NCBI GenBank assembly: GCA_029582155.1
Contig: CM055900.1
Location: forward strand, 46,613,736-46,677,735
Length of the DNA stretch: 64,000 nt
Direction of reading: 5' to 3'
DNA from: Panopea generosa
Taxonomy: Eukaryota; Mollusca; Bivalvia; Adapedonta; Hiatellidae
The notes beneath the pieces are model-generated. The model saw nothing but the letters and a program-made list of their open reading frames with translations, was not told where the DNA came from and searched no databases. The translations under genes and the position numbers were made by a program. Shown here piece after piece: positions 1 through 64,000 of the stretch; the first letter of the stretch is position 1, and the number at the start of each line of letters is the position of its first letter.

Positions 1-880
1 ATATCTCATATACATGTATATAATATGTGCGTAGCCTGTTGCATTTCCCATCACATAAACAAAATAACTTGTAAAAAAAAAGTAAGAGAGTCAGTTTGTT
101 TGTTTTGTTCTCTATTTTTAATTAACCCGTTAAAACATTGTTGGTACGAAAGTAACATTAACTCCGAACGTTATATACGTGTGTGTGTCGCTAAGTCGCC
201 AGGACGACTTCAAACGCATCTTTTGTTTGTAGCAGATTATTTTACAAATAAGAAGCCCATATAAATGACCAAATACACAGTTTTGGTTGCTCGACTTGAT
301 TGCCACTGTTAATACTAATTTTCGTCGTGCCGGACGTTAACGACCTTCAATCTGCACATTTACGCAAATATTGCGGATTGCGGTTTACCACAGAACACAA
401 GCATATGTCCTTTAATAGTGGGAAAAAAAGTAAAAAATGTGTTCATTCACACTTTTCCCCCTTGATATTACCACAAAAGTACATAAACAAAACAAATGAA
501 GATATGGCGTTTTTATAACAGTGCTCTGTTATCTCAATGAATGGAGTTTTACGGCATACACGTTAAATGCCGTCAACATATAAGAAGATTCCAGGCTCGC
601 TCATCGTGCATTTAAACAATATATTAACGTACAGATTAAAAAATAATCAACAAATAAATATACAGATTGAGCCTAGAACATTGATACCTACAAACTAGTT
701 TATCCATCCAATAATCAATAAACCTATTACACCATACATGAGCTATACGTGTCCTATCATTGCCGATATAATATACCAGAGAGGGTTCAGTCTAACAAAA
801 GAAAATCGAAATATTTATGTTAACACGTTAACAATAACAGGTAACGAGTATTTTTTTTTATTTACGCATAGACCCATTCT
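1..880. other. AT-rich non-coding stretch, nothing recognised
   Basis: Only short ORFs without protein-like composition occur here. No repeat, RNA gene or splice-flanked exon could be supported by reading. Confidence 0.5.
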
Positions 881-884
881 TAAG

Positions 885-1572
885 CAAAATCGTAACTGAA
901 AAATCGTAAACATAAATGACAAAATGGTAAACGTAACTGAAAAGTCGTAAACGTAACTGAAAAAAATCGTTTACACGTAACTGAAAAGTCGTAATTGTAA
1001 CTGGAAAAATCGTAAACTTAAATGAAAAAAATCATCAATGTAACTGAAAATTCATAAACATAACTGAAAATATCGTAAACTTAACTGAAAAATCGTTATT
1101 ATGACTGAAAACTCGTAAACGTAACTGAATAATCGTAAACATGACTGAATAATCGTAAACATGACTGAATAACTGTAAACATGACTGAATAACTGTAAAC
1201 ATGACTGAATAATTATAAACATGACTGAATAACTGTAAACATGACCGAACAATCGTAAACATGACCGAATAATCGTAAACATGACCGAATAATCGTAACC
1301 GTAACTGAATAATCGTAAACATGACTGAATAATCGTAACCGTAACTGAATAATCGTAAACATGACTGAATAACTGTAAATATGACTGAATAATCGTAAAT
1401 ATGACTGAATAATCGTAAACATGACTGAATAACTGTAAACATGACTGAATAATCGTAAACATGATTGAATAATCGTTAACATGACTGAATAATCGTAAAC
1501 ATGACTGAATAACTGTAAGCATACTAACTAGAAAAAATTGTAAACGTAACTTGAAAATCGTAAACAAGAGAT
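885..1572. repeat. 20-bp tandem array (minisatellite)
   Basis: The unit CATGACTGAATAATCGTAAA repeats in exact 20-bp register from about 1085 to 1517. More degenerate units of 18-25 bp (CGTAACTGAAAAATCGTAAA type) lie on both sides. Positions 13-15 of the unit alternate between TCG and CTG. Because 20 is not a multiple of three, the minus strand stays open in three frames as a 60-nt super-repeat. This gives overlapping ORFs of 89-171 codons that are by-products of the array, not genes. Confidence 0.95.
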
Positions 1573-1574
1573 GG

Positions 1575-4080
1575 CAAATCGTAAGCGTAAGTTTACGATC
1601 ATCGTCTGCGGCTCTTAATTCTCCGAAAATGAAAAAAAATCCTTACATTACTCGTATGTCCTATCATTGCCATCCTATTTTACCAATTTCGAAACAAATT
1701 CAACAGACGTTATGACTTTACCACTGCAATATAGTTCTTTTTATTAAAATATTGATTCAGTTTTTATTTTTATTTAAACTGTGTAAAAAAAGTGTATAAT
1801 GAACTTACAATATCTTTAAAAAAAATCATTGTGCTTTGGAATTAGCTAAGACACACTGTCCAGAGAACTATTTTCATTAAAAAATATTAAATGAATGTAG
1901 CTTTCTTGATAGATTTAAGAATCAAAATGTTATTTTTCATAATAGATGTCAGACTGTGGTTCGTTATTCATCTTTCGTCTTTCGGTATTCAACTTGGAAC
2001 TAACCCGTAGCCTAATTAAAATACATTAAGTAGATATACCTCCAATGTTAAAGACTTGTCCTTACTTACTTGAATACCAAAAAAAAAAAACGAAAAGAGA
2101 AAAATTGCTATCTACTAAAAGACAGTCCTTCCTGCATTTTACAATGAAATCTAAAACTGCAGACAATGCATTCGTGACGTTTTAGACATTTCTCTGTGAA
2201 GTATAATGTCACAGACGCATGTAATGCTACCCCGCTCTATAACATGATTATAATACCAGATGGACAAAAACTAGAAATGGACACTTGCTTTGATTCAGAA
2301 ATGCACTGTGTTACTACTAGGTGGCGCCTACGCATAAATGTGTTAAACAAAACTCTACTGGATTGGTTCACTCTACTTCCTGCTGGGAAAAAGCAAAACA
2401 CTCCTGTATTTGACAGCCATTTAAGAAGTTAAAGAATGCTGGTTACCAGCTCCATCGAATGCTGGGTATAAGTCGCAGTATGAACAGTCCCCAACCTCAA
2501 TGCAAATATGCGAATATTATAGAGAAATTCCGATTGAATATCAATAAGGAAAGTAGTATTGACTATATGAGACGCTTGTTTTTGTAATTGACAAACGTCT
2601 TTACAAGTTCAACATGAAATTGTAACGGTTAACTGATAAAGTTTTTGATTGGTGGATTCAAACAGTCGGAACACCGCGAGATTTCCATAGTATTTCAAAA
2701 GAGTATCGTTTGGATGGTTATTTCTATATTCATTATTTATATATTTTTTATATTTTCTATGACAAAGTTCTTGTAAGATAACTGCAATGACTCCCATTCG
2801 AATAAATATTTTTAAATTTTATTTTTTCATAACAATTACACAGATGTGTTTGTTTCAGGCAATTATATCTTACTTCCAGATTCAAACTTTTTTTCTGCAC
2901 AAATAATCAAGACGTTTGTCTTTTAGAAAAGCAAGAGTCGCTGATCATCAAGACTACAATTTTCTATTCTGACAGATGTTTCCTGCATCAGAATTTAAAG
3001 GGAGTATATCAGAAAAAAACGCCTATTAATGTCTTAAAAATAAATTAGTTTTTAAATGGTTCAAATACATCTCATTATCATTCATAAATAAAATTCAAAT
3101 GGCTGAGTAAATCAAATCTACTAAAAATCTCGCTATTTAAATTGGAGTGGTAAACTTGAAACGAAATCCTCATTCTAAAAATAGACATCATTTTAATGCT
3201 GCTAAACGCCATTCGCATCGTCATTCGGACTCTTCCTCAGATGAAACAAATTTTACTACGTGCAAATCTGTATAACGGATCAAATTGAAATCAAAATGAA
3301 ATCATGCGATTCATTTAATACGTAACAAAATATTTTTTAAGCAGGAAATCTATTTCAATCTAACCTAGGCGCATAGCCCAAGTTGGGAAATCCCTTTTCA
3401 ATATATTATTTTGGCACATTTAAATAAATATCTTTTTGGCAATACGGGGTCAGTGAGTATATATAGGCATGATATATTGGGAAAAAATGTTTATAGCTAA
3501 TTTTAACATTTTGAAAAATCCTGATAAATTCCCTTTAACATTGTTTACATGTATGCATGGTGACATGATGCATGCTTAGGCTTCAGTTGTTTTAGATGTG
3601 TGGAAAGTGTTTGCGCAAGGCTGCCATAACCATTATCTTGAATACCGATAGTAACCAATGAAAAACATACGACCTAAATATTGACATTCTATCAATACAT
3701 AAAAAGATAAACATTAGAAGTTTTTAAAAACGTCCTTAAAATAAATACATGTATGGAATATTATGTTACGTCCGATCATTTGCAGCATTGTCTGTGGAAC
3801 GATTGGGTCCGTCCAGCGGCACTTGTAACGAGCACGCTGATTGGCAATTGCTTCAGTTAAAGTTTGAATGACGTCATAATTTAGTAAGCGTTCAATTGCT
3901 ATAAATTGTGAAACAGGCATAGAATTCCCTGCTTTTTTCCATGTGTGGTTAATAGACCTGATTCGGGAGATGTCGGGTTCTGGGATAGACTATTTGCAGC
4001 AACAGCCACAGTAAAGATACATAGACTGGCTACTTGATGCAGGTTAATGTCCACCCCTGACAACATCACCAACTCCGATT
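1575..4080. other. Intergenic DNA without recognised gene
   Basis: This is AT-rich sequence with scattered short ORFs of at most 78 codons and no family motif. The only structured signals are the two CTCF-like motifs listed separately near 2.31 and 4.09 kb. Confidence 0.5.
2314..2328 (+). promoter_or_regulatory. CTCF-like motif (forward)
   Basis: CTACTAGGTGGCGCC is seen directly. It matches the known bilaterian CTCF core (CCASYAGRKGGCGC-like) except at the second base. A reverse-oriented partner lies at 4086-4099, so the pair is convergent. It could equally be the conserved end of an unrecognised inverted-repeat element, because a few bases outside the core (GTGTTAC) are also shared. Confidence 0.35.
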
Positions 4081-4085
4081 CCTAA

Positions 4086-4099
4086 GCGCCACCTAGCGG
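4086..4099 (-). promoter_or_regulatory. CTCF-like motif (reverse)
   Basis: The minus strand reads CCGCTAGGTGGCGC, a good match to the CTCF core. It points toward the forward motif at 2314, about 1.77 kb away. Occupancy cannot be judged from sequence. Confidence 0.35.
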
Positions 4100-4127
4100 T
4101 AACACAATACATACGCATCTACGACAT

Positions 4128-4510
4128 TTGTCCAAACGCATGAACTATTTTACATCGACTTTTTTTTCATTAAAAAAGAACCACGCTGAAATCTATAACA
4201 AATCATTCATGTCAGACAGCTCTGACAAAAAACAGTTAGCTGATCAGATACCAGCTATTAATAACAATAATATTGTTGGTACAGTTGTTCTTGATTTTAC
4301 AAAGGCCTTTGATTTGGTAAATCTTTTCAGTTTGCTTCAAATGCTAAAGATATAAACGTCAAACAGTTCACCAATTGCCTGGTTGTCATCTTATCTCAGT
4401 GAAAGAACACAATTTGTTCAAGTATCTGGAATTACATCTCATGTTTTACCTATTACAGTAGGAGTTCCATTGGAATATGCCGTAGGACTGTCTTTGATAT
4501 ACTAATGATT
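4128..4510 (+). pseudogene. LINE reverse-transcriptase fragment (palm), dead
   Basis: The translation contains VVLDFTKAFDLVN, the RT block with the first catalytic Asp (LDFxKAFD). After a stop or frameshift near 4355 another frame reads SPIAWLSSYLSERTQFVQV and then VGVPLE, corresponding to the VPQGSxLGP block with its QGS lost. No YADD/FADD block and no endonuclease is present. It is a short, frameshifted remnant of a non-LTR retrotransposon, directly followed by a SINE fragment. Confidence 0.8.
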
Positions 4511-4545
4511 AGCCTTTTGTCAGGAATAATACTCCAACTTGTATT

Positions 4546-4795
4546 AAGACTTTAAAAATGGTACTAGAAGCTTCCTCGCTTGGCGCTCAGCATTTAGAGG
4601 ATAGTTCTAGGTCTGGTCGGCCCGGTGTCAGTATAATGTGACCGGATGGGGTAGCATACCATGTGTCTGCGGCATGATACTCCAGTGTGACAGCGCTTAT
4701 AATACTATCTCAAGTAGACACCATCGCGATATAACTGAAAAATTGTTGAAAGCGACGCTAAACACCAAACAACAACAACATCAACTTATGTTTTT
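4546..4795 (+). mobile_element. 5'-truncated SINE (family C)
   Basis: It matches the body and tail of the fuller copy at 42708-43020 along its length (GGTACTAGAA..., CTCAGCATTTAGAGGAT, CCAGTGTGACAGC). It ends in the tail GAAAGCGACGCTAAACACC. The tRNA-like head is missing. Confidence 0.75.
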
Positions 4796-4821
4796 CAGGT
4801 TAAAAAAATACTTTATTTTTA

Positions 4822-4826
4822 TTATT

Positions 4827-4873
<47 letters not shown>
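4822..4873. repeat. (TTG)n microsatellite
   Basis: About 16 uninterrupted TTG units follow shortly after the SINE tail (...AACAACAACA), a common place for microsatellite growth. Confidence 0.95.
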
Positions 4874-4877
<4 letters not shown>

Positions 4878-5445
4878 AGTTTATATTTATTTTAGTTCGA
4901 TTGCGAAGAAAGCTAAAGCTTATATATAACGTTCTCAAGTCTGCTTCCTGGCTAGAACTGAGCGGTAAGATTTCTTTTGTTTGTTTTCAGAGACATCCGG
5001 CAACCTCTGGTGTGAGCCACCAACAACATTCTATTTACTTCACTACCACTTCGTTCTTTATGCTGTTTGCATTTTCAAGGATGAAAATAATGTCAGATCA
5101 ATAATGACAACTCACAAATTTGACCTATAGTCCACCGTATATACAATGACAATCACTGCGAGGACATTAACTTGTAACACTCGCTCATAAACATATCGTG
5201 GAAGAATATCACAACATATATATCCAGTGTTGACAAACGTAACCTTGGAAACAACGTTGGAGCCAAGGTTATTTCATATAATATATAAAATTTTATATAA
5301 AAAATAAAAATAGAATCTTAAAAACGGTGAGAATTTGCTCCCAATATGTATTACATCAACAAAAAACGATGTTGTCTTATTGTCTTAAGGTTATATGCTG
5401 AAAGGATAAAGAAACACAAGGGCCGCACTGGAGTTTTATACAATT
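4874..5445. other. Short unique spacer before the satellite
   Basis: No gene is supported. The sequence CGGCAACCTCTGGTGTGAG near 4998 resembles an old repeat fragment but was not assigned. Confidence 0.4.
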
Positions 5446-8144
5446 AACAATAAGTTGGTTACATGGGATGTACAAAACACATGTTGGTTCTTCAATGCTG
5501 GAGAAAACCGTGTTTGTACATATCGCTGTAAATTGGTTACATGGGATGTACAACACACATGTTGGTTCTGCAATGTTGGAGAATATCGTGTTTGTACATA
5601 TGCTGTAAGTTGGTTACAGGGGATGTACAACACACATGGTGGTTCTGCAATGTAGGAGAACATCGTGTTTGTACATATGCTGTAAGTTGGTAACAGGGGA
5701 TGTACAACACACATGGTGGTTCTGCAATGCCAGAGAACACCGTGTTTGTACATATCGCTGTAAGTTGGTTACAGGGGATGTACAACACACATGGTGGTTC
5801 TGCAATGTTGGAGAGTATCGTGCTTGTACATATCGCTGTTAGTTGGTTACAGGGGATATACAACACTCATGGTGGTTCTGCAATGTTGGAAAACATCGTG
5901 TTTGTACATATCGCTGTAAGTTTGTTACAGAGGATGTACAACACACATGGTGGTTCTGCAATGCCGGAGAACACCGTGTTTGTACATATCGCTGTAAGTT
6001 TGTTACAGAGGATGTACAACACACGTGGTGGTTCTGCAATACCGGAGAACACCGTGTTTGTACATATCGCTTTAAGTTGGTTACAGGGGATGTACAACAC
6101 ACATGGTGGTTCTGCAATGTTGGAGAATATCGTGTTTGTACATATGCTGTAAGTTGGTTACAGGGGGTGTACAACACACATGGTGGTTCTGCAATGTTGG
6201 AGAATATCGTGTTTGTACATATGCTGTAAGCTGGTTACAGGGGGTGTTCAACACACATGGTGGTTCTGCAATGTTGGAGAATATCGTGTTTGTACATATC
6301 GCTGTAAGTTGGTTACAGGGGATGTACAACACACATGGTGGTTCTGCAATGTTGGAGAATATCGTGTTTGTACGTATGCTGTTAGTTGGTTACATGGGAT
6401 GTACAACACACATGTTGGTTTTCCAATGCCGGAGAACACCGTGTTTGTACATATTGCTCTAAGTTGGTTACAGGGGATGTACAACACACATGGTGGTTCT
6501 GCAATGCCGGAGAACACCGTGTTTGTACATATGCTGTAAGTTGGTTACAGGGGATGTACAACACACATGGTGGTTCTGCAATGCCAGAGAACACCGTGTT
6601 TGTACATATCGCTGGAAGTTGGTTACAAGGGATGTACAACACACATGGTGGTACTGCAATGCCGGAGAACACCGTGTTTGTACATATCGCTGAAAGTTGG
6701 TTACAGGGGATATACAACACACATGGTGGTTCTGCAATGTTGGAGAATATCGTTTTTGTACATATCGCTGTAAGTTGGTTACAGGGGATGTACAACACAC
6801 ATGGTGGTTATGCAATGTTGGAGAATATCGTGTTTGTACATATCGCTGTAAGTTGGTTACATGGGACATAAAACACACATGTGGGTTCTGCAATGCCGGA
6901 GAACACCGTGTTTGTACATATCGCTGTAAGTTGGTTACAGGGGATGTACAGCACACATGGTGGTTCTGCAATGTTGGAGAATATCGTGATTTTACATATC
7001 GCTGTAAGTTGGTTACAGGAGATGTACAACACACATGGTGGTTCTGCAATGCTGGAGAATATCGTGTTTGTACATATTGCTGTAAGTTGGTTACAGTGGA
7101 TGTACAACACACATGGTGGTTCTGCAATGCCGGAGAACACTGTGTTTGTACATATCGCTGTAAGTTGGTTACAGGGGATGTACAACACACATTGTGGTTC
7201 TGCAATGTTGGAGATTATCGTGTGTAAGTTGGTTACAGGGGGTGTACAACACACATGGTGGTTCTGCAATGTTGGAGATTATCGTGTGTAAGTTGGTTAC
7301 AGAGGATGTACAACACACATGGTGGTTCTGCAATGCCGGAGAACACCGTGTTTGTACATATCGCTGTAAGTTGGTTACAGGGGATGTACAACAAACATGA
7401 TGGTTCTGCAATGTTGGAGAATATCGTGATTTTACATATCGCTGTAAGTTGGTTACATGGGGTGTACAACACATGGTGGTTCTGCAATGTTGGAAAATGT
7501 CGTGTTTGTACATATGCTGTAAGTTGGTTACAGGGGATGAACAACACACATGTTGGTTCTCCAATGCCGGAGAACACCGTGTTTGTACATATTGCTGTAA
7601 GTTGGTTACAGGTGATGTACAACACACATGGTGGTTCTGCAATGCCGGAGAACACCGTGTTTGTACATATGCTGTAAGTTGGTTACAGGGGATGTACAAC
7701 ACACATGGTGGTTCTGCAATGTTGGAAAATATCGTGTTTGTACATATGCTATCAGTTGGTTACAGGGGATGTACAACATACATAGTGGTTCTGCAATGTT
7801 GGAGAATATCGTGTATGTATATATGCTGTAAGTAGGTTACAGGGGATGTACAACACACATGGTGGTTCTGCAATGCCGGAGAACACCGTGTTTGTACATA
7901 TGCGGTAAGTTGGTTACATGGGATGTACAACACACATGGTGGTTCTGCAATGTTGGAGAATATCGTGTTTGTACATATGCTGTAAGTTGATTACAGGGGA
8001 TGTACAACACACATGTTGGTTCTCAAATGCCGGAGAACACCTTGTTTGTACATATTGCTGTAAGTTGGTTACAGGGGATGTACAACACACATGTTGGTTC
8101 TGCAATGCCGGAGAATATCGTGTTTGTACATATCGCTGTAAGTT

Positions 8145-8545
8145 GGTTACAGGGGATGTACAACACACATGTTGGTTCTCCAATACCGGAGAACACCGTG
8201 TTTGTACATATTGCTCTAAGTTGGTTACAGGGAATGTACAACACACATGGTGGTTCTGCAATGCTGGAGAACATCGTGTTTGTACATATTGCTGTATGTT
8301 GGTTACAGGGGATGTACAACACAAATATTGGTTCTCCAATGCCGGAGAACACCGTGTTTGTACAAATTTCTGTAAGTTGGTAACAGGAGATGTACAACCA
8401 CATGGATAGTTCTGCAGTGCTGGAGAACATCGTGTTTGTACATATCGCTGTTGGTTACAGGGGATTTACAACACTGTTGTTGGTTCTGCAATGCCGGGGA
8501 CACCGTGTTTGAATATATCGCTGTAAGTTGGTAACAGGGGATGTA
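8145..8545. repeat. Older partial copy of the higher-order block
   Basis: The order of variant units here (ACAAATATTGG unit, ACAAATTTCTG junction, shortened unit with ACTGTTGTTGG, CCGGGGACACC) is the same as at about 13.01-13.40 kb and 14.17-14.56 kb. Extra point differences mark it as an older duplicate inside the satellite. Confidence 0.8.
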
Positions 8546-11500
8546 CAGCACACATGGTGGTTCTCCAATGTAGTAGAATATCGTGTTTGTACATATGCTG
8601 TAAGTTGGTAACAGGGGATGTACAACACACATGGTGGTTCTGCAATGCCAGAGAACATCGTGTTTGTACATATTGCTGGAAGTTGGTTACAGGGGATGTA
8701 CAACACACATGGTGGTTCTGCAATGTTGGAGAATATCGTGTTTGTACATATCGCTGTTAGTTGGTTACAGGGAATGTACAACACACATGGTGGTTCTGCA
8801 ATGTAGGAGAATATCGTGTTTGTACATATCGCTGTAAGTTGGTTACAGGGGATGTACAACACACATGGTGGTTCTGCAATATTGGAGAATATCGTGCTTG
8901 TACATATCGCTGTAAGTTGGTTACAGGGGATGTACAACACACATGGTGGTTCTGCAATGCCGGAGAACACCGTGTTTGTACATATGCTTTAAGTTGGTTA
9001 CAGAGGATGTACAACACAAATGGTGGTTCTGCAATGCCGGAGAACACCGTGCTTGTACATATGCTGAAAGCTGGTTACAGGGAATGTACAACACACATGG
9101 TGGTTCTGCAATGTTGGAGAACATCGTGTTTGTACATATGCTGTAAGTTGATTACAGGGGATGTACAACATACATGGGTGGTTCTCCAATGCTAGAGAAC
9201 ACCGTGTTTTTACATATTGCTGTAAGTTGGTTACAGAGGATGTACAACACACATGGCGGTTCTGCAATGCTAGAGAACACCGTGTTTGTACATATGCTGT
9301 AAGTTGGTTACAGGGGATGTACAACACACATGGTGGTTCTGCAATGTTGGAGAATATCGTGTTTGTACATATGCTGTAAGTTGGTTACATGGGATGTACA
9401 ACACACATATTGGTTCTCCAATGCCGGAGAAAACCGTGTTTGTACATATCGCTGTAAGTTGGTTACAGGGGATGTACAACACACATGGTGGTTCTCCAAT
9501 GCCGGAGAACACCGTGTTTGTACATATGTTGTAAGTTGGTTACATGGGATGTACAACACACATGGTGGTTCTCCAATGCCGGAGAACACCGTGTTTGTAC
9601 ATATTGCTGTCAGTTGGTTACAGGGGATGTACAACACACATGGTGGTTCTTCAATGCTAGAGAACACCGTGTTTGTACATATGCTGTAAGTTGGTTACAG
9701 GGGATGTACAACACACATGGTGGTTCTGCAATGTTGGAGAATATCGTGTTTGTACACATCGCTGTAAGTTGGTTACAGGGGATGTACAACACACATGGTG
9801 GTTTTGCAATGTTGGAGAATATCGTGTTTGTACATATACTGTAAGTTGGTTACAGGGGATGTAAAACACACATGGTGGTTCTGCAATGCTAGAGAACACC
9901 GTGTTTGTACATGTGCTTTAAGTTGGTAACAGGGGATGTACAACACACATGGTGGTTCTGCAATGCCGGAGAACACCGTGTTTGTACATATGCTGTAAGT
10001 TGGTAACAGGGGATGTACAACACACATGGTGGTTCTGCAATGCCAGAAAACACCGTGTTTGTACATATTGCTGTAAGTTGGTTACAAGGGATGTACAACA
10101 CACATGGTGGTTCTGCAATGCCGGAGAACACCGTGTTTGTACATATCGCTGAAAGTTGGTTACAGGGGATGTACAACACACATGGTGGTTCTGCAATGTT
10201 GGAGAATATCGTGTTTGTACATATCGCTGTTAGTTGGTTACAGGGGATGTACAACACATATGGTGGTTCTGCAATGCTAGAGAACATCGTGTTTGTACAT
10301 ATGCTGTAAGTTGGTTACAGGGGATATACAACACACATGGTGGTTCTGCAATGCTAGAGAACATCGTGTTTGTACATATGCTGTAAGTTGGTTACAAGGG
10401 ATGTACAACACACATGGTGGTTCTGCAATGTTGGAGAACACCGTGTTTGTACATATGCTGTAAGTTGTTTACAGGGGATGTACAACACACATGGTGGTTT
10501 TGTAATGTTGGAGAATATCGTGTTTGTACATATGCTGTAAGTTGGTTACATGATATGTACAACACACATGGTGGTTCTCCAATGCCGGAGAACAACGTGT
10601 TTGTACATATTGCTGTAAGTTGGTTACAGGGGATGTACAACACACATGGTGGTTCTGCAATGCTAGAGAACACCGTGTTTGTACATATGCTGTAAGTTGG
10701 TTGCAGGGGATATACAACACACATGGTGGTTTTGTAATGTTGGAGAATATCGCGTTTGTACATATGCTGTAAGTTGGTTACATGGTATGTACAACACACA
10801 TGGTGGTTCTCCAATGCCGGAGAACAACGTGTTTGTACATATTGCTGTAAGTTGGTTACAGGGGATGTACAACACACATGGTGGTTCTGCAATGCTAGAG
10901 AACATCGTGTTTGTACATATGCTGTAAGTTGGTTACAGGGGATGTACAACACACATGGTGGTTCTGCAATGCTAGAGAACATCGTGTTTATACATATGCT
11001 GTAAGTTGGTTACAGGGGATGTACAACACACATGGTGGTTCTGCAATGTTGGAGAACACCGTGTTTGTACATATGCTGTAAGTTGGTTACAGGGGATGTA
11101 CAACACACATGGTGGTTTTGTAATGTTGGAGAATATCGTGTTTGTACACATCGCTGTAAGTTGGTTACAGGGGATGTACAACACACATGGTGGTTCTGCA
11201 ATGCCGGAGAACAACGTGTTTGTACATATTGCTGTAAATTGGTTACAGGGGATGTACAACATACATGGTGGTTCTGCAATGCCGGCGACACCGTGTTTGT
11301 ACATATGCTGTAAGTTGGTTACATGGGATGTACAACACACATGGTGGTTCTGCAATGCCAGAGAACACCGTGTTTGTACATATTGCTGTAAGTTGGTTAC
11401 AGAGGATGTACAACACACATGGTGGTTCTGCAATGCCAGAGAACACGGTGTTTGTACATATTGCTGTAAGTTGGTTACAGGGGATGTACAACACACATGG

Positions 11501-12474
11501 TGGTTCTCCAATGGCGGAGAACACCGTGTTTGTACATATTGCTGTAAGTTTGTTACAGGGGATATAAAACACACATGGTGGTTCTCCAATGCCGGAGAAC
11601 ACCGTGTTTGTACATATCGCTGTAAGTTGGTAACAGGAGATGTACAACACACATGGTGGTTCTGCAATGTAGTAGAATATCGTGTTTGTACATATGCTGT
11701 AAGTTGGTTACAGGGGATGTACAACACACATGGTGGTTCTCCAATGCCGGAGAACACCGTGTTTGTACATATGCTGTAAGTTGGTTACAGGGGATGTAAA
11801 ACACACATGGTGGTTCTGCAATGTTGGAGAATATCGTGTTTGTACATATCGCTGTAAGTTGGTTACAGGGGATGTACAACACACATGGTGGTTCTGCAAT
11901 GTTGGAGAATATCGTGTTTGTACATATCGCTGTAAGTTGGTTACAGGTGATGTACAACACACATGGTGGTTCTGCAATGTTGGAGAATATCGTGTTTGTA
12001 CATATTGCTGTAAGTTGGTTACAGGGGATGTACAACACACATGGTGGTTCTGCAATGCTAGAGACACCGTGTTTGTACATATGCTGTAAGTTGGTTACAG
12101 GGGATGTAAAACACACATGGTGGTTCTGCAATGTTGGAGAATATCGTGTTTGTACATATCGCTGTAAGTTGGTTACAGGGGATGTACAACACACATGGTG
12201 GTTCTGCAATGTTGGAGAATATCGTGTTTGTACATATGCTGTATGTTGGTTACAGAGGATGTACAACACACATGGTGGTTCTGCAATGCCGGAGAACACC
12301 GTGTTTGTACATATGCTGTATGTTGGTTACAGAGGATGTACAACACACATGGTGGTTCTGCAATGCCGGAGAACACCGTGTTTGTACATATCGCTGTAAG
12401 TTGATTACATGGGATGAACAACACACATGGTGGTTCTCCAATGCCGGAGAACACCGTGTTTGTACATATTGCTG

Positions 12475-14585
12475 TAAGTTGGTTACAGGGGATGTACAAC
12501 ACACATGGTGGTTCTCCAATGCCGTAGAACACCGTGTTTGTACATATGCTGTAAGTTGGTTACAGGGGATGTACAACACACATGGTGGTTCTGCAATGTT
12601 GGAAAATATCGTGTTTGTACATATGCTGTAAGTTGGTTACAGGGGATGTACAACATACATAGTGGTTCTGCAATGTTGGAGAATATCGTGTTTGTACATA
12701 TGCTGTAAGTTGGTTACAGGGGATGTACAACACACATGGGGGTACTGCAATGCCGGAGAACACCGTGTTTGTACATATGTTGTAAGTTGGTTACAAGGGA
12801 TGTACAACACACATGGTGGTTCTGCAATGTTGGAGAATATCGTGTTTGTACATATTGCTGTAAGTTGGTTACAGGGGATGTACAACACACATGGTGGTTC
12901 TGCAATGCTGGAGAACACCGTGTTTGTACATATGCTGTAAGTTGGTTACAGGGGATGTACAACACACATAGTGGTTCTGCAATGTTGGAGAATATCGTGT
13001 TTGTACATATGCTGTAAGTTGGTTACATGGGGTGTACAACACACATGTTGGTTCTCCAATGCCGGAGAACACCGTGTTTGTACATATTGCTCTAAGTTGG
13101 TTACAGGGAATTTACAACACACATGGTGGTTCTGCAATGCTGGAGAACATCGTGTTTGTACATATTGCTGTATGTTGGTTACAGGGGATGTACAACACAA
13201 ATATTGGTTCTCCAATGCCGGAGAACACCGTGTTTGTACAAATTTCTGTAAGTTAGTTACAGGGGATGTACAACACACATGGGTGGTTCTGCAATGCTGG
13301 AGAACATCGTGTTTGTACATATCGTTGTTGGTTACAGGGGATTTACAACACTGTTGTTGGTTCTGCAATGCCGGGGACACCTTGTTTGAATATATCGCTA
13401 TAAGTTGGTTACAGAGGATGTACAACACACATGGTGGTTCTGCAATGTTGGAGAATATCGTGTTTGTACATAACGCTGTAAGTTGATTAAAGGGCATGAA
13501 CAACACACATGGTGGTTCTCCAATGCCGTAGAACACCGTGTTTGTACATATGCTGTAAGTTGGTTACAGGGGATGTACAACACACATGGTGGTTCTGCAA
13601 TGTTGGAGAATATCGTGTTTGTACATATTGCTGTAAGTTGGTTACAGGGGATGTACAACACACATGGTGGTTCTCCAATGCCGGAGAACACCGTGTTTGT
13701 ACATATGCTGTAAGTTGGTTACAGGGGATGTACAACACACATGGTGGTTCTGCAATGTTGGAAAATATCGTGTTTGTACATATGCTGTAAGTTGGTTACA
13801 GGGGATGTACAACATACATAGTGGTTCTGCAATGTTGGAGAATATCGTGTTTGTACATATGCTGTAAGTTGGTTACAGGGGATGTACAACACACATGGTG
13901 GTTCTGCAATGCCGGAGAACACCGTGTTTGTACATATGCGGTAAGTTGGTTACAAGGGATGTACAACACACATGGTGGTTCTGCAATGTTGGAGAATATC
14001 GTGTTTGTACATATTGCTGTAAGTTGGTTACAGGGGATGTACAACACACATGGTGGTTCTGCAATGCTGGAGAACACCGTGTTTGTACATATGCTGTAAG
14101 TTGGTTACAGGGGATGTACAACACACATAGTGGTTCTGCAATGTTGGAGAATATCGTGTTTGTACATATGCTGTAAGTTGGTTACATGGGGTGTACAACA
14201 CACATGTTGGTTCTCCAATGCCGGAGAACACCGTGTTTGTACATATTGCTCTAAGTTGGTTACAGGGAATTTACAACACACATGGTGGTTCTGCAATGCT
14301 GGAGAACATCGTGTTTGTACATATTGCTGTATGTTGGTTACAGGGGATGTACAACACAAATATTGGTTCTCCAATGCTGGAGAACACCGTGTTTGTACAA
14401 ATTTCTGTAAGTTAGTTACAGGGGATGTACAACACACATGGGTGGTTCTGCAATGCTGGAGAACATCGTGTTTGTACATATCGTTGTTGGTTACAGGGGA
14501 TTTACAACACTGTTGTTGGTTCTGCAATGCCGGGGACACCTTGTTTGAATATATCGCTATAAGTTGGTTACAGAGGATGTACAAC
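12475..14585. repeat. Higher-order duplication within the satellite (period 1,159 bp)
   Basis: Blocks at about 12475-13426 and 13634-14585 are nearly identical over about 950 bp at an offset of exactly 1,159 bp, which is 15 monomers. They share rare variants such as ACATACATAGTGG, ACAAATATTGG and the aberrant short units. Identity ends abruptly after 13426 and 14585. This indicates a recent unequal exchange or block amplification. Confidence 0.85.
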
Positions 14586-14975
14586 ACTGTTGTTGGTTCT
14601 GCAATGCCGGAGAACATCATGTTGGTATATATCGCTGTAAGTTGGTTACATAATATAGTTTGCAATGTTGGAGAACACCGCATTTGTAGAAATGGCTGTA
14701 AGTTGGTTACAGGCGATGTGCAACACATATAATAGTCTGCAATGCTGGAGAACACCGCGTTTGTAGAAATGGCTGTAAGTTGGTTACAGGGGATGTGCAA
14801 CACATATAAAAGTCTGGAATGCTGGAAAACACCGCGTTTGTAGAAATGGCTGTAAGTTGGTTACAGGGGATGTGCAACACATATAATAGTTTGCAATGCT
14901 GGAAAACACTGCGTTCGTAGAAATGGCTGTAAGTTCGTTACAGAGGATGTGCAGGAGATCACTGTATTTATATAA

Positions 14976-15330
14976 ATCACTGTAAGTGCCCTATTATCAC
15001 CCTACTTCAAATGCTATGCTGCTATGAATTTCATGTTAACTTCATTGTAATCTCATTTTTTAAAGGTTAGCTTTTAGATATGACCATTGCAGACTCCGCC
15101 TTTATTTCAAAGAATAATTTTGACATTTGAAAATATTAATGCTCAGTCTAGACAATTCAAACCAAACGACTATAAACGTTCTTTGATATCACTACAGTAT
15201 TATTCCTTTCACATAAATAACACTGGGCCAGTGTTGCGACATTCTATTGTAAAAAGTAAACACTAAATTATAAGGTGCGCAGTCTCATTATTTTGTCACA
15301 GAACTATAATCTAAACAAAGACATAAACTT
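14976..15330. other. Spacer between satellite and gene region
   Basis: No gene or repeat was recognised. TTTATT near 15098-15110 would be an AATAAA poly(A) signal on the minus strand, downstream of the possible exon at 15333-15566. Confidence 0.4.
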
Positions 15331-15332
15331 GA

Positions 15333-15566
15333 TTATATTTTGTCACGAAGGAGATCTAGATCAGCGCTACCAACAGAACTCGGGTTACACTGCCTAACGT
15401 ATATTAAGCGGCATTTGGATTTCCTAGTGCATAAGTGTCTTGGGCACTTAACCTGAGTACAAATAGGCTCACCGGGAAATGTTCCTATATAACCAATATC
15501 TCTTATTGCGTTTGACCATACTTCAAGAGGCCGTCGATCTTGCTCATACTGTCGAACGTCAAACAC
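15333..15566 (-). CDS. Possible 3'-terminal exon, hypothetical Cys-containing protein
   Basis: This open frame of up to 77 codons ends in TAA. Its composition is more protein-like than the surrounding noise, with a run of spaced cysteines (CTQVKCPRHLC...SKC...RQC). A splice-acceptor-like CGACAG lies near its upstream end on the minus strand, so the real coding part may begin with YEQDRRPLEV. No family was recognised. It lies only about 9 bp from the proposed first exon of the divergently oriented bursicon-like gene. It could be a terminal exon of a minus-strand gene or simply chance. Confidence 0.3.
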   Translation of the reverse strand: MFDVRQYEQDRRPLEVWSNAIRDIGYIGTFPGEPICTQVKCPRHLCTRKSKCRLIYVRQCNPSSVGSADLDLLRDKI

Positions 15567-15574
15567 GGTTGAAA

Positions 15575-18049
15575 ATGGTATTTGTCAAAGTTGTACAGAT
15601 CACGGGATATTCAATGTAAGTTTGATATTATTTAATAAGTTCAATTTAATATATTTATTTATTTTAATATATATATATTTGTTAATATTAAATTTAATAT
15701 ATATATTTGTTAATATTAAATTTAATATATATTTTTGTTCATATTAAATTTAATATATATTTTTGTTCATATTATACTTTGTTCGGGTTAATACGAAACG
15801 ATAAATCTTTAATCCTGTAATTGGTTGTATTATATTCTGTTACTAATTAAAACATTTAATGCTTTATAACACATTTTTGATTTAATTTAGTTCTCGTCAA
15901 TACGTTTTTTATTCGTTATTTCTGTATATAGAATAAATTAGATTATAAAGGATACGTGCTTTAAATTTTATATATTAGAAAGGGAAAAAAAGAGAGATTT
16001 AATGTAAATTCGCCAACGATAATTACGTAATTTGGATGATACTTGCTTTATTAGTCCAATAGGGTATTTTTTTTAGGTAAAACTGAGTGTTATTGAAGAG
16101 TTATTAAATAAAATTGAGGTCTAAGAATGGGAATCACGTAAATAATAATTAATAATTAATAAATATGTAGATATGTGTATATATATTATTGACTTAAACT
16201 ATAACATCATTAGAAATATGTGACAAAATAATATACATACACGCTAATTAATAGTAAAGTGATTTGCACGATGAGCGTACTCTAAAAGGAAAGAAAAATT
16301 TCTATCTGTTTGTCATGTTATTATTTCGTGGTATATTTCAGTTTTGTTTATGTACACGTGAGAGTTACACTGAATCGGTTGGTTTATATATCAGTAGTAT
16401 TTACCTTTTTTAGTATTAGGCTAACTCATGGAGATAAGTTAAAAGATGTTTTCAGTTTTTAAAAGGTTATTTTAACAATTCATATAAATACGTACATAAT
16501 ATTATATGTTATTTAAATACAAATGTTAGTATAAACTATTATAGTATACAGTACATGACAATGATAAATTATTTAAATGTTATTTATGTTATATGGAAAA
16601 ATACCAACATTTTTTTTAATTCATCTAAAAATATTAACTTTTGTCAAAATCTGTTTGAATCAGTTCACAGTACAATACTCTTAGAATAAAATGGGTTTAA
16701 AAGGTGTCTATGTATGTCTTAAGTTGTCTATTATTATGTTCTGACAATAAAATATGATTAAATGATGATTTAAAATTATTATATTCTGTCAATAAGGTAT
16801 GCTTAAATGATTTGAAATGATTATATTTTGACAATAAAATACATGTATGCTTAAATCTAAAGTTTGATGTTTTGACAATAAAATATGCTTAAATCATCTG
16901 AAAGTATCATGTTCTGACAATAAAATATGCTTAAATCATCTGAAAGTATTTTGATCTGACAATAAATAAATTATACAATAATTATTGACAATAAAATGTG
17001 TTCAAATCACCTTCAGGTTTTTAATTACTGGCATTAAAATGTTTACATTATATGCTTGTATCATGCAATGATTGTTTAATGTGTTTAAAAAAAATTAAAA
17101 GTACCCTTTTAAAACCATTTTAGTGTAAAAGTAAAGTGTATTTAAACATTTAAAGATTATTAATATATGGTACATATAAATCTTACAGTTTTAGAATATT
17201 ATATAATGTATACACTATATAATATATATATATGATACTCCAAACATTTCTATATCATATCTTATTTATTTGATAGATATATAGATGTGAATATGAGAGA
17301 GTTAATAAATTAATACACCCAAACAATACAGAATTCTTTACAATCTTTAAAAAAAAACACGAGCGTTTTAGGAATATATATACCTTCTTCAGGGGATGAA
17401 AATAAAAAAAAGATTAATAATGATAATGTTTAAAATGTCAAATAACGATTACGATGATACAGACATGATAGTTTGATAAATCAATTGAATTGTGAAAGCG
17501 TTCACAAATTATAATGTGAGCCTTCAGGCGCGCATAAACTACACAACAGTAAAGATCAGATAAGTGTCTGTTTTATAAGCATTGTTCTCTCTTTATCTGA
17601 CCATGTTTCTTTTCTTATGTTACAGGGCAAACAGTTCACAGACTATTAGAAAGTCTCTGATCCACACGATAGCCCTCATGGTAACCATAGCGATATTCGT
17701 ACCGGATGTGGAGGGGGCAGGGTGCAGACGACGTCTGTCGCGACAAGTCATTAACTACAAAGACTGTTTGCCCAAACGTCTGCTTGCCTATTCGTGCGTT
17801 GGTACGTGTATCACGCATGCGCAGATATCCCCAATAAATCCATTCGAGATTGAGCACACCTGCTACCAATGCAAAGAAGCCGTCGTGTCAACCAGAAAAG
17901 TCAAACTGCAGTGCCCGGATGAGAAAGGGCCCAAACCCTTTAAAAGAGTAACCATCGAGGTTTCCCAGCCAAGAGAATGTATGTGCGAGCTATGTTCTTA
18001 TGATGAGCTTGTAGTAAAAGTCTCGTCCGAAAAAAGCAATGACAAATAA
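15575..18049 (+). CDS. burs: Bursicon-alpha-like cystine-knot hormone (two-exon model)
   Basis: Model: exon 1 at 15575-15615, donor GTAAGT, a 2,010-bp intron, acceptor TTCTTATGTTACAG, and exon 2 at 17626-18049. Both junctions are phase 2, and joining them creates an ATG codon (AT|G) followed by GCA AAC. Exon 1 alone would add 13 residues starting from a good-context ATG (GAAAATGG), so translation may start in exon 1 or at the junction ATG. A signal peptide follows: basic n-region (IRK), hydrophobic LIHTIALMVTIAIFV, then a VEG-AG cleavage region. The mature part is a cystine-knot domain with CVGTC and a final CMC. In arthropods bursicon alpha pairs with bursicon beta and signals through the LGR receptor rickets; molluscan roles are less clear. 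The intron contains two AT-rich tandem arrays. Exon 1 is inferred; exon 2 is well supported. Confidence 0.7.
15640..15778. repeat. AT-rich tandem repeat in the bursicon intron (~28-30 bp)
   Basis: About four units alternate ATATATATTTGTTAATATTA and AAATTTAAT blocks in the first part of the intron, about 25 bp after the donor. Confidence 0.8.
16735..17010. repeat. ~45-bp tandem repeat in the bursicon intron
   Basis: The motif TGACAATAAAATATGCTTAA recurs about six times with spacer ATCATCTGAAAGTAT between copies. The units are diverged. Confidence 0.8.
17626..18049 (+). CDS. burs: Bursicon-like exon 2 (signal peptide and full cystine knot)
   Basis: Ten cysteines are seen in the domain. Their spacing matches the bursicon-alpha subunit, as I remember the arthropod family: C-13-C-9-C-3-C-17-C-2-C-13-C-21-C-1-C-2-C. 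The 13, 9, 3, 17 and 13 intervals are the same; the interval before the final CxC is 21 here against about 20. Supporting motifs are LPK after the second Cys, CVGTC, LQCP, and ECMCELC at the end. Arthropod bursicon has an extra Cys in the middle (C-x-C-C); here that site reads CYQC, so one of the usual eleven is missing. An unspliced reading from ATG 17603 is also open, but it would translate through the pyrimidine tract and acceptor, so splicing is preferred. The domain sits whole in the last exon and the stop is TAA at 18047-18049. Confidence 0.87.
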
Positions 18050-18245
18050 ATCTCATGGGGAGAGTCATTCATCACGTGAAATCGCCAATGTAATAATCAT
18101 TGACCGCTCACCTAGTGGAACAGCCGGCCTCGGTCCAAGCAGTGAGATTAAAAAAAGAAGATCGCATCGTTAAAACGCTGCGCTAACATTCGTAACACTC
18201 GGTTATTTCCGAATTCAATGACTTTGCCTTGGTAGTTCAATTGTA

Positions 18246-18251
18246 AATAAA
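18246..18251 (+). terminator. Candidate poly(A) signal of the bursicon-like gene
   Basis: AATAAA lies about 197 bp after the stop codon, a typical distance for a short 3' UTR. No other AATAAA is seen between the stop codon and this site. Confidence 0.5.
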
Positions 18252-18382
18252 CAATAAGTTAATTAAACTTTGCCAAAGGCGGAGCGAAATAGCACAGCAC
18301 GTGCTTTTTCACATAGTATTGGCATTGGTGATTAATATGTAAAACTAACTAACTAAAACAACTGTGATATTGATGTTTTAAG

Positions 18383-18432
18383 AGATTTCACGTGTTTTCA
18401 CGTGTTTATATTTCACGTGATATACGTGAAAT
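18383..18432. promoter_or_regulatory. CACGTG cluster with an inverted repeat
   Basis: TTTCACGTG appears three times in about 45 bp. The last two half-sites form a perfect 9-bp inverted repeat, ATTTCACGT-GATAT-ACGTGAAAT (18410-18432). Further ACGTG/CACGTG cores occur near 18072 and 18298. CACGTG is the canonical E-box bound by bHLH factors; function here is inference only. Confidence 0.4.
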
Positions 18433-18984
18433 TGGTGTTTAATTTTGAGAAATGCTGTATAAAATATATGTTTGTGTCGTTCCTTTAAACTCAGAATCGT
18501 TGATGTTTTTTTTTAAATTAAACTAGAAGTATTCGGTCTTACATGGTATATTTATAACCATTGTTGCATCGACTGCTCAATGTTTCAACCCGAGTCAGAT
18601 TTGTTTCTTCCCTAAGTTCAGTTACATTTACCATTTATAATCAGTTTTAAATTAGTAAAAAGGCTGACCAAAAACTTATTTTCAGTGCCTTACTTTTGCT
18701 TAATACGGAAAGCAAGCAAGCGAAATGGTATCAATATTAAAACATATTCTGTTATGGCAGTCATATAAACTTTGTATTGTTTTATGAATAAAATCATTAT
18801 TTTCGAACAATATGAACCAAACAATACTCCACAGAAATAAAGTTTGATCAATTATGTTTTGAATGGTTATAAAACTAAAACAAATTATACTTGTTTTTAA
18901 TGATATATAATATACATCCATGAATTAATGATATCATATGTTTTTGAATGTTGTTTGTATTATTATCATTAACATTATTATTAT

Positions 18985-18985
<1 letters not shown>

Positions 18986-19046
<61 letters not shown>
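18986..19046. repeat. (TAG)n microsatellite with (ATT)n flanks
   Basis: About 20 uninterrupted TAG units are followed by (TAT)n. Long homopolymeric ORFs on both strands here are artefacts of the repeat. Confidence 0.95.
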
Positions 19047-19049
19047 CTA

Positions 19050-20505
19050 TTATTATTATTATTATCATTATAACACATATTACTATTATTTCTACTAAAA
19101 TTGATCCGCCGACGGCGTGTTTGCTAAAGTAAGAAAGGAGTGTTGAATTGTAACTGTACAATTGTTCCATTAACGGTGTGTTTGCGGTATCATCTATTCG
19201 TCTATGTTTGTTAATTTATTTTAAGGGAACAGGTGGCATTGTTTAAATACCAGTCTTAGCATTTATAAAGGTAGAACCATAACAGAGATATTAATATCCA
19301 TATATTTCTCATGCATATTTAATAAATATTAACAGGGTTTATATTTTATGGATTAATAGTGTTAAGCTAAATTTTAGAATACAATTAAAGAACCTTAAAA
19401 AACATTCCTCTGAATGTATTTCAACTATTTACCAAGTTATTCCCCTAAAACAGAACGAACCTAAAGTTCTGCATAATACGGTGATTTTATTTTTTATTTC
19501 ATAAGTCCGTCGTTGCGATGAGTAACATGTAATATCAAGATTGCGTCGTGTTCCTTTAACTAAATCACAGATTTATCGAGATAAGTGATAGGTTCAATAC
19601 TTGTAATGAAGATTTTCGTAACTCATTGTATATAATTATTATTATTGTTATAGGAATATGACCTACGTTCGCCAAAACAACGTCTATATATCAACTTGGT
19701 CGTATATAGATATAAATACATTAGTTAGCAATGATATATAACTAAGTATATCATAAAACGGCGTATTAATTTTACGAATGCCATAAATGTATTTATATTT
19801 TTTATACAGATGATAACGTATTAGCATATTAAACTGTCTATAAACACATGTAACGTTATCTTTATTTGTTGTTATTTTTCACCTTATCGCACGTAAACAT
19901 TGCATTTATGCGATCGGTATGGCAATGGACCGGTTTATCACCAGAGACGACATCAAGGCATCTTAAATACAACTCAGGACCCAGAAAACCGACTCTTATA
20001 ACAACCATTATTGTCAGTTGTATAGTATGTCGCAATCGAGAGAAAAAATAATTAATATGCACTGCACATGACGTATAGATTGCGTCTCTATCATAAATGT
20101 TTGAGCCATAGCACAATAACGTATACTTGGGGCGGCACTGAAGTCTCTGCATCATGTCACAGAGAGCATATAACGCACGTACGCATGCACAACTCCATCT
20201 TGATCTGGCACCAGTACTTCAACTATCCTGAGCTGTAATCAATATAACGTCTTCTAACAGGTATCGAATCAATTATAATCACAAGCAGTTCCAAAGGAGA
20301 GGCACACTAATACCCATAACCTTGGAATGTATAGTTAGGTTCCGTAACTTATATCATCACACCAAGCACGAGCATTTTATTTGTTTTAGAAAATCTACAA
20401 ACCCTGCCCCCGCACTTAATATGAAATCCTGAATCCGCCGCTGCCACCAAAGATCCGCATGCGAGACGGGAGCTTTATCACTCGAAAAATTGTTGACAAT
20501 GTCTC
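19050..20505. other. Intergenic DNA without recognised gene
   Basis: The longest ORF (97 codons, minus strand, ending at 19862) has no recognisable motif or splice context. Nothing else is supported. Confidence 0.5.
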
Positions 20506-20509
20506 AAGC

Positions 20510-20668
20510 AGCCACTCAAGGGAAGGGGCAAAATTGACCCCTTAAGACAGGTGATTTCTTAATACAGGTTGATTTTAACTGAAATTATAAATATGGTCAA
20601 TAGAAAATGTGTTGGTTGCTTATTAGAGGTGACCATTAACACAGGTTTGATTGTACATATTACCGTTT
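20510..20668. mobile_element. pogo/Tigger-type MITE fragment
   Basis: It ends in ACACAGGTTTGATTGTA, the reverse complement of the TACAATCAAACCTGT end at 24777 and similar to TACAGTCAAACCTGT at 26690. The interior has the same 'CCACTCAAGGGAAGGGGCAAAATTG' type of theme, written here only by its parts: CCACTCAAGG, GGGGCAAAATT and CCCCTTAAGACAGG. Recognition is by family resemblance only. Confidence 0.5.
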
Positions 20669-20869
20669 ATTTAATTGTTTTTCACTACATTTCATATAAG
20701 TATTGTACTTGAGGTTGTCTTTCGTCACTATCTACAATATAGTCAATATGGGCAGTTGCAAGCATTATAGCATTATATGTATTTAACCTAAATATATTTT
20801 AATGTAAGTTACATATTTAAAGCACAGAATTCACGAGCAAACCACCCAGGAACACACAAATCACCAATA

Positions 20870-22075
20870 TAAAAGTCAGGAACTTACAACTCACGAACAC
20901 ATAATTCACGAACACACCAACCATGAACACATAATTCACGAACAAAGCAACCATGAACACATAATTCACGAACACACCAACACTGATCATATAATCCACG
21001 TACACGCCAACCATTAATAAATAATTCACGAATATACAACTCAGGAAAACATAATTCATGAAAGAAATAACCATAAACACATAATTCACGTACTCATCAA
21101 CCATAAACATATTATTCACGAACAAAACAACCATGAACACATAATTTGCAAATACACAAACCATGAACACATATTTCACGAACATGCCAACCATAAACAC
21201 ATAATTCACGTACACACCAATCATAAACACATTATTCACGAACAAAACAATCATGAACACATAATTTGCGAATACACAAACCATGAACACATGATTCACG
21301 AACACAACAACCATAAACACATAATTTAAGTACAAAACAACCATAAATGCATATTTCACGATCACAACAACCATGAACACATATTTTACGAACACAAAAA
21401 CCATAAACACATGATTCATGTACACAAAAACCATAAACACATAATCCACGAACACAACAACTATGAACACATAATTTACGAACACACCAACCATGAACAC
21501 ATATTTCATGAACACACCAACCATGAACAGATAATTCACGACCCAACTACCATAAACACATAATTCACGAATATAAAGCTCATGAACATATAATTTACCC
21601 ATATATAACTAATGAACACGTAATTCACGAACACACCAACCAGGAAAACATAATTCACGAGCACATCAACCATGAACACATAATTCACGTACACATCAAC
21701 CATGAACACATAATTGAAGAACACGTCAACCATCAACAAATAGTTCACATACACAACAACCATGAACGTAATTCACGAACACACCAACCATGAACACATG
21801 ATTCACGAATATAAAGCTCATGAACATATAATTTACGTATATATAACGCATGAACACGTAATTCACGAACACACCAACCATGAAAACATAATTCAATCCC
21901 ACACCAACCATAAACAAATAATTCACGAACATTCTATCCATGAACACATAATTCACGAACATGCAACTCATGAACATATTATTCACGAACACACCTACCA
22001 TAAATACGTGATACACGAACACACCAACCATGAACACGTGATTCACGAACACACTAACTGTGAACAAATAGATTA
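20870..22075. repeat. 30-bp minisatellite, about 40 copies
   Basis: The unit is CATGAACACATAATTCACGA followed by ACACACCAAC, varying by point changes. Because 30 is a multiple of three, the minus strand stays open for up to 261 codons as a 10-residue repeat (VGVFVNYVFM). Stops and frame changes break it near 21600 and 21760. There is no flanking coding sequence or splice context. Confidence 0.95.
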
Positions 22076-22079
22076 ACAA

Positions 22080-22860
22080 ATTAGATTTCAAATTAAAACA
22101 TGTTCCCATATTGTTTTTCCCGGTTTAATGGTTAAGAGTACTTATTTCATTATTTCTTATAGGCTGTGTTCAGCTTTCTCTATTGTATATAGAAAGACAC
22201 GGCTCGGTTCTAGAATTCCAACTGTAATTTATAAACTTATGTAATCTGTGTTCAATTTTTTTCCCTAATAAGATATTAATAATTAACTCGTCATTCGTTT
22301 AAAAAAATGTTGCTGAAGTAACAGTTTCTATCGACAATATATACCTGTGCGTTAGTATATAACAAGGACTTGTTTCTATACATTTAGAACTCAGCTAAGG
22401 CATAACATAAAACGGTGCCTTCATAGGGTAGTCGCAGTGGCATAATGATGGTACTAAGTAGTCATCGTTTCTTCTTATAACAAAGGCTACTTGAAAATAT
22501 ATTTTGATGCTCGTTTTGTATTTGAATGCATTTATTAGTGTACCTGGAACATTCTGCAAGCATTATTATGTTTGAATGGTGAAATAAGAAAAAAACCAAG
22601 GATTTATATCTCTGTATAAGTCCTCGAAAAAAAGATGTTTTGAAAATGGGTTTTGAATACAATATTTCTGTCTCATTGATGCTTACTTTGTCAACAGTGA
22701 AGAGCATATTAACTCTACGTCATTGGCTAATAAATTCTTCAAAATTCACAATGCACCAGTTAAATTATCATCTACAGCATTTACAAAAAACGGCAAGTGT
22801 TAAAAGCACCGAATCTATAATGTTAATTAGGTAAACATTTCATATACATAATGAACTAGT
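22080..22860. other. Intergenic DNA without recognised gene
   Basis: Only short, overlapping, motif-free ORFs are seen on both strands. Confidence 0.5.
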
Positions 22861-22861
22861 T

Positions 22862-22975
22862 ATAATCATAATCATAAGCATAAGCATAACCATAACCATT
22901 ATCATTATCATTACCATTACCATTACCATTATCATTATCATTATCATCAATTACCATAATGATAATGATAATGAA
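22862..22975. repeat. Hexanucleotide (CATAAC/CATTAC)n microsatellite
   Basis: It runs through CATAAG, CATAAC, CATTAT and CATTAC units in series, an array decaying stepwise from one end to the other. Confidence 0.85.
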
Positions 22976-23055
22976 TAATAATTGTAATAATAATAGTAGT
23001 AATAGTGATAGTAATAGTAATAGGAACAGTAATAGTAGTTATTGTAATAGTTATT

Positions 23056-23119
<64 letters not shown>
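23056..23119. repeat. (TAA)n microsatellite
   Basis: About 20 AAT/TAA units follow imperfect TAG/TAA trinucleotides that start near 22965. Confidence 0.95.
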
Positions 23120-23120
<1 letters not shown>

Positions 23121-24310
23121 GACAACGACAATGATAATAAAAACTGAAATATTTTACCAATGATAACTATATATAAATGAATGAATAAAAATTCAGTTTG
23201 ATAAACTGATGTATTAAATATTTCCAATTAATTATGTGATGTTTTTTATTTTTAAATTGTCACTGATGTATATAAATATTGTTTATAACCCAACATGGCA
23301 TATTTTATTGTATTGTGTAACGAGATACTATGTACAAGATATATATTAAAATGTTTTTATCAATTATGCTTTTATGACTATGTAATAAATATTGATCATA
23401 CTTAAATTGTTGATTTTCTGATACACCTGTAAGTATTAATTACCCAGTGGGATAAATTATGTTTCATACCTTTTTCTCTCGTACATTGACCAAGAACACA
23501 TTTACCGCTATTAACCGACAGGCACAATTTGTGGTAAAATAATTGCTCAAGTTCACGTTTTATAACTTCTTTATTTCTGATTACAATCATGTAAACCAAA
23601 TTAAAATCAAACAATAAATATGGCAAAATCTAATGCGATATATTACATTTTCCGAACGTATTTTGAAAGAGTGTATCTTCCGTAATTCTTGATCGATTTT
23701 CAATAACTTTCGCTTTTCTAAAACAACATTATGTAACTTACATAAAAATAATTGAAATTCCAATAATAAATTAAAAGTTAAAGGGTACCAGGTTTTTCGA
23801 GCGGAAAATATTGCGTAAATTTCACGCAATGACCTGCTCAATTCAACTGTCCATATATATATATCTCATTCATTTAATTATCTTTTCATATTCAGAAACT
23901 CGTTTTCATTGTATTTTTTTTAAATTGGTTAATAAATAAAGAAGTTAGTATGCACCGACAGCTACTCTTTCTAAAACTTCTAAATTTAACACTACTGCCA
24001 GGTTTTACACCTGTCCGTTTAAGACTTTAATATAGATTGGGGTTTTACTGCGTAACTCCAAAAGTTATTTCCCTTGATTAGAGCAAGCGTCGCGATGATT
24101 AAGACTAAAACAAACGGATAAATACAAAGAGGCGTAAATCAAACAGGTAAACTTAAAAAAGTTACTTTTGTTTGCATTTTTATGAAATCTTGATGGGAAA
24201 TTAATCATCAATACGCAATTAAATTACGTATTTCATGCTTTAATGAAATATGATTTGTGTCCGATAGGCTACGAGGACAAAACTTTCACAAAGGTCATTT
24301 CGTAACGAGT
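23120..24310. other. AT-rich intergenic DNA without recognised gene
   Basis: Two minus-strand ORFs (74 and 84 codons, between 23402 and 23841) overlap in different frames and have no family motif. Confidence 0.45.
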
Positions 24311-24316
24311 GTATGT

Positions 24317-24492
24317 CAAAATACCCACACCTCAAAAATGGCAAAGTAGTCAAAATACCCACAGCAGAATTTTCAGGGTATTCAAAATACCCACAGCAGA
24401 ATTTTCAGGGTATTCAAAATACCCACAGTAGAATTTACAGGGTATTCAAAATACCCACAGTAGAATTTACAGGGTAGTCAAAATACCCACCC
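24317..24492. repeat. ~32-bp tandem motif at the edge of MULE copy 1
   Basis: About four units contain TCAAAATACCCACAGCAGAA and TTTTCAGGGTAT. The same motif (TCAAAATCCCCACGG, ACAGAATTAACAGGGTGGTC) is found at 33937-34032 and 35507-35590 beside the second copy. It therefore belongs to the transposon and is probably a subterminal or terminal repeat. Confidence 0.7.
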
Positions 24493-24776
24493 TGGGTTAT
24501 CACAAGTCCAAAATTAATAGGATTGTTAAAAACACACTCACTGAAAAATAAAGCCATTTACCAAGTTTTTTACCAAACTGATAAAAGTTTGTTATTATAA
24601 TACCCTTACTCAGTTTGTCAAACTGTGAATTTATTGATTGTTTTGGGTCACTTTTAGCACATTTACCATTGTCATTAGGTGACAGAAAATATGTTGAGAA
24701 AGGGAAAGGTAAGTCACCCATATAGGATTAGTGCAGATTGTGATGCTTTCACCATTTTAATTGAATGGATATTTGT

Positions 24777-24840
24777 ACAATCAAACCTGTATAAAGCGGT
24801 CACTTAAGAAAGGTGATCACTTAATATTGCTCGAAAGTAA
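24777..24840. mobile_element. pogo/Tigger-type MITE end
   Basis: TACAATCAAACCTGTATAAA followed by GCGGTCACTTAAGAAAGG resembles the terminus of the MITE at 26690. No second terminus is seen nearby, so this is a fragment. Confidence 0.4.
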
Positions 24841-25419
24841 TGCACAAAGCTCTCAAAAGGGCTTTCTGCATTGACAGGGATGACCGTAGTATTCATACAG
24901 TTAAGATAATGATCAGAAATCAATTAATTATTATCTGTACAATTATTGAAATGAAAGATAAGTAAAGCAAAGAGAAATTTTCAAAACATTTAATGCATCT
25001 AGTACAAACACATATAATTAGCACATTTTAATTCTTTTATAGCACATTATCTTTAAAAATGTTACCTGCTTACTCTTATTATAAACATCATTTAAAAATT
25101 TGTAGACCTACACATTTTGTTTGTTTTATGTAAGAAATAATGTAAGCACTATATACATTTTAAAGCAGAGTTCTCCACTTATCACTGTTATGTGTATGTG
25201 TAATAGTTTCTAAAACATTGGCAATATATTGACAAATAGTGCAGATCCAGATCAGAGGTTTCCCTTATAGGAGCCCCTCTTTCCCTCATTTCCTACAATG
25301 TTTTCAATAGCCATCAGTTGCAAAGGCTCTAAAAGGCGCTTGTGTGGATGAAAGGGTTAATGAACACTTATCTTACTGAACTCGCAAATTCTGATCTCAT
25401 TGCACAGAAAGCACTGAAT

Positions 25420-26174
25420 TTACTTAATCCTTATCAACTGTCCAATGGCATCCATGAAGTCTTTAAGTGACTTTGCTCCACTCACGTACTGTTGGCATAA
25501 GCACTTCAATCTCCGCTGGTGCACCTTCGTGGCGTTCCTCACTCGTTTCTGGGGTGGTTCTCCTCGGTCACACCGCAGAATGTCAGCTGCCACCATTGCT
25601 GCATCTTTTCCAACCGACTTCACCAGAGTCCAAAGAGAAGGGTTTTTGTGTCCTACAAGGTGCTGGAAGCTGTTGTTCCAGGACTCGCACTGGTTGTTGG
25701 TTCTGTCCTGGTCTTCCATGGTGGCATGGTGCACATTCCAGTGTGTTGTGGGGAAGCGAGGCGATGAGCGTCTGAAGCGAATATTTCCATTTGCTGTCAC
25801 AACCGAACGGAACGGACCATTCACATAGTTGATGTCAAAGTAGTCAAAGTCAAACCAAGTAGATTTTCTGGAACTTGTTCCTTGAGCATCGCCATGCCTT
25901 CTTTCACATCGTCGGGTGGCAGGAAGGCTAGGCCATCAAGCTTCCCACAAAATGTCCAGACATCGTCGTCATTCTTGTAGTCGCACTGCAGACCCTCTGA
26001 CTGTACTTTTCTCCAGGTAGCCTGCGTCAAGTGGTAGAAACATCCCTGGAAGTGAATGTCGGGCAAGATACTTCTTACAGCATTGTGAATGGCCACCTCG
26101 TAATCAGCTATGATGTGCTCTGGGTTGGGCCGAATATCTCGCTGCAGACAGGCATCTAGTAGGGCAGAAAACAT
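25420..26174 (-). pseudogene. MULE-type transposase, C-terminal half, frameshifted (copy 1)
   Basis: Two adjacent minus-strand frames together read as the C-terminal half of a Mutator-like transposase. The first (26174-25821) contains HIIADYEVAIHNAV (the second catalytic Asp), GCFYHLTQ (the C-x2-H-type element) and RKVQSEGL. The second (25824-25420) contains NGPFR, RTNNQCESWNNSFQHLVGH (the third acidic residue) and ends at a TAA. Around 25840 the frame must shift by one base: the other frame reads FDYFDINYVNGPFR across the break. The N-terminal half, including the first Asp block, is missing; a stop lies just upstream of 26174. Such transposases cut and paste DNA at long terminal repeats. This copy is inactive as it stands. 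Confidence 0.88.
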
Positions 26175-26221
26175 TTGTCAAATGATTCATATATGGCCCA
26201 AAATGTGCGTTTCTGCACAAG

Positions 26222-26415
26222 TAAGTCCATTTGTAACCCACTATATGTCTTTGGTAACAGTAGTTACTTATTATATGACTTTGGTAACTTTTGGTAACTA
26301 ACTATTTATCAAATTTCTCTAACAGGAATTCTGTCCACTTGTAACCCGCTATATGCCTTTGGTAAATTTGGTTACTTGTTATGATAATGTCTTTGGTAAC
26401 TTGGGTAACTACAGG
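26222..26415. repeat. Degenerate GGTAAC-rich tandem repeat
   Basis: The phrase TATATGTCTTTGGTAAC and its variants recur about four times with spacing near 50 bp (GTAACCCACTATATG, GTAACCCGCTATATG). It sits where the missing 5' part of the transposase gene would be. Confidence 0.65.
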
Positions 26416-26689
26416 ATTATTTGGAAAACAAGTTGTTTCCATTTGCATTTTAGCATTGGTATAATAAACAGGAAGATGTTTTCTTCAAAGAGCAAGAACT
26501 TTCTGTATCGTGTCCTCATAAGCACTCGTGGGACATATTGCATGTCTCTAAGGAGCCTTTTGACATTTTTTATTTTTGTGTCTCCCGAGACGTGCAACCA
26601 CGGAAGCCGATTTTACCTACTGGAAGTTCCAAACGGAATCTGTTGGGAGGGTTTCATGACTTTAAAATACAAATAATTGACATACAGTC

Positions 26690-26868
26690 AAACCTGTGTT
26701 TGTGGCCACCTCTATTAAGCAGCCACTTGTCTTAAGCAGCCACATTTGTTATTTCCCATTTCTATGTTTTCAGAGCAAATTAACCTGTATTAAGCAACTT
26801 CCTGTCTTAAAAGGCCACTTTTGGCCCTTCCCTTTACTGGCTGCTTAAGATAGGTTTGACAGTATTAT
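26690..26868. mobile_element. pogo/Tigger-type MITE with TA flanks
   Basis: The left end is TACAGTCAAACCTGTGTTTG and the right end AGATAGGTTTGACAGTA, which are approximately inverted. The subterminal AAGCAGCCAC and GGCTGCTTAAG are also inverted. The length of about 180 bp with TA at both ends fits a Tc1/mariner-pogo derived MITE. It is inserted inside MULE copy 1. Confidence 0.7.
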
Positions 26869-27239
26869 GAATGAGAATTGAAAATTTAACATTAAATACA
26901 TTGATCCGTGATAAAATTATATGCAGTGCATGCTAAGTATACCGATAAACCAATCTCAAACATGAGAGGGGTCCCATTTCAGATGAATATGTATTGTCCG
27001 CCATTATCATCTGACATCGAGTGTTCCAAATGAATCATCACCATATTGTATAACAATAGATGCCTTTATATTATGAAATCGAAGAATGCATGGTGCCGGT
27101 CTATTTTTGTTTAGTTTTAATCGAACAGTTTACATTAATTTTATGGTTTTTTTTGTAATACTTGTTAGTATAAGTAATATATGATATGATAAGTTCTGTG
27201 TTTAATAACTTAAAATTTTATAAGGAAAAACAATAGAAA

Positions 27240-27720
27240 ATGCATTATATAGGCAGAGACTGAGAGACTGATAGGCTAATATCAGTGCAACATACATGGC
27301 TGAAATTTCGGATGACGCCTCTAGTATTTCTTTAAAATCTTTTGAACCTTTGTCTGGATTTAACAATGTTGGTTTCAAAGATGATAGATTTTTTGTCTAT
27401 TTCCAATTATTTTTCTTCCGTTTTTAAAGTATTAGGGTTGGAAACAAAATAAAATTGGCTTTTTACAATATTTTTTTCTTTAACACAAACAGTATTGTGT
27501 AGATGTTTAAACAAAAACATTTTAACAACATATCAGAGATTCTTTTGCAGAAATATGAAGAAGTACGTTTTCGATGGATGGCAAAAAAATATATAGAGAT
27601 TTAAATTTTTTTTTTGCTATTTCCTACTTTAAAAATGGACTTAAAATGAGAAAATGGTCACACAAAAATAACTGTAAGCATAACTTGAAATGCTTATTTT
27701 TAATTATTTAAAAACACGAA
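27240..27720. mobile_element. Distal part of MULE copy 1
   Basis: The stretch CTCTAGTATTTCTTTAAAAT and its surroundings (GAAATTTCGGATGACGCC..., TGTCTGGATTTAACAA) match 36775-36850 in the same order and orientation relative to the transposase remnant. This shows that both regions derive from one element family. The rest is AT-rich and unassigned. Confidence 0.55.
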
Positions 27721-27724
27721 AACT

Positions 27725-28755
27725 TTAGAGTGCAAAGTCCTTCCTATCGATACCGTAAGCGCAAGCATATTTTGTTAGAGTCAGTGGGGAGTTGAGCGTC
27801 ATAAATGCCACCCAATATTTAGACAAGCAAATGCAATCACTTTTCTCTGTATATGGGTCTCTGATATGGGACATAGCTGTCAAGGCTCAAATGAGCCTTA
27901 GAGTGAGAAAACATTCTAGGGGGTTTCGGGGGAATGCCCCCCTACCCCAAACATTTTTTGATTCCTAGATCGTCTGTGGTGTGTTCTGGGGGTGGTTTCT
28001 ACAACAGTTTCAGTCAATTATTTTACCAAAATTTTCATTAAATTTTTATGATTTTTTATTCAAATTTTGGTGTAATAAGTTTACAGTAATTCAGCTACTT
28101 CTTTGAGTTTTAACGCTTGGAGGCGAGCTACTAGCACTAGCAGATGCCGCCATGATGTTTACATTGACACCTGGTAACGATTATTAATTGTTAGTATATT
28201 ATATACTAACACCTGTTCCGGTTGCTAACATTAGGTCAGACACAACTAATACACGAACCAATGTTTTTACCGATTTATTCATAAAACCATAGTATTTATT
28301 TTCCTGAATTTTGTTTTAATTGAAATGCGTGAGAAATAACATAGTCAGCATGAGACCGTGATCTCATTGCCAAAATCGTGAGACTCACGGTGAAAGGTAT
28401 GAATGGGATATATATTACTTTTTGAAGAATTTAATCAGTGATATATTACACTGAATTGCACTGCTACCCAAACCATGCTGAGGATATATACATTTTAGCC
28501 AACAGTTGCTCTATGTTGGGCAAGGCGATTGGACATTGTTGGGATTTAAAAAAAAATGCTTACCTACCAAACCGATTTTTTAAAGAGGGTCGGGTTTGGA
28601 TATATAATGTGTTATTATTTATTATTCTGGTCGAGTCATGTTGTAAAATAATCAAATACGATGCCGTAGTCACTTATTCAGCAGAATATTGAATTATTCT
28701 TTGATTAAACAAGTTATTTGCAATTTTTGAGAAAAAAAAAGGTTTTAAAACTGGT
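27725..28755. other. Unassigned, probably repeat-derived DNA
   Basis: It holds a short G/C-rich spot (GGGGGTTTCGGGGGAATGCC near 27930) and a CGTGAGACTCACGG inverted repeat near 28376. An 84-codon ORF at 28438-28692 has no recognised motif. No gene is supported. Confidence 0.4.
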
Positions 28756-28757
28756 AC

Positions 28758-29506
28758 ATAATATCGACGAGTTTGTTGTAAACTTTGGAATGATTTCAGA
28801 CTTCACAACCCTCTTCAGTAAAATGTAGGGGTCACAATAAAATTCCCAAAGATAGTTGTTTACACGATTTTAATCTTCTTTTTCTCTTTATATTGTTTTT
28901 TTTTTATGAAAAATGAATACATGTACATTTTACTGACAGAAGTCAACTTTAAATGGCAAATATAGACTTTTTTATTTTACCTTGGTTGAGAAACAATTGA
29001 TTACAACAGATCATGCTCAAAGAATTCTTGCGTAGATCCAGTACTAAGCTTATGCTGACAAAGTGTCTCGCTCAAGGACCCAACAGACCCAGCTCTGTAA
29101 TGTACAGAAGACCCCATAATGGTCAGATTGATAATATCGACGAGTTTGTTGTAAACTTTGGAATGAATTCAGACTTCACAACCCTCTTCAGTAAAATGTA
29201 GGGGTCACAATAAAATTCCCAAAGATAGTTGTTTACACGATTTTAATCTTCTTTTTCTCTTTATATTGTTTTTTTTTTATGAAAAATGAATACATGTACA
29301 TTTTACTGACAGAAGTCAACTTTAAATGGCAAATATAGACTTTTTTATTTTACCTTGGTTGAGAAACAATTGATTACAACAGATCATGCTCAAAGAATTC
29401 TTGCGTAGATCCAGTACTAAGCTTATGCTGACAAAGTGTCTCGCTCAAGGACCCAACAGACCCAGCTCTGTAATGTACAGAAGACCCCATAATGGTCAGA
29501 TTGATA
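28758..29506. repeat. Recent 373-bp tandem duplication
   Basis: 28758-29130 and 29131-29503 are almost identical; the one difference noticed is GAATGATTTCAG versus GAATGAATTCAG. The junction is at ATAATATCGA, and copy 2 ends at GGTCAGATTGATAA. The unit holds no convincing gene; its 62-codon ORF is duplicated with it. Confidence 0.92.
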
Positions 29507-29853
29507 ACTCGCATAACAACAAACACGACAGTACAAGAATAAGCAACATGTACAAGTCGTTTCAAAGACAATTTCGATCCATCATTAAAATTATGTTTTC
29601 AAAAAGCTTACAACTAGGTTGCATGTTTGTGTATGGTATTCGTGCTCAGCCATTCCCTTTTGTTTTAAAGAAGCTTTTGATAAATGCCTGTTTAACACAT
29701 TCATGACAAGGGGAATTCAATTAGTGTACAAGCGATTTCAACGATACACGCATTGTGTGATCTTGTCAACCTATTTACTGGCTGATATTAAGTGAAATTT
29801 ACCGTGCCGGGAAACATAGCATACAAAAAAATTCTTAACTTCTGTACCTTTTT

Positions 29854-30715
29854 AGCTCACCTGAGCCAAAGGCTCTCAGGTGAGCTTTTGTGATCGCCTG
29901 GTGTCCGTGGTCCATTGTCTGTCGTCCGTTGTTAACTTTTAGCTTCTAAAAACTTCTCCTCTGAAACCACTGGGCCAATTTTGATATAACTTTACAGAAA
30001 TGTTCCTTTGGTGACCATCTACCAAGTTTGTTCAAGCCATTTTGATTCGTCAAAAAACATGGCCCCCAGGGGGGGCGGGCAAGTTTGATTAATAAAAACT
30101 TAAAAAATCTTCTTGTCAGAAACTACTGGGTTGATTTTAAAAATTATTTCATGGAAATGTTCCTTGGGTGACCCTCTACCAAGTTTGTTCAACCCATATT
30201 GATTTGTCAAAAACATGGTGGCCAGGAGGTGGGGTTAGTTTACTATATGTAAGCTATATTATAAACATAAAAAATCTTCTTGTCAGAAACTACTGGCTCG
30301 ATTTTAAAATAATTTCACAGAAATGATCCTTGGGTGATCGTCTACCAAGTTTGTTCAACCCATCTTGGTTCGTCAAAAAACATTGCGGCCAGGGGATGGG
30401 GTAAGTTTATTATATAAGCTATAGCAAAAACTTAGAAAATCTTCTTTCTGAAACTAATGGCTCGATTTTAAAATAATATCATAGAAATGCTCCTCGGGTG
30501 ACCCTCTATCAAGTTTGTTCAAGCCATCTTGATTTGTCAAAAAACATGACAGCCAGGGGATGGGGTAAGTTTACTATATAAGCTATAGTAAAAACTTAAA
30601 AAATCTTCTTGTCAGAAACAACTGGCTCGATTTTAAAATAATTTCACAGAAATGATCCTTGAGTGACCCTCTCCCAAGTTCGTTCAAGCCATCTTGATTA
30701 GTTTTTGAAGTTTAG
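29854..30715 (+). mobile_element. Hairpin-headed tandem-repeat element (pearl/HINE-like), family 1
   Basis: It starts with a perfect 12-bp hairpin, AGCTCACCTGAG (29854-29865) and CTCAGGTGAGCT (29875-29886). About five diverged ~165-bp units follow, carrying phrases such as CTACCAAGTTTGTTCAAGCC and CTTGTCAGAAACTACTGG. This architecture is common in molluscan Helitron-related 'pearl' elements. No 3' terminus is visible, so it is probably truncated. Confidence 0.7.
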
Positions 30716-31445
30716 TCACTAGCTATAACTTAGACAGTTTGTTAGTGACCCCTTAGATCTATGTGTAGCGTCAGATTTTGGTATTCCCTGTAGGACCTCA
30801 GTTCAGTTAAACTTTAGCATGTCATCTCATGCGATACGCTGTTTAGAAGACATAAGCACCTATGACTCCTTAGTAGTCCTTTATGACCCTATGAACGTTA
30901 AAGTGACACTTTTGTGGTTCTTACTGACCCCTTTGAACCCCTTAGTGTCCCCTTTTAACGCCTTAGTATCTCCTTTCCATAGATGTTCCTTAGTGACCCC
31001 TTTGCAGTACCAAGTGCCTTTTTGTTGTCTGTAATAGGAACAGTCCCATTAGCTCAGTCTATAGAGCATGAGACTTCTAGTCTTGGAGTTGCGGGTTAGA
31101 CTCCAGGGGCTGGCCAACTAAAAATATTGACAATTGTTCATATGGGACTTTAAACCAAGGGCCCGTGTGATGGAACTATACACCAAGCATGCTTAATCGA
31201 ACCAGAAGAAACTTATGATGGATTTCTATCTGTATCCAGGTGATAAATGACATGTCATCATTTAAATCACTTAAAATGTGTCCAAATAAATAACTGACAA
31301 ACTTAATCTTAATATGAAACCCCTAAGTGCCCCATTTGAACCTTTTAGTAGTCTTAAGTGCCCCCTTTGAACTGCTTAGTGGCTTCTTAGTGGTCCTTAG
31401 TAGTCCTCAGTGGTCCTAAGTGGCATTTAGTAGGACCCTGTAGAT
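30716..31445. repeat. Degenerate CCTTAGTRGTCC-rich repeat region
   Basis: Short phrases such as CTTAGTGACCCC, CCTTAGTAGTCC and CTAAGTGCCCC recur irregularly at 30745-31020 and 31320-31440, either side of a tRNA-like insertion. Confidence 0.6.
31045..31125 (+). mobile_element. tRNA-like sequence, probable SINE head
   Basis: TTAGCTCAGTCTATAGAGC is a good RNA polymerase III A box. GGGTTAGACTCC is a B box with one key base changed (GGTTCGANTCC expected). The anticodon arm could present TCT. The acceptor stem does not close and the T arm is poor, so it is not a functional tRNA. Confidence 0.55.
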
Positions 31446-31556
31446 GAAAGTAAATCTATAGAAAATACAATTGAATTTTTTATTCATCTTCAACTCTTTT
31501 TTTTATATTTTAATAGATGGATGCTTTATATAATTGAAAAATTTCACACTAACATT

Positions 31557-31723
31557 TCATACATCATCAACAGTTGCAGCTACATAACTATTCACACTAA
31601 CATCACACACATCATCATCATCAGCAGCAGTAGCAGCAGCAGCAACATCACTGTACACACTAACATAAAACACTACATCATCATTAGCAGCAGCAACATC
31701 ACTGTTCACACTGACATCACACA

Positions 31724-31766
<43 letters not shown>

Positions 31767-32645
31767 ATCACTGTACACACTAACATAAAACACTACATCA
31801 TCATTAGCAGCAGCAACATCACTGTTCACACTGACATCACACACAGCATCATCAGCAGCAGCAACATCACTGTTCACACTGACATCACACACATCATCAT
31901 CAGCAGCAGCAATACACTGTTCACACTAACATAAAACATTACATCATCATTAGCAGCAGCAACATCACTGTTCACACAAACATAAAACAATACATCATCA
32001 TTAGCAGCAGCAACATCACTGTTCACACTGATATCACACACAGCATCATCATCAGCAGCAACATCACTGTTCACACTAACATAAAACATTACATCATCAT
32101 TAGCAGCAGCAACATCATTGTTCACACTAACATCACACACATCATCATTAGCAGCAGCAACATCACTGTTCACACTGACATCACACACATCATCATCAGC
32201 AGCAGCAACATCACTGTTCACACTAACATAACACATTACATCATCATTAGCAGCAGCAACATCACTGTTCACACTGACATCACACACATCATCAGCAGCA
32301 GCAGCAACATCACTGTTCACACTAACATAAAACATTACATCATCATAAGCAGCAGCAACATCATTGTTCACACTAACATCACACACATCATCATTAGCAG
32401 CAGCAACATCACTGTTCACACTGACATCACACACATCATCAGCAGCAGCAGCAACATCACTGTTCACACTAACATAAAACATTACATCATCATTAGCAGC
32501 AGCAACATCACTGTTCACACTGACATCACACACATCATCAGCAGCAGCAGCAACATCACTGTTCACACTAACATAAAACATTACATCATCATTAGCAGCA
32601 GCAACATTATTGTTCACACTAACATCACACACATCATCAGCAGCA
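31557..32645. repeat. 48/51-bp minisatellite, about 22 copies
   Basis: The unit is built from AGCAGCAGCAACATCACTG, TTCACACTAACATAAAAC or TTCACACTGACATCACAC, and ATCATCAT. Units alternate between 51 and 48 bp, both multiples of three. The minus strand is therefore open for 252 codons (SVNSDVAAANDDVMFYV and SVNSDVAAAADDVCDV alternating) and the plus strand is partly open. There is no start context, splice signal or flanking domain, so a coding role is unproven. Confidence 0.95.
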
Positions 32646-32649
32646 GCAA

Positions 32650-33930
32650 GAACAAGTGATGAAAAAAGTCAAATTCGAATATATTGGAATTAAAGTTCTT
32701 ATATAAATTAGACTCTTCTGAAGGAATGTAACATGTACAAAAAAAATATCATCAGTATGTTGGAAACATTAAAAAAAATTATGTTTAAACAATATCAGCT
32801 TCAATTTAAAAAAAAATTTTTTTTATAAATTTAAAGAAAAGTACAATTTCAAAATAGTTTTATGTAAAGCATTCATTAAAATGCTTGATCATGCTATTGT
32901 CATTGAAATAATTCCAGTTGAATAATATATCTATACAATGTAATATACTTCATGACACTATTACAGAATATTTGTTTAAGAATGGGACTTGCCTCTAACA
33001 TCTTCCATATGTTTATCCAAATTTTAGTAACAAGGACTTTTGTATAGTACATGCCCCAAGGATGGACGTAACATTAAAACAGACACATTTATAATTTTAT
33101 ATATTATATAAGTAATTATACTTGACGCCAAGCCAGCATAGTAACTCCCAGTGCATATAATGATCATTGGCCTCTTCATAGGGTCTGTTTAAGAGAATTT
33201 TGGAGCAAGTAATTCTCAGAAACAGACTCTGAGGCACATTCTTACATTATGTGGATATATAGATTATACTCAGATATTTACAGGCACAGTGATAATATCA
33301 TTCTCAGGCACAGTGAAAATATATAATCTCAGAAACTGTGAGTATATAATATCATAGTGATTGTAATTCTCAGACACTATTAAAAACAGTTCCCAATCAC
33401 AGTGACATTGTTGTTGTCAGAAAATGATATGATTCTCGGGCACAGTGGTAACATAATTTTCTGAAATTTTTTAGAATAAAAGAACAAAAACGTTCATCTC
33501 AGCTACAAATTATATCTATACAAGTCCTTGATCTCTAAGCAACATTAGATCATAATTATGAAGCTTTCACCCAGAAAGAGGGATAAAGGTCACATTGGTC
33601 ATGGCCCAGGGATCAAACCTGCAACCCAGATGTGTTGTGTCGGATATATTATTTTATTCATTATAAAAGCAAGCATGATTGAATCTGTAAAATATTAAAA
33701 TACTGTTCCAAGGCTGTTTCTCTGCCTTGCACATTTTGTATATAAATTCAAAGGCTTATTATTGTACATATCAGTTTTATCAAATTAAATATTTCATTAA
33801 TTCCTTAAGTAGAGTACATTTTTGTAATTTCTGTCTTAGACCTCAATGCGATTATGCTTTTAGATAGTGTTTACCTGTTTTACACCTTTTGTTGTTAGTC
33901 TATATCTGCATTAAAAGCTTATCAAATGAG
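32650..33930. other. AT-rich DNA with a weak CAGGCACAGTG repeat
   Basis: Between 33240 and 33470 the phrase ATTCTCAGGCACAGTG and its variants recur about five times at 30-45 bp. No gene is supported in the rest. Confidence 0.5.
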
Positions 33931-33936
33931 TGTACT

Positions 33937-34032
33937 TCAAAATCCCCACGGCTTGAAAATGACATGGTAGTCAAAATTCCCTTGACAGAATTAACAGGGT
34001 GGTCAAAATCCCCTTGATGGGTTGTCATAATC
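33937..34032. repeat. Subterminal motif of MULE copy 2, left of the nested LINE
   Basis: TTCAAAATCCCCACGG, GTGGTCAAAATCCCC and GATGGGTTGTC correspond to the array at 24317. It is interrupted at 34032 by the LINE and resumes at 35507. Confidence 0.7.
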
Positions 34033-35506
34033 TCAGCTATACTTTTCTCTATGTTTGTGGAAGACTTGGAGCTGTATTTACAAAACAGCGTTGATTCAGG
34101 ATTGAATATTGATGATATTGTTTTGATTATGTTACTTTTTGCGGACGACATGGCTATTTTAGGAAAATCTCCTTCTGAATTACAGGATAATCTTAACCGT
34201 TTGCATACTTATTGTAATAATTGGGGCTTAAAAGTAAATACATTGAAAACAAAACTAATGGTATTTAGAAAACGTGGTGGGTTATTACCCAATGAATCTT
34301 GGACTTATAACGGAGAAATTATTGAAGTTGTTGATGATTTTAATTATCTTGGAACAATATTTAATTTTACTGGTAATTTTAATTTAAATCAGGAACATTT
34401 GGTTGGCAAATCTTTGAAAGCTTTTAATACCCTCTTATTTAATTGTAAAAAATTCCATTTAAAGCCAAAACTACTATGCCAGTTGTTTGATGCATTTGTT
34501 GGTTCTATCTTAAGTTATGCGAGTAAAATTTGGGGATATACCAAGTCGAAAGTAATCGAAAGAATACACTTAAAGTTCTGTAAACGTTTATTGAATGTTA
34601 GATTAAATACTTGTACAGTGGGTGTGTATGGAGAGCTTGGGAGATATCCATTATATATATCACGATATGTAAGAATCATAAGCTATTGGTGTAAAGTTAT
34701 TTATACGGAAAATATATTGATAAAAAAATTATATGAACAGGGGCTTTATGACTGTAATAGAGGTTGTAAGAACTGGGTATCAAATATTAAAAACATGTTA
34801 AATGATTATGGATTCACCTATATGTTTGAGAATAATCGTTTTGTTAATCCCAAAGTATTTCCAAATATTTTTAAACAAATGGTTATCGACAATTTCATTC
34901 AACAATGGTTTGGATCAGTAGAAAAAAGTCCAGTGCTCGAATTTTATAAACTTGTCAAACATCAATTTAAGTACGAGAATTATCTCGATATATTGCCCTG
35001 TAATCTTAGGTTATTTTACACTAGATTAAGACTATCTGTTAATCCTCTTAGAATACAAACTGGACGATATGACAGAAATAGAATTCCAAAAAATGAAAGA
35101 TATTGTTTATGTTGCAATTCAAGGGATATAAAAGATGAGTTTCATTTCTTATGTATATGTCCCTGTTTTAATAATTTACGAAAACAGTATTTGAAAAAGT
35201 ATTACTATCAAAGACTGTCTGTGTTCAAATTTTTAGAGTTACTTAATTCACATAATAAAACCATATTATATAATATTTCAAGATATATAAAGGAGGCATT
35301 AGAAATTAGAAAAACAGTGCTAACTGTTTAAGCATAGTGTTCATCCTCATTTCATTTATTAACATTCGTTTAATATTTTGTTATATACTCTAATGAATTT
35401 AATCATTGCTGTTAAGTGACTATATGTTTATATTGATTGTATATTGTATTTAGTATGATGATGTACTTTGTACAAATCCTAATAAAATATATGTTCTGTT
35501 CTGTTG
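34033..35506 (+). mobile_element. 5'-truncated LINE nested in MULE copy 2, with target-site duplication
   Basis: The hexamer ATAATC flanks the element at 34027-34032 and 35507-35512. Joining the flanks restores the CCCCATGG-type motif of the host transposon. The 3' end runs through AATAAA (35481) and ends in TTCTGTTCTGTTG, a short pentamer repeat like the 3' ends of CR1-type LINEs. The 5' part (endonuclease and most RT fingers) is missing, as in usual truncated integration. Confidence 0.85.
34051..35331 (+). CDS. Non-LTR retrotransposon polyprotein, C-terminal 426 codons
   Basis: The open frame carries the end of the reverse-transcriptase palm: LLFADDMAILG, with the FADD catalytic pair at residues 30-33. 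The thumb and a long C-terminal region follow. This ends in a zinc-binding-like element starting near residue 352 (CLCCNSRDIKDEFHFLCIC). The frame continues upstream of the first ATG as SAILFS, matching the 'SPLLFSLFVNDLE' block, so ATG 34051 is an internal Met created by truncation, not a true start. No stop interrupts it, suggesting recent insertion. The endonuclease and the N-terminal RT blocks are absent, so it cannot work alone. Clade (CR1-like) is a guess from the tail. Confidence 0.9.
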   Translation: MFVEDLELYLQNSVDSGLNIDDIVLIMLLFADDMAILGKSPSELQDNLNRLHTYCNNWGLKVNTLKTKLMVFRKRGGLLPNESWTYNGEIIEVVDDFNYLGTIFNFTGNFNLNQEHLVGKSLKAFNTLLFNCKKFHLKPKLLCQLFDAFVGSILSYASKIWGYTKSKVIERIHLKFCKRLLNVRLNTCTVGVYGELGRYPLYISRYVRIISYWCKVIYTENILIKKLYEQGLYDCNRGCKNWVSNIKNMLNDYGFTYMFENNRFVNPKVFPNIFKQMVIDNFIQQWFGSVEKSPVLEFYKLVKHQFKYENYLDILPCNLRLFYTRLRLSVNPLRIQTGRYDRNRIPKNERYCLCCNSRDIKDEFHFLCICPCFNNLRKQYLKKYYYQRLSVFKFLELLNSHNKTILYNISRYIKEALEIRKTVLTV

Positions 35507-35961
35507 ATAATCCCCATGGCAAAAATGATAGGGAAGTAAAATCCCCATGATGGGTTCTCAAAATCCCCATGATGGGTGGCAATGGTGAATAATTGTGAAT
35601 AATTGTGTATGGTAATCAATATAATAAGAGGGTTCTTTCTAAATTTCTACATGTGCTAGAATTAGCCAAATAAAAGACTAATAAAACAATGAGCAATTTT
35701 ATTCTTTTTGTTCATTTTAATTTGTCTTATCTAATCATTCAAACTATTGATATAATATAGACATAATTCTATGATATAATGCAGCTTAGTTGTAGCACAT
35801 CAGGAAAAAACAGATGAAAGAAAAACTACTCCAGCACATTCTGTAACTTGTAATTAAATATATCTTCGGTTTTACTTATTTATTTATCTTAAATTTTAGC
35901 ACATTTTCTTTCATTTCACAAATTTTAACAGCCCGAGCACTTTGCACTAAAAACACTTCAT
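35507..35961. mobile_element. MULE copy 2, segment between motif array and transposase remnant
   Basis: It starts with the resumed TAAAATCCCCATGATGGG units (to about 35590), followed by AT-rich DNA equivalent to 24500-25400 of copy 1. Confidence 0.55.
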
Positions 35962-36069
35962 TTATTTAATTCTTATAACATTTCCAATGGCACAGAAAAA
36001 ACCCTCAAGGGACTTGGCTTCACTCACATATTGAACACATAGCGATTTCTACGTCTGCTGGTGTGCCTT
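35962..36069 (-). pseudogene. MULE-type transposase, last ~35 codons (copy 2)
   Basis: The minus strand reads KAHQQ-stop-KSLCVQYVSEAKSLEGF...AIGNVIRIK-stop. It aligns residue by residue with the end of copy 1 (KVHQRRLKCLCQQYVSGAKSLKDF...AIGQLIRIK-stop). An internal stop and several substitutions show decay. The rest of the gene is replaced upstream by the GGTGCACC repeat region. Confidence 0.85.
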
Positions 36070-36094
36070 CTTTATATGGTGTCAATCAGTGTCA

Positions 36095-36690
36095 AAAGCA
36101 CCGGTACCGGTGCACAGCTATTATATCGGTGCATCGATATATTTGTTTTAATGGTGATAAAATATACCGTTAAAACATTAAACCGTTGGAACCGGATAGT
36201 GGGTGTAAGTGTTTGTTGTATTCAGCCTGGCCCGATTAGCTCAGTCGGTTACACGTCTGACTATCAATCCAGGGGTCATGAGTTTAAATCCCCCACCCAG
36301 CAACAGTCTCCGTGATGATTGATATACGACATTGTGTCTCATTATCATTCGTCTCTCACCACTGATTCAAGTGGGAAAGTTATCAGTTACTTGCAGAGAG
36401 ACGGGGTGTTCTAGAGTACTGGTTAATCCCAGGAAACAGTGGTTTAGTTAACTGATCGTCTGTTAGCCCTCAATGGCATAAAAATGACGAATATTCAATC
36501 AATGCACCGTTAAAATATATCGGTGCACCGTTAAAAGTGGGGGTCCATCGTTATAATATATCGATGTACCTTTATATAGCAGTAATATCGGTGCACCGCT
36601 ATATTTTAACAATGCACCGCTATTGTATAGCGTGTAGCGGTGCACCGTTAAATAAAATATATTGGTCCACCGCTATCATCACACAGCTGT
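36095..36690. repeat. Palindromic GGTGCACC repeat region, interrupted by a SINE
   Basis: CGGTGCACCG-type palindromes (GCACCGGTACCGGTGC at 36101, TCGGTGCACCGTTAAA later) recur about ten times, each followed by TTAAAATATAT or TATATCG. A SINE occupies 36229-36502. The many 8-10-bp palindromes make the stretch able to fold extensively. Confidence 0.75.
36229..36502 (+). mobile_element. SINE family A, full-length copy
   Basis: The tRNA-like head starts GGCCCGATTAGCTCAGTCGG (A box) and has GAGTTTAAATCCC (B box). The body contains CACTGATTCAAGTGGG, AAAGTTATCAGTTACTTGC and CTGATCGTCTGTTAGCC. The tail is AAAAATGACGAATATTCAAT. Six further copies or pieces are listed below. It is transcribed from its internal pol III promoter and depends on LINE machinery. 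Confidence 0.88.
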
Positions 36691-36769
36691 ACTAGGGTCT
36701 TTGGGATTAGCATATCAGAAGCTTCGTTCCAAAATCGTTGCAGAGATCGAATGAGGCTAACAACAATTG

Positions 36770-37100
36770 AATACACACAGCTCAAATTTAGGGTGGCACC
36801 CCTAGTATTTCTTTAATAACTTTTTGAAATAATGTCTGAATTTAATAATTATGTTACCAAAGTAATAAAAATTATAAAACAGTTTCGCTCAGAATTCAAA
36901 ATTTATGTATTATGGATTGAAAACTTAAAATGTCAGAGTAATGGTAGTGTATTTGTTTTGACAAAGTCTTTTCACTACACAAATGCTAGACTACTCAAAT
37001 TAAAAAATGTTTTATTCAAACATTTACTGATAAGAGGTACAAACTCTTAAAAATCCATATACTAGTATACATGTTTTACTGTTTTCCATACTGTACACAT
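36770..37100. mobile_element. Distal part of MULE copy 2
   Basis: CCCCTAGTATTTCTTTAATA and the following AT-rich segment correspond to 27310 and onward of copy 1. The 72-codon ORF here is noise. Confidence 0.55.
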
Positions 37101-37188
37101 GGACCTATATTATGTAATCTTTATTTCAGTCTCATCAATGTACAACATATATGTGATATATAACTCCTTGATAACACGTGTTAATTAT

Positions 37189-38116
37189 GGTCATAAAATT
37201 GAGGGGTTGTGACTTTATGACCTCTTGTCTCAGCTGAGTAATTTTCTTTTGATAACAAGGTGAAACTATTCAAATTTATTTCCTGTTGGAAAACAATGTC
37301 TGGTTTAGATTAAAACCATTATAGTAAAGGACAATTGTTTGCAAATTTGTAATACATATAGTAACTAGGACGTATATGGAGGGAAAGGAATGTTGCTGGT
37401 ATGAATCACGCAGGTTCTTTTGAATTCAAACCTAGGCAGGCAAGGAATATTTGCACAATCATATTGAATGATAAATAAATGTATGCACATGTATGATATC
37501 AACTGGTTGTACTCTCGAGTGCTAGTAACAATTGAACATATTTAATTGAAATTGTGTTGTTTTTGTTCCGTTTATGGAGATGGTGGAAGTAGAAGGGAAA
37601 TACCCGATACTACATATATTGTTAACACTAGTTATAATGCAATATTTTAGAAGATAAATTAAACTTAACATTTTTTCTTTCATATTGACAGAAAGACGAA
37701 ATTCAAATACGATTGACAATTTTGTCTCAGATTACCACACATATACAAAATGGAATGCACTTCAACCATTTAAAAAACATCTTTCAAAAATAAAAACGCA
37801 TTTAAAGGTTTGCATAAATACATGTATGCCATTTTACAAACCAATCTAACTCAAGAAAAATCACCGATGTCAGGCCGATGGACGGACCTGTCTCCTCCTG
37901 ACACACATCTCAAAATTATTATCTAACAACTCTATCTTGCAACACGCAATCTCACAACTATTATCTCACTTATTATAATGTATTTAAATTAACCAGACAA
38001 TGTCTTCAGACAGCAAATAGGTGCGACCTTGTTATCAAAACTAAAATTACTCAACTGCGACAAGGGGTCATAAAGGAGCGCAGCAAAAAGTCACAAACCC
38101 CCTTCAGTTTATGACC
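37189..38116. mobile_element. Non-autonomous DNA transposon with ~120-bp inverted ends
   Basis: Reading 37189 rightward and 38116 leftward gives matching sequence: GGTCATAAA, GGGG(T)TTGTGACTTT, TATGACC, CTTGTC, GAGTAATTTT, TTTTGATAACAAGGT and ACATTGTCTGGTT. The right arm has one ~15-bp insertion. TTAA lies next to both ends, suggesting but not proving a TTAA target. The interior has no transposase. Confidence 0.8.
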
Positions 38117-38174
38117 TTAATGAAGTTTATAGGGAGACAGTTCCCCTTTATAAGTCTTATAAAAGAAACCTAAA

Positions 38175-39215
38175 CCTCCTCCGATGGATAACTATTGTTT
38201 GAGTCTAGTAGAAGATAAGTACAGAGCTTGGAAAAAATACAGCTTCTCTCGAAGACGTGATGATTACTTAAGATATTGTTTTGTAAGGAATAAAGTAACT
38301 TTAAGTGTACGGTATGCTAGAAAACGTTATGAAAGAAGAATTTCATTAGATGCATAATATTATCTGATGTCTTTTTGGAAATTTATAAAGCATAAAACAT
38401 GTATGAGATCAGTAGAAGGTGATTTGACAGATTCAGATGGAGAATGGATATCCAGTGACAAAGATAAAGCAAAGGAGTTAAATAATTTTTTTCTCCTCAG
38501 TATTTAAAGCAGATGAAAGTGTTGATATGCCAGTTTTTGAAAAAAAAATATTGACAATTCTATAAGCGATATAGTTGTGACTGTGGAAAAAGTAATCTCT
38601 ACTGAAAACTCTTAACATTTCAAAAACAGTAGGACCAGAATCTGATGATATGCACCCTTAGATTCTTTGAAGAAACATCTAGTTTTATTGCATTTCTTAT
38701 TGCTCTTCTTTCCAACAAATCTATTTCTGAAGGAACTGTTCCAAAGGAGTGGAAACTAGCTAATGTTACAAGTATTTTTAAAAGTGGTGATAAGACCAAA
38801 GCATGTAACTATACAACAATTAGCATAACCAGTATTTTATGCAGACTCCTTGAAAATGTAATGAATACATCTATAATGTCTCATTGTAATGACAACAAAA
38901 TATTCTCAGACTCACAGTATGGTTTTTTGAATAAAAAAGGATGTTTATTGCAACTTCTCAAAGTTTTTGATAACTGGTTCAAAGACAATGACACTGCTAT
39001 TGACATTGATATCAACAGTCTAGATTAAAAAATAGCATTGGATTGTGTTCCACAATAATTATTAAGGCTAATTACGAAGTTAAATTCTTTGGGAATATCT
39101 GGAAACCTACTAAGCTGGATCAGCAACTTTCTTAAAGGTAGAAAACAACATGATCAAGCATCAGAATTGTCAGATGTACGAAGTGGTGTACGTCAAGGAT
39201 CTGTCTAAGACTCCT
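38175..39215 (+). pseudogene. LINE reverse-transcriptase pseudogene (second family)
   Basis: Reading across several frames gives, in order: YRAWKKYSFSRRRDDYLRY (linker), GEWISSDKDKAKELNNFF, EGTVPKEWKLANVTSIFKSG (RT fingers, 'P..WK.A.v.PifKkGd'), NYTTISITSILCRLLENV ('NYRPISLTS'), SDSQYGFLNKKGCLLQL ('QhGF..g.s'), FLKGRKQ and SGVRQGSV. The longest open piece is 38645-39028. Several frameshifts and stops, and the end before the YADD/FADD block, make it dead. A MITE lies at its 3' edge. Confidence 0.85.
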
Positions 39216-39236
39216 TGTTAGGCTATAATAAATTAA

Positions 39237-39505
39237 TTGCTAGATTATCATCCTGGCCCACCCCCTAATTTTCATGCCGCACTGACCCTTTTTATTTTCA
39301 TTAAAATAAAGTTTAAAAATTTTTTTTTTTTAAAAATGAAAATAAATAATAATAAAAATAAAATCCTTCCGCCATCCCCGTTTTTAAGAAAAATTTGGAT
39401 GATAATCTTACAATTTATTTATAATGGCCTTAGAAAATTAATAAATATAAAAAGGGTCGGGGCGGCATGAAAATAACAGGGCGGGCGGGGATGATAATCT
39501 AGCAA
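39237..39505. mobile_element. Foldback MITE with ~55-bp terminal inverted repeats
   Basis: The left end TTGCTAGATTATCATCC and right end GGATGATAATCTAGCAA are perfectly inverted. Further inward GCCCACCCCC, TTTTCATGCCGC and GACCCTTTTTAT pair with AAAAAGGGTC, GCGGCATGAAAA and GGGCGGGC. The interior is A/T-rich. No TSD could be fixed. Confidence 0.85.
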
Positions 39506-39570
39506 TCAATTTGTTATGGCCTTGGCATTTGCAGGGTAAAAATATTGCTCAATATATTTATATGAATTAA

Positions 39571-41709
39571 CCCTTTACTCCATAGATAAGCGTTTTCCCG
39601 CACCAATCACAGAAGGCCTTTGAAAACAGTGCAGGAAGAGTTCAGATTGTCATAACATGCAATTTGAACACTTCCTGCACTGTTTGCCACTCTGTCAGCT
39701 AATATAAACATAATTCACCCAATAAATCAAAAGCCTTCTATATTAGGTGTCCAAAGGCGTCTATATTAGAGGTGTCCGAAGGCGTCTATATAAGAGGTGC
39801 CTAAAGGTGTCTTTATTAGAGGTGTCCAAAGGCGTCTATATTAGAGGCGTCCAAAGGCTTCTATATTAGAGGCACCCAAAGGTGTCTATATTAGAGGTGC
39901 CCAAAAGCATCTATATTAGAGGTGCCCAAAGGCGTCTATATTTGAGGTGCCCAAAGGTGTCTATATTAGAGGTGTCCAAAGGCGTCTATATAAGAAGCGT
40001 CCAAAGGCGTCTATATAAGAAGCGTCCAAAGGCGTCTATAGTAGAGACACCCAAAGGAGTCTTAAATATTAGAGGCGCCCAAAGGCGTCTATATTAGAGG
40101 CCCCCAAAGGCGTCTATATTAGAGGTGTCCAAAGGCGTCTATATAAGAAGCGTCCAAAGGCGTCTATTAGAGGCCCCCAAAGGCGTCTATATTAGAGGTG
40201 TCCAAAGGCGTCTATATTAGAGACACCCAAAGGCGCCTATATTAGAGGCCCCCAAAGGCGTCTATATTAGAGGTGTCCAAAGGCGTCTATATAAGAAGAG
40301 TCCAAAGGCGTCTATTAGAGGTGTCAAAAGGCGTCTATATAAGAGGTGCCCAAAGGCGTCTATATTAGAGACGTCCAAAGGCGTCTATATTAGAGGCGTC
40401 CAAAGGCGTCTATATTAAAGGTATCCAAATGCTTCTATATTAGAGGTGTTTAAAGGCCTCTATATTCTCAAAGGCATCTATATTAGAGGCCCCCAAAGGT
40501 GTCTAAATTAGAGGCTCCCAAAGGCGTCTATATTTATATTAGAGGTGTCCAAAGGCGTCTATATTAGAGGCCCCCAAAGGCGTATACATAAGAGGCGCCC
40601 AAAGGCGTCTATATAAGAGGTGCCCAAAGGCGTCTATATAAGAGGCGCCCAAAGTCGTCTGAATTAGAGGCGCCCAAAGTCCTCTATATTAGAGGCGCCA
40701 AAAGGCGTCTATATTAGAGGCCCCCAAAAGCGTCTTAGATAAGAGGCGCCCAAAGGCGTCTATATAAGGGCGCCCAAAGGCGTCTATATAAGAGGCGCCC
40801 AAAGACGTCTATGTAAGAGGCCCCCAAAGGCGTCTATGTAAGAGACCCCCAAATGCGTCTATGTAAGAGGCCCCCAAAGGCGTCTATGTAAGAGGCCCCC
40901 AAAGGCATCTACATAAGAGGCGCCCAAAGGTGTCTATATACGAGGCGCCAAAAGGCGTCTATATAAGAGGCGCCCAAAGTCGTCTATATTAGAGGCGCCA
41001 AAAGGAGTCTATATAAGAGGCGTCCAAAGGCGTCTATATAAGAGGTGCCCATTGGCGTCTATATAACAGGCGCCTAAAGTCGTCTTTATTAGAGGCGCAA
41101 TAAGCGTCTAGAGGTCCCCAAAGGCGTCTTAGATAAGAGGCGCCCAAAGGCGTCTATTATAAGGGCGCCAAAAGGCGTCTATGTAAGAGACGCCCAAAGA
41201 CATCTATGTAAGAGGCCCCCAAAGGAGTCTAGGTAAGAGGCCCCGAAATGCGTCTATGTAAGAGGCGCCCAAAGGTGTCTATGTAAGAGGCCCCCAAAGG
41301 CGTCTACATAAGAGGCGCCCAAAGGCGTCTATATAAGTTGCGCCCAAAGGCGTCTATATAAGAGGCTCCCAAAGGCGTCTATATAAGAGGCTTCCAAAGG
41401 CGTCTATATTAGAGGCGCCCAAAGGCGTCTATATCAGAGGCGTCCAAAGTCCCCAAAGGCGTCTATATCAGAGGCGCTCAAAAGCCTTTTTATAAGAGGC
41501 CCCCAAAGGCGTCTATATAAGAGGCGCCCAAACGCTTCTATATTAGAGGCATCAAAAAGCTTCTATATTAGAGGTGTCCAAAGGCGTCTATATAAGAGGC
41601 TTCCAAAGGCGTCTATATTAGAGGCCCCCAAAGGCGTCTATATTAGAGGTGCCTATATTAGAGGTGTCCAAAGGCATCTATATCAGAGGTGTCTATATGA
41701 AGTAAAGGG
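39571..41709. mobile_element. piggyBac-type MITE with an expanded internal 25-bp minisatellite
   Basis: It starts TTAA-CCCTTTACTCCATA and ends TATGAAGTAAAGGG-ATAA, so the inverted ends begin CCCTTTACT and the right TTAA has one change. A subterminal hairpin (39625-39684) pairs AACAGTGCAGGAAG with CTTCCTGCACTGTT. The interior from about 39730 to 41695 is a 25-bp tandem unit, AAAGGCGTCTATATTAGAGG plus CGCCC/TGTCC, about 75-80 copies. TTAA targets and CCC-starting ends are hallmarks of the piggyBac superfamily. The 240-bp copy at 52834-53073 has the same ends and hairpin with only about two units. Confidence 0.9.
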
Positions 41710-41834
41710 ATAATTACTGTGATGTTTCCTGGTCATACACTGTTGATTAATTCTTCAAATGACATTTGAGAATGTAAAAACTTGGAAATTTAAGACATTC
41801 ATGTACAAAGTTACAAACAAACATAATAATATTG

Positions 41835-42055
41835 TCTGACTGTTAATACTGGATTCATGGGTTTGATTCCAAGGCTGACCACAGTCTCTGTGATAATTGG
41901 CTATGAACTTTGATATAAGGCCATGTAACGCCCACTCTAAATGTGTGGTGATGTAGTCAGTGACTCGAAGAGACAAGGTGCACTTAGGTTCTAGTGGATC
42001 TCAGCCACAATGATTGGATGCCCTGATCACCATTAAATGAAATTCTACTAAAATA
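41835..42055 (+). mobile_element. SINE family A, diverged fragment
   Basis: GTCTGACTGTTAATACTGG, GGGTTTGATTCC (B box) and CCACAGTCTCTGTGATAATT match the head and early body of family A. The 3' half differs. Confidence 0.6.
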
Positions 42056-42271
42056 GGCATAACACCCCAGGCAAATAAAAGCCAAACATACATCCTGGTA
42101 CATTCTTTAATGTAAGTATATGTACATAATTGTGGACTACATGTGACATTGTATCATGTTACCAAAAGTGAGTAATGCTGTTAGATTCTCATAGCCAGTC
42201 ATGTAACACACTTGGGTCTAAAGTCGAAAATGTCATATACACGTATATAGTACAAAGTGTATTATTTATAA

Positions 42272-42484
42272 GGCCATCCTTAAAAAAATATTTGTCTGCT
42301 GTGCTCTGATCCAGTATTTTTGGCCAAATTTTGATTTTGCAAACTTTTTTTTTTAAAAGAAAAATAAACAGAAATCGTGAAAAATAAAAATGAAATGCTT
42401 TGAAAGTCAATAAAAAAATTTGGGTAGCTGCAATTTTGAGTGAGTAGGTAGGAGCACGGCAAACAATTTATTTTTAAGGACGGC
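42272..42484. mobile_element. MITE with ~34-bp terminal inverted repeats
   Basis: The left end GGCCATCCTTAAAAAAATA continues with TTTGTCTGCTGTGCTC. The right end, reversed, reads GGCCGTCCTTAAAAATAAAT then TGTTTGCCGTGCTC. There is no coding interior; ORFs here are shadows. Confidence 0.8.
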
Positions 42485-42707
42485 CCAAGATGTTGGTATA
42501 TGATAACATATTGAAGGCTGAGTGAATATATACCGGTTTGTTATCATATTGATGTATCAGAATACAAGTTTATATTTCCTGATGTTTTAACTGTCACACT
42601 TATATATCATTTTCTACTATTGATTATACATTGTGGATTAAAAGTTGTGCATGTAAGTAGATATTTTGGTTATTTTCTGGACCTTTTCCTTCTATAGTAA
42701 AACCGCA

Positions 42708-43020
42708 GCAGTGGCCTAGGAGTAGAGCATTCTCCTCGCATGCAGAAGGTCATGTGTTCAATCCTTGGCCGGGTCATACCAAAGACATTAAAAATGGTAC
42801 TAGAATCTTCCTCTGTTGATGCTCAGCATTTAGAGGATTATGAGTTCTAGGTCTGGTCGATCCACTGTCAGTATAATGTAACTAGGGGTATCATATCATG
42901 TGTCTGCAGGATGGTACTCCAGTGTGACAGCACTCAGAATACTGCCTTAATTAGACACCGTCACGATATATACCAGAAAACTTGTAGAAAGCAACACTAA
43001 ATACCACACAACAATTCTAT
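42708..43020 (+). mobile_element. SINE family C, near full-length
   Basis: The tRNA-like head has A box TGGCCTAGGAGTAGAGC and B box GGTCATGTGTTCAATCC. It is followed by GGGTCATACCAAAGAC, the body shared with 4546-4795, and a tail GAAAGCAACACTAAATACCAC. It is probably the best copy of this family in the window. Confidence 0.85.
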
Positions 43021-43309
43021 ACAGTAAACTTTTTATGTTTCTATTACTGATTTTTCTGGTTTTTGTTTTTAATTAAATGTTGGTGTAAATTTCACAGCTT
43101 TCTATTAATTAATTAGGTGAAATGATACATAAGATAATTAGAAAAATAATTGGAGTTGTAATGAATGAATTGCTTGCTTAATTTCAGCCTGAAATTGAGA
43201 TGTACGGTACATGCGTTGCAAATTTACTATATTTCATGGTTGTCTTCTAGAATTTATATAGAAGTGATCAGGTTTATTTAAGTGCAGACAGCTTATTGGT
43301 TAGGTCGCA

Positions 43310-43450
43310 TGAGTAACCGAATTCTATATAAGGTCGAGTTAAGAAATTGACTCTGGGCGCTGCCATATTGAAACGTCACAATCACGTGTTAAAACACGGC
43401 ATTCGCAACAAGGAGGTCGCCATTGTTTTTCTAAACAGTGCATCATAGGA
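43310..43450 (+). promoter_or_regulatory. Possible promoter/5'-UTR region of the RNase T2 gene
   Basis: This is a locally GC-richer, unique-looking stretch with AACGTCACA (CRE-like), CACGTG, and two CGCCAT/TGCCAT cores (YY1-like) near GGAGGTCGCCATTG. It lies about 2 kb upstream of the first coding exon. That exon starts with a splice acceptor, so a 5' non-coding exon must exist somewhere upstream. No donor or TSS could be fixed; this is a guess. Confidence 0.2.
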
Positions 43451-44316
43451 ATGTACAAACTGCTATTGATATTAAAACCTAGTCTTTCCGATTAAATGCG
43501 TTGTGTGTAATAATTGATTGTGACGTTTTAATGCACTAATTGAGATCAAAATGAATTGCCTTAAATCAAGGAATTTTCTAAAATTCCTTGCTTAAATGTG
43601 GTCTTGAAACTTATCTTTTTTGACAATTTATCACCGTTTCTGACAGATTCCTACTGAGTTAATGTAAATAATTTTCAAATAACGATGTATTTACTCAATT
43701 ATTATAATATGCTGAACCCATAACAATGAAAATAATAAAATTAAACAGCTACAGTTGTTTATTTTATTTGATACAACTGAAATATAAAGATAGTTTACCG
43801 GTGTGACATATTTTCAGCACGTCGTCAGAATCAGATATATCGCCGAATGCACAAGTTTTTGGAAAAACAGTAATTTTTAATTGTTGATTTTAAAAATAAT
43901 ATATCCACAAATTGATTTAGAATATGGATACGAATTATTTTAAAATATATTATTATCACAGTAGCAAATTGTATAGAACATAACAGTAAGTACATTAAAC
44001 AATATATAAGGTAAGTTTTTTTCTAAATATGCAAATGGCAATACATAATGATTGAGATCAGTACATTTAAACAACAAAGTTACTATTAGGCACACCTGCA
44101 GCCGGGAATTCGCTGTGTCAGCCGGAACCTTGTCATGATTTGGTATCATCCGTGTATTTAGTACCTTGTACAAGGAACCAAACTTACATATTTTTTCACT
44201 TTAATTGCCACATCGTTTATAAGACCTAACCATTGGATGCTTTTTAAAAGCAGCCAACTTGTTTTTTTCTAGAACATCAAATTGTACAGGTTACGTTGTA
44301 TATAAAGTTTAATGTA

Positions 44317-44785
44317 ATCAGTGGCCAAGTGGTCTAAGGCGCCATCTCACGATCACTTCTCACTGCTAAGAAATAGTCCAAACTCATCTCAATATTGGAG
44401 GGACTGCCAAAAAACATTGAGATATCCAAATATCAACATAGATTTTGTCTAAAGATTTATATTTATTTTCATCACCTGATATTTTTCGTCTCTCAACACA
44501 GACAATATCAAGTAAAAATGAATATATTTACATACACAGAGAAGGGGAAAAATTGCGGATGACAAAAACAATTGACCCTATCAGAATATTGACTCAAGTG
44601 ATATCAAGATAACGAGTTTCAACTGTAGCAGGTTCGAGTCTTGCTCACTCGCTCCAAAAACTGTATGTAAGAAAGTTTACCATTGACTAGCAGAAGGGTC
44701 ACGAATCACGATGGAACTACTCAGATTTATTCGGAGATCTTCCTCTACCAATAAAACTTTATATAACCAGAAATGTGTTGAAAAT
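44317..44785 (+). mobile_element. SINE family B with interrupted tRNA-like head
   Basis: The A-box half GTGGCCAAGTGGTCTAAGGC (44321) and the B-box half GCAGGTTCGAGTCTTGCTC (44627) are separated by about 290 bp, although an intact head is under 90 bp. The body CTTCCTCTACCAATAAAACT and tail TGTTGAAAATG follow. It has clearly been split by an insertion of unknown type. Confidence 0.65.
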
Positions 44786-44804
44786 GTGCTTGATATAATC
44801 TCAA

Positions 44805-44888
44805 GATTATTTAACTCTTACCACTAAGGTCGTAGATTGAGTCCCGCTTGGTTTAAAAACTTAATATGAGAAAATTTGCCAATGAATC

Positions 44889-44890
<2 letters not shown>
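44805..44890 (+). mobile_element. SINE family B head fragment
   Basis: ACCACTAAGGTCGTAGATTG followed by AGTCCCGCTTGG (degenerate B box) and a short piece of body run into a (CA)n microsatellite. Confidence 0.5.

Positions 44891-44920
<30 letters not shown>
44891..44920. repeat. (AC)15 microsatellite
   Basis: A perfect dinucleotide run. Confidence 0.97.
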
Positions 44921-44923
<3 letters not shown>

Positions 44924-44984
44924 CTCCCCTTCTATACAACCAACTGGATATCCAGTGGATATCCAGAAAGTTTACTAAAAAGTA

Positions 44985-45350
44985 ACAAGCAACAAAATTG
45001 TTAAACTTACAGATACAACCCGGATCCTGTGGTAACACAAAAAGTATCCACTTAGATACATTTGTGAAACTTAGCATGTGAATAGAGGGCAATTAGAAGA
45101 TAATGCAGATTATATATTTTTTTTTTTTCAGTCAGATAAAAATTGTTGTTGCTATGGCAACACAACTGGTAAAATTACAAAAACAACCGGGATCCTGTAA
45201 CACAAATTATCCAACCTACATAAATTTTGTGAAATTTTGGACATGGTTAGAGAGCAATAAGTTCCTCATGTACATCATTTAAAATAAATCAGTTGCACAA
45301 AAACTGTGATTGCTATGACAACACAATTGACCAAATTATAAATACAGTGT
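44985..45350. repeat. ~150-bp diverged tandem repeat upstream of RNase T2 exon
   Basis: CGGGATCCTGT/CGGATCCTGT, GGCAACACAA, ATTTGTGAAA and GAGAGCAATAAG-type phrases recur two to three times. A related piece occurs at 55655-55790, far downstream in the gene. Confidence 0.6.
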
Positions 45351-45451
45351 AAGTACATGTTTGTTAACAAAATCCTACCTAGAAACTGGTAGTGGACTTA
45401 TGTAGCATCCCTTGCAATACTCCAGTGTTTTGCTTTATTCTTGTTTTTCAG

Positions 45452-45523
45452 ACAAATGGCTCACAAAACAGGGACAATGTTACTGTTCTTCTTGGTTGTT
45501 ATAGTGACACCAGGTGCTATTGG
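45452..45523 (+). CDS. RNASET2: RNase T2 exon with start codon and signal peptide
   Basis: The acceptor TTCTTGTTTTTCAG precedes it and TTGG|GTAAGT follows. ATG at 45456 encodes MAHKTG and then a hydrophobic run TMLLFFLVVIVTPGAIG. The four bases before the ATG mean the exon begins in the 5' UTR, so a non-coding first exon lies upstream. It ends in phase 2 (GG|T). Confidence 0.85.
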
Positions 45524-48500
45524 GTAAGTATAAATCATACCAATTTTTCTTCCAAGTCTTTATGTGTATCTTTGACCCACAACTTACTTATGGTAATGTT
45601 TGAAAATAGGTTATGAGGTGTGTGTAAACTATGAGGTCATGTCGAAAGATGATATTTGTCCAAAACTGATGGCTATGAGTTGTCACTACAATAAAAAAAA
45701 AGACATTTTTCATCAACTGTTTTGGGTATAATAGTACAGGTAATATTTTACAGATACCCAGTAATTGAAACAGTTACACGTGTTCTGTATTGTTCCCAAT
45801 TGCAGCTGCCGGATTGGTGTATTTTCCAAAAGTAGGGTACATTGCAGCATTAACAACACTTGTATTGTTCTTCACCTATATGGGAATACATTAAACCAAT
45901 AACAGAAGTAAAGCACAGTGCAGTCCATTTATAAAGCAGTCTGGAAACCAAAGGCCCAGAGAGAACTAAAAATAGAACTGTAAAAGTCTATCCCAGTATG
46001 TGATATCTCTCAAATCGGGTCTGTAAACTTTAGTGTCAAAGCCTGCGCCAGAATTCATAGTAAAGCTTACCAAACTGACATCATTGTACTAACATGATTA
46101 ATCATAAATATCAGTTTATTTGTTTGTAAATAGCAGATGTCAAGGTCACACTTTAATGTAAAAAAATGTCTAGTCTGAAGCGTCAGTCCATTACTCTTGA
46201 TATTCACGGATACATTTAAATCGCAACCTTTTATAAAGTAGATCATTATTTTCACAGACCATTTACGGTTTATTTGTAAATATTTTGGTTAAAATATGAA
46301 TTTTTTCCTTTTAAAAAATTGCTATTTAACTAAAGAAATGTTCTAATTTGTGAAACTCCTAAAACTCAAAACTTAATTAGAATGGACGTCCATCTGCCCG
46401 TCAGCCATCATTCTATTGCAGCATCCTTAGCCATTATAGTCTGGGTAACTGAATTTTTACCTATTTATTTTATCATCATCTTCTGATATTTTGTTTATTT
46501 CTTTGTCATACAGTTCATGGAGAAATGAATGGGATTTCTTCACATTTGCTCAAGCATGGCCTCCTGGAACCTGTGCTTCTGCAAAAATGGAAGTAAGTTG
46601 ATCTTTTTGGCTTTGTACAACAGAGTTTAAGGTATTAAATCTGTAATGGTCAATGTCACAACCTTCTCTAAACTTGTTTTCCTTGATATCATCATCCTTT
46701 GAGGGATGTATTTCTGAAATTTAAGAAGATTTTACCATCTAGAGTGGAAATTATTTAGTTTTTAAGTTGTCGATGCCTATGACCTCGAGACGGCAAATAA
46801 TAAACAACTTCAAAACACAATGAAATAGTTGTAATTTTCATATATATACTATAAATGATATAAATTTGAAAGGCATTTTTACATCACATCAATGTTGCTT
46901 AATAGAACAATACTGAAGAAATTAACATATCTTCTATTCTTTCATCTAAATCTTTAAAATCTTAACCTAACACCACTTTTGAATTGTTACTTTTTTTACC
47001 AAATATTCTACAACTTCGTATATTTTAAAATGTTCTAGCACCATTATTATTATAATTAACCACTAATGTTTTAAGCCAGTATTTTGTACATTGTTAGAAA
47101 AAATGTTGGAAGCGACGCTTAACACCACACAATACAACAGTTCTTAGCATCTAAAACAATCCCATCTTCTGTACTTTGAGTACTTTGATTTTTTGTGTCT
47201 CCCAATACTAGCGCAATAAGGCATAATGGACAGCATGTTGGATAGCCAACCAATCATGAAGTTATCCATCCACACCTGATTTAATCACGCTTATCTGACT
47301 GTTCACTTTAATTTTCAACTATCTCCTCTAACCACAATGTTTTAGTATGAGGGCCCTTCTCAGCTATTAGGAAATTATCTCTCAAATTTTAGATATGGGT
47401 AAAACCACTTAATTTCAGTTCATGACACTTATAGATAGATCATAAATGCTTAAACTGATAATAAAAAGATAGCGTAGGGCTAATTTAACAACTTTTTAGT
47501 GTTTTCAGTAAAGACACCACAAAGTGACGCCCATTATCTTGACAAATCTAATTTTCATTTTGAACAGTTTTTTCCTGCCAAAATCACTATTAAGTAACTG
47601 TTAAGTAATTCATTTATCAGATTTTCATACACTGGAAACAACTACCATTAAGAAAAAGTTTCTTTTTTTTTCTGTAGTACAGTTAAAAATAGTGACGCCT
47701 ATTACTTTTATTCCTGGCTGCATTTCTTTTTTTCCTTTAATCAGATCCTCTTTCCCATAGAAAATCTTGTCATGGACAAGTCAGTCAGATTTCTTCAAAT
47801 GTCTTTCATATGATATTTTAGAGTTAAAGTGACATTTAATAATTATATAGATACTTTTATGTACGGACATTACTGTTGACATTTTGACAACCAAAAAAAA
47901 GTGACGCCTATTACTCCAATATCATTTGTAATAAATAATATTATTTGAATACCCCTGAAGTGGTTTATCAAGTGGTAAAGAAATTAACTTTACCTTTGAC
48001 TCCATATGCATTGAAGTGGGCTGTTCTCAAAATTTACTCATCTAATTAAACACACAATTAAGGCGAACATTTTTTATTGATTTTTATTGAAACATGTACA
48101 TACATCCAATCTGAATGATTTGCACTTGGGTAAAACACAATAAAGGACACAAACGCTATAATCAATTCAAATAATTATTATAAGTTGATAATAATTAAAG
48201 ATATAGCTGCAAAATATAAATGAAACGTTAAGATGGCATTATTTTTTGTTTTTAACATCAGTTTGTCATAAACATTTGAATATTTTAAAAGCAGATCATA
48301 CAAAATTCAGTATCATACTAAGCAAGGAACTGTTACCCAAAACACATTTATAAGTGACAGTGAATGTTCAAATATGCACACAGTTTTAAATCAAGAATTT
48401 AGTTAAGTATACTATATATTAAAGCCTCCTTAAACTTTTGTTATACCGTAATGACTCGTTGCTTTCCGACTGTGCCTCCCCTAGTGTTCGGAAGTACACA

Positions 48501-51500
48501 AATGAATACTGCAGTGGTAGTGTGCAGATTAATAACATTAAGACCAATATATAAGGGGTACATTAACAAGTTTGGAGTTATGGCTTCACTGACATTATGT
48601 ATTTTGGTCTGGTAACTCGTGCTTAGGATCCTCCCTTGTATATACGCATGATACTATCACACGCAACACTACGTCACAAATCACTTTATCATAGTCAATA
48701 TTGTGTTTGTTAAGTTCAGTTATTAAAAACGTAAATTAATCTTTAATTCTATATGGTTGATTCGTTGCTAACATGCAATAAATTAGCTTGTGGGTTCCAG
48801 TTCATTAATACACCAAGGGGAACAAAGGGGATGTTCTTTAAAACTTTCAAACTGCAGACAGTTATTTGAATTTTTAACTGCATCCCCTACAGTTCACCAT
48901 ACTATGTTTCTCTGAAATGAAGTGATGATATATTACCAACCGAGGCGTTCCAAAATTAGTAACTCCTCGTTTTCTGTTCAATGTATTTATCGAAAAGAGA
49001 CGAACATTAATTTGTAAACAAAACCTGTTCATAATTATGTACTAGCTAATAATATGCTTTATATTTATTTTTCCATTTGCAAAGTCTCAGTAATCAAATA
49101 AACATGTATTCTATTATTGTGAAGATTAAAACTGACTTGCATTAAAACTAAAAACAACCGTTTAGGAAGTTTAATGAGTCTTTAAATAATTATGGACACT
49201 ACAAAAAGAAAATGATAATAAGATCTTGAGCCAATCTGTAACAAGGCTGGTTGATCAAGACGGTGCACAATATCAAAATGGGAGACAAAAAGAAGTTTTT
49301 GTTCCAACATCCAGCCTGCCCTCGACTGTAAAACTGGACCAATATCCCATGGGTGCCAGCCAGTTCATCATTAGGTGGTGAGACAACCTGAAAAATATAT
49401 AACAAATTGTTTAGAAATTATGAATTTATAAATTATTTACAAGAAAATTTAACTTTTTTTACAATAGAGTATCAGTACAGAACTTATTAATGTTTTTGCA
49501 AAGAAATTTTGTTTTATTTACCATCATGGTCAGTATCATTTCAATACATTCAGACACTAAACAACCTAGCAACATGGATTTTTTACATGGTTGACTGCAC
49601 GTAGTACTTCTTAAATGAACCAGTAAGTAAGTTCTATTGAAAGACTGCTTTGATGAAATACATTGGTGTATAGATACTGACCTCAGGTCAGCTTGATGAT
49701 CAGGTAACTGTGATAGTACAGTAGTGGGTGGGTCATCAGTCACAGCTGAAGACATGTTCATCGAGATTGAATCTTCATTCGCTGGTCCATTAGACGGGTC
49801 AGTCGAGAGTGGGTCAATCTCTGTGAGACTTGACAGGTTAGTTGAGAGTTTGGTGTGATGAATGGACGTGGAGTTAACAAATTCTGCTTTCCTGTTCTTT
49901 GGCGCCACCAATCTTCTTTCTCAGCCTTTCTTTTTCTTTGAAAACAGGATCATTCTTCCTTTGTTCGGGATACCTGATGACATCAAATGCATGTTTTAAA
50001 TATAAGACATACCTCTATTGTTATATATCAGAAATTATATGTGTAAGTTGTTAATATGTGTATGTGAAAGCTTGATTCTTATAAAACAACTAAAAAGTCT
50101 CCAAGCAAAAGCTATAATTTCATTTTATAAAGAGCTATATGTTTAATAGTATAGATCTTTATCTTGAGAAAAATTCAGACTTTTGTGACCAATGTTGACC
50201 CAGATCAGACTAGGTTTCTGCATAGCCTGATCCTCTATGCTGTTTACAAATACTGATTTAAAACTTTAATTAATAAAATCATTCACTGATGAAATAGCAA
50301 ACAATATTGACTACACTGTACGAAAGTTAAGGTTAATCTGGTTGTACGCAAGTCATAAATGCCTGACCGCGTCCTTTTTTCTTGCAAGACTGCTCATATA
50401 ATTATATAGTAGTCCACTAAATTAATTGATTTAATTATATTACCTTTTTGGTCTTTCAGCAGGAGTTTATGTCAAGTTATTACTATTACTGCTAATAGGT
50501 TTTGGTTTCTTTGCTGTACGTGCACACCGACCATGGATATTCTGCAAAATAAATGTACCATTTAGCTTTTGTTGTACCTTTTACCGAATAACTGGCATTT
50601 AAAATGGTACTTCAAAGTCCAACATAGAAATTACATGCAATTTTCATATGTTTTTCATACTTATTGTGATAGAAGAAAAAACAGTGTAGGGCATGTGATG
50701 ATTTCTTATTACTATTATTAAAACTTGTCCTTCACCTATTTCAAAAGCCTTCTGCACCAGGGGTGGGGGTGGCAGCATTCTCCACAAGTTTGGGGTAGGG
50801 AGTTATGTGTAAGCAGTATAGGGTTTAACATTTTTGACAAAACTCTTTTGTTTATATTCAAATTATTCTGTAACAGTATTGGATGTGTTGGACATAATGA
50901 ACTATTTTTAAACCATGTCAAACATAATTTCCATCACGAAAACAGTACAAACATTGTTATTATTTATGCTAAGCCAATTTTAAATTGTAAAACTCTATTA
51001 ACAATTAATATTTCAAGAAAAAACAATAACTTGAAAGATGACACTGATGCTTGCTTTAAAATTCAAATCACAAATTACATTTCTGTATTTGGAAATTACT
51101 TTTGACAAGACAGTCTGATCAAAATAACTGCCAAACTACTATTTTATAGTTAAGTTTCGACAGTTGGAAGTTAGTCTCTTGCTCCAAAAATTATGAATAA
51201 AGTTTATATTTTCTTAATGTTTTTAAAGGCTACATAAAATTTTAACTGAAAAATACAAATAAAACGCCTCATGCATGTGATGGAAATTATGATCGACATA
51301 TATTTGATGACGGACATTATTCTTGACAAAATACTAACAGATTTAGTCTATCATGCATACACCGTCAAAGCATAATTTCCGAATAAAAAATCAAAATATT
51401 TTCTCTTAGATGTTCTGCACACACTTTAAATGTAAGAGGCCAACAGCTACAGCCAAGTCACCATCATTAAAAGTCTTATTCAATCGAGTCAGCATCAAAA

Positions 51501-54500
51501 ATGAAATAAATATGAATAAAGCATGAACGGCAATTACTTCTCAGATAAATGTCTGTCAATAAAAATGTCCGTACAAACAAGTTCTGTCAAACTGTAATTG
51601 CCGATCTCGACTTTTCTAAAATACTCCTGAAAGTAAGGAGAATACTCTCGTGTGTCCGTGTGTCATCTCTCTAAACCATTTACACTGCTTTCGTTACTTC
51701 GAATTATACACAAGTATTGTGTTGGAATGATAAAACAATGATTCAATTTTTCTGTGACGCCCATTACTTGGCTGAGCGGTTGACAGACAACAAACTTACC
51801 TCCATATTTTTGTTTTATGCAAAATCTGCACTGGTATCGATGACGTAGTACACATAAAACGGTCTCAGGCAAATTTTAACTCCCGATAAAAAAGTCCCCT
51901 ATATCGTTCTAGTGGATTCGTGACTCGGCATACGCCAATTACGGAATTGACGGACATTTCGATTCACGAATAAAATTTGAATTTTACAGCTTTGTCATTG
52001 TTATATACAAAGTGTGTTATTTTAAAACCTACTATGGAAATATGTTTTCCAAACATGTGGATGTTCTTTGATCATCACAACATGATTAATATATTTTTTT
52101 TAATGCCGACAACTCTTCTTGTTTTGACGGATGCCGTAATAGGCGTATGCATCAATTTCTAACAAGTTTTTTTTATCACTTGTAACATATTCATTTAATA
52201 GTTATAATGAATAGTTACAAGTATTATTTCATTTAAATGTTAGCAAATGACTAACTGTTGTCATATAGATTAAACGGGGAAAATTTGGCCATGATTGAAG
52301 TCCCCTCAATTCCCAGTCAAAATGGATGACGGATATTCCTTGACATTTCAAGTTTCAAATACAAATTTGATCCATTTTCTGAGAATTGAGTCAAGATATT
52401 GTTTTTTCTATCTGAGGAATTAACAAACAACAAATTTAAAACATAGTTTTTTATTTATCTTATTTCTTATAGAAAATACAATTTAAAAAGTGACGGCCAT
52501 TACTATTTCCAAATAGCTGAGAAGGGCCCATGACATAATATAAATACATGTATTAATTTGAACAAATTTTAAGTTACAGATCAATAGGGGAAACTAATAT
52601 TCTCCTACATTTTGACACCACATTAGTGATATTTCAACTAACAATACGAGTTTGTGTTTCTGTATGCTTGATTTGCAATATTGTGTTATGATTAATATAA
52701 TTATATTATTACAGGCACAACAAACATGCCGGTGTAATTAACCTTGTCGCACTGAAACTGTGTGATCTGTAACTGAAATTTGAGTAATAGAATGGCTGAT
52801 GAAAATGAAAGTTTTTTCTAGCTAGTAGTTTAACCCTTTACTCCATAGATACGCTTTTCCCCGCACCAATCACAGAAGGCCTTTGAAAACAGTGCAGGAA
52901 GAGTTCAAATTGCTTGTAATGAGCAATCTGAACACTTCCTGCACTGTTTTCCACTCTGTGGGTTAATATAAAAAAATAATTCACCGGATAATTCAAAAAT
53001 CCTTCTATATGATGGTGTTTAAAGGCATCTATAATATTAGAGGTGTCCAAAGGCGTCGATATGAAGTAAAGGGTTAATTCTTTTAGCCCATATTATTACA
53101 TAAGAAATACCACTATGTTGATATCTTATGCCAATATTTGCCAGTTAGCTAAATATTGAATTTGGTATATCTGAGTTCATTAAGTTTATAAATGCTAATT
53201 TATTTAAGCTTGATTGAGAAACAGCTCGGGGCTGATAGTAATGAACCTCTCAAGCCTGCTTCCTGGGTAGAACCAGGACTGAGTGGTGCTTTTTTGAAAG
53301 GCATCTGGTTGAGTTGGGGATCGAACCCACACCCTCGGTCGTGAGCTGCCAACACTTAATCCTTTACAAACATTTTTCACTGAGTTCTCTGAGTTCATTT
53401 GTGCCCGATTAGCTCAGTTGGTTACACGTCTGATTATTAATCTTGGGGTCGTGAGTTTTATTCCCTGCCCGACAACAGTCTCCATGATATACGACATCGT
53501 GTCTCAATATCATTCATCTCTCACTGCTGATTCAAGTGGGAAAGTTATCAATTACTTGCGGAGATCGGGTGTGATCGAGTACAGGTTAAAGATTCAGTAT
53601 CCCGGGTAACAGTGGTTAGGTTTACTGATCGTCTGTTAGTCCTCGATGACAAAAAATTACACTAAATATTCAATCAATCAATTGTGTGATGAGTATAATT
53701 TAATTATTATCGTTACACAGATGTACTTAATTTTTCACATCAGGTGGCTTCTATTATTTCAATTATCACCTTTGTTTACTAATTACTAATATGGTAATTA
53801 CTATTTTACTATATATGTAATTAATCAGTTAATACTATTATTATTAATTTAAATTACGGTATGCGGTCACTTACAGTTCAGGAAATCTTACATGTAAGTG
53901 CACCTTTGGTAGTCAAGCCCGGTTAGCTCAGTCGGTAGCATGACTGGCTGTCAATCCAGGGCTCATCAGTTTGAATCGCCGCATTGCCACAGTCTCTATG
54001 GTGATTGGTTAGTTCTACAGTCATTATTATCCCACCTCTGTATTATGTGGGGAAGAAGTCATTGATTTGCAGAGAAAAGGTGTGGCTACTACTGGTAAAT
54101 TGCCTAGCGAAACCTAGGAATGATTATTAGGTGCGATGAATTCTGTAAGGTCCTAAATTTGCAAAGCTGCATTTTTTTTACTTTAGTTCTCATCCCATGT
54201 ATACCAAACTTAATTAGAATGTTAACAAGTATAAAAACTTGGCTGTGTTTTTAATCCAGCCTTTAACTGAACTAGAAATGACATAGTTATGTACTCAGAT
54301 GAAATGAAATATGCTGTTTGACCTTGTTTACACTATAGCATGATCACTTTTCATTGGATTGTGACCAGGCCAGTATTATTAACCATCGATGAAACCTTGA
54401 ATATATTCTTTGAACTGAAGTAAGTTCTATTGAATTACTAATTAAAAAATTTGCCTAGCATCAGCTCAATGCAGTTTTGATTAGACAAAATTTAATCAAG

Positions 54501-57500
54501 ATGTTAGTAGGCCTTAAAGCTTAAACAGGTTTTTGACCAGTGCTGTGGGATCAGATTTGACAGACTTATGTGGCCCTTGATGTAATACCATATGGCTGAT
54601 TTATGCCATGTTAGCACTGAAGTACTTTACTATCAATCCAGGGTTTGTGAGTTCAAATCTCCGCCCGGCAAGTCTCTGTGATGATTTATAAACAACATTA
54701 TGTCTCATTATCATTTGTCTCTCATCGCTGATTCAAGTGGGAAAGTTATCAGTTACTTGCAGAGATGGGGTGTGCTTGAGTACTGGTTAACCTTTCAGGA
54801 TCCCAGGAAACAGTGGTTAGGTAAGCTGATTGTCTGTTAGTCCTCGATTGTCTGTTAGTCCTCGATGCATAAAAATGATGCTAAATATTCAATCAATATT
54901 CAATCCTTTTAGATTGGGTTGTGGCCAAACTTGTTAAAATGTTATTGTATCAACCAGATACAACCAGGCTGGACAGAGTTGGGGCCATTGATCATTTTGA
55001 AATATTTTCACTTTCAGCCTATAAACACTATGGCACCATCAGTTTTGTTTGATTCTGATGAAACTTGGTGAGGTTTTTTCATGGCCATGCAGAACCGATA
55101 AAAACAAAGTTTTGACCCATGACTTGGATTGAAAAATTTTGATATTTGCCTCTTGTAGCTACTTCAAATGTTGTCCAATTCAGGCTAAACTTGGCCGGAA
55201 TGTTATGGTATAATCATATAGTTATATATCAGACTTGAGTAATTGTCCTTAATTGGGTGCTGAATTTGGCCTTCAATTGTCATCCTATCCTAACAAAATT
55301 TGTCAACGATGTTTTATATCTCAAATGTGTGCTTGAACTTGAGAAATTGGACCTTGGTGAAAAGTAAATGTGACAAATGCCCTGTTGGGCATCCTGTTTA
55401 TTTAGGCCTGGACTCTATTAACCAGTCATACATGGTTTCTTAGATTCCCTTCATTTGCTCATAATAATACCACTAGGATTAATCATGTCTTGGTCAAAAC
55501 TTAGTCATCTTGTAGTTAGACACATGCTATGTCTGACAAGTGCTTCACACAGATTATATCGGCTTCGGTGGAATCAAGTGGTAAGAATATAAGTGTCACA
55601 TTATTATCAAACATTGGACAGGTTGAAGAGGATATTTGTCACAGATGGTTCAGAAAGGAACACTAGACACTGGTTCCTATGGCAACAAAATGTATCCTTC
55701 AAAACACTAAGTACATGTATGTAAACAAAGTCCTGCCTGTAAATTGTTAAGGGACTTGTGTACTGTTCGCATTACTCCAAAACCTCAGTTGTGGTAGGGC
55801 CTCGACGTTTAATACACAAGACATTAATTTAAGTCTATATCAAAACACATGAGGGACAATGGGACACATTTATAGTCTATAAAAACACATGGGGGACAAT
55901 GGGAGGCATTTATAGTCTATTGAAACACATGAAGGACAATGGGAGGCATTTATAGTCTATTAAAGAACATGAGGGACAATGGGAGACATGTATGGTGTAT
56001 TAAAACACATGAGGGACAATGGGAGACATTTTTAGACCATCAATACACATGAGGTCAATGGGATACATTTATAGTCCATCAAAGCACATGAGGGACAATG
56101 TGAGACATTTATAGTCTATTAAAACACATGAAGGACAATGGGAGGCATTTATAGTCTATTAATACACATGAGGGACAATGGAAGACATTTACAGTCCATC
56201 AAAACACATGAGGAACAATGGGAGGCATTTATAGTCTATTAAAACACATGAGGGACAATGGGAGACATTTATAGTCTTATTAAAACACATGAGGGACAAT
56301 GGAAGACATTTACAGTCCATCAAAACACATGAGGAACAATGGGAGGCATTTATAGTCTATTAAAACACATGAGGGACAATGGGAGACATTTATAGTCTTA
56401 TCAAAACACATGAGGGACAATGGGAGATTTTATAGTCCATCAAAACAAATGAGGGACAATGGGAGACATTTATGGTCCATCAATCACATGAGGGACAATG
56501 TGAGGCATTTACAGTCCATCAAAACAAATGAGGGACAATGGGAGACATTTATAGTCCATCAAAGCACATGAGGGACAATGGGAGACATTTATAGTCCATC
56601 AAAGCACATGAGGGACAATGGAAGATTTTATAGTCCATCAAAACAAATGAGGGACAATGGGAGACATTTATAATCCATCAATCACATGAGGGACAATGTG
56701 AGGCATTTATAGTCCATCAAAACAAATGAGGGACAATGGGAGACATTTATAGTCCATCAAAGCACATGAGGGAAAATGGGAGACATTTATAGTCAATCAA
56801 AACAAATGAGGGACAATGGGAGACATTTATAGTCCATCAAAGCACATGAGGGACAATGGGAGACATTTATAGTCCATCAATCACATGAGGGACAATGTGA
56901 GGCATTTATAGTCTATATAAACACATGAGGGACAATGGGAGGCATTTATAGTCTATTAAAACACAAGAAGGACAATGGGAGACATTTATAGTCCATTTAA
57001 ACACAAGAGGAACAATGGGAGGAATTTATAGCCTATTAAAACACAAGAGGAACAATGGGAGATGTTTATAGTCCATCAAAACACAAGACGAACAATGGGA
57101 GACATTTATAGTCTATTTAAAACACACAAGGGACAATGAGAGACATTTATAGTCCCATCAAAACGCAAGAGGGACAATTGGAGACATTTATAGTCTATTA
57201 AAACACAAGAGGGACAATGGCAGAAAGTTATAGTCCATTAAAACACATGAGGGAAAACCAGGGAGACAGTTATAGTCTATTAAAACACATGAGGGACAAT
57301 GGGAGGCATTTATAGTCTATTAAAACACAAGAGGGACAATGGGAGGCATTTATAGTCTATTAAAACACAAGAGGGACAATGGGAGATGTTTATAGTCCAT
57401 TAAAACACAAGAGGGATAATGGGATATGTTTATAGTCTATTAAAAAAACACATTAGGGACAATGGGAGACATTTATAGTCTATTAAAACACATGACAGGC

Positions 57501-60500
57501 AATACAGTGCTTGAGATAAGCTGCATATTTGCGTATTTCACTCAAGTGAATTCATGGAAAATGCAAACAGTTTTGTTTTTAAGTGTGCATGGTATGCTCG
57601 AGTACTGGTTAATACCACGAAACAGTGGTTAGGTTAACTGATCGTCTGTTAGCCCTCGATGGCATAAAAATGACGCTTAATATTCACTCATTCACATAGG
57701 GATACTATGGGAAAACAGAAAATTCTCTTTTTCTTTCATTTGTTTTGAAACCACTAGGCCAATTAAACTGAAATTTCACATGGATGTTTCTATTGCGTTT
57801 GAGAAAGTGTAATGAGGGCCCTTGGAATGTTAAACATTTCCTCAAAATGAATAGAGGGCCCTGATCCCATTTCCCAAAGTGAAAGGAGGGCCCTGGGAAT
57901 GTTAAACATGTAGAATACATAATATTGCACCATTTGACACAGATTTTCCATATCTTTCAGCACCATGAGTGTCATGTGCCAGATGAGGTTACCACGTGGG
58001 CAGTGCATGGATTATGGTAAGAAACTGATGTATCAATACAGGAGCAGATCAAGGATTTCGGTTTAGATGGGTCATACTAAGGTGGCGCAACACAAAACCT
58101 GAATGGGCACACATTTTTTTTAGTAGAAATATAATGAATTTTAATAAAATATGAGAGTTTAGTGGGAGGCACACGTCGGAATCCTCTGTTGCAGTAACAC
58201 ATGTTGTCTTCTCTATGTATTATGCAGATTTACAAAGCCGAATGTCAACATTATATGCAATTTAATCATACCAGACTGGATGTGATAGTGTGATGCATGT
58301 TCATTAATACACCTCGTTGCCACATCATTCGTCCGCCAGTTATGTTTAGCTCAGCTTTTTCTCAGTTTTTAAACAAACTACATGTGCTCATGATGACAAA
58401 ACTTCATAAACACATTCATATCATGTTACAGAAACAATGTACTCTTACCTTTTTCTGATGGATAGATGGATTTTACAAATACTTGCTACAAATGATCAAC
58501 ATAACATGCGAGTAAGACCCACACCCGTACCTCAAAAGTGAAGATCACACTGAGTTTGTTTGACATCACTGAGTCATGCATAGATGAATTTTGTTAATAC
58601 TTGCTACAAATGATCAACATAATATGACGACATGTCACAATGTCAAGTTAACTTTGTCATGTATATAAATGATCATCATAACATGAAGACGTGTCACGAG
58701 AAAGACCCACACCAGTACCTCAAAGGTCAAGATCACACTTTGAGTTCGTTTGACAACACATTAAGTCTGTGTGAGATTTCATGTCGGGCCTGTAACTTTG
58801 TCATGCATAGATGGATTTTGTTAATACTTGCTACAAATGATCAACATGACATGACCACATGTCAGAAGGTCAAGGTCACACTTTGAGTTTGTTTGAAATC
58901 GCTTTGAGTGTGTGTGAGATTTCTTATCTGGCCTGTAACTTTATCATGCATAAATGGATTTTATATATTGCTAGAAATGATGAACATAACATGACGACAT
59001 GTCGCGAGTAAGACTCACACCAGTACCTCAAAGGTCAAGGTCACATATTAACTTTGTTTGATGACACTTTCAGTCTGATTGAGAATCCGTGTTTGGCCAG
59101 TTACTTTGTCACCTATGGATGAATTTCAAAAGCACTTAACTCAATTCATCAGCATGACATGATGACGTATCATGCATAAGACCCACATGCACACCTCAAA
59201 GGTCACAATCACACTGAGTTTGTCTGACAACATTTTGATTCTGTGTGAGATTTCGTGTCAGGCCTGTATATTTGTCATGCATAGATGGATTTTATATATA
59301 CATTGCTACAAATGATCAACATAACATGACATGTCGCACTTAACACCCAGACTCCCACTTCAAAGGTCAAGGTCACAATTAAACTTTGTATGACAAACTT
59401 TTAGTCTGTTTGAGTTTTCGTGTCTGGTCTGTTACTTTGTCACCTATGAATAAATTTAATAAATACTTGGCTCAGTTGATCAACATGACATAATTAAGTG
59501 TTGCATGTTGGACCCAGAACCTTTCCTCAAAGGTCAAGGTCACACTTTCAATTTGTTTGATATTGCGTGTCTGGTCTGTAGCTTTGTCTTTAACTTGGCT
59601 CAATTGATCAAGATGACATGATGATGTGTCACACGTAACACCTAGACCCATATCTCAAATGTCAAGGTCACACTTTGAGTTTGTATGGTAACACTTTGAG
59701 CCTGTTTGAGGTTAGTCCATCCTGTAACTTTATCATACATTGATGGATTTCACGTGTCACGTTAAGACCCAGAACTTTACCTCAAGGTCACACTTTTAGT
59801 TTGTTTGATATTTCATGTCTGGTCTGTAACTTTGTCTTTCATGGAGGGATTTTAGAATAGCTTGACACAAGTGAACAGCATGTCATAATGATGTGTCACC
59901 TGCATAATTACCTGTAGAAATACCCAGACAGTTATATAAGATGTCAAGGTCAAAAAAGGTCAAGGTCATGCTTTAATATAAAAAATCATGAAATTGCATA
60001 ATTATCTAGTCAGAAACATCAGTCCATTACTCTTGATATTCATGGATACATCGCTACCTATCATAACAAACATTGTTATTTTCACAGACCATTTGGGGGA
60101 CATGCGACACTTCCCAGTGTGTTTTGTTAAGCTCGGGTTTTTTTTGTAAGAAATATCCTTATACATGTAACTTATAGATTTGTAGGTATCAGTGCAGAAT
60201 TCATGTTAAAAAAATGTGTGTTTGTGACTTTTCTAAAATAATATTTTTTTTTTTGAGAGAGAGAGCTCATCAAATCCAGGATGGCCTTTGTATGACAATA
60301 TACTAAAATTAATATTAAAATATCAGAATGACATTTTCAAACCATTTGTTTCCCATTCTGTAATAATACAAAAATTTATTGATGTGTTCCTCGCTCAAGT
60401 TTGCATTTTATATTTTAAATATGATTATGAAAAAAAATTGTCCAAATTATATATACATGTATTCTATCATTTTGTGCTAACAGTAGTGTTTTTACCAATT

Positions 60501-60582
60501 TCACCATTCCAGGCCTTCAAATCTTCAAGATAATCCTGGATTCTGTAACGAATCATGGCATTTTGATTTTAGTGAAATTGCT
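45452..60582 (+). CDS. RNASET2: RNase T2 family secreted ribonuclease, 5' part (4 exons, 3' end outside window)
   Basis: Four exons join without breaking frame: 45452-45523 (ATG 45456), 46514-46592, 57961-58016 and 60513-60582, all with GT...AG introns (phases 2, 0, 2 and then 0). The encoded start is a signal peptide (MAHKTGTMLLFFLVVIVTPG), then FFTFAQAWPPGTC, ECHVPDEVTTWAVHGLWPS (CAS-I with the catalytic His) and NPGFCNESWHFDFSEIA. RNase T2 enzymes cleave single-stranded RNA in lysosomes or outside the cell through a 2',3'-cyclic phosphate, using His residues of CAS-I and CAS-II. The CAS-II block (HEWxKHGTC) was not found before 64000, so the gene is partial. About 85 residues are visible of a family usually near 230-280. 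Introns of 1.0, 11.4 and 2.5 kb hold many TEs. Confidence 0.9.
46040..46262 (+). repeat. Interspersed repeat shared with 59935-60100
   Basis: GTCAAGGTCACACTTTAATG, GTCAGTCCATTACTCTTGAT and TTATTTTCACAGACCATTT are found in the same order at 59943-60095. This is a dispersed end-piece of the array at 58440-59990. Confidence 0.7.
46514..46592 (+). CDS. RNASET2: RNase T2 exon with WPPGTC motif
   Basis: Acceptor TTTGTCATACAG, donor GAA|GTAAGT. It encodes SWRNEWDFFTFAQAWPPGTC and then ASAKME. The W-P-x-x-x-C element is the conserved N-terminal substrate-pocket block of RNase T2 enzymes (QHWPxxxC in vertebrates). It ends in phase 0. Confidence 0.88.
47092..47145 (+). mobile_element. SINE tail (family C)
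   Basis: TTGGAAGCGACGCTTAACACC followed by ACACAATACAACA corresponds to the 3' end of family C; the rest is absent. Confidence 0.6.
49199..49405 (-). pseudogene. Possible decayed exon of the 5.2-kb transposon
   Basis: A 68-codon frame follows an acceptor-like TATATATTTTTCAG on the minus strand and begins VSPPNDELAGTHGILVQFYS. No family was recognised. It lies in the same orientation as the trace at 49862-49973. Confidence 0.2.
49862..49973 (-). pseudogene. Decayed basic-domain exon of the 5.2-kb transposon
   Basis: After an acceptor-like GATGTCATCAG the minus strand reads YPEQRKNDPVFKEKERLRKK, a charged pattern resembling basic 'YREK...NDP..YKEKDRLRKK' stretches that I associate with mollusc transposon proteins. 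It stops at RIC. A neighbouring frame (49911-49459, Ser/Thr-rich, 150 codons) may be its frameshifted continuation. Low confidence. Confidence 0.3.
52834..53073. mobile_element. piggyBac-type MITE, 240 bp (short sister of 39571-41709)
   Basis: Perfect TTAA flanks (52830-52833, 53074-53077), ends CCCTTTACTCCATA and TATGAAGTAAAGGG, and the same subterminal hairpin (52888-52948, AACAGTGCAGGAAG with CTTCCTGCACTGTT). Only about two imperfect copies of the AAAGGCGTC...TTAGAGG unit are present. Confidence 0.92.
53402..53684 (+). mobile_element. SINE family A, full-length copy
   Basis: TGCCCGATTAGCTCAGTTGG (A box), GTGAGTTTTATTCCC (weak B box), GCTGATTCAAGTGGG and ACTGATCGTCTGTTAGTCC in family order; ends in a TATTCAATCAATC repeat. 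Confidence 0.85.
53915..54130 (+). mobile_element. SINE family A variant head
   Basis: AAGCCCGGTTAGCTCAGTCGG and CAGTTTGAATCGC form a tRNA-like head whose anticodon loop reads CTGTCAA (GTC, Asp-like). The body diverges after CCACAGTCTCTATGGTGATT. Confidence 0.65.
54140..54600. other. Intron DNA, probable old interspersed repeat
   Basis: Phrases such as CCAAACTTAATTAGAATG recur in altered form downstream (CCAAACTTGTTAAAATG, TAAACTTGGCCGGAATG near 54937 and 55190), suggesting an old ~130-250-bp repeat. No gene. Confidence 0.35.
54610..54903 (+). mobile_element. SINE family A, damaged head
   Basis: ACTATCAATCCAGGG, GTGAGTTCAAATCTCC (good B box), GCTGATTCAAGTGGG, CTGATTGTCTGTTAGTCC and a TATTCAATCAATATTCAATC tail. 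The segment GATTGTCTGTTAGTCCTC is locally duplicated near 54830-54860. Confidence 0.8.
54910..55830. other. Intron DNA; includes a relative of the exon-1 upstream region
   Basis: Mostly old repeat-like DNA. 55655-55790 (CTATGGCAACAAAATG, AAGTACATGTATGTAAACAAAGTCC, shown here only in part, and GGGACTTGTGTACTG) resembles 45325-45430 immediately upstream of the first RNase T2 coding exon. Confidence 0.45.
55833..57495. repeat. 40-bp minisatellite, about 41 copies, with higher-order repeats
   Basis: The unit contains CACATGAGGGACAATGGGAG and ACATTTATAGTCTATTAAAA. Near 56161 and 56281 a three-unit block of about 120 bp is repeated almost exactly; a longer multi-unit block near 56430 recurs near 56620. 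Later units change CATGAG to CAAGAG. It ends about 465 bp before RNase T2 exon 3. Confidence 0.95.
57592..57692 (+). mobile_element. SINE family A, 3' fragment
   Basis: GCTCGAGTACTGGTTAATAC, TTAACTGATCGTCTGTTAGCC split by reading and GCATAAAAATGACGC match the family tail; the head is absent. Confidence 0.75.
57705..57912. repeat. Fragment of hairpin element family 1 with GAGGGCCCT triplication
   Basis: TTTTGAAACCACTAGGCCAA resembles the start of the units at 29960. GAGGGCCCT then occurs three times (57817, 57853, 57885). It lies 50 bp upstream of the CAS-I exon. Confidence 0.5.
57961..58016 (+). CDS. RNASET2: RNase T2 exon with CAS-I
   Basis: Acceptor CCATATCTTTCAG, donor TG|GTAAGA. It encodes HHECHVPDEVTTWAVHGLW, with the catalytic histidine in VHGLW. 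The Trp codon of HGLW is split by the next intron (TG|G). At 56 nt it is too short to be picked up as an ORF. Confidence 0.88.
58440..59990 (+). repeat. ~170-bp tandem array rich in TCAAGGTCA, about 9 units
   Basis: Each unit has CATGCATAGATGGATTTT, ACTTGCTACAAATGATCAAC, a CATGACATGA block, AAGACCCACACC, CTCAAAGGTCAAGGTCACAC and a GAGATTTCGTGTC...CTGTAACTTTGTC block. TCAAGGTCA occurs exactly at 58870, 59035, 59367, 59534, 59662, 59782, 59944 and 59960. It lies in RNase T2 intron 3. Confidence 0.88.
60513..60582 (+). CDS. RNASET2: RNase T2 exon with FCNESW block
   Basis: Acceptor TTTCACCATTCCAG, donor GCT|GTAAGT. After completing the split Trp it encodes PSNLQDNPGFCNESWHFDFS and EIA, matching the family block after CAS-I (C-N-x-S-W-x-F). 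It ends in phase 0; the following exon should carry CAS-II but is not in view. Confidence 0.88.
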
Positions 60583-60625
60583 GTAAGTACCAATTGTTAT
60601 ACAGTGTACAAAAAATGTTGTTATT

Positions 60626-62310
60626 TTTTAAATGGGGTTTAACACCATTTACAACACATAAAAGGTTATAATCATGTGGCATTTCCAGTTTTTATGCTCC
60701 CCAAAGGGGGGAAGCATATAGTCACCGCTGCGTCCGTGTGTACGTCAGTCTGACCGTCCGTGTGTCACCAATTCTTGTCCGGGCTATTTCTCTACAACCT
60801 CTGGTTGGAATTTTATGAAACTTGCTAGGATGCATCATTACCAATTGCAGATGCACATATTGTCTTTGTGTTCCTGTTCGATGATTTTTCACGGAGTTAT
60901 GGCCCTTTGATTCTCTTTGTGACCAAATTCTTGTCCTGGCTATTTCTCTACAATCTCTGGTTGGAATTTATGAAACTTGCTAGGATGCATCATTACCAAG
61001 TGCAGATGCGTATACTATCTTTAAGTTCTGGTACGATGATTTTTCACGGAGTTATGGCCCTTTGGTTCTATTTGTGACCAAATTCTTGTCCAGGCTATTT
61101 CTCTACAACCTCAGGTTGAAATTTTTTAAAGCTTGCTAGAATGCATCATTATCAAGTGCAGATGCACATACTGTCTTTCTGTTCCGGTTCCATGACTTTT
61201 CACAGAGTTATGGACCTTTGATTCTATTTGTGACCAAATTCTTGTCCGTGCTATTTCTCTACAATCCCATGTTGGAATTTTATGAAACTTGCTAGGATGT
61301 ATCATTACCAAGTGCAGATGCGCATATTGTCTATGTGTTCTGGTTCAGTAATTTTTAACAGAGTTATGGCCCTTTGATTGAGTCTGTGACCAAATTATTG
61401 TCTGCGCTATTTCTCTACAACCCCATGTTGGAATTTTGTGAAACATGCTAGGATGCATCATTACCAAGTGCAGACGGCATATTGTCTGTGTTTCGGTTCG
61501 ATGATTTTTCATGGAGTTATGGCCCTTTGATTCTGTCTAAGATCAAATTATTGTCCGCGCTATATCTCTACAACCCCATGATGGAATTTTGTGAAACTTG
61601 CTTTGATGCATCATTACCAAGACTTAGTATAGATGCGCATATTGTCTGTGTTTCGGTTCGATGATTTTTCATGGAGTTATTGCCCTTTGATTGAATCTGT
61701 GACCAAATTATTGTCTGCACTATTTCTCTACAACCTCACGTTTGAATTTTATGAAACTTGCTATGTTTGTGTTTTGGTTTGATGATTTTTCATGGAGTTA
61801 TTGCCCTTTGATTCAATCTGTGACCAAATTCTTTTCGGCTCTATTACTCTACAACCTGTGTTTGGAATTTTATGAAACTTGCTAGGATGCATCATTATCA
61901 AGTGGAGATGTGCATATTGGCGCTATTTCCCTACAACCTCTGGTTTTAATTCTGTAAAACTAGCTAGGATCTGCGCATATTGTCGTTTTGTTCCAGTTAA
62001 GTGATTTGTGAATTAGTTCTGTGAAGTGCAGAGCCACATATTGTTCCTGCTATACAGTTTGGTATTCTTCAACCAAGTAGCCCGTACAGAGGCAAACACT
62101 CACTTGGGGAGCATCCATCGGTTCCACCGATATTTTCTTGTTATTGGTGGAGGAAGACCTGAAAATGAATCTGAGTAGAAACCATTTCTCTTCCGCAAAC
62201 TTTCTTATATAAAGTTTTGTGGAGTGACGGAGGCTCGAACCCACAGCCTCAGCAGTGAGAGGTAAGTGGTCAGCATGTTAGACAGCCACGGAGAACCCTT
62301 ATTTGTAATT
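60626..62310 (-). mobile_element. SINE family B, minus strand, split by a nested element
   Basis: The tail half is at 60626-60693 (AATGGGGTTTAACACCATTT ...) and the body/head half at 62141-62310 (ATTGGTGGAGGAAGACC ... GGCTCGAACCC B box). Compared with the intact copy at 63388-63628, the two halves join without other loss at ...CCAGTTTT / TATTGGTGG. Confidence 0.82.
60694..62140 (+). mobile_element. Helentron/HINE-like (pearl-type) element with ~155-bp repeats
   Basis: It starts ATGCTCCCCAAAGGGGGGAA, itself a hairpin with GAAGCAT. Near its end TTGGGGAGCAT (62104-62114) is the inverted copy of the start. A small 3' hairpin, ATCGGT-TCC-ACCGAT (62117-62131), and then TATTTTCTTG follow. Between the ends are about eight to nine ~155-bp units (CTATTTCTCTACAACC, GAAACTTGCTAGGATGCATC, GGAGTTATGGCCCTTTGATT). 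Subterminal inverted repeats, a terminal 3' hairpin, internal tandem repeats and insertion between T and T are the published hallmarks of Helentron-associated elements. There is no coding capacity; ORFs are repeat shadows. Confidence 0.8.
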
Positions 62311-62433
62311 ATTATTCATAAGTGACACTTTACAGACCACACTGAATCTTCGTGGGTAGATCCACTACTAACCATATATGTGCAGATAAAGTGCAAGGAT
62401 GCACCATAGGGCTCTAGGTGAGGATTGTGCAGC

Positions 62434-62650
62434 TGGGCCCAGTTAGCTCAGTCAGTAGCCATTCTGACAATCAATTAAGTTTGAATTCTTGTCTCTTTGA
62501 TGATTGATATACAACATTGCATTTAGTTGTCATTGGTCTCTCACTGCTGATTTAAATGGGAAAGTTACAGGTTTTTTGTGGAAATTGGTGTGCTCAAGTA
62601 GTGATTAACGTTCCAAGATCTCAGGAAAGAGAGGTTAGGCTTACTGATTT
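62434..62650 (+). mobile_element. SINE family A, diverged copy
   Basis: GGGCCCAGTTAGCTCAGTCAG (A box), GTTTGAATTCTTG (poor B box), CTCACTGCTGATTTAAATGG and CAGGAAAGAGAGGTTAGG in family order, with deletions. Confidence 0.7.
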
Positions 62651-63385
62651 ATTTTGCTGAATGTTATTAATTTGATATATGTCAACAAATTAAAGCAATG
62701 TACATTGTTATGTATGACTTTAAAATATGATCATTGATACATTTTGCGGAAGGACGGAGTTTCTACTCACTGACAGATTCATTCTGAGGTCTCTCCACCA
62801 ATATATTTTTTTAAGGGTGAATGGCTATAAATTCCATTTAATATATACAAAGTCTCACAAAAATGGTGAGGGTTTTTCGTGACTTTACTACGAATCAAAA
62901 CATTACTAATAGCACTAACTTGATCTAGTAGTGACAGGTGCCGAGCCAGCGTATAGGTTTATAATCGGAGATAAGCTTCACAAAAGAAATGTACCTAGCC
63001 ATGTTCTGTTCGTTGCGAAGTCAATTCCCATCTGTTAAGAGGAGAGAGTAAACTTTTTCATGTTAGCAAATTGACTGTTTGGTGATTGAAAACTGACAAC
63101 TGATACGTTGTGTCATAGCAAAGTGGCATCACAAAAATCTAAAGATGTGACGACATATTAAGCATGTTAGTGAAATGTCACTGGTCTGTTTCACCTCATC
63201 ATGAAATCGAAATACTCATCAATTTAGCAACGCGTTGTAATTTAATATCATTTTTATATCATTGTTAATCCTGGGTGGGCAATTAATATCATTATTAACA
63301 TTTATAATGGTTTGAATAAAATAATGCCCTTAATCAAATTTATTTCTTGATCATTTCTGTATGGTTTATTATATGCCGAGATAGT
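62651..63385. other. Intron DNA, nothing recognised
   Basis: I searched for an exon encoding the RNase T2 CAS-II block (HEWxKHGTC) here and in the rest of the window and did not see one. Confidence 0.45.
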
Positions 63386-63387
63386 AT

Positions 63388-63628
63388 CTTTTTTTTAATG
63401 GGGTTTAACTCCATTTTCAACACATTTCAGGTTATATATGGCATATCCATTTTTACTGGTGGAGGAAGACTTCAGACTGAGTAGAACCACAGGCCTGCCG
63501 CAAGTAACTGGAAACTTTCACGCGTAAAGTTTTTGGAGCGAGCGGGACTCGAACCTACGACCTTAGCTGTGAGAGGTAAATGATCTTGAGACGGCGCCTT
63601 AGACCTCTCAGTCACGGAAGACCCTCCA
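63388..63628 (-). mobile_element. SINE family B, intact copy, minus strand
   Basis: Read on the minus strand: A box TGACTGAGAGGTCTAAGGCG, B box GTAGGTTCGAGTCCCGCTCG, body TTTCCAGTTACTTGCGGC and CTTCCTCCACCAGTAAAA, tail TGTTGAAAATGGAGTTAAAC. The head looks derived from a class-II (Leu/Ser-like) tRNA. Confidence 0.85.
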
Positions 63629-64000
63629 AATAGACTTTGATGTCCAAATTAAGAAGCAGTATGAAAAATGCCTGCTCACTAGACTGAGTATGGACATCTT
63701 ATTTCTAGTCATCTTTTTCTTCAGAAAAGAATATACATTAGGATATTATAAGATCAAATGAAACCTAACTGTCTTTCATTTCTCCTTTTAATAAACTTAT
63801 GTGAATCTGCAGCTAAGCAATGAATAGCATTGAAGATCAACACCACCAAGTTAGGGTATAATCAGATTTTTTTTAGTAAGGATGGATGTTAAAATGTACT
63901 AAACTAATTATGACCAAGTTGTACTTAAGATAACAGGTTTAGTATTTAATTTTAACACAAAGAAAATCTTGTTATGACGGATGTTTGGCAGAGATTTGTT
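63629..64000. other. Intron DNA to the window edge
   Basis: No exon or repeat was recognised. The RNase T2 gene is presumed to continue beyond the edge. Confidence 0.4.

Follow-up and report, generated by a model that had tools for sequence, protein, structure and literature searches.

The window, a 64,000-nucleotide stretch of the Panopea generosa genome (GenBank assembly GCA_029582155.1, contig CM055900.1, positions 46,613,736 to 46,677,735 of the forward strand), holds two copies of one piggyBac-type MITE. Both were verified by reading the sequence, and their features lie at the following window coordinates.

39567..39570, + strand: TTAA target site to the left of the long copy (read from the sequence)
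39571..41709, + strand: long (expanded) piggyBac-type MITE copy, CCCTTTACTCCATAG ... GAAGTAAAGGG, with a 20-bp inverted repeat at its ends (90%)
39624..39685, + strand: subterminal hairpin of the long copy, formed by AAACAGTGCAGGAAG with its complement (fold z -7.9)
39727..41693, + strand: 25-bp minisatellite array of the long copy, 78.7 units, with a seed-form first unit and private variants within
41710..41713, + strand: ATAA, right flank of the long copy, a single base off TTAA (read from the sequence)
52830..52833, + strand: TTAA to the left of the short copy (read from the sequence)
52834..53073, + strand: short MITE copy, same family as the long copy (matched by other copies, 88-91%)
52887..52949, + strand: subterminal hairpin of the short copy (fold z -8.9)
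53004..53062, + strand: 25-bp repeat of the short copy, 2.4 units, unexpanded, with a small insertion
53074..53077, + strand: TTAA to the right of the short copy (read from the sequence)

An earlier note on this DNA had described a single MITE with about 2 units in one copy and about 78 in the other, and the counts of 2.4 and 78.7 bear this out. The subterminal hairpin it saw in both copies is confirmed, with none of 200 shuffles folding equally well for either. Its TTAA flanks hold in full for the short copy (TTAA/TTAA) and in part for the long copy, where the pair is imperfect (TTAA/ATAA). The statement that the copies differ almost only in unit number needs softening: outside the array the two bodies (lengths 156 and 170) are identical at 140 of 155 aligned bases. 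This is ordinary family variation, the bodies lying 4.8% and 6.0% from the family consensus. The array of the long copy is itself diverged, with 85% identity to the family unit; its commonest letters give AAAGGCGTCTATATTAGAGGCGCCC, where the family unit is AAAGGCGTCTATATTAGAGGTGTCC. Among the 80 matches listed for the short copy were 39 other copies, which match it along its full or almost full length at 88-91%, and 40 hairpin-arm rows.

An abundant family, mostly in short form

The exact end TTAACCCTTTACT occurs 24,286 times in the genome (12,128 + 12,158), against 103 occurrences (51 + 52) of the reversed pattern, an excess that rules out chance as the source of the family. The MITE consensus reads TTAACCCTTTACT[C/T]CATA at its left and right ends. 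The short terminal inverted repeats begin with CC[C/T]T, described as a piggyBac hallmark (PMC2872659), and the target site is TTAA. The family is thus a very abundant non-autonomous element of the piggyBac superfamily, about 240 bp long, whose right arm carries two or three head-to-tail 25-bp units running directly into the right terminal repeat.

Where copies can be counted, the short form dominates. In the first 10.2 Mb of C1, 27 of 31 inward end pairs measure 195-263 bp. The same region contains 25 pre-array anchors, 14 with a listed right end: 12 of these have about 2 units, one has 5.5 and one 18.2. There is also a subfamily with about one unit, of which we read two copies (L002, L007) and whose exact marker occurs 1,205 times. 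The short copies listed as matches to the window's short copy were picked by their similarity to it, so their low divergence is biased and carries no argument. Several candidates were set aside. What looked like a 1,909-bp pair on C1 proved to be two adjoining MITEs, and two 3,760-bp pairs reflect a nested insertion (one was read, the other is presumed from its spacing to be its duplicate), so that no array has either length. The 251-bp element L005 has only its ends in common with this family.

Expansion at individual insertion sites

We read 19 expanded arrays at 18 loci, a sample that includes 15 of the other listed candidate loci. (One locus, L075, holds two arrays; they count as one in the 16-array unit comparison and the 18-locus correlation below, and as two in the clustering and divergence tests.) The arrays contain about 12-276 units, and arrays and short copies read together span about 2.4 to 276 units in one MITE family. 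The survey of unit number across genomic copies proposed in the earlier note is therefore answered as to range, for the part of the copies collected. Both MITE ends are present at 16 arrays and one end at 3. Some expanded arrays have thus lost one end, but none of the 19 is wholly free of MITE sequence; expanded arrays without MITE ends would have counted against the earlier note's reading. At L074, one hairpin arm is replaced by inverted units. Furthermore, 100 listed near-consensus junctions in the first 39.5 Mb of C1 form 50 clusters, of which 11 span at least 100 bp, 7 at least 200 bp and 3 at least 400 bp; array lengths are at least this great, as the junction search passes over diverged units.

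Long tandem arrays are frequently misassembled, and the lengths could in principle be assembly artefacts. We regard this as extremely improbable: private point variants are numerous in the arrays, the seed's first unit is still in its place in several of them, and they sit between different flanks.

The relationships among units, which the earlier note had proposed as a check on timing, indicate a separate expansion at each locus. Of 1,230 units, 614 are derived. The nearest neighbour of a derived unit lies in the same array at a frequency of 0.629, against 0.095 when shuffled (200 shuffles, maximum 0.122). Moreover, 67 of the 85 recurrent derived unit types are confined to one array (4.1 expected), as are 32 of the 38 types with at least three copies in one array. 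The remaining 18 of 85 are common to several arrays; some of these are the form of the seed's first unit, and others could reflect recurrent mutation or exchange.

Divergence tells a similar story. For 15 of the 19 arrays, median divergence is 5.3% for units (4.2% without the GGCG CpG) and 3.9% for the body. The array is more diverged than the body in 10 of 15 cases (Wilcoxon p 0.047); after dropping the CpG it is higher in 8 of 15 (p 0.76). The window's array is an outlier, at 13.7% against 5.1% for its body, and could be partly older than the insertion or faster-mutating. Unit number shows no clear relation to body divergence (rho 0.40, p 0.10, 18 loci; rho 0.19, p 0.50, 15 arrays). Because units cluster by locus and array divergence is close to body divergence, we conclude that expansion was local, repeated and mostly later than insertion. 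Units have expanded independently at individual insertion sites, to about 276 in the largest array read.

Could the array instead have formed once, before or during transposition, with expanded copies spreading and short copies arising by later deletion? The MITE is plainly mobile and abundant, and arrays in general shrink as well as grow. However, the derived unit types are mostly private, all 16 arrays compared hold exact copies of the same family unit AAAGGCGTCTATATTAGAGGTGTCC, and short copies are the common class where counted. Nor is there any sign among the 19 arrays of an already expanded copy having transposed. A single ancient expansion spread by transposition is very improbable, and for the arrays read we reject it on the private variants.

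Origin of the 25-bp unit

A search for the autonomous partner, also suggested in the earlier note, yielded a closest coding piggyBac family in the same genome. One member, L044, has a 502-aa open reading frame with a DDE_Tnp_1_7 match (E 1.4e-89), and another copy, L063+L089, retains both ends. The right end of the MITE matches the 5' end of L063+L089 at 23 of 25 bases, and both MITE ends match its 3' end at 18 of 20.

Just inside that 5' end lie four copies of the 18-base unit core, each within 4 mismatches; 2,000 dinucleotide shuffles of the 5' end never gave more than one. Three further copies (L090-L092) have four cores each, so that all four copies read agree. The cores are 34-36 bp apart, and their position and orientation relative to the terminus match those in the MITE. 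Indeed, the fourth core runs into the terminal repeat of the coding element, just as in the MITE. When the MITE consensus was compared by blastn with 30 transposase loci plus L063+L089, a 25-bp match was found at the L063+L089 5' end only, the other matches being 14-21 bp. None of these 30 loci (L039-L068, 123,081 bases as fetched) contains the core; the set excludes the L063+L089 5' end, and some of its loci may lack their own 5' ends. A search on unit origin with a 273-bp query gave 40 scored places from 258 candidates, the query included, and all 40 align over 271-273 bp at 94-100%.

On these comparisons, the 25-bp unit is evidently a homologue of the four subterminal repeats that lie at regular spacing in the 5' end of this coding family. 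This bears directly on the idea that the MITE captured a pre-existing satellite unrelated to transposon ends. Captured repeats are known elsewhere, having been proposed for miDNA4 (PMC12628747) and described as rDNA spacer repeats in Pokey (PMC3849761). Four unit cores at the 5' end of a coding piggyBac, placed and oriented as in the MITE, argue against such an event here; capture is improbable, and an array unrelated to the transposon ends is rejected.

The partner found is close rather than exact. The ends of the coding family (TTAACTCTTTACT / TTAACCCTATACT) are close to TTAACCCTTTACT, not identical, and on its first 20 bases L063+L089 does not stand out, as the L042 family matches 18 of 20 at one end. 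The true partner may therefore be another or a lost element, and mobilisation of the MITE in trans is putative. A 563-aa piggyBac family was rejected as parent, because its ends TTAACCCCTTCACTGCC agree at 10 and 12 of the first 20 bases. Two more candidates, the L042 and L047 families, agree at 15-18 of the first 20 at the ends compared, but blastn matches away from the L063+L089 5' end are 14-21 bp and the loci as fetched hold no unit core.

A proposed mechanism for seeding

The earlier note saw the transposon as both seed and vehicle for satellite DNA. This largely holds, with one change: the seed appears to have been inherited, not created, by the MITE. The term vehicle holds for the form with two or three units. 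The full explanation, in which a MITE derived from a piggyBac relative inherited its unit and expanded it independently and locally after insertion, is very probably correct. The MITE would have arisen by deletion from a close relative of the coding piggyBac, whose transposase would have bound the subterminal repeats. A reduction of their spacing, from about 35 bp to 25 bp, would have made the repeats contiguous and the units prone to slippage and unequal exchange. Array growth would then be driven by replication or recombination, mostly without function, and an element that loses its ends would no longer be mobile but would persist as a dispersed satellite array.

Subterminal repeats are bound by transposase in studied piggyBac elements (PMC11707139), and we infer the same for those of the coding family here. 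Selection might have kept and expanded the units as binding sites, either for better mobilisation or as a decoy to titrate transposase. In favour of this, the unit derives from the parent family's subterminal repeats, piggyBac-type ends are reported to have repeated transposase-bound motifs able to restrict activity (PMC11707139), and higher mobilisation through such repeats was proposed for Tetris (PMC4079207). Against this, an array was not needed for the spread of the one-unit subfamily, long arrays resemble local end-products, and binding itself is putative. Selected expansion is unlikely. There is also a slim chance that the unit is still a transposase-binding site, such that each expanded MITE would offer tens to hundreds of sites that titrate transposase or hold it unproductively, and binding or nicking in the array would drive expansion. 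If so, the element family would limit its own mobility by growing satellites.

Comparison with known systems

Satellite growth inside transposons has already been described for Xstir, miDNA4, pearl and Tetris, and the present MITE is a clear new, well-resolved example of a process known in other animals. In Xenopus, the Xstir/Xmix MITE (Hikosaka and Kawahara 2004) also gave rise to tandem repeats from within (PMC12628747), and its repeats likewise occur as MITE, array and composite. Xstir is cited as a piggyBac MITE (PMC2872659), and a table places its repeat source in the TIR (PMC9659126). It differs from our element in sequence and host; here the unit could be followed back to a coding element's subterminal repeats, a step that does not feature in the accounts of Xstir given by these citing papers. 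The Xenopus MITE miDNA4 (Scalvenzi and Pollet) similarly contains one to many satellite monomers (PMC9659126, PMC12628747), and its arrays may also outlive the MITE ends. However, miDNA4 is a Tc1/mariner element for which capture of a pre-existing repeat was proposed, whereas ours is a piggyBac element whose unit is the parent's subterminal repeat. Copies with few and with many units, as in miDNA4 and Xstir, occur here within one family (2.4 to about 276).

The DTC84 MITEs of bivalves reportedly contain internal satellite-like repeats, as here. So do the pearl-family MITEs of bivalves, by their description, with arrays of up to six monomers reported (PMC5139131), unlike the long arrays in Panopea. 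In Drosophila virilis, terminal-region tandem repeats of Tetris (TIR-220) expand into satellite-like arrays, and extra transposase-binding sites were proposed as the first step (PMC4079207). Here too the unit is homologous to a transposon terminal region, in 4 of 4 copies. Tetris is a Foldback element with 220-bp units, in contrast to our 25-bp piggyBac MITE units; its transposase-coding element was not found in that study, whereas a coding relative is found here; and its units did not group consistently by contig (PMC4079207), whereas ours cluster by locus. By description, BrickBuilt of Porphyromonas gingivalis is also a MITE, with leader and tail, that contains a minisatellite of 23 nt, but it is bacterial and has 19 copies in one strain's genome (PMC4596501). 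The coral CMITE family I/AmiPB1 is a piggyBac-type MITE that likewise has TTAA sites, and a piggyBac relative shares its TIRs exactly, CCCTTTCCCGTCC; its tandem arrays are built of whole MITEs, ours of an internal unit (PMC2872659).

Implications

What is new here is that the repeat was apparently not born in the MITE: its seed was inherited from the subterminal repeats of the parent family. The seed of a dispersed satellite is in this way linked to those repeats and not to an accidental duplication. The stages stand side by side in one genome: a parent family with spaced subterminal repeats, a MITE with one to three contiguous units, arrays that have grown independently at many insertion sites, and others without one end. 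With thousands of copies, the family is a good system in which to measure the growth rate of a minisatellite after its birth.

Two copies of one MITE

The long and short copies lie where the earlier note had placed them, and the measured unit numbers bear out its estimate of about 78 versus about 2:
39571-41709, long MITE copy, left flank TTAA, right flank ATAA
39727-41693, 25-bp array of the long copy, 78.7 units
52834-53073, short MITE copy, flanked by TTAA on both sides
53004-53062, 25-bp array of the short copy, 2.4 units

The claimed TTAA flanks hold for the short copy and for the left of the long copy, but not for its right. The subterminal hairpin is indeed present in both, folding far better than shuffled sequences, and within the window its motif AAACAGTGCAGGAAG (at most one mismatch) is confined to these two elements. 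The copies were also said to differ almost only in unit number. They do belong to one family, but their bodies without the arrays are identical at 140 of 155 aligned bases (4.8% and 6.0% divergent from the family consensus).

The window holds other arrays. One with a 42-bp period (16732-16966) is flanked by an 18-bp inverted repeat of 94% identity (16687-16704 and 17105-17122), and 16687-17122 may be another case of an array within a transposon. Another, of 9.5 kb (5451-14950), has units of ~77 bp and an additional 232-bp periodicity; its 400-bp flanks share no inverted repeat at the threshold used.

Abundance and unit number in the genome

We searched the 1.47-Gb assembly (39 contigs). The terminal motif TTAACCCTTTACT has 12,128 + 12,158 exact matches (reversed control, 51 + 52). 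With controls of 0 throughout, the 25-mer adjoining the array start has 2,060 + 2,111 matches, a near-consensus unit-unit junction 3,332 + 3,185, the exact two-unit 50-mer 584 + 462, and the marker of a subfamily that differs in its middle and has about one unit—a structure read in two copies—593 + 612. Arrays are scattered along contigs C1 and C2 among the matches listed, which cover both. Exact two-unit matches across ~3 kb at G000:C2:55165147-55168123 point to another very long array. The 251-bp element at locus L005 (1501-1751) has TTAACCCTTTACT ends too, but its body is unrelated; more than one MITE family therefore shares this terminal motif.

Where counted, most copies have about two units. 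Of the 31 inward end pairs that C1 holds in its first 10.2 Mb, 27 span 195-263 bp. Of the remaining four, the 634-bp pair is an expanded copy of 18.3 units; the 1,909-bp pair proved to be two MITEs rather than one long array, and the two 3,760-bp pairs a nested insertion, which was read in one, L069 (G000:C1:9736618-9740377). The MITE ends around it follow the same order as those around its counterpart ~78 kb off (G000:C1:9815154-9818913), suggesting that the segment was duplicated. Over the same 10.2 Mb, an exact right end lies within range of 14 of 25 pre-array anchors, at 39-50 bp (~2 units) in 12 and at 123 and 441 bp in two; the other 11 have none among the matches listed. The first 39.5 Mb of C1 contain at least 50 junction clusters, seven spanning at least 200 bp.

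We read 19 expanded arrays at 18 loci: the window's, two from the C1 pairs (L070, L071) and 15 (L072-L085, L088) from an array search in which 40 of 5,290 candidates were scored (69 match rows, of which some from the same locus overlap). In this part of the genomic copies, arrays range from ~12 to ~276 units. The claim that expanded arrays sit in the MITE holds among the 19 arrays read: none is free of MITE sequence, and both ends are recognisable in 16, some with base changes. One end is lost in three, the left in L073 and L077 and the right in L085, whose 275 units continue into a GT-rich repeat.

Local growth of the arrays

The consensus unit is exactly AAAGGCGTCTATATTAGAGGTGTCC in 12 of 16 arrays, one site off in L074, L079 and L082 and two in the window's, and each of the 16 includes exact AAAGGCGTCTATATTAGAGGTGTCC units (5-54% of its units). 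The short-MITE unit is AAAGGCGTCTATATTAGAGGTGTCC itself, as in L016, or, in the short-MITE consensus, one base off (CATC for CGTC). A unit shaped like the MITE's first, with its 2-base gap, is found in six of 19 arrays, and stands at the array start in the window's long copy.

We showed that expansion was local and independent at each locus. Among 1,230 full units from the 19 arrays, 614 differ from AAAGGCGTCTATATTAGAGGTGTCC at two or more sites. The nearest neighbours of these derived units lie in their own array at a mean of 0.629, versus 0.095 (maximum 0.122) in 200 label shuffles. Moreover, 67 of the 85 derived types recurring at least twice are private to one array, as against a mean of 4.1 and a maximum of 11 in the shuffles; 18 are common to several. 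Unit relationships support expansion mostly after insertion.

We compared ages in 15 arrays, leaving out four of the 19 in which fewer than 120 body bases align. Median divergence is 5.3% for units (4.2% without the GGCG CpG) and 3.9% for bodies; units are the more diverged in 10 of 15 arrays (Wilcoxon p 0.047), or 8 of 15 with that CpG left out (p 0.76). Because the two divergences are similar, the arrays are about as old as the insertions. The window's long copy is an outlier (units 13.7%, body 5.1%), which early variants spreading inside the array may explain in part. Unit number shows no clear trend with body divergence (rho 0.40, p 0.10, 18 loci; rho 0.19, p 0.50, 15 arrays).

A coding relative

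A genome search for DDE_Tnp_1_7 gave 121 matches, and the ends of the best 30, which we fetched, fall into several TTAA families. Nearest to the MITE among them is L044/L063, with 3' end TTAACTCTTTACTTCATAGA (59 + 70 exact genomic copies). This coding family is a candidate for the partner sought; its ends are similar to the MITE's, not identical. L044 has a 502-aa open frame and no match to L063 upstream of its base 711; the adjoining loci L063+L089 form a copy that has both ends and a stop interrupting its frame. Between its 5' end, TTAACCCTATACTTCATAAAGACGC, and the MITE right end 23 of 25 bases agree, and 18 of 20 agree between its 3' end and either MITE end.

The 18-base unit core (within 4 mismatches) occurs four times just inside that 5' end, at spacings of 34, 36 and 36 bp, and the last copy runs directly into the terminus as in the MITE. 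There are no others elsewhere in L063+L089 at this threshold, and 2,000 shuffles of the 5' end never gave more than one. The same four cores occur in L090 (a 2.7-kb relative), L091 and L092, and the 40 places scored, of 258 candidates for the 273-bp 5'-end query (itself included), align over 271-273 bp at 94-100%. No core occurs in the 123,081 bases fetched for the 30 transposase loci (L063 without L089), though some of these loci may stop short of their own 5' end. By sequence comparison, we thus showed the 25-bp unit to be homologous to a piggyBac subterminal repeat.

A separate ~3.07-kb piggyBac family (L045, L049-L052, L054, L055, L058-L061, L064) has 554-563-aa frames. Its best listed pairs are mostly 99.5-99.9% identical (L054, ~98.5%), so it was probably active recently.

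A proposed route from subterminal repeat to satellite

The view of the transposon as a satellite seed is upheld by the tracing of the unit to this piggyBac family and by local expansion at separate loci. Descent would run from piggyBac to MITE, the MITE arising by internal deletion; units, once contiguous, could then grow through slippage or through unequal exchange. The unit may be bound by transposase, as the comparison with piggyBac and piggyBat (PMC11707139) suggests. In L074 (2350-2770), ~8 inverted units carrying that locus's own private variants replace one hairpin arm, a fold-back rearrangement that is most simply read as a template switch at the hairpin.

Satellite growth in transposons is already described for Xstir and miDNA4 (PMC9659126, PMC12628747), Tetris, with a proposal on transposase-binding repeats (PMC4079207), bivalve pearl elements (PMC5139131) and BrickBuilt (PMC4596501); coding relatives of piggyBac-type MITEs are known from corals and Daphnia (PMC2872659, PMC4912750, PMC3849761). 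The P. generosa MITE is like the former in its satellite growth, and is not named in the titles and abstract openings searched, which cover part of the literature. We therefore regard it as a further instance of a known process. Its best feature is that the link from subterminal repeat to minisatellite can be traced.
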